Source: Pomacea canaliculata (Eukaryota > Mollusca > Gastropoda > Architaenioglossa > Ampullariidae). From it: a stretch of 64,000 nt of DNA. The notes below the pieces were generated by a model. That model did no database searches, was not told where the DNA came from, and was given only the letters and a program-made list of their open reading frames with translations. Of the stretch, positions 1-64,000 are shown one piece after another. The position numbers were made by a program, and so were the translations under genes. Within the stretch, counting starts at the first letter, position 1, and each line of letters starts with the position of its first letter. Location: the NCBI RefSeq assembly GCF_003073045.1, contig NC_037596.1, forward strand, positions 11,529,950 to 11,593,949, read 5' to 3'.

Positions 1-41
1 TTCATGTTTATATTTGTTTGAGTGCTTTGTTATATTTACAG

Positions 42-842
42 ATCCACCCAGTGTCACAAATCTCATGGTAGATGGGAAAGAAGCAAGAGGTAGCTTTGTC
101 ATAAATGAGGGTAGTGAGGTCAACATATCATGTTCTTTTGAGAAAGGAAATCCCTCCACGAACTTCCTTCTTCTGGATAAAACAGGAAAGGAAATAAAAT
201 CGTCTAGTGACGAACAACATCTGAACCTCTCGCTTGTCCTCCAATGCAAAGACGACTGGCCCACCATCAGATGTCAAGGAAGTGGCTCCGAAACGAACGA
301 ATCTGTCTCTTTGCTTGTTAAGTGTAAGTGATAAATATTTACTTTTATATCAAAAAAATTTTTTTTAACAAATAAAGTTATATTTTTGAAAAAAAAATTC
401 AGAATCGGAATATTTATATCTAAAAATGCTTATTGTGAGTGCAGCATGGCTAACTGTAAAGCCAGATGATGCTAAATAAATAGCACTCTCAGCAACATTA
501 AAACATCGTTCTAAATGCTTATTGTTCTGTTTAATTAACATTTTTCAGGCCGTCCTCAGTTTGTCGACAAAAACGCAAAGGTTGTGGAGACTGCAGCAAA
601 CATCAAGTGGATATTAACCGTAAAAGCCCACACAACTGTCATTCAAAAATGTCTCTTGATGTCGCTGACTTTAGGAGAGAACTCAAACAGAGAAGTCAAG
701 TGTAGCCTGACTGGCGACCCCCCTGACCTGCTGCTGATTGTCTCCCTTGACAAGGAGGATGTGGCAAAGGGAGGAAACTGGGGACTGACTCTCCACAATG
801 AGAAAGGCTCATCAGACACATTAGTGTTTAGCATACAATCAC
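42..842 (+). CDS. P-family receptor ectodomain A, partial (Ig2 + Ig3 exons)
   Basis: Two exons of an immunoglobulin-like cell-surface receptor; the signal-peptide and N-domain exons would lie before the window. Exon Ig2 is 42-323 (282 nt) and exon Ig3 is 549-842 (294 nt). Both have AG/GT borders and are phase 1 at both ends, so each adds whole codons. Ig2 has the B-strand cysteine (NISCSF), the GNPS turn, the CKDDWPTIRC core and several N-glycosylation sequons. Ig3 begins RPQFVD, carries GDPPDLLL and ends W-x-L-x-x-x-N-x-x-G. No membrane exon or tail is visible before M1 on the other strand. It may be the end of a gene starting upstream, a secreted form or a broken copy. Confidence 0.7.
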
Positions 843-1319
843 GTGAGTAGAGTTTCAATTACTATTAATAGCTTCTGTAGAAACATTAGTGTTTAACATA
901 CCATCACATGAGTGTAGTTTCTATTACTATTAATAACTTCTACACAAACCTGAAAAAGTAAACATTAGTAGACACTGAAAAATGTCACAGTAAAAAAACT
1001 TAAGCAAATTTTTAAATGATCAGAGATGATAATAGCAGTCACGAATTTTTTCATATTGTTTTGACGTTTATGAATGGTTTATTTTGTTGCTGCTAGCATT
1101 TCGAGTCTTAGGAAACAATTTTAACTGAAAAAGGCGATAAAAATCGTTTATGGCTTGAGATGTTCATTAAAAAAAATCGACTTCCTTGGAGAGAAATGTC
1201 TGTGTATATTTCGTATAATTTCAGTATCGCCGTTAGAAATTTAAAAATAACTATCAGATGTAATAAAATGGTCACATTTGGGAACTAGTTCAAATGCGAT
1301 TGATTTTTGAAGATTCCAT

Positions 1320-1665
1320 GGTAGAACTGGTTATAATTTTAAAACGAAGAATTCGTCATTGTTTAGTTCTGCACTAAGGAGCAACACTTCCTCAGTTCTA
1401 CAGAGTAGTATGCTACACTGCAAGTGTAGGAAGATTTCACAAATTAATTACTAATCTCAACGATTATTCCTGCGCATGTGTAAGCGAAATCTTTGCGAAT
1501 ACCGTTTGCGTGCGTCCTCTCGAAAAACACTTATTATTGACTACTTTTGACACGGATTTGATGTTCTACTCGGACACTTTTGGAAAACCAACTGAAATGG
1601 TGAGTAGCCTGGGGGAAAGGATCAGGGTATTAACAGTCACTAGCGTCGAAGAGAGCGAAAATTGA
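1320..1665 (+). other. Conserved exon-like block after Ig3, copy 1
   Basis: A block conserved in position and sequence at 10,785-11,110 and 16,617-16,960. It ends in a short open stretch (TTFDTDLMFYSDTFGKPTEM, about 1,539-1,598) followed by a donor-like GTGAGT. No clear acceptor is seen before it. It could be a tail-like exon, a first exon or promoter DNA. Product unknown. Confidence 0.35.
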
Positions 1666-1962
1666 CTTATACGAATGCGTTTAGACAGACACACAAAGGG
1701 ACAGGCAAAGCCAAGAAAGACAGCTTTACAAACAGATAATAATGGATGGACAATCAATTTTAAAAAGACCAAAACCGGTATTTATACAGTACTTTTAACT
1801 GAAACATTTGTTGGTACAAAACTTGTTTTCAAACCTCGTTTTCCTAAATTTTATCATTTAGAACTTGTCTTTTTGCAGAAATCTCTTCAAAAATGAAACC
1901 CCGAACGCTAATTTTTATTACATTCATGTTACCTACCGTTTATTAATATAATATTTTTGTGT

Positions 1963-2085
1963 GTAACCATGAAAATCCATATAAGTGACATAGAGAAATG
2001 TATCTTCACCTCACTAATTTTTGGAGAGAACTTACACAGAACCCTAACTAGGGACCCTTCTGACCCGCAACAGCTTGTTAAATAA
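1963..2085 (+). pseudogene. Fossil Ig3 exon, copy 1
   Basis: Degenerate DNA still aligns to the core of the Ig3 exon: 'aaaatccat..aagtgacat..gagaaatgtatcttcacctc' matches the live 'aaaagcccacacaactgtcattcaaaaatgtctcttgatg', then 'ggagagaac' and 'gggacccttctgacc' match the ENSN and GDPPDL parts. Splice sites and frame are gone. It is an older Ig3 duplicate carried inside the repeat unit; a second copy sits at 11,431-11,560. Confidence 0.6.
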
Positions 2086-2429
2086 CAATAAAATGTCATT
2101 TTAAAAATTTCTTTTCATATTTTATCTGCAAAAAAGGAAGGCTGCTCTTCTGACGTTTTGGCAGAGCAATAAGAAGATAAATACAAACACAGACATGGAG
2201 AGAGAACAGCTAGCAAGGAAAGACCTAAGTGAAATCAGAGACAAAGAAATGGTATCTCATTTTCATTTCACTACTTAAAACCGGCAGTCAGCTAGTGCCG
2301 TGTGTTTATTTATGCGTATAGATATGATTATTTATGTACATTTAAATAAATGTGTTAGTACTAACATATTTACTTATTCTAATTTACAAAAGCTAGTTCA
2401 AGTTTTCCGGTTAAAGAAGTATCAGAAGA

Positions 2430-3655
2430 AAGTCTAAAGAAATAACAAAAATAATCTATGAGGATGAAATACAAAGTACAAAACATTACAGGGCTCTTCT
2501 GTGATATTTATCAGTATCATAATAAGAATTTGTATTAAGCTGAAGAAGAATCTTTAAGAGGGTCTTTATTGTCAGCAGAGGGTTGTTTAATGACCTACTA
2601 GTATAATTGGTTGCTAATTAACCCTTCATGCTAATACAACATCTTTTCTATATTTCTGGATATATAGTTAATCATCCACAGTCCTGCAATAATTTGTAAG
2701 GATGGTTGGTGTACTGCACATGAGGTATGAACCACACCTCGGTAACAATACTCAGTGCATAATAAAAGCGTATCTAACGTATAAACATTTCGTCTGCTGT
2801 GACCCTTCTATTTATATGCACTGACCTCACTTAAAAATCAACTATCATCACCTCAATCACTACGGATTGATTTTACACGGAGGCATACCACATCACAAAC
2901 ATACAGCAACAAACTGAAAAAAACCCTTTTATTTATTTAACATAAAAACATGTCATGTTTAAATAAAGCCTGCTTTACATTGTTTTATGCATTGTGTATG
3001 TGCATGCGAGTACGTGTGTTGTTTTGTTTTTTATATCTGTTGTTGTTTTCGTGTGTGTGTAAAAGAGAGAAGAAATTCAAGTACATCACATCGTTTACTC
3101 TTAGAAGCCCAGTTGGTCTCAACCTTTCTCTGTTACTAACTGATTGTGTACCTCGTATGCCCAACTTAAGGCCAGTTACTTTTTTGTTCAAATGACTCAT
3201 AAAAGACGAGACCATAGCAGTCTCCTGTGACAGGAATGTTATTAGTGAAAAACAGTGCTAACCTTACCAGGGAGAAGATACATCGAAATGCCAAGAATAA
3301 TTCCTTTTATATTCATATACAGAGGAGCACGCAAACATAATGCTATAATATCTTTTTTCCATATATTAGTGACAACTTAGATTATTATTAACACTTTTTA
3401 ATTAAAACCACTGTACCACAATACAATGTAAAAAATAAGAAAAATTATTTTTGACTCTTAGTTGCTGGGCCTTGGATCAATGTTTAGTTTGGAATAAAAA
3501 CTCACTTGTCTTGAATACATAAATGAGTACATGCTCATCTATACACAAACTTGACCTTAAAAATGCACAGATAGACATACACATATAATCATGTGCCGAT
3601 ATTGTAATAATTGGACACACACACACAGGGACCGCTGATCAGTATGATATTTGTG
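2430..3655. other. Intergenic, no gene seen
   Basis: AT-rich sequence with short TG-rich and CA-rich tracts near 3,030-3,060 and 3,610-3,630. The short open frames here have no recognisable domain or splice context. Confidence 0.6.
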
Positions 3656-3659
3656 CAGG

Positions 3660-4343
3660 TTATAATACTAGTAGGTGTCTGTCTTTACATTGTGGACGTC
3701 GCAAGAAAATTTCATAAAGCCACGATGTGTTAAACATAAATAGTAATAATAATAATAATAGTGAATGTTTAAAGGTACAATTGAGTTCTCAAGAGACAGC
3801 TCATGACATTTAATAATTAAAATTCCTACAGAAGTAATACATATACTTAAGGTCAAGGCAACAAGATCAGACATCCTCTGGGTTCATTTACGGATGCACA
3901 CTATTAAATATTTCTCTTCTTCAAAAGTACGCCATGTTAGCAATCAATCTTTAAATTATCTAACTAGTTATATAATCATTGTAAAATACAATCATCAATC
4001 TAACTAGCTAATACAATCAATTCTAAATAAACCCTTTACAATTTAAAAACTAATAAAAATTTAAATAATTTCTCATTAAGTTAGCAAATCTATCATCAGA
4101 TCAATCATAAATCCTGATTAAGTCAATAATTAATTAAATATTAACCATTTTATAATTCATCGATATTTTTTAATATTCCGTCATGGAATCGTTCGTTACC
4201 AAATAATTTGAATTGTTCTAATTGTCCTCCAGCCAAGCAAGCATAAAATAAGTAAATGCATCCTCCATCACACTAATAGTAAAAGTTTTGTTACTCATAC
4301 TAAATTTATCACCCAACCATCCAATAGTTTATTCCTGGTAAAA
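3660..4343 (-). other. 3' flank of M1, with relic of an M-type last exon
   Basis: Near 3,850-3,890 the minus strand resembles the end of the last exon of M2 (37,195-37,270), including the TGTCTGATCTTG around the M2 stop. Only part of that exon can be aligned. A TAA-type microsatellite lies at about 3,738-3,760. At about 4,295-4,330 the sequence matches M2 intron 5 without the hAT-like insertion that M2 carries. Confidence 0.45.
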
Positions 4344-7300
4344 TCAAAGAAGCGCAGCATGCCGAATACTCCAGACGATGACGACAAGAAGACCAATGGC
4401 TATCTCGATAACAGGTATGACAATTGCAAAATCGAGGAAATTTACATTTTTCCCTGGAGAATCTGAAATGAGCGAAGAAATAAAAATAAAAATACTGTTT
4501 ATATCATACAACATATGTAAATACATTAGCAATCACAAACACAATGGCACTAACATATATAGTCGTCATCAACACACAGGTAAGCACATGTCTCGGCCTA
4601 ACAACTCATATCCAGCACAGTTGCCACTTGCATCTACCAAGGGAAACAGCAGGTTGTAGGAAGAGAAACAGTGTAAAATCTACTGATAAAGTAGTGCAAC
4701 AGCGTTCCACTATTCGTCCGTTTGACAAATGATCAGTTTGAGAGGTTCAAAGCTCGTAGTTCAGATCCCAAAGTTCTGAGAGACAAGGGAATCAACATAT
4801 AACTGGAAATAGTTGTTTTCCACAGAGCAAATCATTAGATAAGTGAGCATCGACATGATCACATAGCAAATGTCTGTAGTTGTAGATAAAAAAGTAGAGC
4901 TGGGAACAAGAACGGCAAAGGTGGAGAAAGATGCGATGAGCCTAGAATAATTGTCGTGTACAACAAAATCTGTCATAATTAAAATAATTGTAAGCTAGCA
5001 AAATACTCCAATGAGAGGTTCATGTAGTTACCGTACGTACGGAACGCTGAAGCTGAAACTGTAATGACTGACACTAGCATCGCTCTGAAGAACTGTTGAT
5101 AAATAAAATGATTCCGATGGTCGATCGCAAAAACACTGCGTAAACTAAGCCATGGTCCATGATGAACACACAGACACAAACTGCACAGTGACTGCAGCTG
5201 CAACCCTGTATGACAAGAAATATTTGTGGATCACGAGAGCTGTGATGCCAGTTAGGTGCAACTTTGTGCTTACTTCAGTCATACAACATGGCGTACTTAC
5301 CTTTCTGCAGAGCTTTCTGATGGCCTTTCACAGTATCACCTTTATTCCCACGTTGTTTCTTGGTATTATCAGTTGATTTTGATCTACCTTTAATGAATAG
5401 GAAAATGTCATTATGGCTACTTACTTCTAGATAATAAACACACGCACGCACACTAAGTAATATACAATGTTTAATTATAATAAAATAAAGCACAATATGG
5501 AGTATATATTATTTTTAACTCTCTCATGAGCTTACCAAACGGGCTTTGTATCATCTCTGTATTTAAAACACTAGTAGGTATAGAAAGGTGGACAAGTTAG
5601 TAAGCATCAAATTTTTCTACAATACGACTTAAGTGGCATTAGACGAAGAATCAACGTTTGATATACTACATGAAATAGAACATATAATATGTTTTCACAG
5701 TTTTCATTAGAAGCACTTGCATAATGTTACAATTGACAAAAAAGATTATCAATCTTTAAAAAATATTTTTTTTAAATGTGCAATAATAACTGTCAACTGC
5801 AGAATCACGATTTAAAAATAAAGAAAGGGTATAAATCATTATTATCATACATTTAAACAGAACTAATCCAAGGGGGAACAAAATTCCCGCGACCCATTTG
5901 TGCACTCATACCTAATAAACTCGAATTTAATTGCCATTAGCAAAACCCTACTTCACCTATTATTTTCGCAAATTAAAGCTTGCGTGACACAAATAATACC
6001 GAGTAAAATGACAGAATCCTACTGAAAAAAACTTAATTTTACTCATTTCACACAGATTCCAAAAGAGAACATACTTTTCGCTGATTTTTCAATGCATGTG
6101 AAATTTCCGTGATCATTAGCGTTAAGGGTAAAGTTCCCATCTAGGCATCCTACACCAGACGTTGGCTTGAAGGAAACTTGAGTTCGAGACATGGCATTGT
6201 AGTTAATGTCTTTCTTTGTATCACATAAGAAAAAGTATCCTGCCCAGTCACACACAGCAGTGATCTCTGAAACTGACACAACAATTGATAGTGAGGACCA
6301 TTGTTGAGCTACTTTCTACTTTAGTTTCGCCTTGTAACTGTTTGTAAGAACACTGCCTCGATAAAGTTAGGTGGCAATTGTAGGTTAACATTAATTAATA
6401 TAAAAATAGTTCTCAACCATTTTTCATTTCACAAGCAATTTCTGTTATTGATTTTTTTAATAATAATAACAATAATAATAACAATAATAACAACAATAAT
6501 AACAACAACAATAATAATAATAAAAATAAAGATAAAACATGTTTATAGAGTTACTTCAGACCCAAAGCGCTGACAAGTATACACACAGGTGCATTCAATA
6601 TTAAAATGATAGAGGGACTTTACAACAGTTTATTAGACACGTAAGCACGACCACTTTGCGTACGGATAGACACACCCATTCAAGACTTCTTTGTTTCTTA
6701 TTCTTGACTTTGATTCTCAAGGATCTTGGACCAAATGCAAACAACCTCACAACAATACCGTGTAGCAGCAGTTGACATGTAGATGACATTAGCTAATCAA
6801 ATGCATAAATATATTTTTAAAACGGGAAGTACCTAGAGTTGTATCCATGCTAAAAGTTGGAATAGTTGGAAAAAATTCAGAAAATATTAATAAACTGCAA
6901 TACCATTATTTGTAATCGAGCTCCTATAATATACAGTGAAAGTGTTGAGATCCCTGGTGATGCTGACTTGTATAGTATTGACGCATGATCCTGTTTTTAA
7001 AACATCGCATCTGTTTGTTTCTCCTGGAAACACAACAGATATATAAAAAACAATTGAAAGAAACAGTTGTAACTTCTTTTAAACCTTTCTGAAATAATGT
7101 AGTTTTCCATGGACGTTTTAGATTGAAAGATCTTTCGTCAAGGAATTAGTACTAAACATTTGCAGCTAGAGGCATGTCGTTAAATATTTAAGTACCTATG
7201 TCATGTGACATGCATGAGTTTTGATCAACCGGTTAGCAGTTCGTGTTTGGATCGTGAAAAATAACGATTCCTCCTCAAAAGAACCCCCAAAATTTAACAC

Positions 7301-7580
7301 AGGAAGGTAGTTTATCTGTTTACATATAGCTGACATCTTTCAGATTATTTTTACTTCTTTACTCAATTCCTCGCTTCTTGACGTTTCCATCGAAAACATA
7401 TTTTGATTGCAATGATAAGGACAGCTTATTGTTTTCTTTTACTAAGCTTAAGAAAACAAAACAACATACGTTAATATTAAGACTATATATGTGTATAGAG
7501 AGAGAGAAACTACCGCACTTACCACAAATAACGTTCACAAGTATGAAAAATACGTGGACAAATGAGAAGACCAACTTCAT
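4344..7580 (-). CDS. M1: short-tailed Ig-like membrane protein
   Basis: Five exons on the minus strand: 7,580-7,523 (signal peptide MKLVFSFVHVFFILVNVIC), 7,023-6,904, 6,272-6,075, 5,387-5,301 and 4,462-4,344. Lengths 58+120+198+87+119 total 582 nt, a whole open frame of 193 codons plus stop. Exons 2 and 3 form one V-like Ig domain with the F-strand signature D-H-G-N-F-T-C. Exon 4 is a Lys/Gln-rich stalk. Exon 5 has a membrane helix (FAIVIPVIEIAIGLLVVIV) and stops soon after. Where M2 has a splice donor behind the helix, M1 has GC instead of GT and reads through to a stop, so the tail is only a few residues. Exon 3 could also start 6 nt later, in frame. Function unknown; a cell-surface recognition role is inferred. 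Confidence 0.65.
6455..6532. repeat. AAT/AAC trinucleotide microsatellite
   Basis: About 25 units of (AAT) and (AAC) mixed, in M1 intron 2. Confidence 0.85.
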
Positions 7581-7599
7581 ATTTCAGCACCAGACGTTC

Positions 7600-9460
7600 T
7601 GACTACTAAACACAGACATTGAAAAATAATTCCTTTTAAAGTGTTTTCTCGGTTGTGTAAAACTGAAGTCACATAAAATTTATTTAGTGGGCTGACTAAC
7701 CTGCGGTCATGGTCAGCACTAAAGAAAACGTATAAATGCTGTCAAGACCCTCCTCTTTATCTCATCTGGGCTTAAGATCTACAAGGAACCTCAAAGTTTG
7801 TACAATGCGAAAACTGAAGAGTCAATCACAAAGGGCCATGTGAGTATAAGAACCCTACACCGGGGTGTCAGCAATCAGCACCTATTGCTACACTCGTGGT
7901 AGGGACCAGATCGTGTATCTTGTTGGAAGTCAGCACTAGGACTGAAACATGTTCTGCTGACTGAAACATTAAACTATCTTGTCAAACGAGACTGACCTTA
8001 GCAGGAGGGCTTAAGCTTATAGGTTCTTAGATAACTCCCCCACCCCACTGTTACAGTTTGTCTTAGACTTACCGCTGTTCTGTTTCAACACCTACACCCA
8101 CACATTCCACCGATTGAAATATCAAAATATCCTGCTTAACCATTTTCTTTAAACTGAGGCTGACCTAAACCATGTAGCTAGACCTTAGAGTGTCGTCAAC
8201 TGGCCTCCCTGTGTGAAATTGTTCAAAAATTTGTGTTGAAAAATAAAAGCGCTACGTATTAAATAATCATATTAACTATATGAATAATAATAGCCATAAT
8301 AATTCACATGGTGATAGGCAATTTAAATAGTCAGAGTCCTCTCTTCATTCCACTGCTGGTGATGAAAATTTTTAAAAAGTTCCCCATCACCCTTTTGTTA
8401 CATTTTGTCTTAGATTTTGGAAACGAGGCTGCGCCTTACAGGCTGAGTTGCTTTGTTCTCCAGTGATTTTTCTATTTTCTTGTGTAAGGTCTTTGCTTAT
8501 TCATATCCATGGGTTTCTTTTACTAGTTTCATTTGTTTCTTTCACGCTTTCCTTTGTTATTGTTTTTACTGTTTGTATTTTTGACTTATTTTCTGCTCCT
8601 GTGGATTTGTAGGGATTGTAAAGGCAAAATAAAACTGCTTAGAATCGCATAAAGAGTAGGATAAATTTGAATCTCGTCTGTTTATATGTGTGTTCATGTG
8701 GAAAACGTTGAAGGTTTTTAGTAGAATGTTGTGTTTAATAAGAGAAATTACACGGGACTCTTTTTGCTTCCACGTAGTCTCGTTCTCCGTCACGTGACCC
8801 TATGACGTGTGGTTTCTATAGTGAGAACCATGCCTCCAGAACGTGCTGCACCGCCACGTAAAGATGGGAAAAGATTCAAAATTTTCTTTTCATCAGTTTC
8901 CGACAGACAGAGTCTTACAAGCCTGACACACAGAGTGCGTCATACGAATAAACAGACGTCAAATCTTCGCAATGACCACAAACACTTCCTGTGCGTGTGA
9001 CGTCATAAGGAGATTGATGTCATAAGGAGACTCGTCTGCTTGACCATCTCGGGAAGCTATCGTGGTTACTCGGCGGAAGGACACAAGGGTCGATTTCACT
9101 GGAATTTTTCGATTTTTATAAACATCGGCAACCGAAATAGTGCTAATAAGTGGTAATTAAGTGAGAAACGAATCCTTTATTTCTCCTGTATTGCTCTCGT
9201 GCTCTCTAATTGTGACAAAATATATTTCTGAAACGTTTGACCGTCGCCACAGCCTTATCAAAAGCCTTGAGTATCCCTTTAAGAGATATGAACCTTCCTC
9301 TTTCTTATTCCGTTTTGTTTTCTTTTTTCTGCTTCTCTTCTTTACAAAATAAATCAAGTAACAAAAATTTGCATTTAATTTTGTGTATGTGTGCGTGTGA
9401 GTGAATTTATGTGACCTTTTTGTGGTAGGTTCTTAGTATGGACAAAAGTCCATTGTATGC
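7600..9460. other. M1 upstream / intergenic region
   Basis: No exon is recognised. Positions 8,140-8,310 ('gaggctgacct..atgtagct', 'cgtcaactggcctcc', 'gctacgtattaaataat', 'tatgaataataata') match the region upstream of M2 at 42,270-42,400, so this DNA was copied with the M gene and may hold its promoter. The stretch 8,800-9,070 is somewhat GC-richer and unassigned. Confidence 0.5.
8140..8310 (-). promoter_or_regulatory. Conserved upstream block of M genes, copy 1
   Basis: Similar in order and sequence to 42,270-42,400 upstream of M2, although the DNA between it and the signal-peptide exon is less similar. Candidate regulatory DNA; no specific factor site is claimed. Confidence 0.35.
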
Positions 9461-9517
9461 AATGAGTGAATGCATTTTTATTCCCACTTATATTTAAGTG
9501 CTTTGTTATATTTACAG

Positions 9518-10315
9518 ATCCACCCAGTGTCACAAATCTCATGGTAGATGGAAAAGGAGCAAGAGGTAACATTATCATAAATGAGGGTATTGAGGTCAAC
9601 ATATCATGTTCTTTTGACAAAGGAAATCCCTCCACGAACTTCCTTCTTCTGGATAAAACAATAAAGGAAATAAAAGCATCTAGAGACGAACAACATCTGA
9701 ACCTCTCCCTTGTCCTCCAATGCAAAGACGACTGGCCCACCATCAGATGCCAAGGAAGTGGCTCCGAAACGAACGAATCTATCTCTTTCCTTGTTAAGTG
9801 TAAGTGATAAATAATTAATTTTATATAAAGATTATTTGTGAACAATCAACTTTAGTTTTGGAAAAAAAACATGTCAGACACGGAATATTTATATCTAAAA
9901 TGCTAACTGTGAGTTCAGCATGCTAACTGTAAAGCCAGATGAAGCTAAATAAATAGCACTCTCAGCAACAATAAAACATCGTTCTAAATGCTTATTGTTC
10001 TGTTTAATTAACATTTTTCAGGCCGTCCTCAGTTTGTCGACAAGCACCCCAAGGTTGTGGAGACTGCAGCAAACATAAAGTGGATATTAACCATAAAAGC
10101 CCACACAACTGTCATTCAAAAATGTCTCTTGATGTCGCTGACTTTAGGAGAGAACTCAAACAGAGAAGTCAAATGTACCCTGACTGGCGACCCCCCTGAC
10201 CTGCTGCTTATTGTTTCCCTTGACAAGGAGGATGTAGCAAAGGGAGGAAACTGGGGGCTGACTCTCCACAATGAGAAAGGCTCATCAGACACATTAGTGT
10301 TTAGCATACAATCAC
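9518..10315 (+). CDS. P-family receptor ectodomain B, partial (Ig2 + Ig3 exons)
   Basis: Exon Ig2 is 9,518-9,799 (282 nt) and exon Ig3 10,022-10,315 (294 nt), both open, phase 1 on both sides and with good splice borders. The protein is close to A and C: Ig2 has NISCSF and CKDDWPTIRC, Ig3 has RPQFVD, GDPPDLLL and the W-x-L/N-x-x-G end. Replacements cluster around Ig2 residues 12-25 (GARGNIII against EARGSFVI in A). No signal-peptide or N-domain exon is found between M1 and these exons, and no membrane exon follows before ectodomain C. It is either a partial duplicate or a pair of cassette exons used by another transcript. Confidence 0.65.
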
Positions 10316-10784
10316 GTGAGTAGAATTTCAAAGTTGTATTAATAACTTTTGTAGAAGCACTAGTGTCCATAACACGAGTGTAGTTTCAAATACTATTAAT
10401 AACTTCTACAGAAACCTGAAAAAGTAGATATTAGTAGATACTAAGAACTGTCCAAAAAGAAACTTTTTTAATTGTAATTTTTAAAAATCAGTGATGATAC
10501 CAACAGTCACGAATATTTTCATATTGTTTTGACGTTTATAAATGGGTTATTTTGTTGCTGTTAGAATTTCGAGTCTTGTGAAATATTTTTTAACCGATAA
10601 AGGCGATAAAATTGCTTATGGCTTAAGATATTCATTTAAACAAAAGAGAATCGAGTTCCTCGGTGAGAAATGTATGTGTATATTTCGTATTATATCACAA
10701 TCACCTTCAGAAATTTTAAAATAATTATCAGATTTAATAAAATGGTCACATATGGGAACTAGTTAAAATGCTACGGATTTTTGA

Positions 10785-11110
10785 AGATTCCATGGTAGAG
10801 CTGGTTATAATTTTAAAACGAAGAATCTGTCATTGTTTAGTTCTGCACTAAGGAGCAACACTTCCTCCATTCTACAGAGTATTATGCTACATTGTCAGTG
10901 TAGGAAGATTTACTAGATTAATTACTAATCTCAACGATTATTCCTGCGCATGCGTAAAAGAAATCTTTGAGAATACCGTTTGCGTGCGTCCACTCGAGAA
11001 ACACTTATTTTGACTTATTTTGACTACTTACGACACGCATTCCATGTTCTGCTCGGACACTCTTGGACATCCAACTGAAATGGTGAGTATCCTTAGAAAG
11101 GAGGGCTGCT
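10785..11110 (+). other. Conserved exon-like block, copy 2
   Basis: Matches 1,320-1,665 and 16,617-16,960. The short frame before the GTGAGT is kept, but the tyrosine of MFYSD is cysteine here. It contains TGCGCATGCG at about 10,944, an NRF-1-like palindrome; the other copies read TGCGCATGTG. Confidence 0.35.
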
Positions 11111-11430
11111 AGCGTCGAAAAGAACAAAAATTGACTTATATAAATATGTTCATACAGACACACAAGAGAAAAGGCAGAGCAAACAACAAAGACAGCTCGA
11201 CAAACAAACAATAATGGATGGACAATTTAAAAAAAATAGCAATCCGGCGTTTATACATTACTTTGAACTGATAAATTTGTTGTGTTACAAAACTTGATTT
11301 TCAAACTTTGTTTTCGTAACTTTTATGATTTGAAAGCGTGTTTTAGATGTTACGAATTTGTATTTTTGGAGAAAGTTATCGAAAAATGAAAATCCTAAAT
11401 TTTTATTGCATTCATTAATATAATCGTTTT

Positions 11431-11560
11431 GTGACCATGAAAATCCACACAACTGACAGAAAAATGTATCTTCACCTCGCTAATTTTTGGAGAGAACTGT
11501 AACCCAACTAGAATTCACCCTAACAAGGGACCCTTCTGACCCTCAAGAGCTTGTTAAATT
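11431..11560 (+). pseudogene. Fossil Ig3 exon, copy 2
   Basis: Same relic as at 1,963-2,085: 'tgaaaatccacacaactgac..aaaaatgtatcttcacctcgc' then 'ggagagaactg' and 'gggacccttctgaccc'. Frame and splice sites are lost. Confidence 0.6.
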
Positions 11561-11899
11561 TTTACTATTTCATTTCATATTTTATCTGCAAATAAACGTC
11601 AGGAGACGGGGGAAAAGACCGTTCTTCTGAAATGTCGGCAAACCAATAAGAAGATAAATACAAACTTAGACATGGAGAGAACAGCTAGCAGGGAAAGACG
11701 TGAGCGAAATCAAAGACAAAGATGTGGTATCTCACTTTTATTTCACTACTTTTAACTAGCAATCAGCTAGTGCCGTGTGTTTATTTACATGCGTATAGAT
11801 ATGATTATTTATGTACATTTAAATAAATATGATAATACTAACATATTTAATTATTAAGTAATTATTTTAGCAGCTAACTATAAAGTTTTCCTGTAAGAG

Positions 11900-12615
11900 A
11901 AGTATCACAAGAAAGATTATCTGTTTTAAAACTGTTTTGGGAAGGAGATGTGAGTGACTAAGGCTAAAACTGATATGGCAGGTAAGAAGAAATTAACATA
12001 ATTTAGTGAAATTGTACTTACAAAGAAGATTACTGCGAGACCAAGTGACTGAATCTTTTTTTTCTATGTTAAGATCAGTGGACTAAACTTCCGAAACAAA
12101 ATGTGAATTAAACACCTGTGCAAGATAACTTTAGCGCTCTGTTCATGGGGAAAAGCCTTTACCATAAAGATATTTCAAACTTTTATATTTTACAACTAAA
12201 TATGTTGTGTAACAATGTATCCAATAGTAACAAATCCGCAAATCCATCCATGAACTTTGGATATGATTATTTTTGGAAGGAAATTAAGCTACCAAATAAA
12301 TGTAATCTTCAACAACAAGCAGGAACTCCCAATCCAACTTCAATGAGAGAACATCCTGGAAACTGACCGCTTCACGTATCTGAGGAGCATTGTCAACAGG
12401 GACGGTAGATTTTCCATGATTATGCATCCCTACAATTGTCCATCTGTTGTTTGCTTTTGATCTTTTCTGCAGCTGCTCACGGAAGTCATCCAGTGAATCT
12501 TTGTCATATATATATATACATAAAAGTTCCTTGTGTCAGATTTTTATAGATTGATCAATGTCTTTCCTTGTCATTACTTTCCCGGTTTTATGTCAGACTA
12601 GTAGAAAATTAAAGT
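11900..12615. other. Intergenic, no gene seen
   Basis: Contains a short (TA)n run near 12,509-12,520. The DNA just before 12,620 should hold the promoter of ectodomain C, but no specific element is recognised. Confidence 0.5.
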
Positions 12616-12619
12616 GAAA

Positions 12620-14730
12620 ATGAACTTCCTGGCTGAACTAGACAAGAAGCAGGTGATGTCGCCGGTGGGTTGTATCGCTTTTATGTTGCTCATCTACCAG
12701 TCAACATGTGTACAAGAAAACTGTGAGTTCTTTTATTTTCTGCAATAAGTCTTGAAAAAGCTGTGGAAATAAATCAAACAACTAACTAGTTGCCTGTAAT
12801 AAGATAACTGCACAAATGATTCTATTTGCTGTTTATAGTACTATTCCTGAACCTTTCTTTAAAATGTTAATTTTTTTCAAAAACAAGTAGTACTCATACT
12901 GCAATTCTTTAGTTGAAATTTACCCTTAAGGCAGTAATATGGCTGATTTTGTTGTTTTATGTCTTTAGTCCACGTCTCATTCCGTCAAAAAAAGATCTCA
13001 GGATCTGATTTCGCTGATTCTTGTGTCGATCGTAAAACGAAAAATACTAAATCCCTAATAGTCTTTGAAAATTAAAACTGTTACTGAGTTAAATTATATC
13101 CCTTGCCTATAAATAATCACAGTTTAATTTATCCTTAACAATAGTAAAGGTGGCATTCAGCTTATTTCAATACACATACTAAAGTTTTCTTATCTTTTAT
13201 TTCCAGGCGCAGTATTGGAATTTCATAGGGTAAACAATGACCTTTTGACCGTCTTTGAAAACCAGACTGCTAATGTCTCATTTTGGATGAATGTGTCAGC
13301 CTGTGATCAAACAGATGAATTATTTAAAATCAAGATTCACACCAGAAAGTTTAGTGGCAGTCTTGAGTACGATGGAATGGTTACTTACTACAAAGAGTCT
13401 TGTACTGTCAGACCACAGAGATTTCTTTGATGCTCCACGCCAGCAGGTCCAGCAGAGCTCTACAGGAAAGTCAACCGAACTCACGTGCAAATAGAGTGGG
13501 AATGGAATATGAAAGACACAAAGTTTGGTAATTTTACAACCATTCGAAAGGAGCTAAAACTTCATGTTTCTTGTAAGTATGTGATTGTTGTTTTTGTCTG
13601 TAAAATACAGATTGGTATCCTCTCGTATGAATTATCATCGTTGCTGTCTTTATCTTCTTTTCTTTTTTATTATCTTGATTACGAAGATGGTCCTTATTTG
13701 TCTTGTTTAGTTTTCTATTCTAATGCTCCTTTTCTGTACGACATAAATCAATCAACAAACGAATTTGCATTAAATGTGTGTATGTGTGAGAAAGAGAGAG
13801 AGAGTGAGAGATTTGTGCTAGAACAAATCCTCTTTTCCACTTACACGGTGGGTTCTTAGTATAGACAAAAGTGTTAGACAAATGAGTGAATGCATATTAA
13901 TTCCTGTTTTATTTGTTTGAGCGCTTTTTTATATTTACAGATCCACCCAGTGTCACAAATCTCATGGTAGATGGAAAAGAAGCAAGAGGTAGCTTTGTTA
14001 TAAACGAGGGTACTGAGGTCAACATATCATGTTCTTTTGAGAAAGGAAATCCCTCCACGAACTTCCTTCTTCTAGATAAAAGAGGAAAGGAAATAAAAGC
14101 ATCTAGAGACGAACACCATTTGAACCTCTCCCTTGTTCTCCAATGCAAAGATGACTGGCCCACCATCAGATGTCAAGGAAGCGGCTCTGAGACGAACGAG
14201 TCTGTCTCTTTTCTTGTTAAGTGTGAGTGAGAAGTAGTTAATTTTATATAAAAAAAGATCAACTTTAGTTTTTGAAAAAAAAAACATGTCAGACACGGAA
14301 TATTTATATCTAAAAATGCTAATTGTGAGTGAAGCATTGCTAACTGTAAAGCCAGATGATGCTAAATAAATAACACTCAACAACATTAAAGCATCGTTCT
14401 AAATGCTTATTGTTCTGTTTAATTAACATTTTTCAGGCCGTCCTCAGTTTGTCGACAAGTACCCCAAGGTTGTGGAGACTGCAGCAAACATAAAGTGGAT
14501 ATTAACCGTAAAAGCCCACACAACTGTCATTCAAAAATGTCTCTTGATGTCGCTAACATTAGGAGAGAATTCAAACAGAAAAGTCAAATGTACCCTGACT
14601 GGTGACCCCCCTGACCTGCTGCTGATTGTCTCCCTTGACAAGGAGGATGTGGCAAGGGGAGGAAACTGGGAGCTATCTCTCCACAATGAGAAAGGCTCAT
14701 CAGACACATTAGTGTTTAACATACAATCAC
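12620..14730 (+). pseudogene. P-family receptor ectodomain C (SP + N + Ig2 + Ig3) with an internal stop
   Basis: Four exons: signal peptide 12,620-12,722 (hydrophobic core VGCIAFMLLIYQ), N domain 13,207-13,572, Ig2 13,941-14,222 and Ig3 14,437-14,730. All junctions are phase 1 and all internal exons are multiples of three. The N exon has one in-frame TGA at 13,428-13,430 in the place of a glycine codon in relatives E, F and G (xGCL..GP), most simply GGA to TGA. The frame continues afterwards with CSTPAGPAELYRKVNR and HVQIEWEW, so the lesion looks young. Ig2 and Ig3 are open. No membrane or tail exon follows. The copy is probably dead or yields only a short secreted fragment. Confidence 0.65.
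13785..13810. repeat. AG-rich microsatellite
   Basis: A short GA-repeat in the intron between the N and Ig2 exons of C. Confidence 0.6.
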
Positions 14731-14785
14731 GTGAGTATAGTTTCAAGTTTGTATTAATAACTTCTGTAGAAACATTAGTGTTTAA

Positions 14786-15440
14786 TTACACATAGCTCAC
14801 GGGCCGCCCACAGATAGCCGAAAGCACTGTGTTCCGCAGAAGAAATCACTGCAACAGGTGGTCGGCACATTGTTGTAAACATAGTAGACTCTGAGCTTGT
14901 AACCCTGTGCGTAAATGAATGAATACCTAAGGGAGGCAACACTGGAACCTTTAGGAATTGTTCCACCATAAATTACTGAAAGGCTGAAAAACTCAACAAA
15001 TCAGATATATTGTTGTGTTTGAAAGTAAGCGAAGTTTTGTTTATCATGCGCCATATCGACATTCGTTGCGAGTTACTCAATTCGACCTGGATTTGTACTC
15101 AACCGAAAAAGGGTTAGGGTTAGAAAACAACAGTAAGTAATATTTAAATTTAAATGTATATTCTAATAAACTATATGACTGTTTTGTACTTTTGTGTGTT
15201 TGTATATATTTTATAAATATTATTTTCTTAATGTCGCACTTTTGACCTACTTTCTGATTTGTGAATTCTCTGTCCCATACAGTTACAGTCTTTGTGTTAA
15301 TTTTACTACAAGAAAACAAAGCGATTGTTGTTTTTATTGTAGGTTAGTAAATATAATTTTTTTTTTTAAATACGGGTCAAAATTTCATTTGCGGGCATTC
15401 GCCGCTGCGTGTACGTGGGCATGGCAGTCGCGTAAGCTAT
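14786..15440. mobile_element. Unclassified ~650-bp insertion behind Ig3 of C
   Basis: Copy 1 of the repeat unit reads 'gtgtttaacataccatcac'; here the same host DNA is split, with 'gtgtttaa' ending at 14,785 and 'cataccatcac' starting at 15,445. The ends are roughly inverted (TTACACATAGCTCACGGG; the right end on the other strand reads TTATATAGCTTACGCG). The flanks TTAA/ATAA could be a 4-bp target duplication. It includes GGGTTAGGGTTAG near 15,112, two telomere-type units. No transposase frame is seen. Family unknown. Confidence 0.5.
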
Positions 15441-15745
15441 ATAACATACCATCACATGAGTTTAGTTTCAATTACTATTAATAGCTTCTACAAAACATGA
15501 AAAAGTAGACATTATTAGATACTAAGAAATGCTACAGAAAATAAACTTCTATATTTTTAAAAGGATCAGAGAGGATACTAACAGTCACGAATATTTTTGC
15601 ATTGTTTTGACGTTTATGAATGGCTTATTTTGTTGCTGCTAGAATTTCGAGTCTTATGAACAGAAATGTATGTGTATATTTCATTTAATTTCACAATCGC
15701 CGTTATAAATTTGAACATAATTATAAGATTTCATAAGATGGTTGG

Positions 15746-16609
15746 AAAAACCGTATTTTCTACACAATGTTTCGATTAAAATTAACTAGAGAAGGGACAA
15801 TCAACCGTCAACTGGGCAAGCTGGCACCATATCGGCCTCCGACGTTCACGACACCGTCTACCTACCCCATTCAGCACTGGTGTCCGGTCGGTGGTAACGA
15901 AAACATACGCCATCCTTACGTGGGCGACCGCGATTCCCGGGTACACTTACCGCCAGGGGAGATAAACATTTGTACCCCTTTTCGTCCAGCTCAAAGCCGG
16001 GTATCACCCCAAGGCTACCACCGCCCCCTTTGATGTCTGTATTACCAGCTCCGGCACTGTTTACATGTCCAAGGTCGAAGGGGATGACCAGATATGCCCC
16101 ACAGAAAGGAGGATACGCCCCTCAGGTAGAGAGAGACGACCCAGTCTCGTACAGCGTGAAAACTTCCCTCTTCCGGATGGCAAGCTTGCGATCGGAAGGT
16201 CCGTCTTGAAGAGACGAGGGAAAGTGTCCGAGGGAAGTAGCGAATTTATAGTGTACCAGAAGTCTACACCAGCACCAGTTAGACTTGAATTATTAGTGAA
16301 TGTGAAGAAGTGACTTATGAACACTGGATTTTTAACGGTGAACTGTGATTATTGTATAATCATTGTGAACGTGGGATTATTACCTGTGTGAACTTAACGA
16401 GGAGAGACAGCGAGAGAGCTACGTTCTTAAGATTATGTTTGAGCATGCTTGTGAACTATTCCTGTATATATATGTATGTACTCTTTTGGTATTCTTTAAT
16501 TCATATTGAGGTATTTACTCATTGATTGTGCTGTAAAAAGGTGTGGGCGAATGCTTGTGTATTCAGAAAGTATCCATTGCACGACAGAGCCCACTTTTAG
16601 ACCTTTACA
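15746..16609. mobile_element. GC-richer insertion of unknown family (~860 bp)
   Basis: Compared with copies 1 and 2, about 860 bp of clearly GC-richer DNA interrupts the conserved flank. ATGGTTGG occurs on both sides (15,738-15,745 and 16,610-16,617), which may be a target duplication or chance. About 60 bp of the host sequence present in copies 1 and 2 is missing at the junction. Open frames of 80-90 codons have no recognised domain. It is probably an old mobile-element fragment; the class cannot be told from sequence alone. Confidence 0.45.
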
Positions 16610-16616
16610 ATGGTTG

Positions 16617-16960
16617 GTTATAATTTTAAAGCGAAGAATTCGTCATTGTTTAATTCTGCACAGTAGCCTAAGGAGCAACACTTCCTCCATTCTACAGAGT
16701 AGTATGCTACACTGCGAGTGTAGGAAGATTTCACCAATTAATTACTAATCTCAACGATTATTCCTGCGCATGTGTAAAAGAAATCTTTGCGAATACCTTT
16801 TGCGAGCGTCCACTCGAGAAACACTTATTTTTGACTACTTATGACACGGATTCCATGTTCTACTCCGACACTTTTGGAAAACCAACTGAAATGGTGAGTA
16901 GCCTGTAGAAAGGAGGGTATTAACAGTCACTAGCGTCGAAAAGAACGAAAATTGACTTCT
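16617..16960 (+). other. Conserved exon-like block, copy 3
   Basis: Matches 1,320-1,665 and 10,785-11,110. The short frame TTYDTDSMFYSDTFGKPTEM sits before GTGAGT near 16,893. Confidence 0.35.
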
Positions 16961-16969
16961 ATTACGGTA

Positions 16970-18250
16970 AGACCAAGTGCTCCACTTAGAGCTCACGTTG
17001 ATGTAGACGATGAAAGCGTCAAAACAGTCTGAAGAGTATCATAGATGCACCATCTAAGGCGAATTATGGAGATGTACTGGTCAAAATAGTTAAAATTTTA
17101 AAACCAACCGTTTTGCTGTATCAGTCACGAAAAATCTGTCGAATATCCCTTTATATTGCAGTGAATGCTAAATTATACTAAATACAAAATATATAATACT
17201 AAGATAATGACCAGCGTAGTATACACCAAAGTGAGATTGATTTCTTAAATTATTTCTTCAATCGGAAGAATGACACATCACTGATTACTTACTGTGCCTT
17301 TACAAGACGTGTGCATGAGCAAAAGCAGATGGTAAAGGGAGGCAAGTGCAGGTCTAGACTGGCTTTGCTATTCACTGATTCTTCTCCCTAAGAAAAGCTG
17401 TATATAGAAATACAAAAATAGTTTTATATGATAAATTTAAGAAAATGCCTAAGTCATTTGTGGATAAAAGACCCATAAAATCACAAAGCTTTTAGTTTTC
17501 AGATATGCTGGATAAATTGAGAACAGCATTAGTTTAATTTAATTTCAATGGTTTCTGTAATGATTTCAGACCTTATTTCTAATACAAAACTAACAAATCA
17601 GACTGGGTTTTATTTATCAGTTACGAAAATTTTTTAAAGACGCAATGATGGGCAAGTAGAGGCTGAAAGAGGCGAAAAAGTTTTCGAAAAAGGAATTTCC
17701 CTATAAAACATTTATTAAATATTCTAAGTTAAATATCAGAAACTGTCCAATTTTTACAATACTTTTTCTACATTTTAATAATCTTTTTTTCATCTAGATT
17801 ACTGGCACTTAAGACTATGCAGGGTAAATTATTTCACAGGAAAGGCTAAAAAAAAAAAAAGATCAATAGATTTGTGATGCATTAGTTTTGAATTTTTATA
17901 AAATCGAATAAGAGAAAGGAGAAGACAATAAAACCAAAAAAGGCTATTCTTCCCACCTACCAACTGACACTGTAAGTCACCCAACCAAAAAACAAAAATT
18001 AAAAAAAAATAACTTTTTAGTATATCTGAAAGTTTGACAAAAGTGGCATAAAAACAGATCGTCTTATAGTCACCAGGGATTGATGTTTGTCATCTATTAA
18101 TAGTATCACAGCTTCACAAGGAAACCGCGCGACTGCTCCAGCTCAACATGTATCGCCCTTTTAGTTTCCTTGTTATAGTTTCATAAGTGTGTGGTGATAG
18201 TAGAATGTTATTCACTGAGAACTTTCTGTGATGGACTAGACAAGGCACAG
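16970..18250. other. Intergenic, no gene seen
   Basis: AT-rich with A-runs near 17,850 and 18,000. No domain-bearing frame. Presumed promoter-proximal DNA of D at the right end. Confidence 0.5.
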
Positions 18251-18253
18251 AAA

Positions 18254-20610
18254 ATGTGGTCTACTGTAGGCGTTGTGTGTGTCTTGCTCATGCACCAGGC
18301 AGTTTTTTTACGAGAAGAAGTGTGTAAGTTCACCTTTTTGGGGGATTTCTCTATTCCAGCTCATTCCAACGGAACTTTTTTGTCAGGGCATGAGAGTTTT
18401 GGGGTTTTTTTTTTTGGTTTTTTTTGGTTCTTTGCATTATTTTATTAATACTATAATATTTCTACCAGATTAGTGAGTTCCAAACTGCCAGTACTTCCTC
18501 TAAGTAATTTTTAAAAACATTTTTGTTCATTCCAGAGGTTTCCTTTTAGCTGGCATTTTGCTAAGAGTGATAGCAGGATATGATTTTAGAAATCTGATGG
18601 TTAATTTTAATTTTGTTAAAAAAATATAATTTTACTGTAAATGATGACAAGATCAAGAGAAGATTTAAGAAAAATGAGTTAATCAAAATAATATCTTTAT
18701 TAGTGAAAACTGCTCAAAAGCAAAGCATATTACTCTATAAATTTTGTTACTAGTCAACGTTTTAACAAATAATTTGGTTACAATTTTTCTTGCAGGTACT
18801 GACTTGAATTTTTACACTCTTACGAATGATGTTTTATCAGTTGATGAAAACGACTTTGTCAACGTGACATTCTGGATTAAGGAGTTGGCATGTAACCAGA
18901 CGAATACTTTACATAAAGTGACAGTTCATACCCAGATAAACACTGGTGTTCATGAGTATGACGGAAGGGTAACATCCAGTGAGGGCAATTGCTCTGGAAG
19001 ACTGTCTATTCAGTGCATCAGTCTGACAGGTCCAGCAACGTTGTACAAACCAGTGAATCGATCTCATGTGCAAATCGAATGGGAACTGTCGTCAACACCG
19101 TCTGATGATTTGATATCAATACAGAAGAAGCTCAATGTTTTTTGTGAGTATATCATACGGTTCTTATGTACTCCCTGATCGATGCTTCCACTTCCTTTTT
19201 CTTTGTTTGTTTGTTTTTTTTTTAATCATTCTCCATTTCGTCTCTCTTTTTATCTATTTCTTCTTCCTTCTTGTGTTATTCATCTTTCATAAATTAAATT
19301 TGTATGAAACACACTAAAACTTGTTAGAGTGTGTACTCATGTGAAGAATTTGTCTGCTTCATCGAACTATATTGCCAGTAACACCAGTAATAAAAAATCT
19401 GTTTTCATTTGTACGTAAATTCTAATGCTTTTTACAAGCATAAACACTGTTTTCTGTACCTTTTTTTATTACAGATCCACCTGCTGTCAAAAGTCTCACT
19501 GTAGACAAAAGTGAGGTCAGTGGTAATTGTCTTATTAATGATCTCCAAGAGGTTAGCATCTCCTGCACCTTTCACCCAGGAAACCCACCTCGCAAATTAT
19601 TTCTGTTTGATAAAACTGGAAATGAAATAAAAGCTACTAGAGGAGAAGACTATCTCAACCTGTCCCTTACACTCCGGTGTGAACACGACTGGCCCACAGT
19701 CCGATGTGAAGGAAGTGGCTCGAAAACTATTAAGTCTGTGTCTTTCCTTGTCAGATGTAAGTAGCCAGTTCTTATTGATACTAGGAGAAGTTTCAGTTGA
19801 AATGCGCGAAAATGCACATTAGCATGTTTGTGAGATTGTTGTCACAGATGTATTTATAAGTTTTCAGTAGCTAACCAGTCTGTTCTTTAGTGTAAAACAT
19901 GGTTGCGGTTATTTGTTCGTAGGTAACTGTGTGTTGTTTTGGGGGAATGATGGAGAGAAGAACAAAGGGCACTCAAGCAGAAGAATGTATGTGTCGTCTG
20001 GAGAATTAGTCTTTAGGGAGTAGACTCCAGGCAGATGTTAAAAGTAACTATACTCTAACATTTCAACAGACTATTCTAGTATATAAGTAGCCTTCCATCT
20101 ATAATTAACGCGTTAGGAATAATTTAGCTTTTGTCTCTCTTGTGCTTAGGGTGACTGCTGTGCAAGTTAATTGATACAATCTATTACCATCCCTACCGTC
20201 ACATTTTATGTATATCAGGTTTAACCAACAGCACTTTTAGATATTTCAAAAATGCTAAAAGCAAATTATGCATCATATCAAAGATTTGACATTTTCTTTG
20301 TTTTGTGTAATTTTTTCAGGTCGTCCTCAGTTTATTGACAGGTATCCAACAGTTGTCTATAGCGGAAGAGACTACCGTTGGACATTTAAAATAAAGGTCC
20401 ACACTACCGTCGTAGAGAAATGTCTTCTGACATCGTCATCTAGAAACAATTCAAACATCTTAGTGAACTGTACCCTGATTGGTGACCTACCTTACCTGCT
20501 TTTGACTCTTGTCATATCTGAAAATAATAGTCTTAAAGGAGAAAATTGGTCATTAGGTCTACGTGTTGGAGGAGGTTTTTCAGAGACACTAAACTTCAGA
20601 ACACATGCAA
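18254..20610 (+). CDS. P-family receptor ectodomain D (SP + N + Ig2 + Ig3)
   Basis: Four open exons: signal peptide 18,254-18,323 (MWSTVGVVCVLLMHQAVF), N domain 18,796-19,143, Ig2 19,475-19,756 and Ig3 20,320-20,610. Internal exons are 348, 282 and 291 nt; all junctions are phase 1 with good AG/GT borders. The ATG at 18,254 is chosen because the longer upstream frame begins with GTG. N has FVNVTFWIKELAC and EYDGR. Ig2 has SISCTF, GNPP and CEHDWPTVRC. Ig3 has RPQFID and a divergent end in which W-x-L is kept but N-x-x-G-S is changed. No stop or frameshift is seen, but no membrane or tail exon is found before E begins at 23,506. It may be secreted, incomplete or spliced to a distant tail. Confidence 0.65.
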
Positions 20611-21790
20611 GTAAGTATAATATAAGATATACTTTATGTTACTGGACGACTGAAATGAACAGTAAATTTTAATCTAAATAAATCATGCAAACATTTTCTT
20701 AAGATAAATATCTATTAACCTACCTTCAAAAGCATCATAGGGCTAGTCACAACTGTTGAAAAGAATAAACTGTTTCATGAAAATCTCAGCCAAGATTATC
20801 TTGCGTGTACTTCATGCTTACAAAATCTTTACAGAAACTAGACTGTAACACATCATGTCCATTAAAACTGTTATTTGTCTGATATTAAGAGATGAAATGC
20901 TGCTATTTGTAATTTTTACTAAAGAAACCATAAAGATATTGTCTATTCGGAAACATCTAACTTTAAAGATACTTCAAGACCTGTGTGATCGCATTTGTTG
21001 CCACACATTTAGAGAATCTTGATTGGAGTAAAAATATGTTTTCCTGCAGTCGCTTGATCGATGTTCAGCCGCTTTTGATGCAAGAATGCAATGGTTGGGC
21101 TGTATACAGCACGCAGGTTTTATACAACACACACAAACAAAAATACATACCACTCATTGAGTTCATGTTATTAAAAAGACATATTTCTTGCTTTAAGGCG
21201 ACAAACACTTCTATCCGTTTATCACTACCTCCTGGGGCACCATCCGTTCGGGGGTGGGCGGGGTTACCCCTTCTCGCCACTCCTAATGTCGACGTTGACT
21301 AATTGCTTCGCCAAAAGCAGAGAGGTGTCATCGGGTAACTCGGCGGGTGGGGCATGGGAAAACGGCGTCGGCTAAACATTTTCATTGATACGTCGGATGA
21401 GGAGGGATGCGATTCTCTACTCACTATATTCTTGATTGACCCCTTCGTAGGGGAAATCAACAGGGGTACTCTCTCAGCGTCGAGGAATCTGATGGCTAGG
21501 GAGCACTGAAGGAAATATATTTCTGAATAATGAAGGTAAGGATTTGCAGAAAGGTTTTTCTTTATGGCAGTGAAAGTACACTGCATAAAAATAATTTCTT
21601 TTCGTTTCTCTGATGGTTAATTAAGTCTATAATTTTAATTGATTTGTCATAATTTTAGCTTATTTTTACGTTGATTTCTTTCAGCTTTTCCGTTGTTTTC
21701 TTTAGTAGCAGTAGTATAAGCATTATCAGTAGTAGCTTTTCTGTTAACTACACACAAGCTTTCTCAAACATCACCAATTGTTCGACAACG
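20611..21790. other. 3' flank of D
   Basis: No further P exon is recognised. Positions 21,195-21,520 are unusually GC-rich (gggtgggcggggttacccc and similar) and unassigned, possibly a mobile-element fragment. Positions 21,630-21,790 match the 3' flank of E at 26,820-26,985. Confidence 0.45.
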
Positions 21791-21794
21791 GCAT

Positions 21795-22140
21795 CCCGCA
21801 TCTTTTGTATTTATGATCATGTGTTGGCATGTGAATTTTAACTCTTGTAGTATGGCTTCAGGTACGCGATGCCTGCACGAAGAACCAATCGTCACCGCAA
21901 CTCATTTATTATGTGCCCTTTACTGGTTATCTCTTCTTACCGTGATCTTGTATTGCGATGAGGTGACGTAAGGTCACCAACTGTATCTACTATTTTGCAG
22001 GAAGAGTGAGTGTGTGTGTGTGATAGAGGACAGAAATTGTTTTAATATGTATATGTATTATTATCTCTGTATATTGCTAGTACAAGCACTATCTGAAATT
22101 GACCTTGTGAATAAATAAAGTTGTACTTAATTGAATTGAA
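21795..22140 (+). mobile_element. LINE-like 3' end inserted behind D
   Basis: The D and E flanks are collinear on both sides (about 21,630-21,790 with 26,820-26,985, and 22,140 onward with about 27,000 onward), but D carries about 350 extra bp. The extra piece ends in AATAAATAAAGTTGTAC then TTGAATTGAA, the tail style of non-LTR elements. No ORF2 frame remains, so it is a 5'-truncated copy. Confidence 0.45.
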
Positions 22141-22759
22141 TATTCCCTTTTTTTAAAAGGGCATTAGCTTATATGTTAGATGTTGATGTAGAAATGTGAA
22201 GTGGACTTAGAAGGTTGGGCCTTTGTTTCACTTGTACGTCAAGTGAACATGGTTAACAACAATATCAACACCAAAGCCGAAAAACAAATTAAGATTTTCT
22301 CTTAAAACAGTTGGTGATCATATTAATAATTTTAAGAAAGTACCTCTAAAACCCCTTCTGAGGAGTAGGTAATCTATGACAAGTCAAATATGCCCTTTCT
22401 TTCATTACCTAAAATGAAAATGTAAAACTCTAAACAAAATGACTAATAGAAACGTCAAACCCGCCAGTTGAAAACTTAGAAAGGATGGAAGAAACATGTG
22501 TGAAGCACAAAGTTTTTCACTGAGAAAATATGTTCGTTTACAATGGAAATTAAAATGTTTTAGCTTTGAGTATGTTACACGCGTACTGTGGCTTTAAATG
22601 TCTGAAGAATACAAATTTTACGAGCACTTATAATGTAAGACAGTTAAAGTTTTCTTAAGTAGCTTAAAACGTTTCTTCTAGAGATCATTTCTCTAAAACA
22701 CCCTGCCGGTTTTTATGAGAAAATAGTTAATAAAACAATGAGCTAATGCATGCACTTGT

Positions 22760-23310
22760 CAACCTCCACCAAACAACTGTGTACAAATAATTTGTGAAAT
22801 CTTGTTGATAGCATTCTCACATTTAACATCGTCGCCTGGTATGGTCACCTCCTCGTCGAAGACAAGACAAGGCTGGCCAGAGTTATCCACCAGACAAATA
22901 AAATTATTGACACACCACAGCTGCCACTTTCTGACTTGCACCTTCATGAAGTCAGAAAGATGGCACATACCACCACCTCAGACCAATCACACCCTTTTCC
23001 TTCCAACTTTTAGCTGTTGCACTGAAGCACGCGCTACAAAGTGTCACGTGCGCTAAATAAAAGGCACAAGGACTCGTAGGTACCAATATTACCTGGCGTC
23101 CTCCTTAGTTTATGTGTATGTGTGAGAAGGTATAGGTGTGCGTGTGTTAAATGTCTTGTATGGGTATGGATGTCTGCCCGTTATGCTATATATATATATA
23201 CTCATAGTTGTATTTGTGTAATGACTGTGAGCAAAAAGAAACTTTCTGTCCAAGATTTCCTCGGCAGACAAAAAAGTTTAATTTGACTTGATTAGATAAA
23301 CAATAAAGAC
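22760..23310 (+). mobile_element. LINE 3' end (C-terminus of ORF2), decayed
   Basis: The plus strand reads FNIVAWYGHLLVEDKTRLAR, then IHQTNKIIDTPQLP and TSDQSHPFPSNF. This is the typical ORF2 C-terminal layout of jockey/CR1/L2-type LINEs (Y/FGN..KKLxRVVxxAxKI...DxSHPLHxxF). Frame breaks follow. The piece continues through a TG- and TA-rich 3' region to about 23,310. Clade assignment is tentative. Confidence 0.6.
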
Positions 23311-23505
23311 ACTATAAAAGCTGAGGAACTACAAAGTCAAACGGATAATTTTCATCTGCTTGAAAGGACATAAATATTCACGAGATTACAGGGAGGAAGA
23401 AATCTGTATCTGCTTATATTAAAGGACACACACGCTATTTCGCTTCCATACTGCTCAGCTCAGAGGCATGCAAAGAGAAACTTCTTTTGAGAACCAGCAT
23501 TCAAA

Positions 23506-25899
23506 ATGTGGAAATATTTCCTGGTGCAGTTTATATGTGCATTAGCCATTTTGCAGAGAACAATTTCTGTCCAGAATTGTAAGTGTAAGATTTTAACTTT
23601 TGGTTACGATAATGTCATAGATATACAAATATCTTGCTAGAGTACTTGAGTTTTATCAAAATGTAGGTTTTGATCAACCAAAGACGTTTTTTTTCAAATA
23701 TATATTAAGAACCTAAACAGGTTGTATGGTAAACCTACTGAAAAACCTCCGTTCTATTAACTTGAATTCACTTGAATCAAGTTACATTTGATACAAATAG
23801 TGTTATCTGTTTTATAATGTAAGAGCTTTCTTTTGTGTCTTTGTACATCCAATATTTAGTTGCCGTATCAAACCAAACAGCATTAACGACCCCTTGAATC
23901 AGTATTGCTCCGGAACAAACTTCGAACACTACTAGATATAGTTATCAAAGGAATCTAAAAATTTGAGGAAACAAAGAAAATATAAATTATCTACACCACA
24001 CAGATTGTAAAATTAAAGACACAGCAAACGTGCATGTTTAATAGTAAAGAGCATATAAATAATTCAAAGCAATTTAAAGTAAACTATTTGACGCATTTAA
24101 CAAAGAGGAATGTTAAAAATATCATTTATTTAAAATTTCTCTAATATTTTGGGACATTGAGCAAATATTTTACTGATGATGGGAGAAAAAAATGTCTTTT
24201 ATATAATTTTTTTAATCTTATAATTCCAACCGAATATGAATATATTGTTCGTTGCAGAGGAAGATCTGTTTTCCTCTAAATAGTTCAAAGTTTCTAAGAA
24301 GATAAAAAGTCATCTAAACCATCATATAAATGAATCAGCATCTTTATATTAAATTGTGGAATTTGATTTAAGTGCTGTATTTTGTCGCACTGTCGTGGTA
24401 AAAATGTGACAAGAGAAAATTGTCTAGAATATGAAGGCTAAAGGACAGCATTTTTTGCTTTTTGCTCAATGGAGTATAAGCTTAACAAAGGTTTTTTTTG
24501 TTCGCTATCATTACAGATATAAATGTTTATGCCACTCATTGGCCAAAATATGTTTCAAAATCCATAGGTGCACTACTGGATTTTTACAACTTTAAGGGAA
24601 ACACCCTTTTTGTTGAGGAAAACAACTACGTCAACCTGACGTTCTGGCTGAACACATCAGCCTGTAATCAGTCTGACATGGTCTATAGAATTAAGGTACA
24701 AACCTTGACGAACGTGGGTAACGTGGAATACGATGGAAGAATCATTCAGGTGGGCAACAGCTGCACTGAAGTAACAAGAGTATTTGCTGGATGCCTCACT
24801 CCGGAAGGTCCAGGAAGATTGTACAAGATAATGAACCAATCACACGTGGAAACTGAGTGGACGTGGACATGGAAAGACATAGACTCAGATGAGTTAGCAA
24901 CCGCCAGTAAACGGCTAAATCTTCAGCCTGCCCGTAAGTCTGATTTTACCAAATATCTGTGCCTGCACGCCATACACGAACGTGGTTTCAAACAAACATT
25001 GATAACTCTTAATAACTACTGTCGATGTAGACAGATTCATCAAGAAAGGTAGAGGTGGGCGTCTTATTTGCAAAGTTTGGAACTTACAGGCAGAGCAAGT
25101 AAAAACTAGACGGCCCAAAATTTTTACCGTTTAAAGCAACAGATTTATGTAAAATGTAGAGCTTGTGCCGTACTTCCTGTAGTCTGTAAAGTCTTAAGTG
25201 TTTCAGAATCTCTTTTTGTCGACCTTCATTTTTGACAATTTTTTTTCATAAATTATAATTAGTGAAGATGAAAAAGTAATAATTTTAAATTGATATTTTT
25301 AGTATCACATACATCGCGTTCAATTTTTTTTTAATTTCTGACCTGGGTCGAGCTATTAAAACAAGACAGTTTTAAAAGCAGAATGATTCATGTAAAACGT
25401 CAAGAAGGGTTTCATCCTACTTTAGCTGGGGTCAATAGAATGCATTTAAATATACTGCAACAAATAGACTTAAGCTTACTTTTACTAGTTGCGATTGTCT
25501 CTCTATCTGCATTTCTTTCGTGTCTCACAATTTTTCCCGATTTAAAACTATTATCTCAACATCTGTTGAACTCAATGTTTTATATATTCTCCATTGCCTT
25601 AGATCCTCCTGAGTTTGTTGACAAATATGTAAAGATCTTCGCTTCTTCAAGAATCGACGAAGTAAGAATTCGTGTCAAGGCTCACACAACAGCAATCAGC
25701 GGATGCGATTTGATCCCACTGTCCTCAGAAGACAATATTACAAGAGAAGTGACATGTTTCCTAACTGGTAGCCCGCCTAATCTTGTCCTGAGTTTTCACC
25801 TTGAAAAGGAAAGCAACAGTATTCTAGGAATCTGGATGCTAACTCTTCGGAACTCAAAAGGCTCTGCGCATACAACATTACATGTTATCGAAAATTTAG
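23506..25899 (+). CDS. P-family receptor ectodomain E (SP + N + Ig3, no Ig2)
   Basis: Three exons: signal peptide 23,506-23,578 (MWKYFLVQFICALAILQR), N domain 24,568-24,933 and Ig3 25,603-25,899. They are phase 1 at the junctions and the internal exons are multiples of three (366 and 297 nt). N is full length: VNLTFWLNTSACNQSD, EYDGR, CLTPEGPGRLYK and WTWTWKD. Ig3 has PPEFVDKY, GSPPNLVLSF and WMLTLRNSKGSA. No Ig2-type exon exists in the 669 bp between N and Ig3; phase symmetry lets them join in frame. N starts behind a CATAG acceptor and ends in CCC before the GT rather than the usual T. No membrane exon is found; a decayed tail exon lies at 27,688-27,885. The gene is probably decaying or secreted. 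Confidence 0.55.
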
Positions 25900-26351
25900 G
25901 TAAGTACACGTATACTAAGTTGGATAACTAAAAATCTGGAAGTAGTTTTTTTTTTCAATCCATGAAAAGTGTTATCAATTTTAGTATTTCTGATTATTTA
26001 TGAGGTGTATACCTCAATAATTTAAAATATTATACAGGCGTCTGCTATTACGTCCGTTGTATCGTGCGCTACTTACCTTTGGCAATTTGTCACATGGCCG
26101 ACGCATGACATCGGAGGTATTTTATTATCCTAAACTTTTATTGCAAGAAAATATTATGGTGGAATAGCTGATTAGGGAAAATGGACATCAGAAACAAAAC
26201 TACATTTACAAAGTTTTAATGATAACAATATTAACTACTGTTTGAGACTGTTCAATCAAATTGAAACGTGCGCAACGCCTGGATGTTTAAAGGTGAGTAT
26301 AAATCTATATTAAAAACTTAACTAATCCGTCAGTTGTGCAAATAGATTATT

Positions 26352-26547
26352 CATTCACAAGGTTGCCAGCTGTCAGCATCAATCAGAGAGAGAATGAGAC
26401 ACAGTTCTGATTATTCGGACGCTGAAAGTCTGCATTCCTCGTGGTTCTGAAAAAACTTATTTTAGCACGAGAAATGCAAAATTTCAAAGTCCGAATAACC
26501 TGAACTGTCACTGTGATTGGTGTTGACAGATGGCAGTGTTGTGAATG
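26352..26547. mobile_element. Foldback (long inverted repeat) element
   Basis: The left arm (26,352-26,443, 'cattcacaaggttgccagctg' onward, ending 'gcattcctcgtg') is the imperfect reverse complement of the right arm (26,466-26,547, 'cacgagaaatgc' to 'ttgtgaatg'). The loop is about 22 bp. This is a MITE- or foldback-like hairpin in the 3' flank of E; it has no coding capacity. Confidence 0.65.
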
Positions 26548-26559
26548 GTGTACTGACGT

Positions 26560-27680
26560 GACGTAGTACACAGTGGAGTTCGTTGATTGCAGGTGCGAAT
26601 CCTAGGGAATACTTAATTAATTAACGGATGGGTTCTGGAGATTGAAAGTTATAGGTGAGGTTTATATCGCCTATATCTACCGATATCTGCAAACAATTTA
26701 AACCATTCAGTTGGTCTTTAAGGAAATTTGCTACAATTTAGCAAAGCACTGAGCTTCTAAAATACTACAGTGGAATACTTTTTATCAGTCTTTTTTTTTT
26801 TTTTTGGTGGGGGTGAAGTCTACAATTTTAGTTGATTTGTCATATTTTATATTGCTTTTTTGCTCACTTACAGCCTGGTCCTTAGCAGTGGCTGAAGCAC
26901 TGTGAGTAGCAGTAGTAGTTGAAAATAGATGTTTTTTCTGTTCTCTACACACAAGATTTTGCCAAACATGCTCAATCGTTTGACAGTATTTGATTTGTTG
27001 AAAATGGTATTAACCCCTGTTTTGGATGTTGGTGTAGAGATATGGCTGCATGTACAGAGAAAATGGTAAGCTTTAAGCCTGATGCATTGCGGATGAGCTT
27101 AAGTCTTTGACAAGACTTATCGTGGCTGAAATTCCTGTCACATCGTCCTATACACTGTCTATCTGCGAATCATGATGAGTAACATGCAAGCAGTTTGTGA
27201 GATATAACAGGAACATTTAAATATCACACTATCTCTCGGTATCACTTCCCTGTAACGGATTTCGAATGGAAACTGGATTTTCTTTAAACCTACTTGTCAC
27301 ATTCTTCAAACTGTCGAAGACAAAGCATATAACAGAAATTCTGTTTAAAAAAATTATAAAAACTTCTTGGCAAAATGTTTCATATGATACTTTTGGACCA
27401 CATATTTAGGAAAGAAAGAAACATAGAGTAAATAAAATGTTTGTATGAAGTGTGCTTAATAAATGAAATTTTTATGTTTTTGAATTTTTTTTAAATACTA
27501 ATAGTCTAATGATTTTCAATTTAAAAAACGTATCAATATTCTTCACGACATAATAATTAGGACATTTGAGATAAATTTAACGATTCTGCACATATTGATA
27601 GCTTTGTAAGTGTAAGTGAATACACATGATCATTGGATTGCTTTATTAGATAATACAATTATCATTACATACTATATCTC
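26560..27680. other. 3' flank of E, homologous to that of D
   Basis: Positions 26,820-27,090 match D at 21,630-21,790 and 22,140-22,200. No membrane exon like 49,177-49,329 is found here. A T-run lies at about 26,789-26,803. Confidence 0.45.
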
Positions 27681-27687
27681 AACAGAA

Positions 27688-27885
27688 GTCAATGTGCACT
27701 TCTAATGGGTGGAATGCAGATGGCTTAATAGACGGAGACCTAGATTTCTCAAACACAAGAACGACCCATGAAGCCATCACAGAAGTATGGGGGAAACAGA
27801 AATGCCGCCATCCACTTCACTGCCATGATTACAGGCAAACGACTGACAGAATTGGCGTTCACAAAAGTGCTTCTTCAAGATGAAT
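27688..27885 (+). pseudogene. Decayed cytoplasmic-tail exon of E
   Basis: Aligns to the last exon of F (52,572-52,781), including an acceptor 'ctcaacag'. F reads DGLVYGDLDFSN and E reads DGLIDGDLDFSN, so the ITIM tyrosine is aspartate (TAT to GAC). Downstream, small indels shift the frame across the second tyrosine motif (TEYAAI in F), and the frame returns at DYRQ against NYRQ. With no membrane exon nearby, this tail looks non-functional. Confidence 0.65.
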
Positions 27886-27899
27886 GTGCGAAGACTTTA

Positions 27900-28560
27900 A
27901 TTAAATAGCAATTAATTTACTAGGAGTTTACAACAAAGTTAGTCATAAAAATGATTAATTGTAATCAATATATGAGCTCATGAACCTGAAACTACATCAA
28001 TGGGTGAATAAATTTTTAAGGAGATTCATATAATAATATTGGCCTTCTGTGTGTTGTTGTTTACACGTTTTTTGTATTGAGACTCTTCATCTCAAGTTCT
28101 ACAATGTCCACACACAAAGTGTTTGTCAACATAGTCCTGCATAAAATGACAGTTGTCATAATACTTCGTCTTCTAATCACAGAAACTTCGATCATCGAGA
28201 TAATCGCTTTTGTCTATTAGATATAGAAGTCGTTTGTAAAAAATGGTTGTCCGAAAGCTAATTTTATTAAATATCTACTACGAATCTCAGAAACACGAAC
28301 AGATTGACATCAATATATAAGCTTTACTTGAAACTAAGACTTTGTCTAATAGGCTGAACCGTAACATTTCACTGACACTCTGTAATTGTCGACATTTTCC
28401 AGGCGCAAAAAAAGAGATGAGGCATTTTGTTTTTAAGTACACTTATTGACAGTTCAAGCCCCATATGTTCCACAAAAAAAGCAAAAAAAAAAATAATTAA
28501 TTTTACGATGCTTTTGTCACTGTCTCATATCTCTTTATTCATGATTTGACATTATACTTT
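27900..28560. other. 3' flank of E, no gene seen
   Basis: AT-rich, no recognised domain or RNA gene. By position it corresponds to the 3' flank of F after 52,790. Confidence 0.45.
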
Positions 28561-28566
28561 ATCAAT

Positions 28567-28774
28567 CAGACCATCGCTAGGGGAAGAGAGGGGCGGCGGA
28601 AGGTATGACTGTCCAAGGCCCTGGTCCTGATGGGGGCCCCATACTAAAAATTGCACCGTCGGGATGAGGTATTCCGTAATTATTTTATAGACCTATTACG
28701 TATGTTGTAACGGTTTCCAAAAGACCCGCAATTCTATTTGCCCAAGGAACCGCATCCCCCTAGCGCCGGCTCTG
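28567..28774. mobile_element. hAT-like MITE with TATCAAT target duplication
   Basis: A 208-bp GC-rich element with inverted ends: the left begins CAGACCATCGCTAGGGG and the right end on the other strand reads CAGAGCCGGCGCTAGGGG. It is flanked by TATCAAT at 28,560-28,566 and 28,775-28,781. No transposase frame; non-autonomous. Confidence 0.75.
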
Positions 28775-28784
28775 TATCAATACA

Positions 28785-31440
28785 GAGCTTTAGAGAATAA
28801 AACGTGCAACTCTGATGTGACTGTCATACAAAAGGCTCTTTTACATCGAGATATTCTCACAATTACTGAGAAACACTAGACCTCGTCGAGCACAATCAGG
28901 CTAAAACAGCCGTTCTCAGATGTTGACCAGAAAGTGGGATTTCTTGGAAAATAGACGTATCGCCCAACAGTTCCGCTTGTCTGTTCTAACGACCACAAAT
29001 TGCTTCCTAATTCGGTTTAAACTTCAGTCACTTGACAGGTGAAAGAGTATCCTTTGTGGACACCGAATAGTGAGTTGCAGAAGCGCATTTCTGATCTGAG
29101 ATATCTTAGCCATTTGTGGTATTTTGCTTCCCTGTCGCAGGAAACACATATTTAACTATTTTCTAGCAAATCGAACAACATATTGATGGGTCAGTTCAGC
29201 AAAGAGTGCATTACCTTAATCCGTCAGTGTTTTACAAGTAAACCCTGTGAGGAGATAAAATAAAGTCGTAGACCATTACTATCACTCACATAAATTATAA
29301 ATTATATAAATAATAAATTATTATTATTATTAACCTATTAGGCATCTTCTGTGACCTTGCTTTGCTTGTGTAGACTTTTGCTTTCTCTGTATTTAGTATG
29401 GATTAGTGTTGTACCCATTACCGCATATATATATATATCTAAAAAATTGTGTTATGACAGTATTTCGCCCGAAACTTCAGTGGCAATTTAATGAAGATAT
29501 AAATTTAATTATGCGCTTTATAAATGTTGCATGTATTATTAATAATAATTATAGGCTACAGACGTAGAATATATTCAAAATTAGTTCCTTTGCTCGAATC
29601 AGACATTCTCTTCTTTTCTTTAATTCCATTTGGGCAAACCGTTCTACACATTCTAATCTCAGGCTTACAAGAGTAAGGCGGAAGGTTAATAATTGGTAGG
29701 TTTATAGCTCAGTTTTTGGTAGCCACTCTTTGAAAGGGACGGTAGTACGAGACGGGATAAGATCGAATAAGCACCATTTCTGTTCTAATAAGAGCATACT
29801 ATTATAATTTTGAGTTACACCTGTTTCACTTTCAGAAAGGAAGTAGTTTAAAAAAGTAGTGTTTGATAAGACCTGCAACTCACATTGCAGGCGACCTTTT
29901 GAACTGATGGCCTCTCTTGTGACTAACATTCAAGAAATGACAAAGAGTTTTAGGCACTGTTTATATCACAAGAAGTCTGAGACCTTAATGATGGATCTGA
30001 ACTATAACGAAGCTGGTTTACTCATTTTTTCAGTTTACTAATGGCATTAAAGAATGTTTACTGCTCTCTGTGCGTTTGAAATATAGATATGTGTCTTTTA
30101 GTGGACATCATTGTAACTCATTATACATGCTCAGTTGCTTTGCTAAAATATTAAACTCTTGTTACTAAGTAAATATGATGCTGTGGTAAGTTCAGCTTAG
30201 CTTTAAAATTAAGTGTTGAAGTAGAGTATGCATTTAAAACCATCCTGCAGAATCGTTTGAGACATATTCCTACTGAGTGACAAAGTGCACTTCCGCTTCC
30301 ATCCGTCATCTTCAAGAAAAACGCAAAAAGTAAAATAGTAATAAAAAAATAGGTCCCGCAATCTTCTCAATCAGTGATGTGTAAGAGATCACATTTCTCC
30401 AGGTCAGCTTTACTCGCTACCTTACCTTCCCCACCTCTGTAAGGAGTCAGGTACTCATTCCCAACAGCTGCTCCATGCAAGTATCGAACCGGCAAGTTTT
30501 TTGCAGATTCTTTCCCGAAAAAGTAAAAAAAACCTGACTCTAATATTTGTTAATGTGTGCCAATGTCCAGTTATCATGGAGTAGTGTCAGCAGTTTTGCT
30601 GCGGACTCATTTGACGATGAGGTATCTACAGGTAACCAAAAAAAAATTTGAATCAAACTCACCTGAAGACAAATCTAGAGCCAACTTCGCAGGCTTACAC
30701 GCACACACATAAGAGTACAAGCACGGAGATGACACACAACTGCAATGGAGGTTGTATATATATATGCTGATTACGCACCAAAAAAAAACCTCTTTGAAGG
30801 CAGAAGAGAAATTTTGTTCAATGTGTTCAAAGGGATCTTTATTAATCATTCTTTCCTGTCCTCTTTTTCACCTCATTTATACAAGCAAGCAAGCACGCAC
30901 GTACACATAGATACACAAACACACACATTAATATGGATGTATCTTACAATATAACAGATATGAACAGCTGAAAGTTGTGGTACAAACGCTTGTCAAAATA
31001 AAAATGTATTATGTCTGTGAACATGCGGGTAGATAATCTCTACTTTGATGGTTGAAACTCAAAACAACCCCTCTAATCACACAGAAACGGGTACCTGATT
31101 TTGCAGGAAAGGTTAAGGAGATAGAGGAACGTTTTCAAGCTTATGCATCCACATTTTCTAACCTACACTCAGTGAACCCCTTACGATTATTGTCCCTACA
31201 GCCTCTGAGTCAGAGGGTTCTTGTTATAAATGAAGTGTCGAACGTTCTCGAATAAAAGCATGTCCTTTAAAGACGTCCTTTGTGATATCTGCGGGAACCA
31301 CTCATTACTTTACCTAGGTTATGACCCTAATTTAACATCAACGGGAAACTGTAAAGTCGTCCTATTGATCAACAACATATACCTCATTGTTGTCGTTGTT
31401 GCTGTTTCCAATAACACCACTCTGAAATACAAAGGATAAA
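28785..31440. other. Gene-poor stretch
   Basis: No exon of either receptor family and no recognised protein domain. Contains TTA/TA microsatellites near 29,300-29,335 and 29,428-29,440. A short GC-richer piece near 30,380-30,500 carries a B-box-like GGTTCGATAC on the minus strand without a visible A box. Confidence 0.45.
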
Positions 31441-31469
31441 GCTGTCTTTCAGTGACAGTGAAAGACGTG

Positions 31470-31815
31470 TAAGAAAAATCACATTGTCCCCTTCAAGTAC
31501 TAACACCCTTCACTGATTACAAGTCTTTATTGTAACTAAATCAAGACTCGTCAACAAATAGACTTATAAAGAAGGAACATATTAGTGAGCATGACTGTAG
31601 CCATTATGAGAACGGGTTTCAATTTGTACCCTTTAAGGAAACGAAAACGTCCTAATCTATCCTTCCATTCACCCTCCCAATCCTCACTTCTAGCTGAGAA
31701 CTGAGATCAAGTACTTTCACTTCCAGTTCTACGTCCTCCTCTTCAGTCCTTAAAACTTCCTTAACATAACGCGCTTGATATTCCGATGCACTGAATTGCA
31801 CGTGAAATCGTTCGC
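31470..31815. repeat. Distal 3'-flank homology to gene F (55,570-55,925)
   Basis: Shares 'gtaactaaatcaaga', 'tattagtgagcat', 'gatgagaacg'-type and 'gaaatcg..cgcaaagt' blocks in the same order with 55,570-55,925. It lies about 3.6 kb behind the E tail relic; the F counterpart lies about 3 kb behind the F tail. So E once had the same 3' layout as F. Confidence 0.6.
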
Positions 31816-31849
31816 AAAGTCTTACGCCTTATTTACATTTTATTTTACT

Positions 31850-34090
31850 TCTGCATTTATTCTAAGAACACTAAAGCAACACAGCTCGTTAAAGAGTCGT
31901 GTTATAATCCTAGTAGTAACTTACAGGATTGAAGTGTGCAATTAATCTTATTAAAGCTTTGTCGAGAGAGCTGGGTCTTTTGCATTCTACAGATTTATTG
32001 TATGATAAATTATTACAATGCATTATTCATGGTAATACACTAATTTCACACCTTATTCATGCCTTATTTCTGTCTGAGCTAGACAATACCTTGAATTTGA
32101 ACACACGTTTTATGGGAACAGTAATTTATTTAAGTCAGTCACACAGACACATTTATGTTAATCATCCATGCAGAAATATCAAAATCAGAAATCTACTGTT
32201 TCACACAATTCGAACCCGAAACCAGTCCTTAGTTACCGGCAGAAATGTGAGGTGTGGTGTAAATTCCCATTCTCTGTTTCGTTGGTAGCTCTTCCGTAAA
32301 GAAGGCGGCTTCGATGTGCTTACTCTAGCTGATGACAGACTAACATTGGTTTCCTTGGCAACATTGGTAATCCTTCATTGTTAATCACCTTGCAACACAT
32401 TGTTTTCTTGGTGTAATGATTTGTGTTAATGATCTAATGTTTGACTAGAGACAGGTTGTGTAGTTTCCCTGCACTCCATCAATCACTCTCCTCAAAACGG
32501 CGTTTCTTCCTATGAAGTACACAAACAACCATTGTGTGGATGGATGGTGGTTGGGGGATGGGTCGAGGTTTGTGTTAAAGCCTGGACAGGTGTAAGAAGA
32601 GAGTAAGCTCGTAGTATGGGATGTTGATGCTCTAGTGAGTCTAGTCTGTTTTGGCTATTCTTCTTAAAACTTTATCTCTGTAAATCTTCGTGTATTGGAA
32701 ATTATACACTTCATTTTGGTGACATTATTAGCAGAACGATGAACGAGCACCATGCCTAATACTAGGTGGGACAAAGGTCCTCCTTGCCTACACCCTCGGA
32801 TCTATAACCATCAGAACTGCTCAGTGTCGTAGGAGGCGCTGATGTTCGTGCCTACGGTTGACAGCTTTCGGCTTTTCCCGCAATTGCTAATAGATGACTA
32901 GATCGCAGAGTGCGGGTGTACTGCACGGTCGAAGCCTAAGCCCAGCTGGCCTAAGCCTCTTCCTGTCAATACTTAAAAATGACTAGAGTACTAGATCTTA
33001 GCACTGGAAAATCTGTGCAAGAAGAAAATGCATGAAGTGGTTTTGTAGTTTCTTAAATGAACCTAGTTTTGTGATTTTTTTTTTTTTTGAAAATAGTCAT
33101 ATACAGAGTTTTCATTGTATGATGTTCATGTAGACATCAACATACGGTACTCTTACCATGAAGTTTAAGAGTATGGCTTTTTCCCCTGAAGTGATGCAAA
33201 AGGTTCACTAAAAAAAGACATGAACAGCGAGGACTAAGTAATTCCAGTACATCTAGATTACTGACAGAGACGCATACGCTCGCATGGACACATATCGATT
33301 AACAAGTACACACAATATACATCGATACATAAAACATCAATGTCAATACTTTTCCAAAGAAATCTGTATTTATGTAATCAATTAGCTGTCTAATTCGGTC
33401 GCTCAAAGTTGTGAACATGGAGAGGCAGCCCGTGTTATAGATTTTGTACAGTTTACATGCCGCTCATAGGCAACACTTCCTTTAGTAAACCTGTGACGAA
33501 TGAGTCACTCTGCTCATGGGCCTAGTCTCTCTTTTTTCGATTTTTAGAAGTCGCTACCTCTGCATTGCATGTGTATTACGAAACAGAAAGAGTAGGAAGA
33601 AAAAATGAGTACAGCCAGGATGATGGCTGGAAATATCACCCTAGTCATGTATTGTCTGTTTACCTTTTTCCAAATGTATGAATCATCATGTATTTTCGTT
33701 TCATAATTTTAAATAACTGCGACGTCATTGTAAACATACAGAAGAAAGAAAAGACTAAAATGAATGTATGTCTTGTGTTACGGTGAAAAGTAAGATGGTA
33801 GTTGTTTTCCGTAGTAGATTTGAGCGACAAAGCATCAGTCCCAGGCGCCTATGTCGTCGTCCATGGTTTGTTTTGGGTCCAATCTATGGTGCCAACCTCT
33901 CCAAGAAAATGAGTCTTTTGAAATCAAGATATTTTAAAGCAAACCAGTTTATTTAACATCCAACATCTTTTTGTCACGTATGTCTAAGATAATGTGTATC
34001 AAACAGAGGAATTTAGCTTCTTTCTGTGACCAGAAAATAGGAAAGCTGCACGCATTTTGTCAATACCCTAACATGTACAAACGAAGAAAA
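31850..34090. other. Gene-poor stretch
   Basis: An open frame of 119 codons at 31,929-32,288 has no recognised domain and no splice context. A T-run sits near 33,079-33,089. The piece near 32,720-32,960 is GC-richer and unassigned. Nothing can be supported as a gene. Confidence 0.4.
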
Positions 34091-34099
34091 ATTGTATTA

Positions 34100-34465
34100 T
34101 TAAGCTAATGTAAACGCTATTCCATGCCAACATGCAAAAGTAACAGACACCTACAATCGTTTGTACCATCTGCGGTCCAGCTGCTCAACCTCAGATGAAG
34201 TGTCAGTGGTGTGTGTGTGATGGTGTAGCTGAGCACATGATTATTCTTGATGTAAGTTTGTTGTTTGTTTTATAGTATATATCTCTAATTTCCCTTGCCT
34301 TCTTTTTTCATTTCTAATATTTTTCATGTTAACACCTTTTACCGCTGCACCTTGTAACAAACTTTATTCTTATTTTATTGTTTTACTTTTTTAACTAGAG
34401 CACCTTTCCATGGTCATATTGCCCACTGGGAGAAATAAATTTAATCGTTGTCATGCGCTCTCTCG
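34100..34465 (+). mobile_element. LINE 3' end (last residues of ORF2 plus 3' UTR)
   Basis: The plus strand reads RHLQSFVPSAVQLLNLR then a stop near 34,196. This matches the conserved end of jockey/CR1-type ORF2 (NSFVPSAIxLLN). The 3' UTR ends 'ccactgggagaaataaattt' near 34,440. A similar 3' end is at 41,690-41,830. Confidence 0.6.
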
Positions 34466-34469
34466 CACT

Positions 34470-35225
34470 GAATATTCCAAGAACCTAAGCAGAATCACTG
34501 TTTGATTATTCTGTAAACACTTGAAAGCCTTGAGTATATATGACTAGGTGTAAGATCAAGGACCATTCTCCCGATGTCAAAGGTTGCAGTGTTCCATTTT
34601 GGCAGCTCTTCTCACCAACACACTTTCACTGTATCCACTAAAACCGCACATAATCTCATCTTTACCATATACATATATACTTATATATTTTTATGTGTGT
34701 GTGTATATATACTTTATGTACAAATTCAAAAGCACAAAAATCTGCCCATAAACTGGATCTTGCATACTTTTTTGCCTCATCACCCGATTTGACTATCAAT
34801 TATATGTGCCTTGTCTCTTCGTGTCTCTTTACGAATTTGCTCTCAGGAAATTTTGACTAGCTATTGTCCTAGGGTGGGGAGAAAGGTACTGCTGAAGTAA
34901 TTGCAAGGGTGATGAAGGAAGAAAGCATGTATAGGTCTAAGTAATGTACTGTCATTATGAACAAATTGTGAAAAACTGAACTGATCAATCTTCCCCACAG
35001 TTTCAGTGTACTCTCTGGTCCTGTGCGGCTAGAATTAAAATAAGCAAGACAATGCTTTTTTGCAATTTACCCATCCCTCTTTATGGAGAAAAAAATAAAC
35101 TATGTAAATGAAGTAATTAAGGACTATGAAAATAATTAGAAATTCCAGGACCTAAGCTTTTAGTAGGGAAAGAATTTAGCAAACAAATATAATCTAGCAA
35201 GTGAAAGTACGAAGAAAAAAAAGCA
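34470..35225. other. Gene-poor stretch
   Basis: Contains a TA/TG microsatellite near 34,665-34,715. No recognised gene. Confidence 0.4.
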
Positions 35226-35229
35226 GTCA

Positions 35230-36190
35230 ATTAATACCAAGTGTGTCCACAGAGTTGGTAGGTTAGGGTTAGGAAGGAAGGCAAAGAGATCATCACACTC
35301 TTATGTAGCTGATTAAAACAGTGATGAGTGATGGTCTGGAGACCGGAGAACGTCTTCAAACACCAATTAACTCGATAATGTACAATCTTATGTACATTGA
35401 TATCTTCGATCAATGGAGATGGGGCTATAGTCTCACTAGATAGGCAACTACAGTAGAAGATGTTTTGCCAGTAAGTCCAGGACTGAAGGTAACAGGATCT
35501 GGAGATTCCAAGCTGGGGGATCATTTGGAGGGGTGGTCAGCGTCATCCTGCCGGTGGTTGGTCGGTTGATTTTGCTTTGCCACTACCTCTGAGTACATTG
35601 GTCGTCTAGTATTCGTTTTGTTGGATGATTGTTCTGGCTTTGAGTGGGAGATATGGGGTAGCCTGTGGCGAGGAGGGGGGTTGTAGAGAGTTTGGGTACG
35701 ACGAGGGGTCCAGGAAGGGGGTTGGAATCTGTGGTTCCTGATGCTGTACCAGGGCGTAATGCTGGAGTGTGAAACACTGCATCACGGCACTGAATCTGCT
35801 CCTTCAGTTTAAGGAGAGATGTGCGCGGGATGGTGATTTCCTCGAAGAGATTTGTTGTGATCGTCTCAAACAACTCCCGTGGAACTCAGCTTAGGTGGCA
35901 ATTTATCTCCGTTATACTGCAGGAGAGTTCAACACCATGGTTAGGCTGAATTTCTGTGGAATGGGGGTGGGAGATTTTGCAGCTGATTATGGGCTGGTTG
36001 GCATTTGTACGAGCAGTAGTAGTCCCGTGGAGTGGGGGGCCGGGGGAGAGGGGTCGTCGGCAGCGGTATGGGAAGGGGGTTTCTCAAGGTGTGGGGCCCA
36101 GAGTTGCCAACCAAGTGACTGTATCCACAGATGCCAGTCAGAATGTTGACATAGAGACAAAAATTAATAGCAACTTACCGCCATTTTGAG
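35230..36190 (-). other. GC-richer block with Pro-rich minus-strand frames, unassigned
   Basis: Base composition shifts here. The minus strand is open at 35,873-35,583 (96 codons with Pro/Thr/Leu-rich text such as SNPLPGPLVVPKLS) and partly open beyond. No domain, signal peptide or clear splice structure is recognised. It could be a fragment of a mobile element or of an unrelated gene. Confidence 0.3.
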
Positions 36191-36384
36191 TTTAACATTT
36201 TCACCCGGGCTCTGTTTATGTCTCTGTCCTTTCAGAAAAACACTTTTCTAACAAAATATCCCGAGAAAGCCTTGGAATCCAGGTGTAAGGTTTGTTGCGA
36301 TGGTAGTTCCAAGGGCACTGTTCTGAAGGTGGTGCACCATTTTACAAGTTTTGTCGCCCATAAGCGACGGTGAGGCTATACCTC

Positions 36385-36572
36385 AGACGAAGATTTAGGT
36401 GAAAATGAAGATGCAAACGTAGACATAGACGTTGACGTAGAGGTGGACGTAGACATATGGATGGACGTAAACGGAGACGGAGAGGGAGATTTAGAGCCTG
36501 CGGAGAAAACAGCACATTCGTTCATCCATCACCAGGTGGCTCAACAAAACTCCTTCCCTAAGTCCTACCCTT
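36385..36572 (+). repeat. Asp/Val-rich low-complexity stretch (GACGTA-type repeat)
   Basis: Degenerate hexamer repeats around GTAGAC/GACGTA; on the plus strand they read as an acidic run (ANVDIDVDVEVDVD..) that stays open to a TAG near 36,570. It may be a satellite or the remnant of an acidic coding exon. No gene context. Confidence 0.45.
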
Positions 36573-36589
36573 AGCTAAGGTTGGTAAAT

Positions 36590-37190
36590 ACGTCTCAACA
36601 TGTCATGCCATACGAAAATGCGGGTGTGCGTCGCATGCGCCTAGGTACGTGAAGGTGTCGACGGTCTCAACAGGTTTATCGTGTCGAACAATAAGTGTGT
36701 AGTGTATGTAAGACTCAGATGAAAGGAAGAGCTAAACTTTCCTTCTCCCTGCACTCACTCTAGATGATGTTTTTTCACGTTTCACGGTCGGCTTTAAATG
36801 ATCCGAAAAAATCAAGTAGTAAAAATTCTAAGAAATATACAGAATGTAGATTTAAAGGTATGTCATTAACTTAAAAGATAAGAGATTTAAGATGTCACAA
36901 TGGTTGTAATATTTCGCCACTTATAATTTGCTGTAAATTGTGTTTTGTGCAATTGAAACAACACATTTTCCTTACTAAAACATTGTGAACGTGCAATTCA
37001 TAAATGTATATTATTTCGGGGGAAAAAAAACTCGACGTTTTTTTGCAATGTCGCAAAATCGTTAAAGCTAAGATATTACTGCTAATAATAATATTTGTGA
37101 ATGTTCATACGTAAGTCAAACCCTGACGGGGAACTAGTATAATTTACAAATTAAAATGACTAAAGAAGTATTACTTACGGTCCAGGCGAT
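36590..37190. other. Downstream flank of M2, no gene seen
   Basis: AT-rich; the 3' UTR of M2 should run from 37,194 leftward. No clear AATAAA on the minus strand was identified close to the stop. Confidence 0.35.
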
Positions 37191-37194
37191 AAGA

Positions 37195-40100
37195 TCAGAC
37201 CTGTGGTTGTTCTGGCTTTTTCATCAATGATTCTTGGCTTTGTGTGGGATTTTGTCTCTTGAAAGCCATCCTTGTGAGCAAAAATCAGTCAATCAATCTT
37301 CAAATCATCCAAATAGTAATATAATCAGCTTAATCATTATCAATCTAACTAGATAATAGAATATATGCTAAAGTGACCCTTTACCATTTAAAACCCAATC
37401 AAAGAAATAATAATTTAAATCAGTCAATCATGCAATCTATTCTCAGATCAATTCGCATAAGCCAATTAAGTCCACAATGAATCTAGTATCAACCAATCAT
37501 TTATGGTTTATCCATATTGGGAAATATTTGGTCATGCAATCATTTAATAACTAAACTGTTTTACTTGCTATCCATCGAAACATTTATCGAGCAAGCTAAT
37601 CCCTTTTTTATCACAGTAATTGAACAAGCTTTGTTAGTCAATAAGTTAATCACCAGTGTTGTCCATAGGAATGGGAATCCCATGGGAAACGTCCCATGGG
37701 ATGGGATGGGACAGCACACATTTGTATTTCCCATGGTAGTCGATACTTGATATTGCAAAATAAATTTACTGTTATTTCATTCATCAAGGATTTAAATCTT
37801 TCCTCTGAATCATCTATTGTATGTGAGTAGCAGGAATTATAGAACAAAAGCGAAAAGTGGTTTTCAGTGTTGTCCATTAGGATTGTTAATACCATGGGAA
37901 TCCCCATGGGAAACGTCCCGTGGGATGGGACGGGATGGGACAGGCATAAATTGCCATGGGACGGGACGGGATGGGATAGAAAAATATGTCCCATGGACAA
38001 CCCTGTTAATCACCCAACTATCCAACATTTTTTTTCCCAGTGTACAGTTAAAAAAAAGTGTAACATACCGCTTTCTCCTGACGATGACCATGATAACAAC
38101 AGCCGTAATGGCTACCGAGATGATAACAGATATGCTAATTGCAATAGTCAATAATGAAGATGACTCTCGATCATCTGAGGAGTGCGAACAAATTCAAGTC
38201 ACAAATAATGTCTATGTCACAAAAATATGTAAGTACATAAGCAATCACAGAAAATCACAATGACAGACCGATACAGAGGCACGCAGTATAACATACAACA
38301 TTGTTGTGCAGAGAATGCCAGATAATAAGGATGATACCTAGGAAAATTCTGCACAAATCAATAAAAAAAACTGTGCTCAAGGCTGAACGGCTTTAATAGT
38401 TTTTTGGGGCTATTTATTAGCTCACCTACAGAATCTGTAACCCTCCACGACGAAATAAGTCTTATGTTGGAAGTTTGAGATTTGCCAAATTGCATATTTT
38501 AGCAAAGTAGAAGTTCTGAACTTTCGTTTGATACAAAAGTTGTTCTTCTAGCCTTAACATTGAGTGAGTTATAAACGTTTGAAGTGTGAAAGTACGGTGG
38601 CGGCCATTTTGAGAAAAGCGGGTTCAAAGATTAGCGTCAAGATGACCGACAGGGTCTGTTTACTCCTAAACTTTTGCAAACAAATCTTTTGATTGCTTAA
38701 TATTTGAAGTGTTCTTTAAAGAAGTTGAATATACAGATTGCGGGCTTTCTGGCAAGGTATAACACGATGAGTGGTTCTTTGGTTTCCGTATATACTGAAC
38801 ATTGAGACTGAACAAGTAATGGCTGACACTAGAGAATTGTTGATAAATAAAATAATTCTTACGGTCGGTCACAAAAACGCATCGGAAACTAAACGCGGTC
38901 AATAATGAACACACAGTCACAAACATCATAGCAGCTATAATTACGACCACGTATAACAAGAAACATTTGTGAAGTACAAGAGATGTCATGCCAGTCACGC
39001 GCAGCCTCGTACTCACCAATCATGCAAACAAAGATGGTATATTCACCTGTCTGAGGCGGATTGTGAGTCGGAGTTCGTTCATCGTTGTCTGTGTTTGATT
39101 CAGATTCAAAGTTTTTAAGTTCACCTATTGATGAAAACATTCAATTCAATTCAATTGAACTTTATTATCTCACTAGGAGAAATTACAAGACGTGGTAAAA
39201 CAACTGGCTTATATATATATATAAAAAAAAAAAAAAAATTTAAAAAATAAATAAATTAAAAAAAATCACTATGTGGAATATAAGTTCCATTTTTAACTCT
39301 CTCATACTAGCTTACCTTACTAGTTCAGTGCATTCTGTTTTAAAATCACTTGGAAGTATGGAAGACTGAAAAAGTAACCACTAAATTGTTCAGAAACAAG
39401 TATTCAGTGGCATTATACAAGTGAGCGTTGAATATACTACATGAAAAAGAATATGTGGTAGGTTTTTACAACTTTCGTGAGGAGTACTTGCATTTTGTTA
39501 CAACTGACAAAAGCAGATAAGCAATTTTAAGAAAATAAGTTTTCAAAATTTGTAAAAGATAAATATCAATTTAAGTGTAACGATTCTGAAAAATGAAATG
39601 GGTTAAATTAAATCATCATACATTTTAAGAGGACCCATTCAAAAGGCAACACCGTATATAAATTCCCAGATCCCATAATATTTAGTGAACTCGCATTTAA
39701 ATTCGATTAACAAGAGCCCACGTCACCTAATATTTACACAAATTAACACTTATAAAAATGTATAACAAAAATAATACCATGTACAGTTACAAATTCCACC
39801 GAAACAACTTGATTTTACTCAATTTAACATTGATTCAAAAAAAAAAAAACCACAACAACATACTTTTATCTGATTTTTCAACGCAAGGGAACGTTCCGTG
39901 GCCGGTAGCTCCAAGGGTAAATTTGCCATTTAGACACTGTGTAACAGACTCTGGGCTAAAATGAATTTCAGTTCTAGACACGACATTAGAGGTAATGCCT
40001 GTCTTAGTAATACATGAAAAGAATCCCACCCAGTCGCACACAGCAATAGTCTCTGAAACAGATAGCGACAATGGACAGTGAGTTCCGCTTTTGAGCTACT

Positions 40101-42141
40101 TTCTATTCTACTTTCGACATGTAACTGTTAACAAGAACACTACCTTTCTGAGGTTTCAGTGGGATTTTATGTTAACAGTAAAATATAGAAGACAGTTCTC
40201 AACTATTTTTCAAGCCACAAGCAATTTCTCTTTTGTTATATAACTAATCATAATCATGATGTAACATGTATATAGAGCCAATACTCTGCACCATTCAGGC
40301 CTAAAGCGCTGTACATCTAATTACACAGGTGTAGAAATATTCAAATGATAGAGGGGCGTTACAACGACTTGTCGCGCGAATATACAACAAGACCTCTTTG
40401 TTTCCTATTCGTGAGTTTGATTTCTTATGATCTGTCACCAAATACAACTAACCACACAACAATACCGTGTAGATGTCATGAATAATTCCTGCTGATATCA
40501 GGTTATAAAATATACACATATCTATGTTGAAGAAAAACATGACGTACTGCATCTATGCCAAAATATGGAACTACAAAAACTACAAAACACAATAAACTAC
40601 AATACCAGTTTTTCCACTCAAGTCCTCCTGTAGTACAGTGACAGTTTTGAGATCGCTGCTGAACCTGACGTCTATTGTATGGATGCATGTGCCATTTTTG
40701 AAGACATCACAACTGTTGTCCTCTCCTAAAAACACACCAAATAGCACAATGACAATTGAAAGCAACAGTAATAGGGTTGTTCAAAGCCTTCTAAGCCTCA
40801 CTCAGAAGAAACAAGACAGTTTTTAACAATTTTTCAATATAGTTCCCTTGACATCAATGCACTTGGGCCAGCGATGTTCGAACATTGCAACTCCATCATA
40901 GCAGAAAGTGGCCTAGCTGAGTTTCAAAAACTCCCCCACAGCATAATTATATGAAAATATAATTGTTTCTAAAATGGCGACCACGTAAGTAGGATTTGAG
41001 TTTAGGAAACAGGTTAAAGTCAGATGGAGCTAAATCTGCTAAGTATGGTGGATGGGGTAGTAATTCAAAATCACAGTTGAGTGTTTCACCTACTGCAACC
41101 TGACCAGAACAAACATCTGATCTCAGCTTTCCTCTACATTTCCGCTTGACTGCTTCCTTTAATTGTGTTACCTCTGAAAATGTCAACCCTTTTGCGGCTT
41201 TTCCTTTAGTTTCCGCATTCTTGAAACCAATCTTTTAGATACCTTGTTCATCCCCAAGATCTTACTTAAAACAGTGTGTACTAAACCATAACTGAAGCTT
41301 ATAGACTTAGCTAACTGCTGAACAGCAAGACGTCTGCCATACAAAACACACAGCAAATGCCATTAACTTGATCGTCTGTGGTTGAGGGTTTTGACCAAGG
41401 ACCTGAGCGAGGACTCTGCCCCGCTTGAATTCAGATGCCCACTACTTCACAGTTGCATAAGGAGTCCTCAGCAAGTGTCTGTATCGAATCCTTATGGATT
41501 TCCTTTGGTGTCATACCTTTGTTTGCTGACTGCTCAGGCCTCTGTTTTGTCTACTTTTAGATTTGTTGCATTTCCCTACACCTTTGTATAGGCCATCAGT
41601 GCACACACATTAAAAACAGAAATCTGTATCAGTTTTTCTAGTTATAAAAGAAGTGGTAGTGTGTTACCACAACTAAAATGTACAGCTATGGCTCTTCTAT
41701 CTTGGTGAGGCTTTATTCTTACTTTCATTTCTTACTTTTACTTTGTTACTAGAGCACCTTCCCATGTTCACATTCCCCACTTGGAAAAATAAAGTTGATC
41801 ATTGTTATTGTGGTTGTCAAGGCTTTGAACATTTTGAAAGATCTTGGTAAGTACCCATATCATATGACACGTTTGTGACCGGATCAACCGGTGAGAAGTG
41901 TGTACTTGTGGTGATTCCTCCTTAACTTCTTTCCGAATATTTTCACTATTTTACTCAGTTCCTCGTTCTTTGAGCGTTCTATGGACAACATACTCTGCAG
42001 TTTATTGCTTACTTTTAGTTAGCTGAAGGACCAAATTAACATACTTCAATGCACACACAATAATATATCAAAACAGCACTTACCGTAAATGACTTTCACG
42101 AGTATCAAAGACACGGAGATAAAATAGAAAACTAACGCCAT
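37195..42141 (-). CDS. M2: short-tailed Ig-like membrane receptor
   Basis: Six minus-strand exons: 42,141-42,084 (signal peptide MALVFYFISVSLILVKVIYG), 40,725-40,606, 40,052-39,864, 39,124-39,047, 38,174-38,069 and 37,270-37,195. Lengths 58+120+189+78+106+76 total 627 nt, an open frame of 208 codons plus stop. Exons 2-3 form one V-like Ig domain (CDVFKNGTC, ETIAVCDW, GHGTFPC). Exon 4 is an acidic stalk (SELKNFESESNTDNDERTPT). Exon 5 has one membrane helix (TIAISISVIISVAITAVVIM) followed by RRKR. Exon 6 gives a Lys/Gln-rich tail of about 25 residues with no tyrosine. The helix has no charged residue for pairing with an adaptor. Exon 6 is the least certain; a TGA just inside it closes the frame. 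Start codon is 1.17 kb from that of F, head to head. Confidence 0.7.
37654..38005. mobile_element. hAT-like MITE (composite) in M2 intron 5
   Basis: Flanked by the 8-bp duplication TTAATCAC (37,646-37,653 and 38,006-38,013). Left end CAGTGTTGTCCATAGG; right end on the other strand CAGGGTTGTCCATGGG. A second left-type end (CAGTGTTGTCCATTAGG) starts at 37,865, so one copy seems nested or tandem in another. Rich in CCCATGGGA palindromes. The matching place in M1 (about 4,300-4,330, 'tttatcacccaaccatcc') is empty. Confidence 0.8.
38650..39010 (-). other. Hydrophobic open stretch conserved with M1 intron
   Basis: Between exons 4 and 5 of M2 the minus strand reads KCFLLYVVVIIAAMMFVTVC and FIYQQF. 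M1 has related DNA at 4,985-5,240 but with a stop in that frame. No clean acceptor is seen, and exon 4 already joins exon 5 in frame. It may be a lost or alternative membrane exon. Confidence 0.3.
39136..39250 (-). mobile_element. LINE/SINE 3' end remnant plus AT-rich tract
   Basis: The minus strand ends CTAGTGAGATAATAAAGTTC then (AATTG)n, a non-LTR 3' tail. It is next to (TA)n and poly-A at about 39,210-39,240. Located in the intron before exon 4 of M2. Confidence 0.5.
40815..41570 (-). mobile_element. mariner-type transposon relic in M2 intron 1
   Basis: The minus strand shows the N-terminal part of a mariner transposase (GMTPKEIHKDSIQTL; GRRLAVQQLAKSISFSYGLV; HTVLSKILGMNKVSKR) and the third catalytic region (LLPHPPYLADLAPSDFNLFP) with its C-terminus (LRGRHFRNN). 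The middle, with the first two catalytic aspartates, is missing and there are several frame breaks. It is a dead, internally deleted copy. Confidence 0.75.
41690..41830 (+). mobile_element. LINE-type 3' UTR remnant
   Basis: Matches 34,370-34,460 ('actagagcacct.tcccatg', 'ccactt/gggaaaaataaa') and ends near 'aataaagttgatcattgttatt'. No coding part is left. Confidence 0.5.
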
Positions 42142-43307
42142 GCTTTAACACCAGGATTCCTGACTACTCTTTACCTAACTTATTTACACTCGTAGTCACT
42201 AAAATACTAAACACAATACTTGTTACTTGTAATTCTAAATTTGTACTACAACCTTTTCTCCTTCCTGGTAAACCTGATTCCTGAAAGCGAGGCTGGCCTA
42301 TGTGGCTTAAGCCTTATAGCGTCGACAGCTGGCCTCCTTTGTTCAAATGCTACGTATTACAGAATAATACCAAATAATATGAATAATAACAGGCATAGTA
42401 GCACAATAATAACACAATAATATGCATTTTCAAACAGTATTATTTTTAGTGTACTACTGGTATTTAAAAGTAGTCTTCAATAACTGCGATGATGTCATAG
42501 TTTTTCTTAGATTTTCTGCGGTCCTGTTTCTACATACACACAGCTTATTATAGAATAAAAGACCAGAAATTTTTTAACTCTTTTAAGACAAATAAAATCT
42601 TATCCTTTCGTTTATGTGACAACCACTTAGTTTTTCAGAGAAAGAAAAGTACTTTAAAAAATGCTTTAACAAAATAATCTCCCTACATTTACTTATCAAT
42701 GGGACACAACTGCGTCACTACTATTTTCAGAAAGAAAACATTATCATGGAGGAGTGCAGGTTCTTGAAAGTCGTACTTCCACTTTGTATATATGCAGCTG
42801 CTGACTACCATTGCATACATAAATACATCTTAGTGCAAGCTACCGTTTATTTGGTTATAAGGTATTCTCATTCTCTTCCCCACCTCCCTCAATAACTCAC
42901 ACACACAGTGTTCATGAAGCTATTTAGTTTCAAATATTCGCCTCTCCAAGGCAACCACTTCATAAAATATATTTTATAATGGAGTTTATTTTGCTTACCC
43001 CATGCTGTGCATAAGTAATCTGCAACTCGTTGTGCCTTTATTTGTCCTTTCAGTTTCTATGCCTCTCTCTCTTTTCGATCTGTTCTCGCTTCTTAGCTTC
43101 TTCACTTATACTCAGTCTAGTTTCTTTCGCATCACAACAGGTTAATGTTTTTACTTACATCCTATGTTTGACTCACAATTATCGTCCACATAGAGCTTGC
43201 CAACAAGGAAGAAGATATCTGCTCGCGTCTCCTGGTTACTCCGCATCTCAGTCCTCTAATTCATGTCTGTCAGCGTACAACATAGAGTATGAGTATCTAC
43301 TTTCATC
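42142..43307. promoter_or_regulatory. Divergent intergenic region M2 / F
   Basis: The 1,166 bp between the start codons of M2 (minus) and F (plus) must hold both promoters. Positions 42,270-42,400 are conserved upstream of M1. From about 42,616 onward it is conserved upstream of G (55,933). A bidirectional promoter is possible; no TATA box or factor site is asserted. Confidence 0.45.
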
Positions 43308-46300
43308 ATGCAGAAAGCATTGCAGCTGTTCTATCTATTACTCCTGTCACCGAAAATACACTCTTCACAGCAGTGTAAGTTTGAATTTACTTTCTTTGAT
43401 AGCGTTTTATTGAGTTTTGAAGGTACAAATAATTTTGAAACAAAAAACAATATGCTCGAGTACAAAGTTAGGGTATTATTAGATCAGAAACTGTATGCGA
43501 AACAATTAACAATAAATACAGAGGTGTTTCTATTTTAAATATAAGTCTCTGTTGGAGACATTAGACACAGGGTTACACTGCAGATAAATGCAAATTAACA
43601 CAATCTTTTGCTAGACCCACACTAATAATTTGATGCGTTAAACTGCATGTAAAATGTCTCTTCCAAATTATATATATATACACTACATTTCTAGCATTTG
43701 TTACAGGTCCCCTCTTGAAATTTCTCAACTTTAACACAGACACCCTTTCTGTTCCGGAAAGCAGTTTGGTCAATCTAACTTTCTGGCTGAACGACTCAGG
43801 ATGTAAAAAGTCTGATGTAGTCTATAGAGTTGAGGTACAAACCAAACTGAACGTGGGCAGCTGGGAATATGATGGAAGAATATTTCAGACAAACCATTGT
43901 ACCGAAATAACAAGCACGTCTGTTGGTTGCCTCAGTGCAGCAGGTCCAGCAAGACTTTACAAGGTACTAAACCGATCACACGATGAAATCGAGTGGACCT
44001 GGACATGGAAAGACTCTGATGACATCAAAACCATGAAAAAGGGACTAAAACTTTATGTTTTATGTAAGTTTTTCTTTGTTTATGTTTCTCTATATGCTTT
44101 CAAGTAATGTGGTGTTAATGTGTGATTTTGTAAAAACAATCAATGAAAACAGTTAGGTGTATATATGATGACAAAGTCACAAGTTTTATTTCATTTTAAC
44201 ACTTTAAATTACTTGGTGTATGCCATCATCTGGCATGACTAAGCACGAAATCAATATGATTATGAGTTAAAATCCGCTGAATTACTACAGATAACTCAGT
44301 CTGCTCTAAACGGGGCCTGGATTATTGCTTCGGTACAACAGATGGAGAGCCCTGCAATTAACAGTTCTCTAAATAGGACACTGGGAGATAACAGGTTAAA
44401 TCCGCAGTTCTCAAATTGTGGGGCGAGCTCCCCTGGGGGGGGGGGGTACGACGTGCTTACAAGGGGGCGCGAAGGTGGTCATTTTAAAAAGTTTCTTATA
44501 TATAGGTATTAGTGAAATTAGCTTACATTGCTGGCTAAGGGGGGGGAGGGGGGCGGACGTACCTTTGTTCGTCAGGGGGGGGGGGGGGGGGGGGGCGTCA
44601 CAAGTAAAAGGTTGAGAACCGCTGGGTTAAATCGTTTTAAAGCAATTGTCGTCTTTACTCTTTAATTTGGATGTTCGCATTAAATATGTAGGCACACGTT
44701 CAGTTAAAATCTAACAATGGCGAATAACCGTGATTTTCTTTAGAATAAACCTTGTACAAAGGCTTAAAGGGTAAAGGCGACTTTGGTGGAGGTAGGTATA
44801 GAAGAAACGTTAGGGTATAACGTCTCTGGTATAGCCAAGCACTGTGGTTTTTGGTCAAAATGACTTGTTTACTGTTCACCATTGTCTCTTTATCAGTGCA
44901 CATCACGTTCAAAATATAAATAGTGAATTTGAATAAAGTATCTTTGTCTATCAAAGTACATGTCTATTAATCAGTTTCAATTACTTGCAGAGTTAGTTTT
45001 CCTTAAACATTTTCAGTCATTCGCAGCAATGGCAGTATATCTCTAACCAAGTGAATGCAAATACGACGAAGGATTTATGAAATAATTTTAAGCTATTAAA
45101 AAAAATTAAATGAATGCACTTGAATTTATAAGTGTCCACTGATAGTTCTTCGAATGAAAGTAGATTGGCTTATCTATCTACTAAGACCCCTCACAATTAC
45201 AACTTTGGTGGATTTTAGTGAGTCATTTAGAAAGTTGCTTAGGATACAATTATGAGTACACACCTAAATTTAAAGAGACGACAAAATTTATTTTAAAACC
45301 TTCTACTTATTTAAGAAGTTCAGACCAAGGCAGAATTTATTTAACCAAAATAATTAACGAATAAATTTTTGTTTTTATTTAATGAGCAAACAAGTTTATT
45401 AGTCGCCAAAATAATCATCGTAAAAGTATTGTTTCATAGAGATGTTATTCGACATCGTCATCTGTACCTCCGTCTTTGCTGCTGACTATGCTTCCAAGGT
45501 AGGTGAAACGGTCAGACTCTGTAATACATTCTCCATGTAGGTGGAGTGGGGCTTCTTGCTTTGTGTTGACCCACATTACCTCCGTCTTCTTGATGTTGAT
45601 GGTTAGGCCAGTCATCGCTGCTTCTTCTGCGAGCCGAGTGAGATTTGTCTGTGCGTGTTGTTGCTTGTGGGACAACAGGCTGATGTCATCCGCAAAGTCA
45701 AGATCCTCAAGCTGCCTGGCGAAGGTCCACTGAACGCCCGTGTTGCTGTTAGAAGTTGTTCTTCTCATGATCCAGTCTATGACGATCAGGAAGATTGTCG
45801 GTGAGAGCAGACAACCTTGCTGAACTCCAGTCCTCACTGCGAAGGGGTCAGTCAGCTTATCCTTGTGTATCACCCGGCATGTCGAGTTCTCATACAACTG
45901 CTGGATGATGGCAATGAACTTTGGTGGAAATCCGTAGTGCTGCACCAGTTTCCAGATGGTTTCTCTGTCTACAGAGTCAAAGGCCTTCTCAAAATCTACA
46001 AAGGTTATGTGTAGTGGTGATATTCCAGGTCCCTATCCTGGTTTTTGCCTTGGCCGTGAGAAGATGGGTCGGTGAGCTGGCTTCCCGAGGGCTTTCACCA
46101 GCACGCGTCATAAACCTCTCCGAAGAGGGATCTTCCAGTCGAGGCTCCAGATGTACAGTTATTGTGCTTGCGGTTTGTGTAACAGTAACTTTTTTACATG
46201 GTCGGGTTGTTAGCCCTACCACAACCTAATTTACCTCTAGGTGAGGTGTCCACCTTTGTCGCCTCTGACGACATGTCTGGCTGGATGGCAGAGTGACCCT

Positions 46301-49300
46301 ATTCTTGCAGTGCTCGCTAGGCAAGCAAACCCCGGGGTCACACAGGGGAAGGCCTTCACACATGACATAAAATGACGTAAAATATTGTGACGTCAGAACA
46401 AAATGACGGTACTCCAAGCCAAAGGTCAGCGTCTACACGCAATACGAGCACAATCCGTAGGCCAAATAATCAAACATGTCATAAAAGCTGGAATGCATTT
46501 CATACGAAATGTAGCTGCACATAGCACATCCAACAGACGACACCAGTCCTACTGAACGACGAATGACCCTAGCACACACAAAAGTTCACCGATCCAACGG
46601 ACATGAAGCTCACTGAACTGTGCCGCCGATCGCCAAGTCAGAAGGTTGACAAAGAATTGCAAAGAATTGCAGTCACCAAAGCGAAGAGGCACTACACTCC
46701 ACACACACGATGGCAGGCCCATCAAAAATTATACACAAGCACAAGTCCAACACCAGGAGGATGTCAGAGAAAACACAAAAGACAACATAGCTCTTCCCCC
46801 TCCAGCCAGTTGGGCCAGGGGACATCACTCTCATATATCTCTTATGTAAACTATATTTGTAAAAAAAACAGACAGTAAAATGCTTTTTATAAAGAAAAGT
46901 TCTTTTTTAGTGATATTACATTCTAAAAGCATCTGACCTAGTAGAAGTATTGAACAAAAAACTTAAATAAAATTTTATTATTTTTGTAACTAATTAGAAG
47001 CATTGCTAATAGAAACTAATAATCCAAATGCTCGAAGTCCAAGAGAAAAGAAAGAAAAAGAAAGAGAGATAAGCTTAGTTGATAAGACATTTATGTCATA
47101 TAATGTTACCGAAGAACACTTGCATGTTTTCTGATTATTTTTTCCTGCTACATTTTCATCGAGTACAAGTGTTTGGTTATAAATCATTTTTAAAACAAGA
47201 TTTCTTTATTACATCTACAGTAGTATTGAAATGAGCTGCTTAACTTATCGTTACATCTTGCTCCACCTAATATCGAAAAAACACATACTCGTTTAATCAA
47301 ATTTAGTACCTTCTTATATTTGTGTGCATGTACAACAACTCACTATTATTGATGTCTTTAACTTGAAATTTAGAAATATGAAAACAATCTTATTCAAGTG
47401 TAAAGTATTTTCGAGATAAATATAAAGTACATAATGATCAGACATGCTAACAACTTAGATTGCAACTTATGTAAATCTTTGTTGAAAAGACAAAAGAACA
47501 GAAACATGAAATGACACAACTGTAACGACAAAGTTTTCTACTAGTAGAGAACAAAGAATTATTCCTATTTAAAACATCTTCTTAGGCTGACTTATATATA
47601 CAGCATGTGTAGTAAGTTTTTAAAGGAGAAGATAAAAAATTACATTCAAGGTGTGCGTGCGCGACCGTGCACGTGTGTGTCTGTGTGCAATCAGATCCAC
47701 CCAGAGTCGAAAGCCTGACTGTAAATGGACATGAGGCAAATGGTACTTACCTGTTGAATGATGGACAAAAGGTCAACGTTTTCTGCTCGTTTGAGAAAGG
47801 GAACCCAGCATCACGTTTTCACTTGCTGAATAAAAGTGGAGCTGAAATGGCCACTCCTTCTACAGACAAATACATCAACCAGTCACTTACAGTACATTGT
47901 GAGGATGACTGGCCAAGAATCAGTTGTGAAGGGGAGAGGTCAAAACAAAATCGGTCTGTGTCTTTTCTTGTCAAGTGTGAGTATTCCTAATTTTGCTGTT
48001 AGTTATGTATGTGTTTTTAATCGTGTGTAACTTAAGATACGTTCTAATGTTTGTACTTTCTCTATTTAGACAATCATGTGCATTTTCTAATGCGACAACA
48101 TTAAAAGTATCTAATAATCGACGAGTTCATCATCCACGCTTTTCATTTCCTCCTAGAGACACTTCGATACAAATATAATAATATTTAATCTAGAGGGTCG
48201 TCTAGAAATCATGTTAAATTATTTCACAACATTCCTGTAAAATTCGCACACACACAGATATACAATCAGGTAGTTGTTGATTTATTAGTCAGCACGTGCT
48301 GCTGGTGATTGATTAGTTTTAATATTTTCATTCGAAGAAAGATAAGTTTGAAGTATAGACTTAAAAAGTAAAGTGAACAATTTACATCAACAGGTTATTT
48401 TTGTACTTTTTTAATTGTCACAGGTCCTCCTCAGTTTGTTAACAGCACTGTGAAAATTGACAATTCTTCGTATGAGCAAACTATAACACTACACGTAAAG
48501 TCTTACTCTTCAGCCACAGGTAAATGTGTCTTGACATCATTGTCTTCACTCAAGAACACTGAAAGACAGGTGAGCTGTGACATAAGAGGTGAGCCGCCTG
48601 ATCTTGTCTTAAGCTTTTACCTTGGCAACGAGAACAGCAGCATCAAAGAGTGGATACTAACCTATCAAAATGAAGTGGGTTCTGCCAACATAACAATAAT
48701 CCTTAATAAATACTTAGGTGAGTATACTAAACAACTGTTATTTATTTACAAATGTGAATGTAAACAAGAGACAGACTCTGTGGCCGATGAATAGAAACAA
48801 AAACTCGAGCATGGAAACCTGAAATATATTCTTACTTAGTTTACAGCATGCTATATTGCTATATATATATATGTGTGTGTAAGGAGTCAGTTCAAATACA
48901 GTAAAAATAATCATTATCCCTAGAGATATTTACCTACTACGATTGAAGTAGAGACTATAGCAAGTATAGAAAGCATACAGAACAGAATATAAAAAATGGC
49001 GTACTGCGTTTTTTGTAGCTTTTACATATAATTAACTGTCCTAAAAGGTTGGACATTTGCATTAGCTCTGCTACGCTCCAATGAAAGACTTACAACAGAA
49101 TGTAGTATTTTCCTTTAACAAGGGATCTTTATTACTTGAAATTATTTTCCTCGAAAAGATCTTTATCTGTTTACAGAAGATGGCACAGAAAAAGACCCGT
49201 TGTTTACAGACAAGAATGGCAAGATGGGTCCATTAATTTTTACCTTCTCCGTTTTGCTGATTGTTATTATCATCGCTTTAGTCATTGTTGCTGCTCTTGT

Positions 49301-52300
49301 GGTAAGGAAAAAGAGAAAGGAAAATCAGGGTAAGATCTTAAAATTAAATTATAAACATTTTAATAAATTTGATTTTGTATGTACCTGCTTTGTGCTATGT
49401 GAAAGGCTAAATAAACTCTTGCAAACTTGATTTTCTCTGGTTCTACAGGCCTTAGTGGCATTGTAAAAGGTACATGTTTACTATTAAAAGTACTAAATGG
49501 ATTATACATTATATAGATTTCTATCTATGAAGTAATACATGTATGAAGAAGAATAGAAACTTTTAAAAATAAGAAACATTTTCACTTTTTACATTTATAT
49601 ATTTGTGTAAAGTAAGTTTTTAAAGTAAATGTTGTCATTTCTATCTTTTGTCAGGCAATTCAGCAAGGTATGTGTAGTCTTATGTGACATTAGTTCTTTC
49701 AGTTCTTTGATTTCTTGTGTAGTTTTGTCTATAAAATCAAATCAACATTTTATAAACTCTTTCTCTCCTATCTTCACATAATAATATTGTAAATGTTTTT
49801 CAAGCAGATAATGATTCTAACAGTTTTATATTTAATGTTGATCCATTTAGATAAAGTTGATAAGAGTTTGATGTATCACCAAGTAAAGGACATAAACATA
49901 AGTAATTTAGTTAAAATGAAATACACTCGTCAACTTTAAGGATATTACATTCAATTGAATTTGTGGTGTGCTCCTTAATAAATGACATTGAGTTTTAGGA
50001 TTTTAACTTTCTAACAACGTAAATTTAATTTTTGTATTTTAATGTGAAAAGAAAGAAGCTTCTTAACAAAAATAAAATTGTTTCGTGTCAAAAGCTGATT
50101 GAAAAAACCGACAGAGTATTCTACTTATTTCGTTACGAGAAAATAATGTTTTATTTTGTGCGAAATTCTAGCCTTGAAGAAAGAAGTGCTGATTTAAGAG
50201 GCAGCTTTACAGAAGACATTTCAAGTAAGTGATTTCAAATTCAAGAACGTGTTTGGTCTCTTTGTTAAGTTTTGTTCGTTTGTTTGATATTTATTGTATT
50301 TTTTGCATCGATTTCTTTGGGTTTTTTAAAAATTGCTGTAGCAGGAAATTAGTTTAAAAATCCATTTTAACCAAGTTCTGAAAACCGTCAGTATTCTTTG
50401 GACGTTGAAGACTCGTGAGCTCGAGCCCCTGCTTAAGATTTTGCATCATGATATAACATGATCGCCGGTATTACTACCAATACTAGCTAATACTTGCTTC
50501 TTTTTAGTGAACTTTAGTAGTGCTGTAATATCTGAACAAGGTGTCAGTACAAACCATGTGACCGATTTCCTGCGTCAGATCTTACTCGCATTTCTAGCAC
50601 GTAAATTGACGGAATAAAATTCTTGTTAAAATTGTGTCCTGCCGTGGTTATTACTTTTTTAAATAGCTGACAGTCATCTACATAATCACACCTACGTGTC
50701 AGCCTCAGCTGTTCGTAACCAAAAGAAAGGGCGAAGTAAAGGTAAGTTGTCGTTAAATAGTTTCATATAATAAATAGTGGTTGGAGAATATAAATACCAT
50801 GATCAAGGAAAAAAAAAATAATAAAAAAATAAAAATAATGACAATGCTAACTCTACTAGTTATTAAGTCAACAAATCTAGCAATTAAGCAGTATAAAAAT
50901 CCATTTATTTGTTCTTTAGATATTACACATCAGATCACATTCCCTTTAACAACAGCGAACTAAGAAAAGGAATCATAAAAAATAAAGAGAAAATCAGTCT
51001 AAAAAAATCGAAACAAAAGATAAACAGGAGAACGAAATTACACACCAACAAACACTAACGAGTTTTATCAATTTCTTTTACACGTGACAAATAAGACCAG
51101 TAAAAGATTTTGTGCTCCAGGTGAATCTTCTTCAGGACCAGTTGAAGAAACTTATACTTCTGCGACCGAAGTTCGAGCGAAAAAACGTCTAGAAAAGCTT
51201 GGTAAAAAAAAACCTTTGATAAAGTTATCATCTAGAATAATTTTACATTCTATTTTCAGTTATGATTATTTCTGTCCAATTTTTATCAGAGCATATTTAA
51301 TTATTTTAGTTATCTATTTATTCGTTGTATTTTCCCCACATTTTATGGTGTTGTTCCCTGTGAGCTAGTTTACAATATGTTTGAAATCACCACCCTTTTC
51401 TTCTTTTGCTAATATACATTCTTTCTTTCTCCATCTCCCACTGTCACACAGTCTCTCTTTCTCTCTTGAATTGGACACAAATTCACGTGGATTTAAAGAA
51501 ATAACTACATGGCTTGATACAGTCATCAAAGTGTGTGATTCATTTGACCATAAAAGTTGCAATAGTCACACCACTGCTTATTGCTAATTACATAAACAAA
51601 AATATTAAATTTTTATTTCCGTCTTATTCATTTTTATTCAATAGTATATTTGAAATAAACAGGAAATATGTATAGAGGACAAAATTTACATAAAGATGAC
51701 TTAAAATCGCAGTAATAACCCCATTTCTGACTGAACAAGCTTTTACATGTTAAACCAAATTTGTATTTTTGCATTCGGTTATGAGGGGGGAGGTGTGCTC
51801 TTAAAGCTGATTTGGACTCTTTCGTAGATGATGTCGATTGCGATGCTGACGATGCTGACGATGGTGATGTCTCCGCCTCAGCAGAAATAATGGTAATCCT
51901 TGCGCCTCATTCACGTCCAATGAACTAGAGAGGTCCTTGGCAAAACTTAGTTCATCCCAGCTTGAATTTCTGCAAAGACATAGTTTTAATCACTTGTGGT
52001 ACACATAAAACGTGTGATACATAGATATCAAACTATACAGTAAATAAATTGAGTTACATCTTAGATATGTTTATTATCTTTTTCAACTTTAAAGAGACTC
52101 ATCTTTGATATAATAAAAAAATTATCCCTTCTATATTTCAGGCGTTAGTGTCACGACCCTTTTGAGATCTGAAAAATCCACATGAAATATTTTGGCCTAC
52201 CCTAAGAGAAAAACACACTTTTCTTTTATCAATTGTTTGTGCTATATTATTGCAAAATTGTAAAATAAATAAAGATAAATTGCTGATGCGTTTCTAGATT

Positions 52301-52781
52301 TATACGCTTTTCTGTATCATTTACTGGCTTTCTAATGTCGTCTGCGTCTAAGGCAAAACTCCTCAAGAAATTGCCATTAGTATCTTATTCCGCCTTAATA
52401 ACGACGGATTATATATATGTAACAGATAATTATCTATTTTTTTGTGTCGTAAATGCTTCACTTTAATTCGTCACCTTCTTCACCTTTCTTTCTTTCAGCC
52501 TGGTTCTATAGTCATGTTCTGCCAAACAGCAAACTAAGCAAATACAAAGTTGATTTATTTTATTGTTACAGGTGGCAGCGCCCACTTCTGGGGTGAAGAA
52601 TTCAGATGGATTAGTATATGGAGACCTAGACTTCTCGAACAAAACAACGTTTAATAACGTCGCTAATGAGTCTGTGTCAGAAACAGAGTACGCCGCCATC
52701 AACTTCACCGCCATGGTCCCCCCACCACGTAATTACAGACAGAAGATAGATAAAAAGGACAAAAGAGATTATCGAAACTGA
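43308..52781 (+). CDS. Gene F: ITIM/ITSM-bearing Ig-like transmembrane receptor (complete)
   Basis: Twelve exons: 43,308-43,374 (signal peptide MQKALQLFYLLLLSPKIH), 43,707-44,063 (N), 47,695-47,976 (Ig2), 48,424-48,717 (Ig3), 49,177-49,329 (membrane), 49,449-49,469, 49,655-49,667, 50,172-50,224, 50,667-50,741, 51,121-51,201, 51,828-51,892 and 52,572-52,781. The lengths sum to 1,671 nt: 556 codons plus stop, with all phases matching. Ectodomain: N with VNLTFWLNDSGC, EYDGR and WTWTWKD; Ig2 with VNVFCSF and CEDDWPRISC; Ig3 with GEPPDLVLSF and NEVGSA. Membrane helix LIVIIIALVIVAALVV is followed by RKKRK. Tail motifs in order: HTYVSASAV, ETYTSATEV, an acidic run DDVDCDADDADDGD, the ITIM LVYGDL and the ITSM-type TEYAAI, then PPPRNY. 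These would recruit SH2-domain phosphatases or adaptors when phosphorylated (family knowledge). An inhibitory or switch immune receptor is inferred; the ligand is unknown. Confidence 0.85.
44402..44624. mobile_element. hAT-like MITE in intron 2 of F
   Basis: Ends are CCGCAGTTCTCAAA and, on the other strand, CAGCGGTTCTCAACC. It is flanked by a perfect 8-bp duplication GGTTAAAT (44,394-44,401 and 44,625-44,632). Internal G-runs, no transposase. The same insertion is at 57,687-57,896 in the duplicate, so it predates the duplication. Confidence 0.85.
44575..44595 (+). repeat. Poly-G run of 21
   Basis: An uninterrupted G-run inside the MITE; the duplicate copy at about 57,861 has only six. It is either unstable DNA or an assembly uncertainty, and other G-runs lie at about 44,437 and 44,539. 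Confidence 0.9.
45440..46420 (-). mobile_element. Non-LTR retrotransposon relic with fused endonuclease start and RT, in intron 2 of F
   Basis: The minus strand first shows a leader and the start of an AP-endonuclease domain (KAKTRIGTWNI near 46,040), then directly the reverse-transcriptase core: FEKAFDSVDRE, GVQQGCLLSP, the catalytic LDFADDISLLSH (about 45,675-45,710), GLTINIKKTEV and TYLGSIVSSKDGG. The endonuclease body and the N-terminal RT part are missing and the frame changes at the join, so the element was internally deleted before the duplication. The RT resembles LINE families common in mollusc and flatworm genomes; clade not assigned. Confidence 0.75.
46430..46880. other. Unassigned repeat-like segment in intron 2 of F
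   Basis: GC-richer than its surroundings and ending in A-rich DNA. A plus-strand frame at 46,603-46,878 has no recognised domain. It could be part of the neighbouring LINE or another element. Present also at about 59,715-60,170. Confidence 0.35.
50508..50617 (+). CDS. Alternative terminal exon of F (short, tyrosine-free tail)
   Basis: Follows an acceptor 'ctttttag' and joins the exon ending at 50,224 in frame (TCA A|TG), adding MNFSSAVISEQGVSTNHV and FLRQILLAFLARKLTE before TAA. The stop overlaps an AATAAA poly-A signal at 50,613-50,618. It would replace all downstream exons and so remove every tail tyrosine. The same exon, with the same stop and signal, is in G at 63,783-63,892. Use of this exon is inferred; the duplicates are too young for its conservation alone to prove function. 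Confidence 0.5.
50613..50618 (+). promoter_or_regulatory. AATAAA poly-A signal of the alternative exon
   Basis: The hexamer overlaps the TAA stop of the short-tail exon; it is kept in G at 63,888-63,893. Confidence 0.45.
52572..52781 (+). CDS. Last coding exon of F with ITIM and ITSM-type motifs
   Basis: Begins in phase 0 behind 'attgttacag', joined from the acidic exon 51,828-51,892 that ends ATA ATG. It codes VAAPTSGVKNSDG, LVYGDL (fits S/I/V/L-x-Y-x-x-L), TEYAAI (fits T-x-Y-x-x-V/I), the proline run VPPPRNY and a basic end KKDKRDYRN. A decayed relative is at 27,688-27,885. Confidence 0.8.
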   Translation: MAAPTSGVKNSDGLVYGDLDFSNKTTFNNVANESVSETEYAAINFTAMVPPPRNYRQKIDKKDKRDYRN

Positions 52782-52789
52782 AATTGGAA

Positions 52790-55700
52790 ATCAGTAAGTT
52801 AACTACATTGATCCTACAGGTTTAGAAAATGTTGTTAAAGCTTCTATAAGGCAGTGTTAAGAAAGAGTAATGCAAACTTGAAAAGGGATTTAATTAACAA
52901 AAAAGTACTTTCACTGTGCTTAAAAAGTTTAAGTATTTATGTAGAAAAATATACCATCCCTTGTTAACCAAATTATTTGTCTTTAACTTATAAACAACTC
53001 TCTTTAACAGATCCTTCTCGTTTAGTCTCTGTCACATAAAATTGTCTTTCCTTTTAGGACTAGATGGCCCTAGGTATGGAGCTTGTCTATTTGTGGGTTG
53101 AAGTATCCGTGTGCCTTTGTTCAGAAGTTCTCAGATGTGTGCGCCATGAATTCTTGTAGCATATTGTGAAATGTATGTTTTTTTATACATATGTGTACAT
53201 TTATTCTTATGATTATGAAGAAAATTGTTTAATTTTAGCTTCTTTATAAGCAGATTAATTTCTGGCTTTTTTTCGTGAATTTTCTCTCAGAAAACATTCT
53301 ACTGCCTCTATGGTTATACTTAGATCACTTGTGATTCACAAGGGAAGCTAGCTGTATAAAATCAGTCTTCATATTAAAGAGATTGTATAATATTGTAAAT
53401 ATTAGTGACTACTGAGTAAACCTCAAACTACACAAACAATTCTTAAAGACCTATTTGGCGTTAGGGAATAAAATGTTACTCTTTTAGATTAGTTAATTAT
53501 GCATCGATTGCAATATACAAATAGTGTTAAATAAGATAATTGAAGGGATTCCAAGGAAAAATAATCGCGATTTCTTAGAAAGTTGGCGTAATGTTTAACA
53601 GCAGACATTATTGAAAAGAAAGGGAACGGTATTGACTCATCTCTAACCTCTCCCCACAAGGATGAATTAGAAAATTTGGTTTTTCCCTTCCCTGCTGCTA
53701 AATAAAGAAACATTCCAAACTGCTTGTCCATAGAACGGTTCAGTGAAGTAAACTTCGTTATCTTAATTAATTCTTCAGCTTGTTGGGCTTAAAGGAAGGA
53801 TCGGAGATAGGACTAGAGGATATCAATAAGACCAGTATTACCACTGCTGTCTTTGTACATACTGTACTATCAAACTGTTAGTAATCGTCTGCGGCTTATC
53901 TTTACTTATGTAAATTATTGCTATCCCTGATTTTATGGTGGATTAATTGTATATGCCTGATCACTGTTGAAATTACTGTAACTATGTTAACTTTGCTTGT
54001 GTTTAAGATGGGGAAAGAGCAGAATTTCAGACGAAACTCTTAAATGTACATAACAGAAAGTTAATAGAACTTTATATAAATGTCAAGATCTTAGCCGCTT
54101 TTGTTAGCTCCACACATCCACACTTTAACTTCATCCTGGCTTATAGGTTTACGCCCTTTACTTACTGTGATATGAAAGTAAAGGAGGAAGGACAACATTA
54201 CTCACGTAGGTTCATAATTCTGTGAAGCACTTTATATCGAGGACAGTCGTACCAAAGGAAATAAGATGCTCATTTAATTTGTACAAGGCATGTTATTTCT
54301 ACTTTTGCGTGAAACCTGTTGCAATTTCTGTAAAATGGGTTTAAAGAGTGTTGGGTCTGAATAAAGCAATGTTTGTTACAAAATGGAGTTTTAAAGTTAC
54401 TTGTAAGTGGTGTGGACTTTGCCAGACACTAATGAGTCTGTCTGCTCATTCATTTCTAAATTTTCCTTAACAAAATCATAAACAAACATGGTTCTGTTGT
54501 TAATACAAAGTAATGTTGTACTACGTATTCAATAAAGTCTTTTTCCGGCGTTCTTAAGTTCTTATGTATCCGTTTACACTTCAGTTTGCAGAAGTTCACA
54601 GATCAACGGTCAAAGTTAAACACTTATGTCACGCATTAGGGAAACATGTAGACATTTTGATATTAATAACATATTGCGAGGGCCGTACAAAATTATCAAA
54701 CTAAAACTGAGCCTGCTCTAATTGGTCAAGCTGTAATTTTCCACACCGTGGTAACACTTTTGAAAGGGTACAATCCCAGCCTACCCTGACACCGATACCA
54801 CAATCTGCCTTCTTGTAATCAGGCGCGCAAAAACTATAATCTTCTACTATAAAACAATTTTTTGGAGTCTGTAAAACTATGCTCATAACTAGAAAGTTAC
54901 TGAGGAGTATATTTTAACTTTTTTTTCCAAATGCACAGCGTTTTGTTTGCGCTTGTGCAGTAAAAAAAAATATACATTAATAATGATAATAAGAGGCGGT
55001 CCAGCCTAGCTTGGGGTGAGGGTCAAATGCGTGCAGAAATCTCCAGAATATTTTAACTTAGGCCGACGAGCAACATACTTATCTGTTCCGTCATGCACTC
55101 GTATGTGTTCAGTATCACTGGCCGGTCGTTTCCCACCCCTGTCCTAACATATGAGATATCCTTGTTTAAGCCACTGATCCCCTTAACCTAAATGCTCCTT
55201 TTTGCGGAAAAGATTCACCTCTGCTCATCAACCTCTAAAATTCATAAGCTTGCTGAGTGAAATCGCATACGAAAAAAATTCAGTTTACTTTCTTATCACA
55301 GCGTTCTTTACCCTCGTACCCGCCTTTACATTTTATTATTTATGACAATAAACGTGGAATTGCAAAAACTTCTATTGCTTAATGAAAATCTCAGTGTCAC
55401 ACACGGATTCATGGTTAAACAAGATTGTGAAAGGTGAGGTACCTTTGGAGAGTACATGATGAAAATAGAGGAACTGATGTTGTGCGGTGGGAAGGGTGAC
55501 CAAAATATAAAAAAATTATAAACTAAAAGGGGTGTGTGTTTATATTCGAATTACTTCTGTTCACATTGACATTTTGAAGTATTAATGTCCTGCACTATTT
55601 TAATAAATCCTTCTTGTAACTAAATCAAGATTTGTAAAATTAAAGCCACATTTGTATGACAGTAAGGTATTAGTGAGCATACATGAATTAGCCCTGATGA

Positions 55701-55930
55701 GAACGATTTACAATCCTTATGCTCTCTGTAGATAAATCGAAAGCTCTCCTTCCTCTTCTTCCATCGTATCTGGCGGCTGCAACACTGAGATAGCGTACTT
55801 CCCTAACCCGAAGCACAAAATCCCATCTCTACTTCCCCCTCTTCACTTATCACGTGCTTGGTGTCTGATAGTTGAAAGTTGCAAGAAATCCTGAAATCGC
55901 GCGCAAAGTATGACTGCTAATGTGTATATT
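52790..55930. other. 3' UTR and flank of F
   Basis: No other gene is seen. Candidate poly-A signals AATAAA are at about 53,467, 54,360 and 54,531. Positions 55,570-55,925 match 31,470-31,815 behind the E tail relic. Confidence 0.5.
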
Positions 55931-56599
55931 AAGTGACAACCGCTTAGTTTTTCAGAGAAAGAAAAGTACTTTAAAAAATGCTTTAACAAAATAATCTCCC
56001 TACATTTACTTATTAATGGGACACAACTGCGTCACTAATATTTTTAGAAAGAAAACATTATCATGGAGGAGTGCAGGTTCTTAAAAGTCATACCTCCAAA
56101 ATTGTAGATATGCAGCTGCTGACTACCATTGCATACATAGATACATCTTAGTGCAAGCTACCGTTTATCGTGTTATTAGGCATTCTCTTTCCCTCCCCCA
56201 CCTCTCACTCTAACTCACACAGTGTTCATGAAGCTATTTAGTTTCAACTGTTCGCCTCTGCACGGCATTCACTTCATGAAAAATGTTTTATACGGACTTT
56301 GCTTTGCTTACCTCACGTAAGTAATCTGCAACGCGCTATGCCTTTATTTGTCCCTTTGATTTCTATGCCTCTCTCTCTCCTCGATCTGTTCTATCTTCTT
56401 CACTTATACACAATCTAGTTTCTTGCACATCACAACAGATTAATTTGTTTACTTACATCCTATGTTTGACTCACAATTATCGTACACATAGAGCTTGCCA
56501 ACAAGGAAGAAGATAGCCGCCTGCGTCTCCTGGTTACTCCGCATCACAGTCCTCTCATTCATGTCTGTCAACGTTCAACATAGTCTATCTACTTTCATC

Positions 56600-59500
56600 A
56601 TGCAGAAAACATTGCAGCTGTTTTATGTATTACTCCTGTCACCGAAAATACACTCTTCACAGCAGTGTAAGTTTGAATTTACTTTCTTTGATAGCATTTT
56701 ATTGAGTTTTGAAGGTACAAATAATTTTGAAACAAAAAACAATATGCTCGAATACAAAGTTAGTGTATTATTAGATCAGAAACTGTGTGCAAAACAACAA
56801 TAAATACAGAGGTATTTCTATTTTAAATATGTCTCTGTTGGAGACATTAGACACAGGGTTACACTGCAGATAAATGCAAATTAACACAATCTTTTGCTAG
56901 ACCCACACGTATAATTTGATGCGTTAAACTGCATGTAAAATATCTCTTCCAAATTATATATATATACACTACATGTTCTAACATTTGTTACAGGTCCCCT
57001 CTTGGAATTTCTCAACTTTAACACAGACACCCTTTCTGTTCCGGAAAGCAGTCTGGTCAATCTAACTTTCTGGCTGAACGACTCAGGATGTAAAAAGTCT
57101 GATGTAGTCTATAGAGTTGTCGTACAAACCAAACTGGACGTGGGCAGCTGGGAATATGATGGAAGACTATTTCAGACAAACCAGTGTACCGAAATAACAA
57201 GCACGTTTCTTGGTTGCCTCAGTGCAGCAGGTCCAGCAAGACTTTACAAGGTACTGAACCGATCACACGAGGAAATCGAGTGGATCTGGACATGGAAAGA
57301 CTCTGGTGACATCAAAACCATGAAAAAAGGACTAAAACTTTATGTTTTATGTAAGTTTTTCTTTGTTTATGTTTCTCTATATGCTTTCAAGTAATGTGGT
57401 GTTAACGTGTGATTTTGTAAAAACAATCAATGAAAACAGTTAGGTGTATATATGATGACAAAGTCACAAGTTTTATTTCATTTTAACACTTTAAATTACT
57501 TGGTGTAGGCCATCATCTGACATGACTAAGCACGAAATCAATATGATTATGAGTTAAAATCCACTGAATTACTACAGATAACTCAGAGCTCTAAACGCGG
57601 CCTGGATTATTGCTTCGGTACAACAGATAGAGAGTCCTGCAATTAACAGTCCTCTAAATAGGACACTGGGAGATAACAGATTAAATCCGCGGTTCTCAAA
57701 CTGTGGGGCGAGCCCCCCTGGAGGGGGGGGGGGAAGTCGCGACGTGCCTACAAGTGGGGCGCGAAGGTGGTCATTTTTTAAAACTTTCTTATACAGGTAT
57801 TAGTGAAATTAGCTTACATTGCTGGCTAATGGGGGGCGCGCGGACGTACCTTTGTTCGTCAGGGGGGCGTCACAAGCAAAAGGTTGAGAACCGCTGGGTT
57901 AAATCGTTTTAAAGCAACTGTCGTCTTTACTCTTTAATTTGGATGTTCGCATTAAATATGTAGGCACACGTTCAGTTAAAATCTATCAATGGCGAATAGC
58001 CGTGATTTTCTTTAGAATAAACCTTGTACAAAGACTTAAAGGGTATAGGCGACTCTGGTGGAGGTAGGTATAGCCACAAACGTTAGGGTATAACGTCTCT
58101 GGTATAGCCAAGCACTGGTTTTTGGTCAAAATGACTTGTTTACTGTTCACCATTGTCTCTTTATCAGTGCACATCACGTTCAAAAATATAAATAGTGAAT
58201 TTGAATAAAGTATCTTTGTCTACCAAAGTAGAATGTCTATTAATCAGTTTCAATTACTTGTAGAGTTAGTTTTCCTGAAACATTTTCAGTCATTCGCAGC
58301 AATGGCAGTATATCTCTAACCAAGTGAATGCAAATACGACGAAGGAATTTATGGGTGTTTCCACTGATTGTTCTTCGAATGAAAGTAGATTGGCTTATCT
58401 ATCTACTAAGACCCCCCACAATTACAACTTTGGTGGATTTTAGTGAGTCATTTAGAAAGTTGCTTAGGATACAATTATGAGTACACACCTCCCATTCGGA
58501 GGTACTCTATTGCTGATTTTTAGCATTACTATAATGTAATGCGCTAAATAGAATTTATAAATTTAAAGAGAAAACAAAATTTATTTTAAAACCTTCTACT
58601 TATTTAAGAAATTCAAACCAAGGAAGAATTTATTTAACCAAAATAATTAAGGAGTAAATTTTTGTTTTTATTTAATGAGCAAACAAGTTTATTAGTCGCC
58701 AAAATAATCATCGTAAAAATATTGTTTCATAGAGATGTTATTCGACATCGTCATCTGTACCTCCGTCTTTGCTACTGACTATGCTTCCAAGGTAGGTGAA
58801 ACGGTCAGACTCTGTAATACATTCTCCATGTAGGTGGAGTGGGGCTTTGTGTTGACCTGCATTACCTCCGTCTTCTTGATGTTGATGGTCAGGCCAGTCA
58901 TCGCTGCTTCTTCTGCGAGCCGAGTAAGCTTTGTCTGTGCGGGTTGTTGCTTGTGGGACAACAGGCTGATGTCATCCGCAAAGTCAAGATCCTCAAGCTG
59001 CCTGGCGAAGGTCCACTGAACGCCCGTGTTGCTGTTAGAAGTTGTTCTTCTCATGATCCAGTCTATGACGATCGGGAAGATTGTCGGTGAGAGCAGACAA
59101 CCTTGCCTCACTCCAGTCCTCACTGCGAAGGGGTCAGCAAGCTTTCCCTTGCGTGTATCACCCGGCATGTCGAGTTCTCATACAACTGCTGGATGATGGC
59201 AATGAACTTTGGTGGAAATCCGTAGTGCTGCATCAGTTTCTAGATGGTTTCTCTGTCGACGGAGTCAAAGGCCTTCTCAAAATCTACAAAGGTTATGTAT
59301 AGTGGTGATATTCCAGGTCCCTATCCTGGTTTTTGCCTTGGCCGTGAGAAGATGGGTCGGCGAGCTGGCTTCCCGAGGGCTTTCACAAGCACGCCTCATA
59401 AACCCCTCCGAAGAGGGATCTTCCAGTCGAGGCTCCAGATGTACAGTTATCGTGCTTGCGGTTTCTGTAACAGTAACTTTTTTACATGGTCGGGTTGTTA

Positions 59501-62500
59501 GCCCTACCACAACCTAATTTACCTCTAGGTGAGGTGTCCACCTTTGTCGCCTCTGACGACATGTCTGGCTGGATGGCAGAGTGACCCTATTCTTACAGTG
59601 CTCGCTAGGCAAGCAAACCCCGGGGTCACACAGGGGAAGGCCTTCACACATGACATAAAATGACGTAAAATATTGTGACGTCAGAACAAAATGACGGTAC
59701 TCCAAGTCAAAGGTCAGCGTCTACACGCAATATGAGCACAATCCGTAGGCCAAATAATCAAACATGTCATATAAGCTGGAATGCATTTCATACGAAATAT
59801 ATCTGCACATAGCACATCCAACAGACGACATCAGTCCTACTGAACGACGAATGACCCCAGCACACACAAAAGTTCACCGATCCAACGGACATGAAGCTCA
59901 CTGAACTGTGCCACCGATCGCCAAGTCAGAAGGTTGACAAAGAATAGCAAAGAATTGCAGTCACCAAAGCGAAGAGGCACTACACTCCACACACAGGAGA
60001 TGGCAGGCCCATCAAAAATTATACACAAGCAGAAGTCCAACACCAGGAGGATGTCAGAGAAAACAAAAAAGACAACATAGCTCTTCCCCCTCCAGCCAGT
60101 TGGGCCAGGGGACATCACTCTCATATATCTCTTGTGTAAACTATATTTGTAAAAAAAAACAGACAGTAATGATATTATCAGTAGTGATATTACATTCATC
60201 TATTTCCATTAAAGGAAAAAAATTCTAAAAGCATCTGACCTAGTAGAAGTATTGAACAAAAAACTTAAATAAAATTTTATTATTTTTGTAACTAATTAAA
60301 AGCATTGCTAATAGAAACTAATAATCCAAATGCTCGAAGTCCAAGAGAAAAGAAAGAAAAAGAAAGAGAGATAAGCTTAGTTGATAAGACATTTATGTCA
60401 TATAATGTTACCGAAGAACACTTGCATGTTTTCTGATTATTTTCTCCTGCTACATTTTCATCGAGTACAAGTGTTTGGTTATAAATCATTTTTAAAACAA
60501 GATTTCTTTAATACATCTACAGTACTATTTCAATGAGCTGCTTAACTTATCGTTACATCTTGCTCCACCTAATATCGAAAAAACACCTACTCGTTTAATC
60601 AAACGTAGTACCTTCTTATATTTCTGTGCATGTACAGCAACTCATTATTACTGATGTCTTTAACTTGAAATTAAGAAATATAAAAGCAATCTTATTCAAA
60701 TGTAAAGTATTTTCGAGATAAATATAAAGTACATAATGATCAGATATGCTAACAACTTAGATTGAAACTCATGTAAACTTTGTTGAAAGGACAAAGGAAC
60801 AGAAACATGAAATGACACAACTGTAACGAAGATAACAAAGAATTATTCTTATTTAAAATATCTTCTTAGGCTGACTTATAGCATGTGTGGTAAGTTTTTA
60901 AAGGATAAGATAAAAAATTACATTCAATGTGTGCGTGCGCGAGCGCGCGTGTGTGTGTGTGTGCAATCAGATCCACCAAGCGTCGAAAGTCTGACTGTAG
61001 ATGGTCATGAGGCAAATGGTACTTACCTGTTGAATGATGGACAGAAGGTCAACGTTTTATGCTCGTTTGAGAAAGGGAATCCTGCATCACGTTTTCACTT
61101 GCTGAATAAAAGTGGAGCTGAAATGGCCACTCCTTCTACAGACAAATACATAAACCATTCACTTACAGTACATTGTAAGGATGACTGGCCAAAAATCAGT
61201 TGTGAAGGGAAGAGGTCAAAACAAAATCGATCTGTGTCTTTTCTTGTCAAGTGTGAGTATTCCTAATTTTGCTATTATGTATGTGTTTTTAATTGTGTGT
61301 GACTTACATTCTAATGTTTGTGCTTTCTCTATTAAGACAATCATGTGCATTTTCTAATACGACAACCTTAAAAGTATCTAATAATCGACGAGTTCATCAT
61401 CCACGCTTTTTATTTCCTCCTAGAGACACTTCGATACAAATATAATAATATTTAATCTAGAGGGTCGTCTAGAAATCATGTTAAATTCTTGTTATTCCAC
61501 AACATTCCTGTAAAATTCACACACACACAAATATACAATTATGTAGTTGTTGATTCTTTAGTCAGCACGTGTTGCTAGTGATTGGTTTTAGTATTTTCAT
61601 TCAAAAACAGATTAGTTTGAAGAATAGACTTAAAAAGTAAAGTGAACAATTTACATCAATAGGTTATTTTTGTATTTTTTGATTGTCACAGGTCCTCCTC
61701 AGTTTGTTAACAGCATTGTGAAAATTGACAGTTCTTCGGATGAGCAAACTATCACACTACACGTAAAGTCTTACTCTTCAGCCACAGGTAAATGTTTCTT
61801 GACACCATTGTCTTCACTCAACAACACTGAAAGACAGGTGAACTGCAACATAAGAGGAGAGCCACCTGATCTTGTCCTAAGCTTTCCCTTTGCCAATGAG
61901 AACAGCAGCATCAAAGAGTGGATACTAACCTATCAAAATGAAGAGGGTTCTGCAAACATAACAATAATCCTTAATAAATACTTAGGTGAGTATACTAAAC
62001 AACTGTTATTTACTTACAAATGTGAATGTAAACAAGAGACACACTATGTGGCCGATGAATAGTAAACTAAAACTCGAGCATGGAAACCTGATATATATTC
62101 TTACTTAGTTTACAACATGCTATATTGCTATAAATATGTAAGGAGTCAGTCCAAATACAGTAAAAAGTACAAATTATCCTTAGAGATAAATATGTGCCTT
62201 CTAATGGAACGACAGAAGTAGAGACTATAACAAGTATAGAGAGCATACAGAACAGAATATAAAAAATGGCTTACTTTGTTTTTTATAGCTTTTACATATA
62301 ATTAACTGTTCTAAAAGGTTGGACATTTGCATTAGCTCTGCTACGCTCCAATGAAAGACTTACTACAAAATGTGTTATTTTCCTAAAAAAGGGATCTTTA
62401 TTACATGAAATTGTTTTCCTTGAAAAGATCTTCATCTATTTACAGAAGATGACACAGAAAAAGACCCGTTGCTTACAGACAAGAATGACAAGATAGGTCC

Positions 62501-64000
62501 ATTAATTTTTACCTTCTCTGTTCTGCTGATTGTTATTATCATCGCTTTAGTCATTGTTGCTGTTCTTGTGGTAAGAAAAAAGAGAAAGGAAACTCATGGT
62601 AAGATCTTAAAATCAAAGTATAAACATTTTAATAAATTTTAATTTGTAGTACCTTCGTTGTGTTATGTGAAAAGGTAAACTCCTGCAAACTTGATTTTCT
62701 TTGGTTCTACAGGCCTTAGTGGCATTGTAGAAGGTACATTTTTACTATTAAAAGTACTAAGTTGATTATACATTATATAGATTTCTATCTATGAAGTAAT
62801 ACATGTATGAAGAAGAATAGAAACTTTTAAAAATAAGAAACACTTTCACTTTTTACATTTATATATTTGTGTAAAGTAAATGTTGTCATTTCTATCTTTG
62901 TCAGGCAATTCAGCAAGGTATGTGTAGTCTTATGTAAAATTAGTTCTTTCAGTTCTTTGATTTCTTGCGTATTTTTGTCTATAAAATCAAATCAACATTT
63001 TATAAACTCTTTCTCTCCTATCTTAACACAATAATATAGTAAATTTTTTTCAAGCACATAATGATTCTAACAGTTTTATATTTAACTTTGATCCATTTAG
63101 ATAAAGTTGAGAATAGTTGTTTGCTGTATCACCAAGTAAAGGACATAAACATAAGTAATTTAGTTAAAATGAAATACACTTGTCAACTTTAAAGATGTTG
63201 CATTAAATCGAGTTTGTAGTATGCTCCAAACTAAATGACTTTAAAATGACTAAATGAGTTTTAGGATTTTAACTTTCTCACAACGTAAATTTTATTTTTG
63301 TATTTTAATGTGAAAAGAAAGAAGCTCTTTAACAAAAATAAAATTGTTTCGTGTCAAAAGCTGATTGAAAAAACGGACAGAGTATTCTACTTATTTCGTT
63401 ACGAGAAAATAATGTTTTATTTTGTGTGAAATTCTAGCCTTGAAGAAAAAAGTGCTGATTTAAGAGGAAGCTTTACAGAAGACATTTCAAGTAAGTGAGT
63501 TCAAATTCAAGAATTTGTTTGGTCCTTCTTTGTCCCTTGGTTAAGTTTTGTTTGTTTGTTTGATATTTATTGTATTTTTTGCATAGATTTCCTTGAGGTT
63601 TTTAAAATTGCTGTAGCAGGAAATTAGTTTAAAAATCCATTTTAACCAAGTTCTGAAAACCGTCAGTATTCTTTGGACGTTGAAGACTCGTGAGGTCGAG
63701 CCCCTGCTTAAGACTTTGCATCATGATATAACACGATCGCTGGTATTACTACCAATACTATCTAATACTTGCTTCTTTTCAGTGAACTCTAGTGGTGCTT
63801 TAATATCTGAACAAGGTGTCAGTACAAACCATGTGACCGATTTCCTGCGTCAGATCTTACTCGTATTTCAAGCACGTAAATTGACGGAATAAAATTCTTG
63901 TTAAAATTGTTTCCTCCCGTGGTTATTACTTTTTTAAATAGCTGACAGTCATCTACATAATCACACCTACGTGTCAGCCTCAGCTGTTCGTAACCTAAAG
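56600..64000 (+). CDS. Gene G: Ig-like transmembrane receptor, duplicate of F, cut by window end
   Basis: Exons: 56,600-56,666 (signal peptide MQKTLQLFYVLLLSPKIH), 56,994-57,350 (N), 60,971-61,252 (Ig2), 61,692-61,985 (Ig3), 62,446-62,598 (membrane), 62,713-62,733, 62,905-62,917, 63,438-63,490 and 63,942 to beyond the end. Every exon has the same length and phase as in F and all are open. N differs from F at 10 of 119 residues and Ig2 at about 7 of 94, while only about 4 of 14 nucleotide changes in N are silent. The membrane helix (LIVIIIALVIVAVLVV) and the basic anchor RKKRK are kept. The last visible exon reaches the HTYVSAS motif; the ITIM exon would lie outside. Probably an active paralogue with a diverged ectodomain. 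Confidence 0.8.
57687..57896. mobile_element. hAT-like MITE in intron 2 of G
   Basis: Duplicate of 44,402-44,624 with shorter G-runs; ends CCGCGGTTCTCAAA and GGTTGAGAACCGCTG. The right target copy is GGTTAAAT; the left has one change (GATTAAAT). Confidence 0.8.
58740..59710 (-). mobile_element. Non-LTR retrotransposon relic in intron 2 of G
   Basis: Duplicate of 45,440-46,420, with the same fusion of the endonuclease start to the RT (GVRQGCLLSP, LDFADDISLLSH). It has extra small indels since the duplication, so it is non-coding. Confidence 0.7.
59715..60170. other. Unassigned repeat-like segment in intron 2 of G
   Basis: Counterpart of 46,430-46,880. A 120-codon minus-strand frame here is not kept in the F copy, so it is unlikely to be a gene. 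Confidence 0.35.
60932..60964. repeat. GC/GT dinucleotide microsatellite before Ig2 of G
   Basis: A (GC)n(GT)n run ends a few bases before the Ig2 acceptor, replacing the usual pyrimidine tract. In F the same place is CG/GT-mixed. It could affect recognition of this exon. Confidence 0.6.
63783..63892 (+). CDS. Alternative terminal exon of G (short tail)
   Basis: Counterpart of 50,508-50,617: acceptor 'cttcttttcag', in-frame join to the exon ending at 63,490, MNSSGALISEQGVSTNHV to RKLTE, stop, and an overlapping AATAAA. Its acceptor pyrimidine tract is slightly better than in F. Confidence 0.5.

Follow-up and report, generated by a model that had tools for sequence, protein, structure and literature searches.

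The gene at 43308-52781 on the + strand raises the question of whether the ITIM-type and ITSM-type motifs at the end of its reading frame form the docking tail of an inhibitory receptor, comparable with that of PD-1, or have some other origin or use. Positions are those of the window, the whole stretch of Pomacea canaliculata DNA that was analysed (64,000 nucleotides). Twelve exons, with AG/GT at all internal borders, join to a single open frame of 556 codons with a stop at 52781; joining them reproduced the coordinates, exon count, phase and length of the original prediction, and its layout of signal peptide, three extracellular domains, one helix and a tail is present in the joined frame. 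Rfam gave no matches. The gene (copy A), its parts and two further copies are as follows.

24573-27842, + strand: copy B, decayed, with D1 and D3 exons and the last exon
43308-43374, + strand: exon 1, signal peptide MQKALQLFYLLLLSPKIHSSQQ, 91% identical in copy C
43707-44063, + strand: exon 2, ectodomain D1 (four intact window copies aligned; AlphaFold2 pLDDT 45)
47695-47976, + strand: exon 3, ectodomain D2, probably Ig-like (Pfam, PDB profile)
48424-48717, + strand: exon 4, ectodomain D3, predicted Ig-like beta sandwich (model and Foldseek)
49177-49329, + strand: exon 5, stalk, transmembrane helix and RKKRK stop-transfer (sequence, hydropathy)
49449-49469, + strand: exon 6, tail microexon, phase 1-1, counterpart in copy C
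49655-49667, + strand: exon 7, 13-nt tail microexon, phase 1-2, counterpart in copy C
50172-50224, + strand: exon 8, tail, phase 2-1, counterpart in copy C
50667-50741, + strand: exon 9, tail motif HTYVSASAV, tyrosine retained in copy C
51121-51201, + strand: exon 10, tail motif ETYTSATEV, aligns with exon 9
51828-51892, + strand: exon 11, acidic, ends VSASAEIM, without tyrosine; sets the frame of exon 12
52572-52781, + strand: exon 12, ITIM LVYGDLDF, ITSM TEYAAINF and stop codon; relic at 27698-27842
52572-52578, + strand: candidate alternative 3' splice site, AG ending at 52578
52611-52634, + strand: ITIM region LVYGDLDF
52683-52706, + strand: ITSM region TEYAAINF
56600-64000, + strand: copy C, tandem duplicate at +13.27 kb, exon 9 cut by the window end

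Exon 11 is the least certain exon: its donor is poor, it has an acidic low-complexity run, and the window yielded no other copy of it. The donor of exon 10 is the other weak spot of the model, both splice sites having been judged by eye. The alignment score of exons 9 and 10 was equalled by 1 of 5000 shuffles, and exon 10 is probably a duplicate of exon 9. Exon 11 was considered as a possible third copy of the tyrosine exon: its match to exon 9 was equalled by 43 of 5000 shuffles, with the similarity confined to VSASA; exon 11 and exon 10 do not match (score equalled by 3236 of 5000 shuffles). Skipping of exon 11 onto the annotated acceptor of exon 12 loses the ITIM/ITSM frame; the AG ending at 52578, 7 bases downstream, joins exon 10 directly to exon 12 and keeps that frame without exon 11, as far as can be read from the DNA. 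Leaving out exon 6, 9 or 10 singly does not disturb the frame.

The sole Kyte-Doolittle 19-residue mean above 1.6 is the helix (maximum 3.55, residue 358), with RKKRK after it, and a type I, single-pass topology is supported by these predictions. There are 11 N-glycosylation sequons in residues 1-350; the tail is 180 residues long. All four tail motifs named in the original prediction lie C-terminal to the single predicted helix: HTYVSASAV (Y423), ETYTSATEV (Y450), LVYGDL (Y503) and TEYAAI (Y527), among six tail tyrosines in all. The last two are 24 residues apart, approximately 126-150 residues from the membrane, and had been called an ITIM and an ITSM; they fit the definitions (S/I/V/L)xYxx(I/V/L) and TxYxx(V/I), respectively, as printed in PMC12151841 (seen in excerpt).

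How much of this is chance depends on how much of the motif is counted. When all six-frame open stretches of at least 30 residues were scanned for an ITIM and an ITSM separated by 15-40 residues, the real window held one pair, that of this gene, vs a mean of 1.27 in 30 Markov-simulated windows (at least one in 23 of the 30); a bare pair in raw six-frame DNA is not unusual, about one being expected per 64 kb. When the 180-residue tail was shuffled 200,000 times, 0.16% of shuffles had such a pair at 15-40 residues, and two [ILVST]xYxx[ILV]x[FYW] motifs 10-40 apart occurred in 9. The tail was also scored against the published bony-vertebrate PD-1 consensus, (I/V)(D/E)YG(E/V)L(D/E)F plus (T/V)EYATIx(F/Y), a yardstick picked only after the tail sequence was known: it matches at 11 of 15 positions (5/8 in the ITIM region, 6/7 in the ITSM region), vs a shuffle best of 9/15, reached by 6 of the 200,000. 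None scored 10 or more, and chance is rejected as the full explanation of the extended motifs; for the bare patterns, as they occur in raw DNA, it is accepted.

Two YxxPhi patterns are also present, YGDL and YAAI, and the motifs might be sorting signals for clathrin adaptors that control receptor uptake, their ITIM/ITSM likeness being secondary. The frequency of the bare pair in raw frames favours this; it leaves unexplained Leu and Thr at -2, Phe at both +5 positions and the 24-residue spacing, and two motifs with an aromatic at +5 are as rare in shuffles as stated above. Signals of this kind usually lie nearer the membrane than here, and we consider the sorting reading unlikely.

The family to which the gene belongs had been predicted to be duplicating and fast-changing. 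Duplication is borne out by the places found in the window for D1 (five, one of which contains an internal stop), D2 (six) and D3 (seven); rapid change holds for copy number and is not supported by dN/dS, since no ratio above 1 was found for copies A/C or for D2 or D3 pairs, so that positive selection has no support. Copy C is in frame through exons 1-9 over 433 visible codons with AG/GT borders, which lends the gene model independent support, and change between it and copy A is more frequent at synonymous sites. Between copies A and C, 23.5 of 286 synonymous and 42.5 of 1013 non-synonymous sites differ (Fisher p = 0.006, on rounded counts), with dN/dS 0.50 overall, 0.84 in D1 and 0.88 in tail exons 6-9, where changes are few (one synonymous, three non-synonymous) and uninformative either way. 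Intron and exon divergence are equal (4.9% vs 5.1%; 5' flank 12%), and constraint is therefore modest; it is weak in places, with no sign of positive selection. Among D2 pairs, dN/dS is 0.11-0.49 in 14 of 15 and 0.84 in one, 10 of the 15 being saturated (dS >1); for D3 it is 0.15-0.25 in the three pairs used, drawn from the units other than the fourth and other than those of copies A, B and C. Relatives in viral and prokaryote contigs were sought and none was found (15, 13 and 57 pattern matches, all unrelated).

The ITIM/ITSM exon itself is intact in one visible copy only, copy C ending at the window edge before it. In copy B, for which D2 and transmembrane exons were not found, an exon 12 relic at 27698-27842 has the ITIM tyrosine changed to aspartate and two 1-nt deletions before or at the ITSM. 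Retention of the tyrosines was one of the points on which the original prediction was to stand or fall; they are lost in this sole other visible copy of exon 12, yet that copy looks like a dead relic. Its differences fall equally on the codon positions (14/44, 13/46, 14/46), and with one intact copy and a relic drifting so evenly, nothing in the window shows selection on the exon. The GDLDF and AAI-F flanks are common to gene and relic, and the +3 and +5 residues are therefore older than the copy B duplication.

On these data the exon might be a remnant, in a locus that mostly gives tail-less, alternative-tail or dead products, the intact frame being a lag before decay. The broken state of the other exon 12 points this way, as does the weakness of exon 11, since the frame is lost if it is skipped and the annotated acceptor is used. 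In addition, tblastn found no copies of exons 9-12 next to the D1-D3 units that lie at 0-21 kb. Against it stand 556 codons and 11 introns, all intact, and a copy C that is open through its visible exon 9 at an overall dN/dS of 0.50; we judge decay improbable.

An Ig-like ectodomain, as originally predicted, is moderately supported for D2 and D3 and unproven for D1. Pfam Ig_2 matches three of the six D2 copies (best E 6e-4), the D2 of this gene itself giving no Ig match, and the D2 profile had four weak PDB matches, all Ig-superfamily proteins (best SYG-2 Ig, E 0.03, a whole-sequence value). For D3, Pfam gave no Ig match in any of the seven copies; the best AlphaFold2 model (pLDDT 79; five models, 56-79) led Foldseek to Ig domains (best E 7.6e-4). 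A search of the D3 profile against PDB put designed armadillo repeats at the top (E 0.0024), taken as composition artefacts given the fold result. D1 has no Ig match in Pfam; its AlphaFold2 model has pLDDT 45, and its only match was an antibody chain, at E 0.18. It is through D2 and D3 that the ectodomain would have the Ig fold of the Immunoglobulin superfamily. With the whole protein as query, Pfam returned five weak matches, none over cut-off, and a PDB sequence search three, best E 0.12; profile-profile comparison of D1, D2 and D3 with each other gave probabilities below 1%. Weak non-Ig Pfam matches occur in the D2 and D3 sets.

PD-1 and the Pomacea gene have in common the order ITIM to ITSM, Gly at ITIM pY+1 and Phe at both pY+5; the tyrosine spacing is 24 in the gene and 25 in PD-1 (Y223 to Y248). 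The ectodomain of PD-1 is a single V-set domain, homologous to CD28-family receptors, whereas the ectodomain of the Pomacea gene is spread over three exons and gives no Pfam match over cut-off, and no V-set match was found in the 556-residue protein or in the D1, D2 and D3 copy sets. The Pomacea gene also differs from PD-1 in its extra tail exons with TYxSA motifs and, probably, in a longer distance from membrane to motif. Homology to PD-1 is rejected, the ectodomain being unlike; the likeness appears confined to the tail, for which convergence is the sensible reading.

Among the ITIMs compared, Gly at pY+1 occurs in human PD-1 only and disfavours SHP1 (PMC8631942, in excerpt). According to the part of PMC12151841 available, it was not found helpful to either SH2 domain of SHP2, Glu at pY-1 and Asp/Glu at pY+4 may serve something other than SHP2, and several experiments found no role for the ITIM of PD-1; because of what it states on pY+1, pY-1 and pY+4, not all matches to the PD-1 consensus count toward SHP2 binding. 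By the preferences given there, LVYGDLDF suits the N-SH2 domain of SHP2 (Leu at -2 and +3, Phe at +5), and TEYAAINF the C-SH2 domain (Thr at -2, Ala at +1, Ile at +3, Phe at +5).

Our preferred reading, held with even confidence, is that the product of the gene is an inhibitory receptor with one membrane pass, belonging to an Ig-like family that has expanded locally, and that its tail would dock an SHP2-type phosphatase. If the gene is expressed, binding of a ligand or clustering through D1-D3 would bring the receptor near an activating receptor, where a Src-family kinase may phosphorylate Y503 (LVYGDLDF) and Y527 (TEYAAINF). An SHP2/corkscrew-type phosphatase of the animal would then hold the doubly phosphorylated tail with both its SH2 domains, LVYGDLDF in N-SH2 and TEYAAINF in C-SH2; this engagement would open the phosphatase and dampen nearby signalling. 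Splicing of the tail could tune the output, through in-frame skipping of exon 6, 9 or 10 and through the choice of exon 11 and of the exon 12 acceptor, by which the ITIM/ITSM pair would be translated or not. A functional precedent is amphioxus BbLcLRR, whose inhibitory effect in a human T-cell line depends on ITIM-type tyrosines (PMC8211107, in excerpt). A bolder extension, which we hold as doubtful, is that a full PD-1-type tandem docking tail evolved independently in an invertebrate Ig-like receptor, with Gly at pY+1 and Phe at pY+5 in its first motif, TEYA-I-F as its second and some 25 residues between them, so that the PD-1/SHP2 checkpoint logic would be a general bilaterian solution. Use of the tail would be gated by splicing of a frame-setting exon, and paralogues that lack the motifs would modulate it as decoys within a paired-receptor cluster.

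Quite unlikely, in our view, is an activating or switch tail, in which TEYAAI would recruit a SAP/Grb2-like SH2 adaptor or a Src-family kinase and the TYxSA exons 9 and 10 would be further docking sites. Several features would suit such a tail: an ITSM is defined by TxYxxI, the likeness of exons 9 and 10 suggests a tyrosine module that was duplicated, and the exon 9 tyrosine is retained in copy C. ITAM spacing (YxxL/I-x6-8-YxxL/I) is absent among the six tail tyrosines. High-affinity, phosphorylation-independent SAP binding needs a hydrophobic residue at pY-1 (PMC12151841, in excerpt), where the gene has Glu, as does PD-1.

If the inhibitory tail is used, a PD-1-like SHP2 docking pair would occur outside vertebrates in a protein unlike PD-1; this would provide a test of whether checkpoint spacing and the pY+1/+5 choices are dictated by SHP2, an ancient enzyme, and would supply a concrete signalling output, open to test, for the clusters of transmembrane receptors that have expanded in invertebrates. 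Among the titles and abstract openings listed in a literature survey, none describes a mollusc ITIM plus ITSM or PD-1-type tail. The original prediction called such motifs best known from vertebrate immune receptors, which is true, yet ITIMs are already published for Botryllus, Hydractinia and amphioxus receptors (sources in excerpt). Botryllus FcoR are likewise clustered Ig-superfamily receptors (520-610 aa, signal sequence, one transmembrane domain, tails sometimes with ITIMs); they differ in having V-Ig, sushi and two C2-Ig domains and ITIM, hemITAM or core motifs, with no ITIM plus ITSM pair mentioned in the excerpt of PMC12065747. A self/non-self (allorecognition-type) receptor like FcoR or Hydractinia Alr, in place of an anti-parasite or checkpoint receptor, is very unlikely, since the general plan in common (Ig-like ectodomain, one helix, ITIM tail, clustered paralogues; PMC12065747) is offset by the lack of a sushi match in Pfam and of any dN/dS above 1.

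Amphioxus BbLcLRR resembles the preferred reading as an invertebrate receptor that inhibits via ITIM or ITIM-like tyrosines and associates with SHIP1, less with SHP1/2; it differs in its LRR ectodomain and its motifs DDYATV, HDYSEV and HDYDDP, and was tested in human T cells (PMC8211107, in excerpt). No Pfam match to the fibrinogen or lectin domain that accompanies Ig in snail FREP / VIgL was found in the 556-residue protein. Two oyster proteins are mollusc Ig-type immune receptors, CgIgIT2, reported with an ITAM and differing by its five Ig domains, and CgSiglec-1, with reported inhibitory activity and two I-set domains; their descriptions, seen in part, hold no PD-1-type tail. The Biomphalaria PTC1/PTC2 and TM1-Ig clusters are clustered single-pass transmembrane genes, some B. 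sudanica clusters including Ig domains (sources in excerpt); "ITIM" and "tyrosine" are absent from the main text of PMC10875847, "tyrosine" and "cytoplasmic" from PMC7494358. Of the traits of the Biomphalaria PTC genes, clustering is seen in the Pomacea family and a single-pass topology is predicted for the gene.

The gene model of the receptor under study (copy A) was rebuilt from raw sequence with AG/GT at every internal border; coordinates, exon count and length in the original prediction match this rebuild.

Exons of copy A, from the AG/GT rebuild
43308-43374, plus strand, exon 1
43707-44063, plus strand, exon 2, ectodomain domain D1
47695-47976, plus strand, exon 3, ectodomain domain D2
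48424-48717, plus strand, exon 4, ectodomain domain D3
49177-49329, plus strand, exon 5, holds the helix
49449-49469, plus strand, exon 6
49655-49667, plus strand, exon 7
50172-50224, plus strand, exon 8
50667-50741, plus strand, exon 9
51121-51201, plus strand, exon 10
51828-51892, plus strand, exon 11
52572-52781, plus strand, exon 12, ITIM and ITSM

Joined, the 12 exons encode 556 residues and then a stop codon; gene structure, motifs and spacing are direct observations. The product has a hydrophobic N-terminus, then three ectodomain exons; 11 glycosylation sequons within residues 1-350; one helix of strong hydrophobicity, peaking at 3.55 at residue 358, with RKKRK behind it; and a 180-residue tail whose tyrosines are residues 423, 450, 503, 527, 542, and 554.

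The predicted Ig-like character is supported for D2 by sequence and for D3 by predicted fold. D2 is Ig-like on profile evidence: Pfam Ig_2 was matched in three of six copies (best E 6e-4), copy A's own D2 giving no Ig match, and all four weak matches of the D2 profile to PDB were Ig-superfamily proteins (best SYG-2, E 0.03). D3 is Ig-like by its predicted fold (best model pLDDT 79, range across five 56-79): one of 1853 Foldseek matches had E <= 0.001, and those among the 50 listed were mostly Ig domains (query TM-score 0.40-0.66); a Pfam search of D3 found no Ig. Designed armadillo repeats, the top matches of the D3 profile (E 0.0024), were taken as artefact. D1 was modeled at pLDDT 45, with a single antibody chain match at E 0.18. 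Profile comparison among D1, D2, and D3 found no link between them.

Bare ITIM and ITSM patterns are not evidence by themselves, because simulated windows contain such pairs as often: six-frame translation of the window holds one pair 15-40 residues apart, that of copy A, and 30 simulated windows held a mean of 1.27 (at least one in 23/30). Shuffles of the copy A tail gave a pair in 0.16% (n = 200,000). The bony-vertebrate PD-1 consensus, as excerpted from PMC12151841, is (I/V)(D/E)YG(E/V)L(D/E)F at Y223 and (T/V)EYATIx(F/Y) at Y248; LVYGDLDF (Y503) matches 5/8 and TEYAAINF (Y527) 6/7 constrained positions, with a spacing of 24 in copy A. Among 200,000 shuffled tails treated identically (spacings 20-30) the best score was 9 (6/200,000) and 10 was never reached, a figure that overstates the surprise, as the PD-1 yardstick was picked after the tail was seen. 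According to the same excerpts, SHP2 N-SH2 favours Leu at +3, C-SH2 favours Thr at -2, Ala at +1, and Ile at +3, and Phe at +5 benefits both; all are found in the copy A motifs, placed as in PD-1. Part of the likeness is without known SHP2 rationale, since these excerpts report no benefit of Gly at pY+1 for either SH2 domain, and hold that SHP2 may not be what Glu at pY-1 and Asp/Glu at pY+4 are there for (PMC12151841). Among the ITIMs compared in another study, that of human PD-1 is apparently the sole one with glycine at pY+1, which inhibits SHP1 recruitment (PMC8631942, in excerpt). The product is taken as a candidate ITIM and ITSM receptor and not as a PD-1 family member.

Judged from its sequence, exon 11 is the weak point of the model: acidic, short, of low complexity, with a donor that appears weak by eye. 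Its phase shift puts exon 12 into the ITIM/ITSM frame when the annotated acceptor is used, and skipping it onto that acceptor ends the protein early. The frame does not depend on exon 11 alone, because an AG ending at 52578, 7 bases inside exon 12, would restore it if exon 10 were joined directly. Skipping any one of exons 5, 6, 9, and 10 leaves the frame intact; skipping exon 7 or exon 8 alone breaks it. Exons 9 and 10 resemble a duplicated pair (alignment score matched by 1/5000 shuffles); they carry an apparently duplicated tyrosine module, TYxSAxxVR, which fits none of the ITIM, ITSM, and ITAM patterns. Likeness of exon 11 to exon 9 is limited to VSASA (43/5000), and exon 11 does not match exon 10 (3236/5000).

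The only other visible exon 12 in the window lies at 27698-27842 in copy B, a decayed copy with D1 and D3, in which D2 and transmembrane exons were sought and neither was found. Its ITIM region reads LIDGDLDF, the tyrosine replaced; its ITSM is out of frame through two 1-base deletions, with AAIHF kept in another frame. Mismatches are even across codon positions (14/44, 13/46, 14/46), the pattern that a dead exon would show. Copies lacking the tyrosines were to refute the original prediction; copy B literally is one, but as a relic it has little bearing on living copies. From the GDLDF and AAIHF that it retains, however, the residues at +3/+5 in both motifs are seen to be older than the A/B duplication.

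Copy C, a tandem duplicate 13.27 kb downstream of copy A, runs into the window end in its exon 9; its frame is open throughout the 433 codons shared with copy A. The two differ at 66/1299 exon and 294/5961 intron bases (dN 0.043, dS 0.087), with a higher rate at synonymous than non-synonymous sites (Fisher p 0.006, rounded counts). By part, dN/dS is 0.84 (D1), 0.23 (D2), 0.49 (D3), 0.68 (stalk and helix), and 0.88 (tail exons 6-9, from 4 changes). On this evidence copies A and C are probably both functional, with constraint that is mild and differs from part to part. Reverse-transcriptase fragments (Pfam RVT_1; minus strand) sit in the large second intron of each, at 45445-46032 (E 3.5e-23) and 58779-59177 (E 5.8e-13); as the intron is the same, insertion probably predates the duplication.

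Further members lie at 0-26 kb: there are three places with D1, one of them interrupted by an internal stop, four with D2, and five with D3. For D2, dN/dS was 0.11-0.49 in 14 of 15 pairs and 0.84 in one young pair, 10 of the 15 being saturated (dS > 1); three D3 pairs tested gave 0.15-0.25. Of the claimed duplicating, fast-changing family, duplication is borne out by these domains and copy C, and no positive selection was seen by dN/dS in the A/C parts, the 15 D2 pairs, or the three D3 pairs. Tandem D2-D3 and D1-D2-D3 units occur at 41-850, 9517-10320, 13212-14735, and 18804-20618; no copies of exons 9-12 were found beside them. Eight strongly hydrophobic stretches lie downstream, one of which (at 3629) starts GPLI, as exon 5 does (tblastn E 2.6), so membrane forms are conceivable. 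No relative turned up when viral and prokaryote contigs were scanned. An invertebrate origin of the sequence, and more narrowly a mollusc one, is plausible.

A second receptor-like small gene family, apparently unrelated, has two copies on the opposite strand, 42141-36379 (-) and about 7580-6073 (-), each with a signal peptide and two cysteine-bearing exons, which between the copies are 53% identical over 30 residues and 55% identical over 65; Pfam gave no family above cut-off. A stalk, a transmembrane helix, and a tail that is rich in Ser/Thr and lacks tyrosine were also read by eye in the 36-42 kb copy. A fragment at 40947-41234 (-), HPPYLADLAPSDFNLFPKLK, presumably resembles a mariner-type transposase end; Pfam gave no match.

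The copy A product is most likely an inhibitory receptor; we infer its expression, phosphorylation, partner, and output. Y503 and Y527 would both be phosphorylated close to an activating receptor, and the doubly phosphorylated tail would jointly engage the tandem SH2 domains of an SHP2-type phosphatase. ITIMs have been reported before in clustered receptors of invertebrates, namely Botryllus FcoR, and the same review also cites Hydractinia (PMC12065747, in excerpt); clusters of single-pass receptors, some of them carrying Ig domains, are likewise known from snails (PMC7494358, PMC10875847, in excerpt). A PD-1-type ITIM and ITSM pair outside vertebrates was not found in the literature surveyed, which included few subscription papers and was partly in excerpt. 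The inhibitory reading has a precedent in an amphioxus receptor, BbLcLRR, whose ITIM-type tyrosines mediate inhibition of T-cell signalling (PMC8211107, in excerpt).
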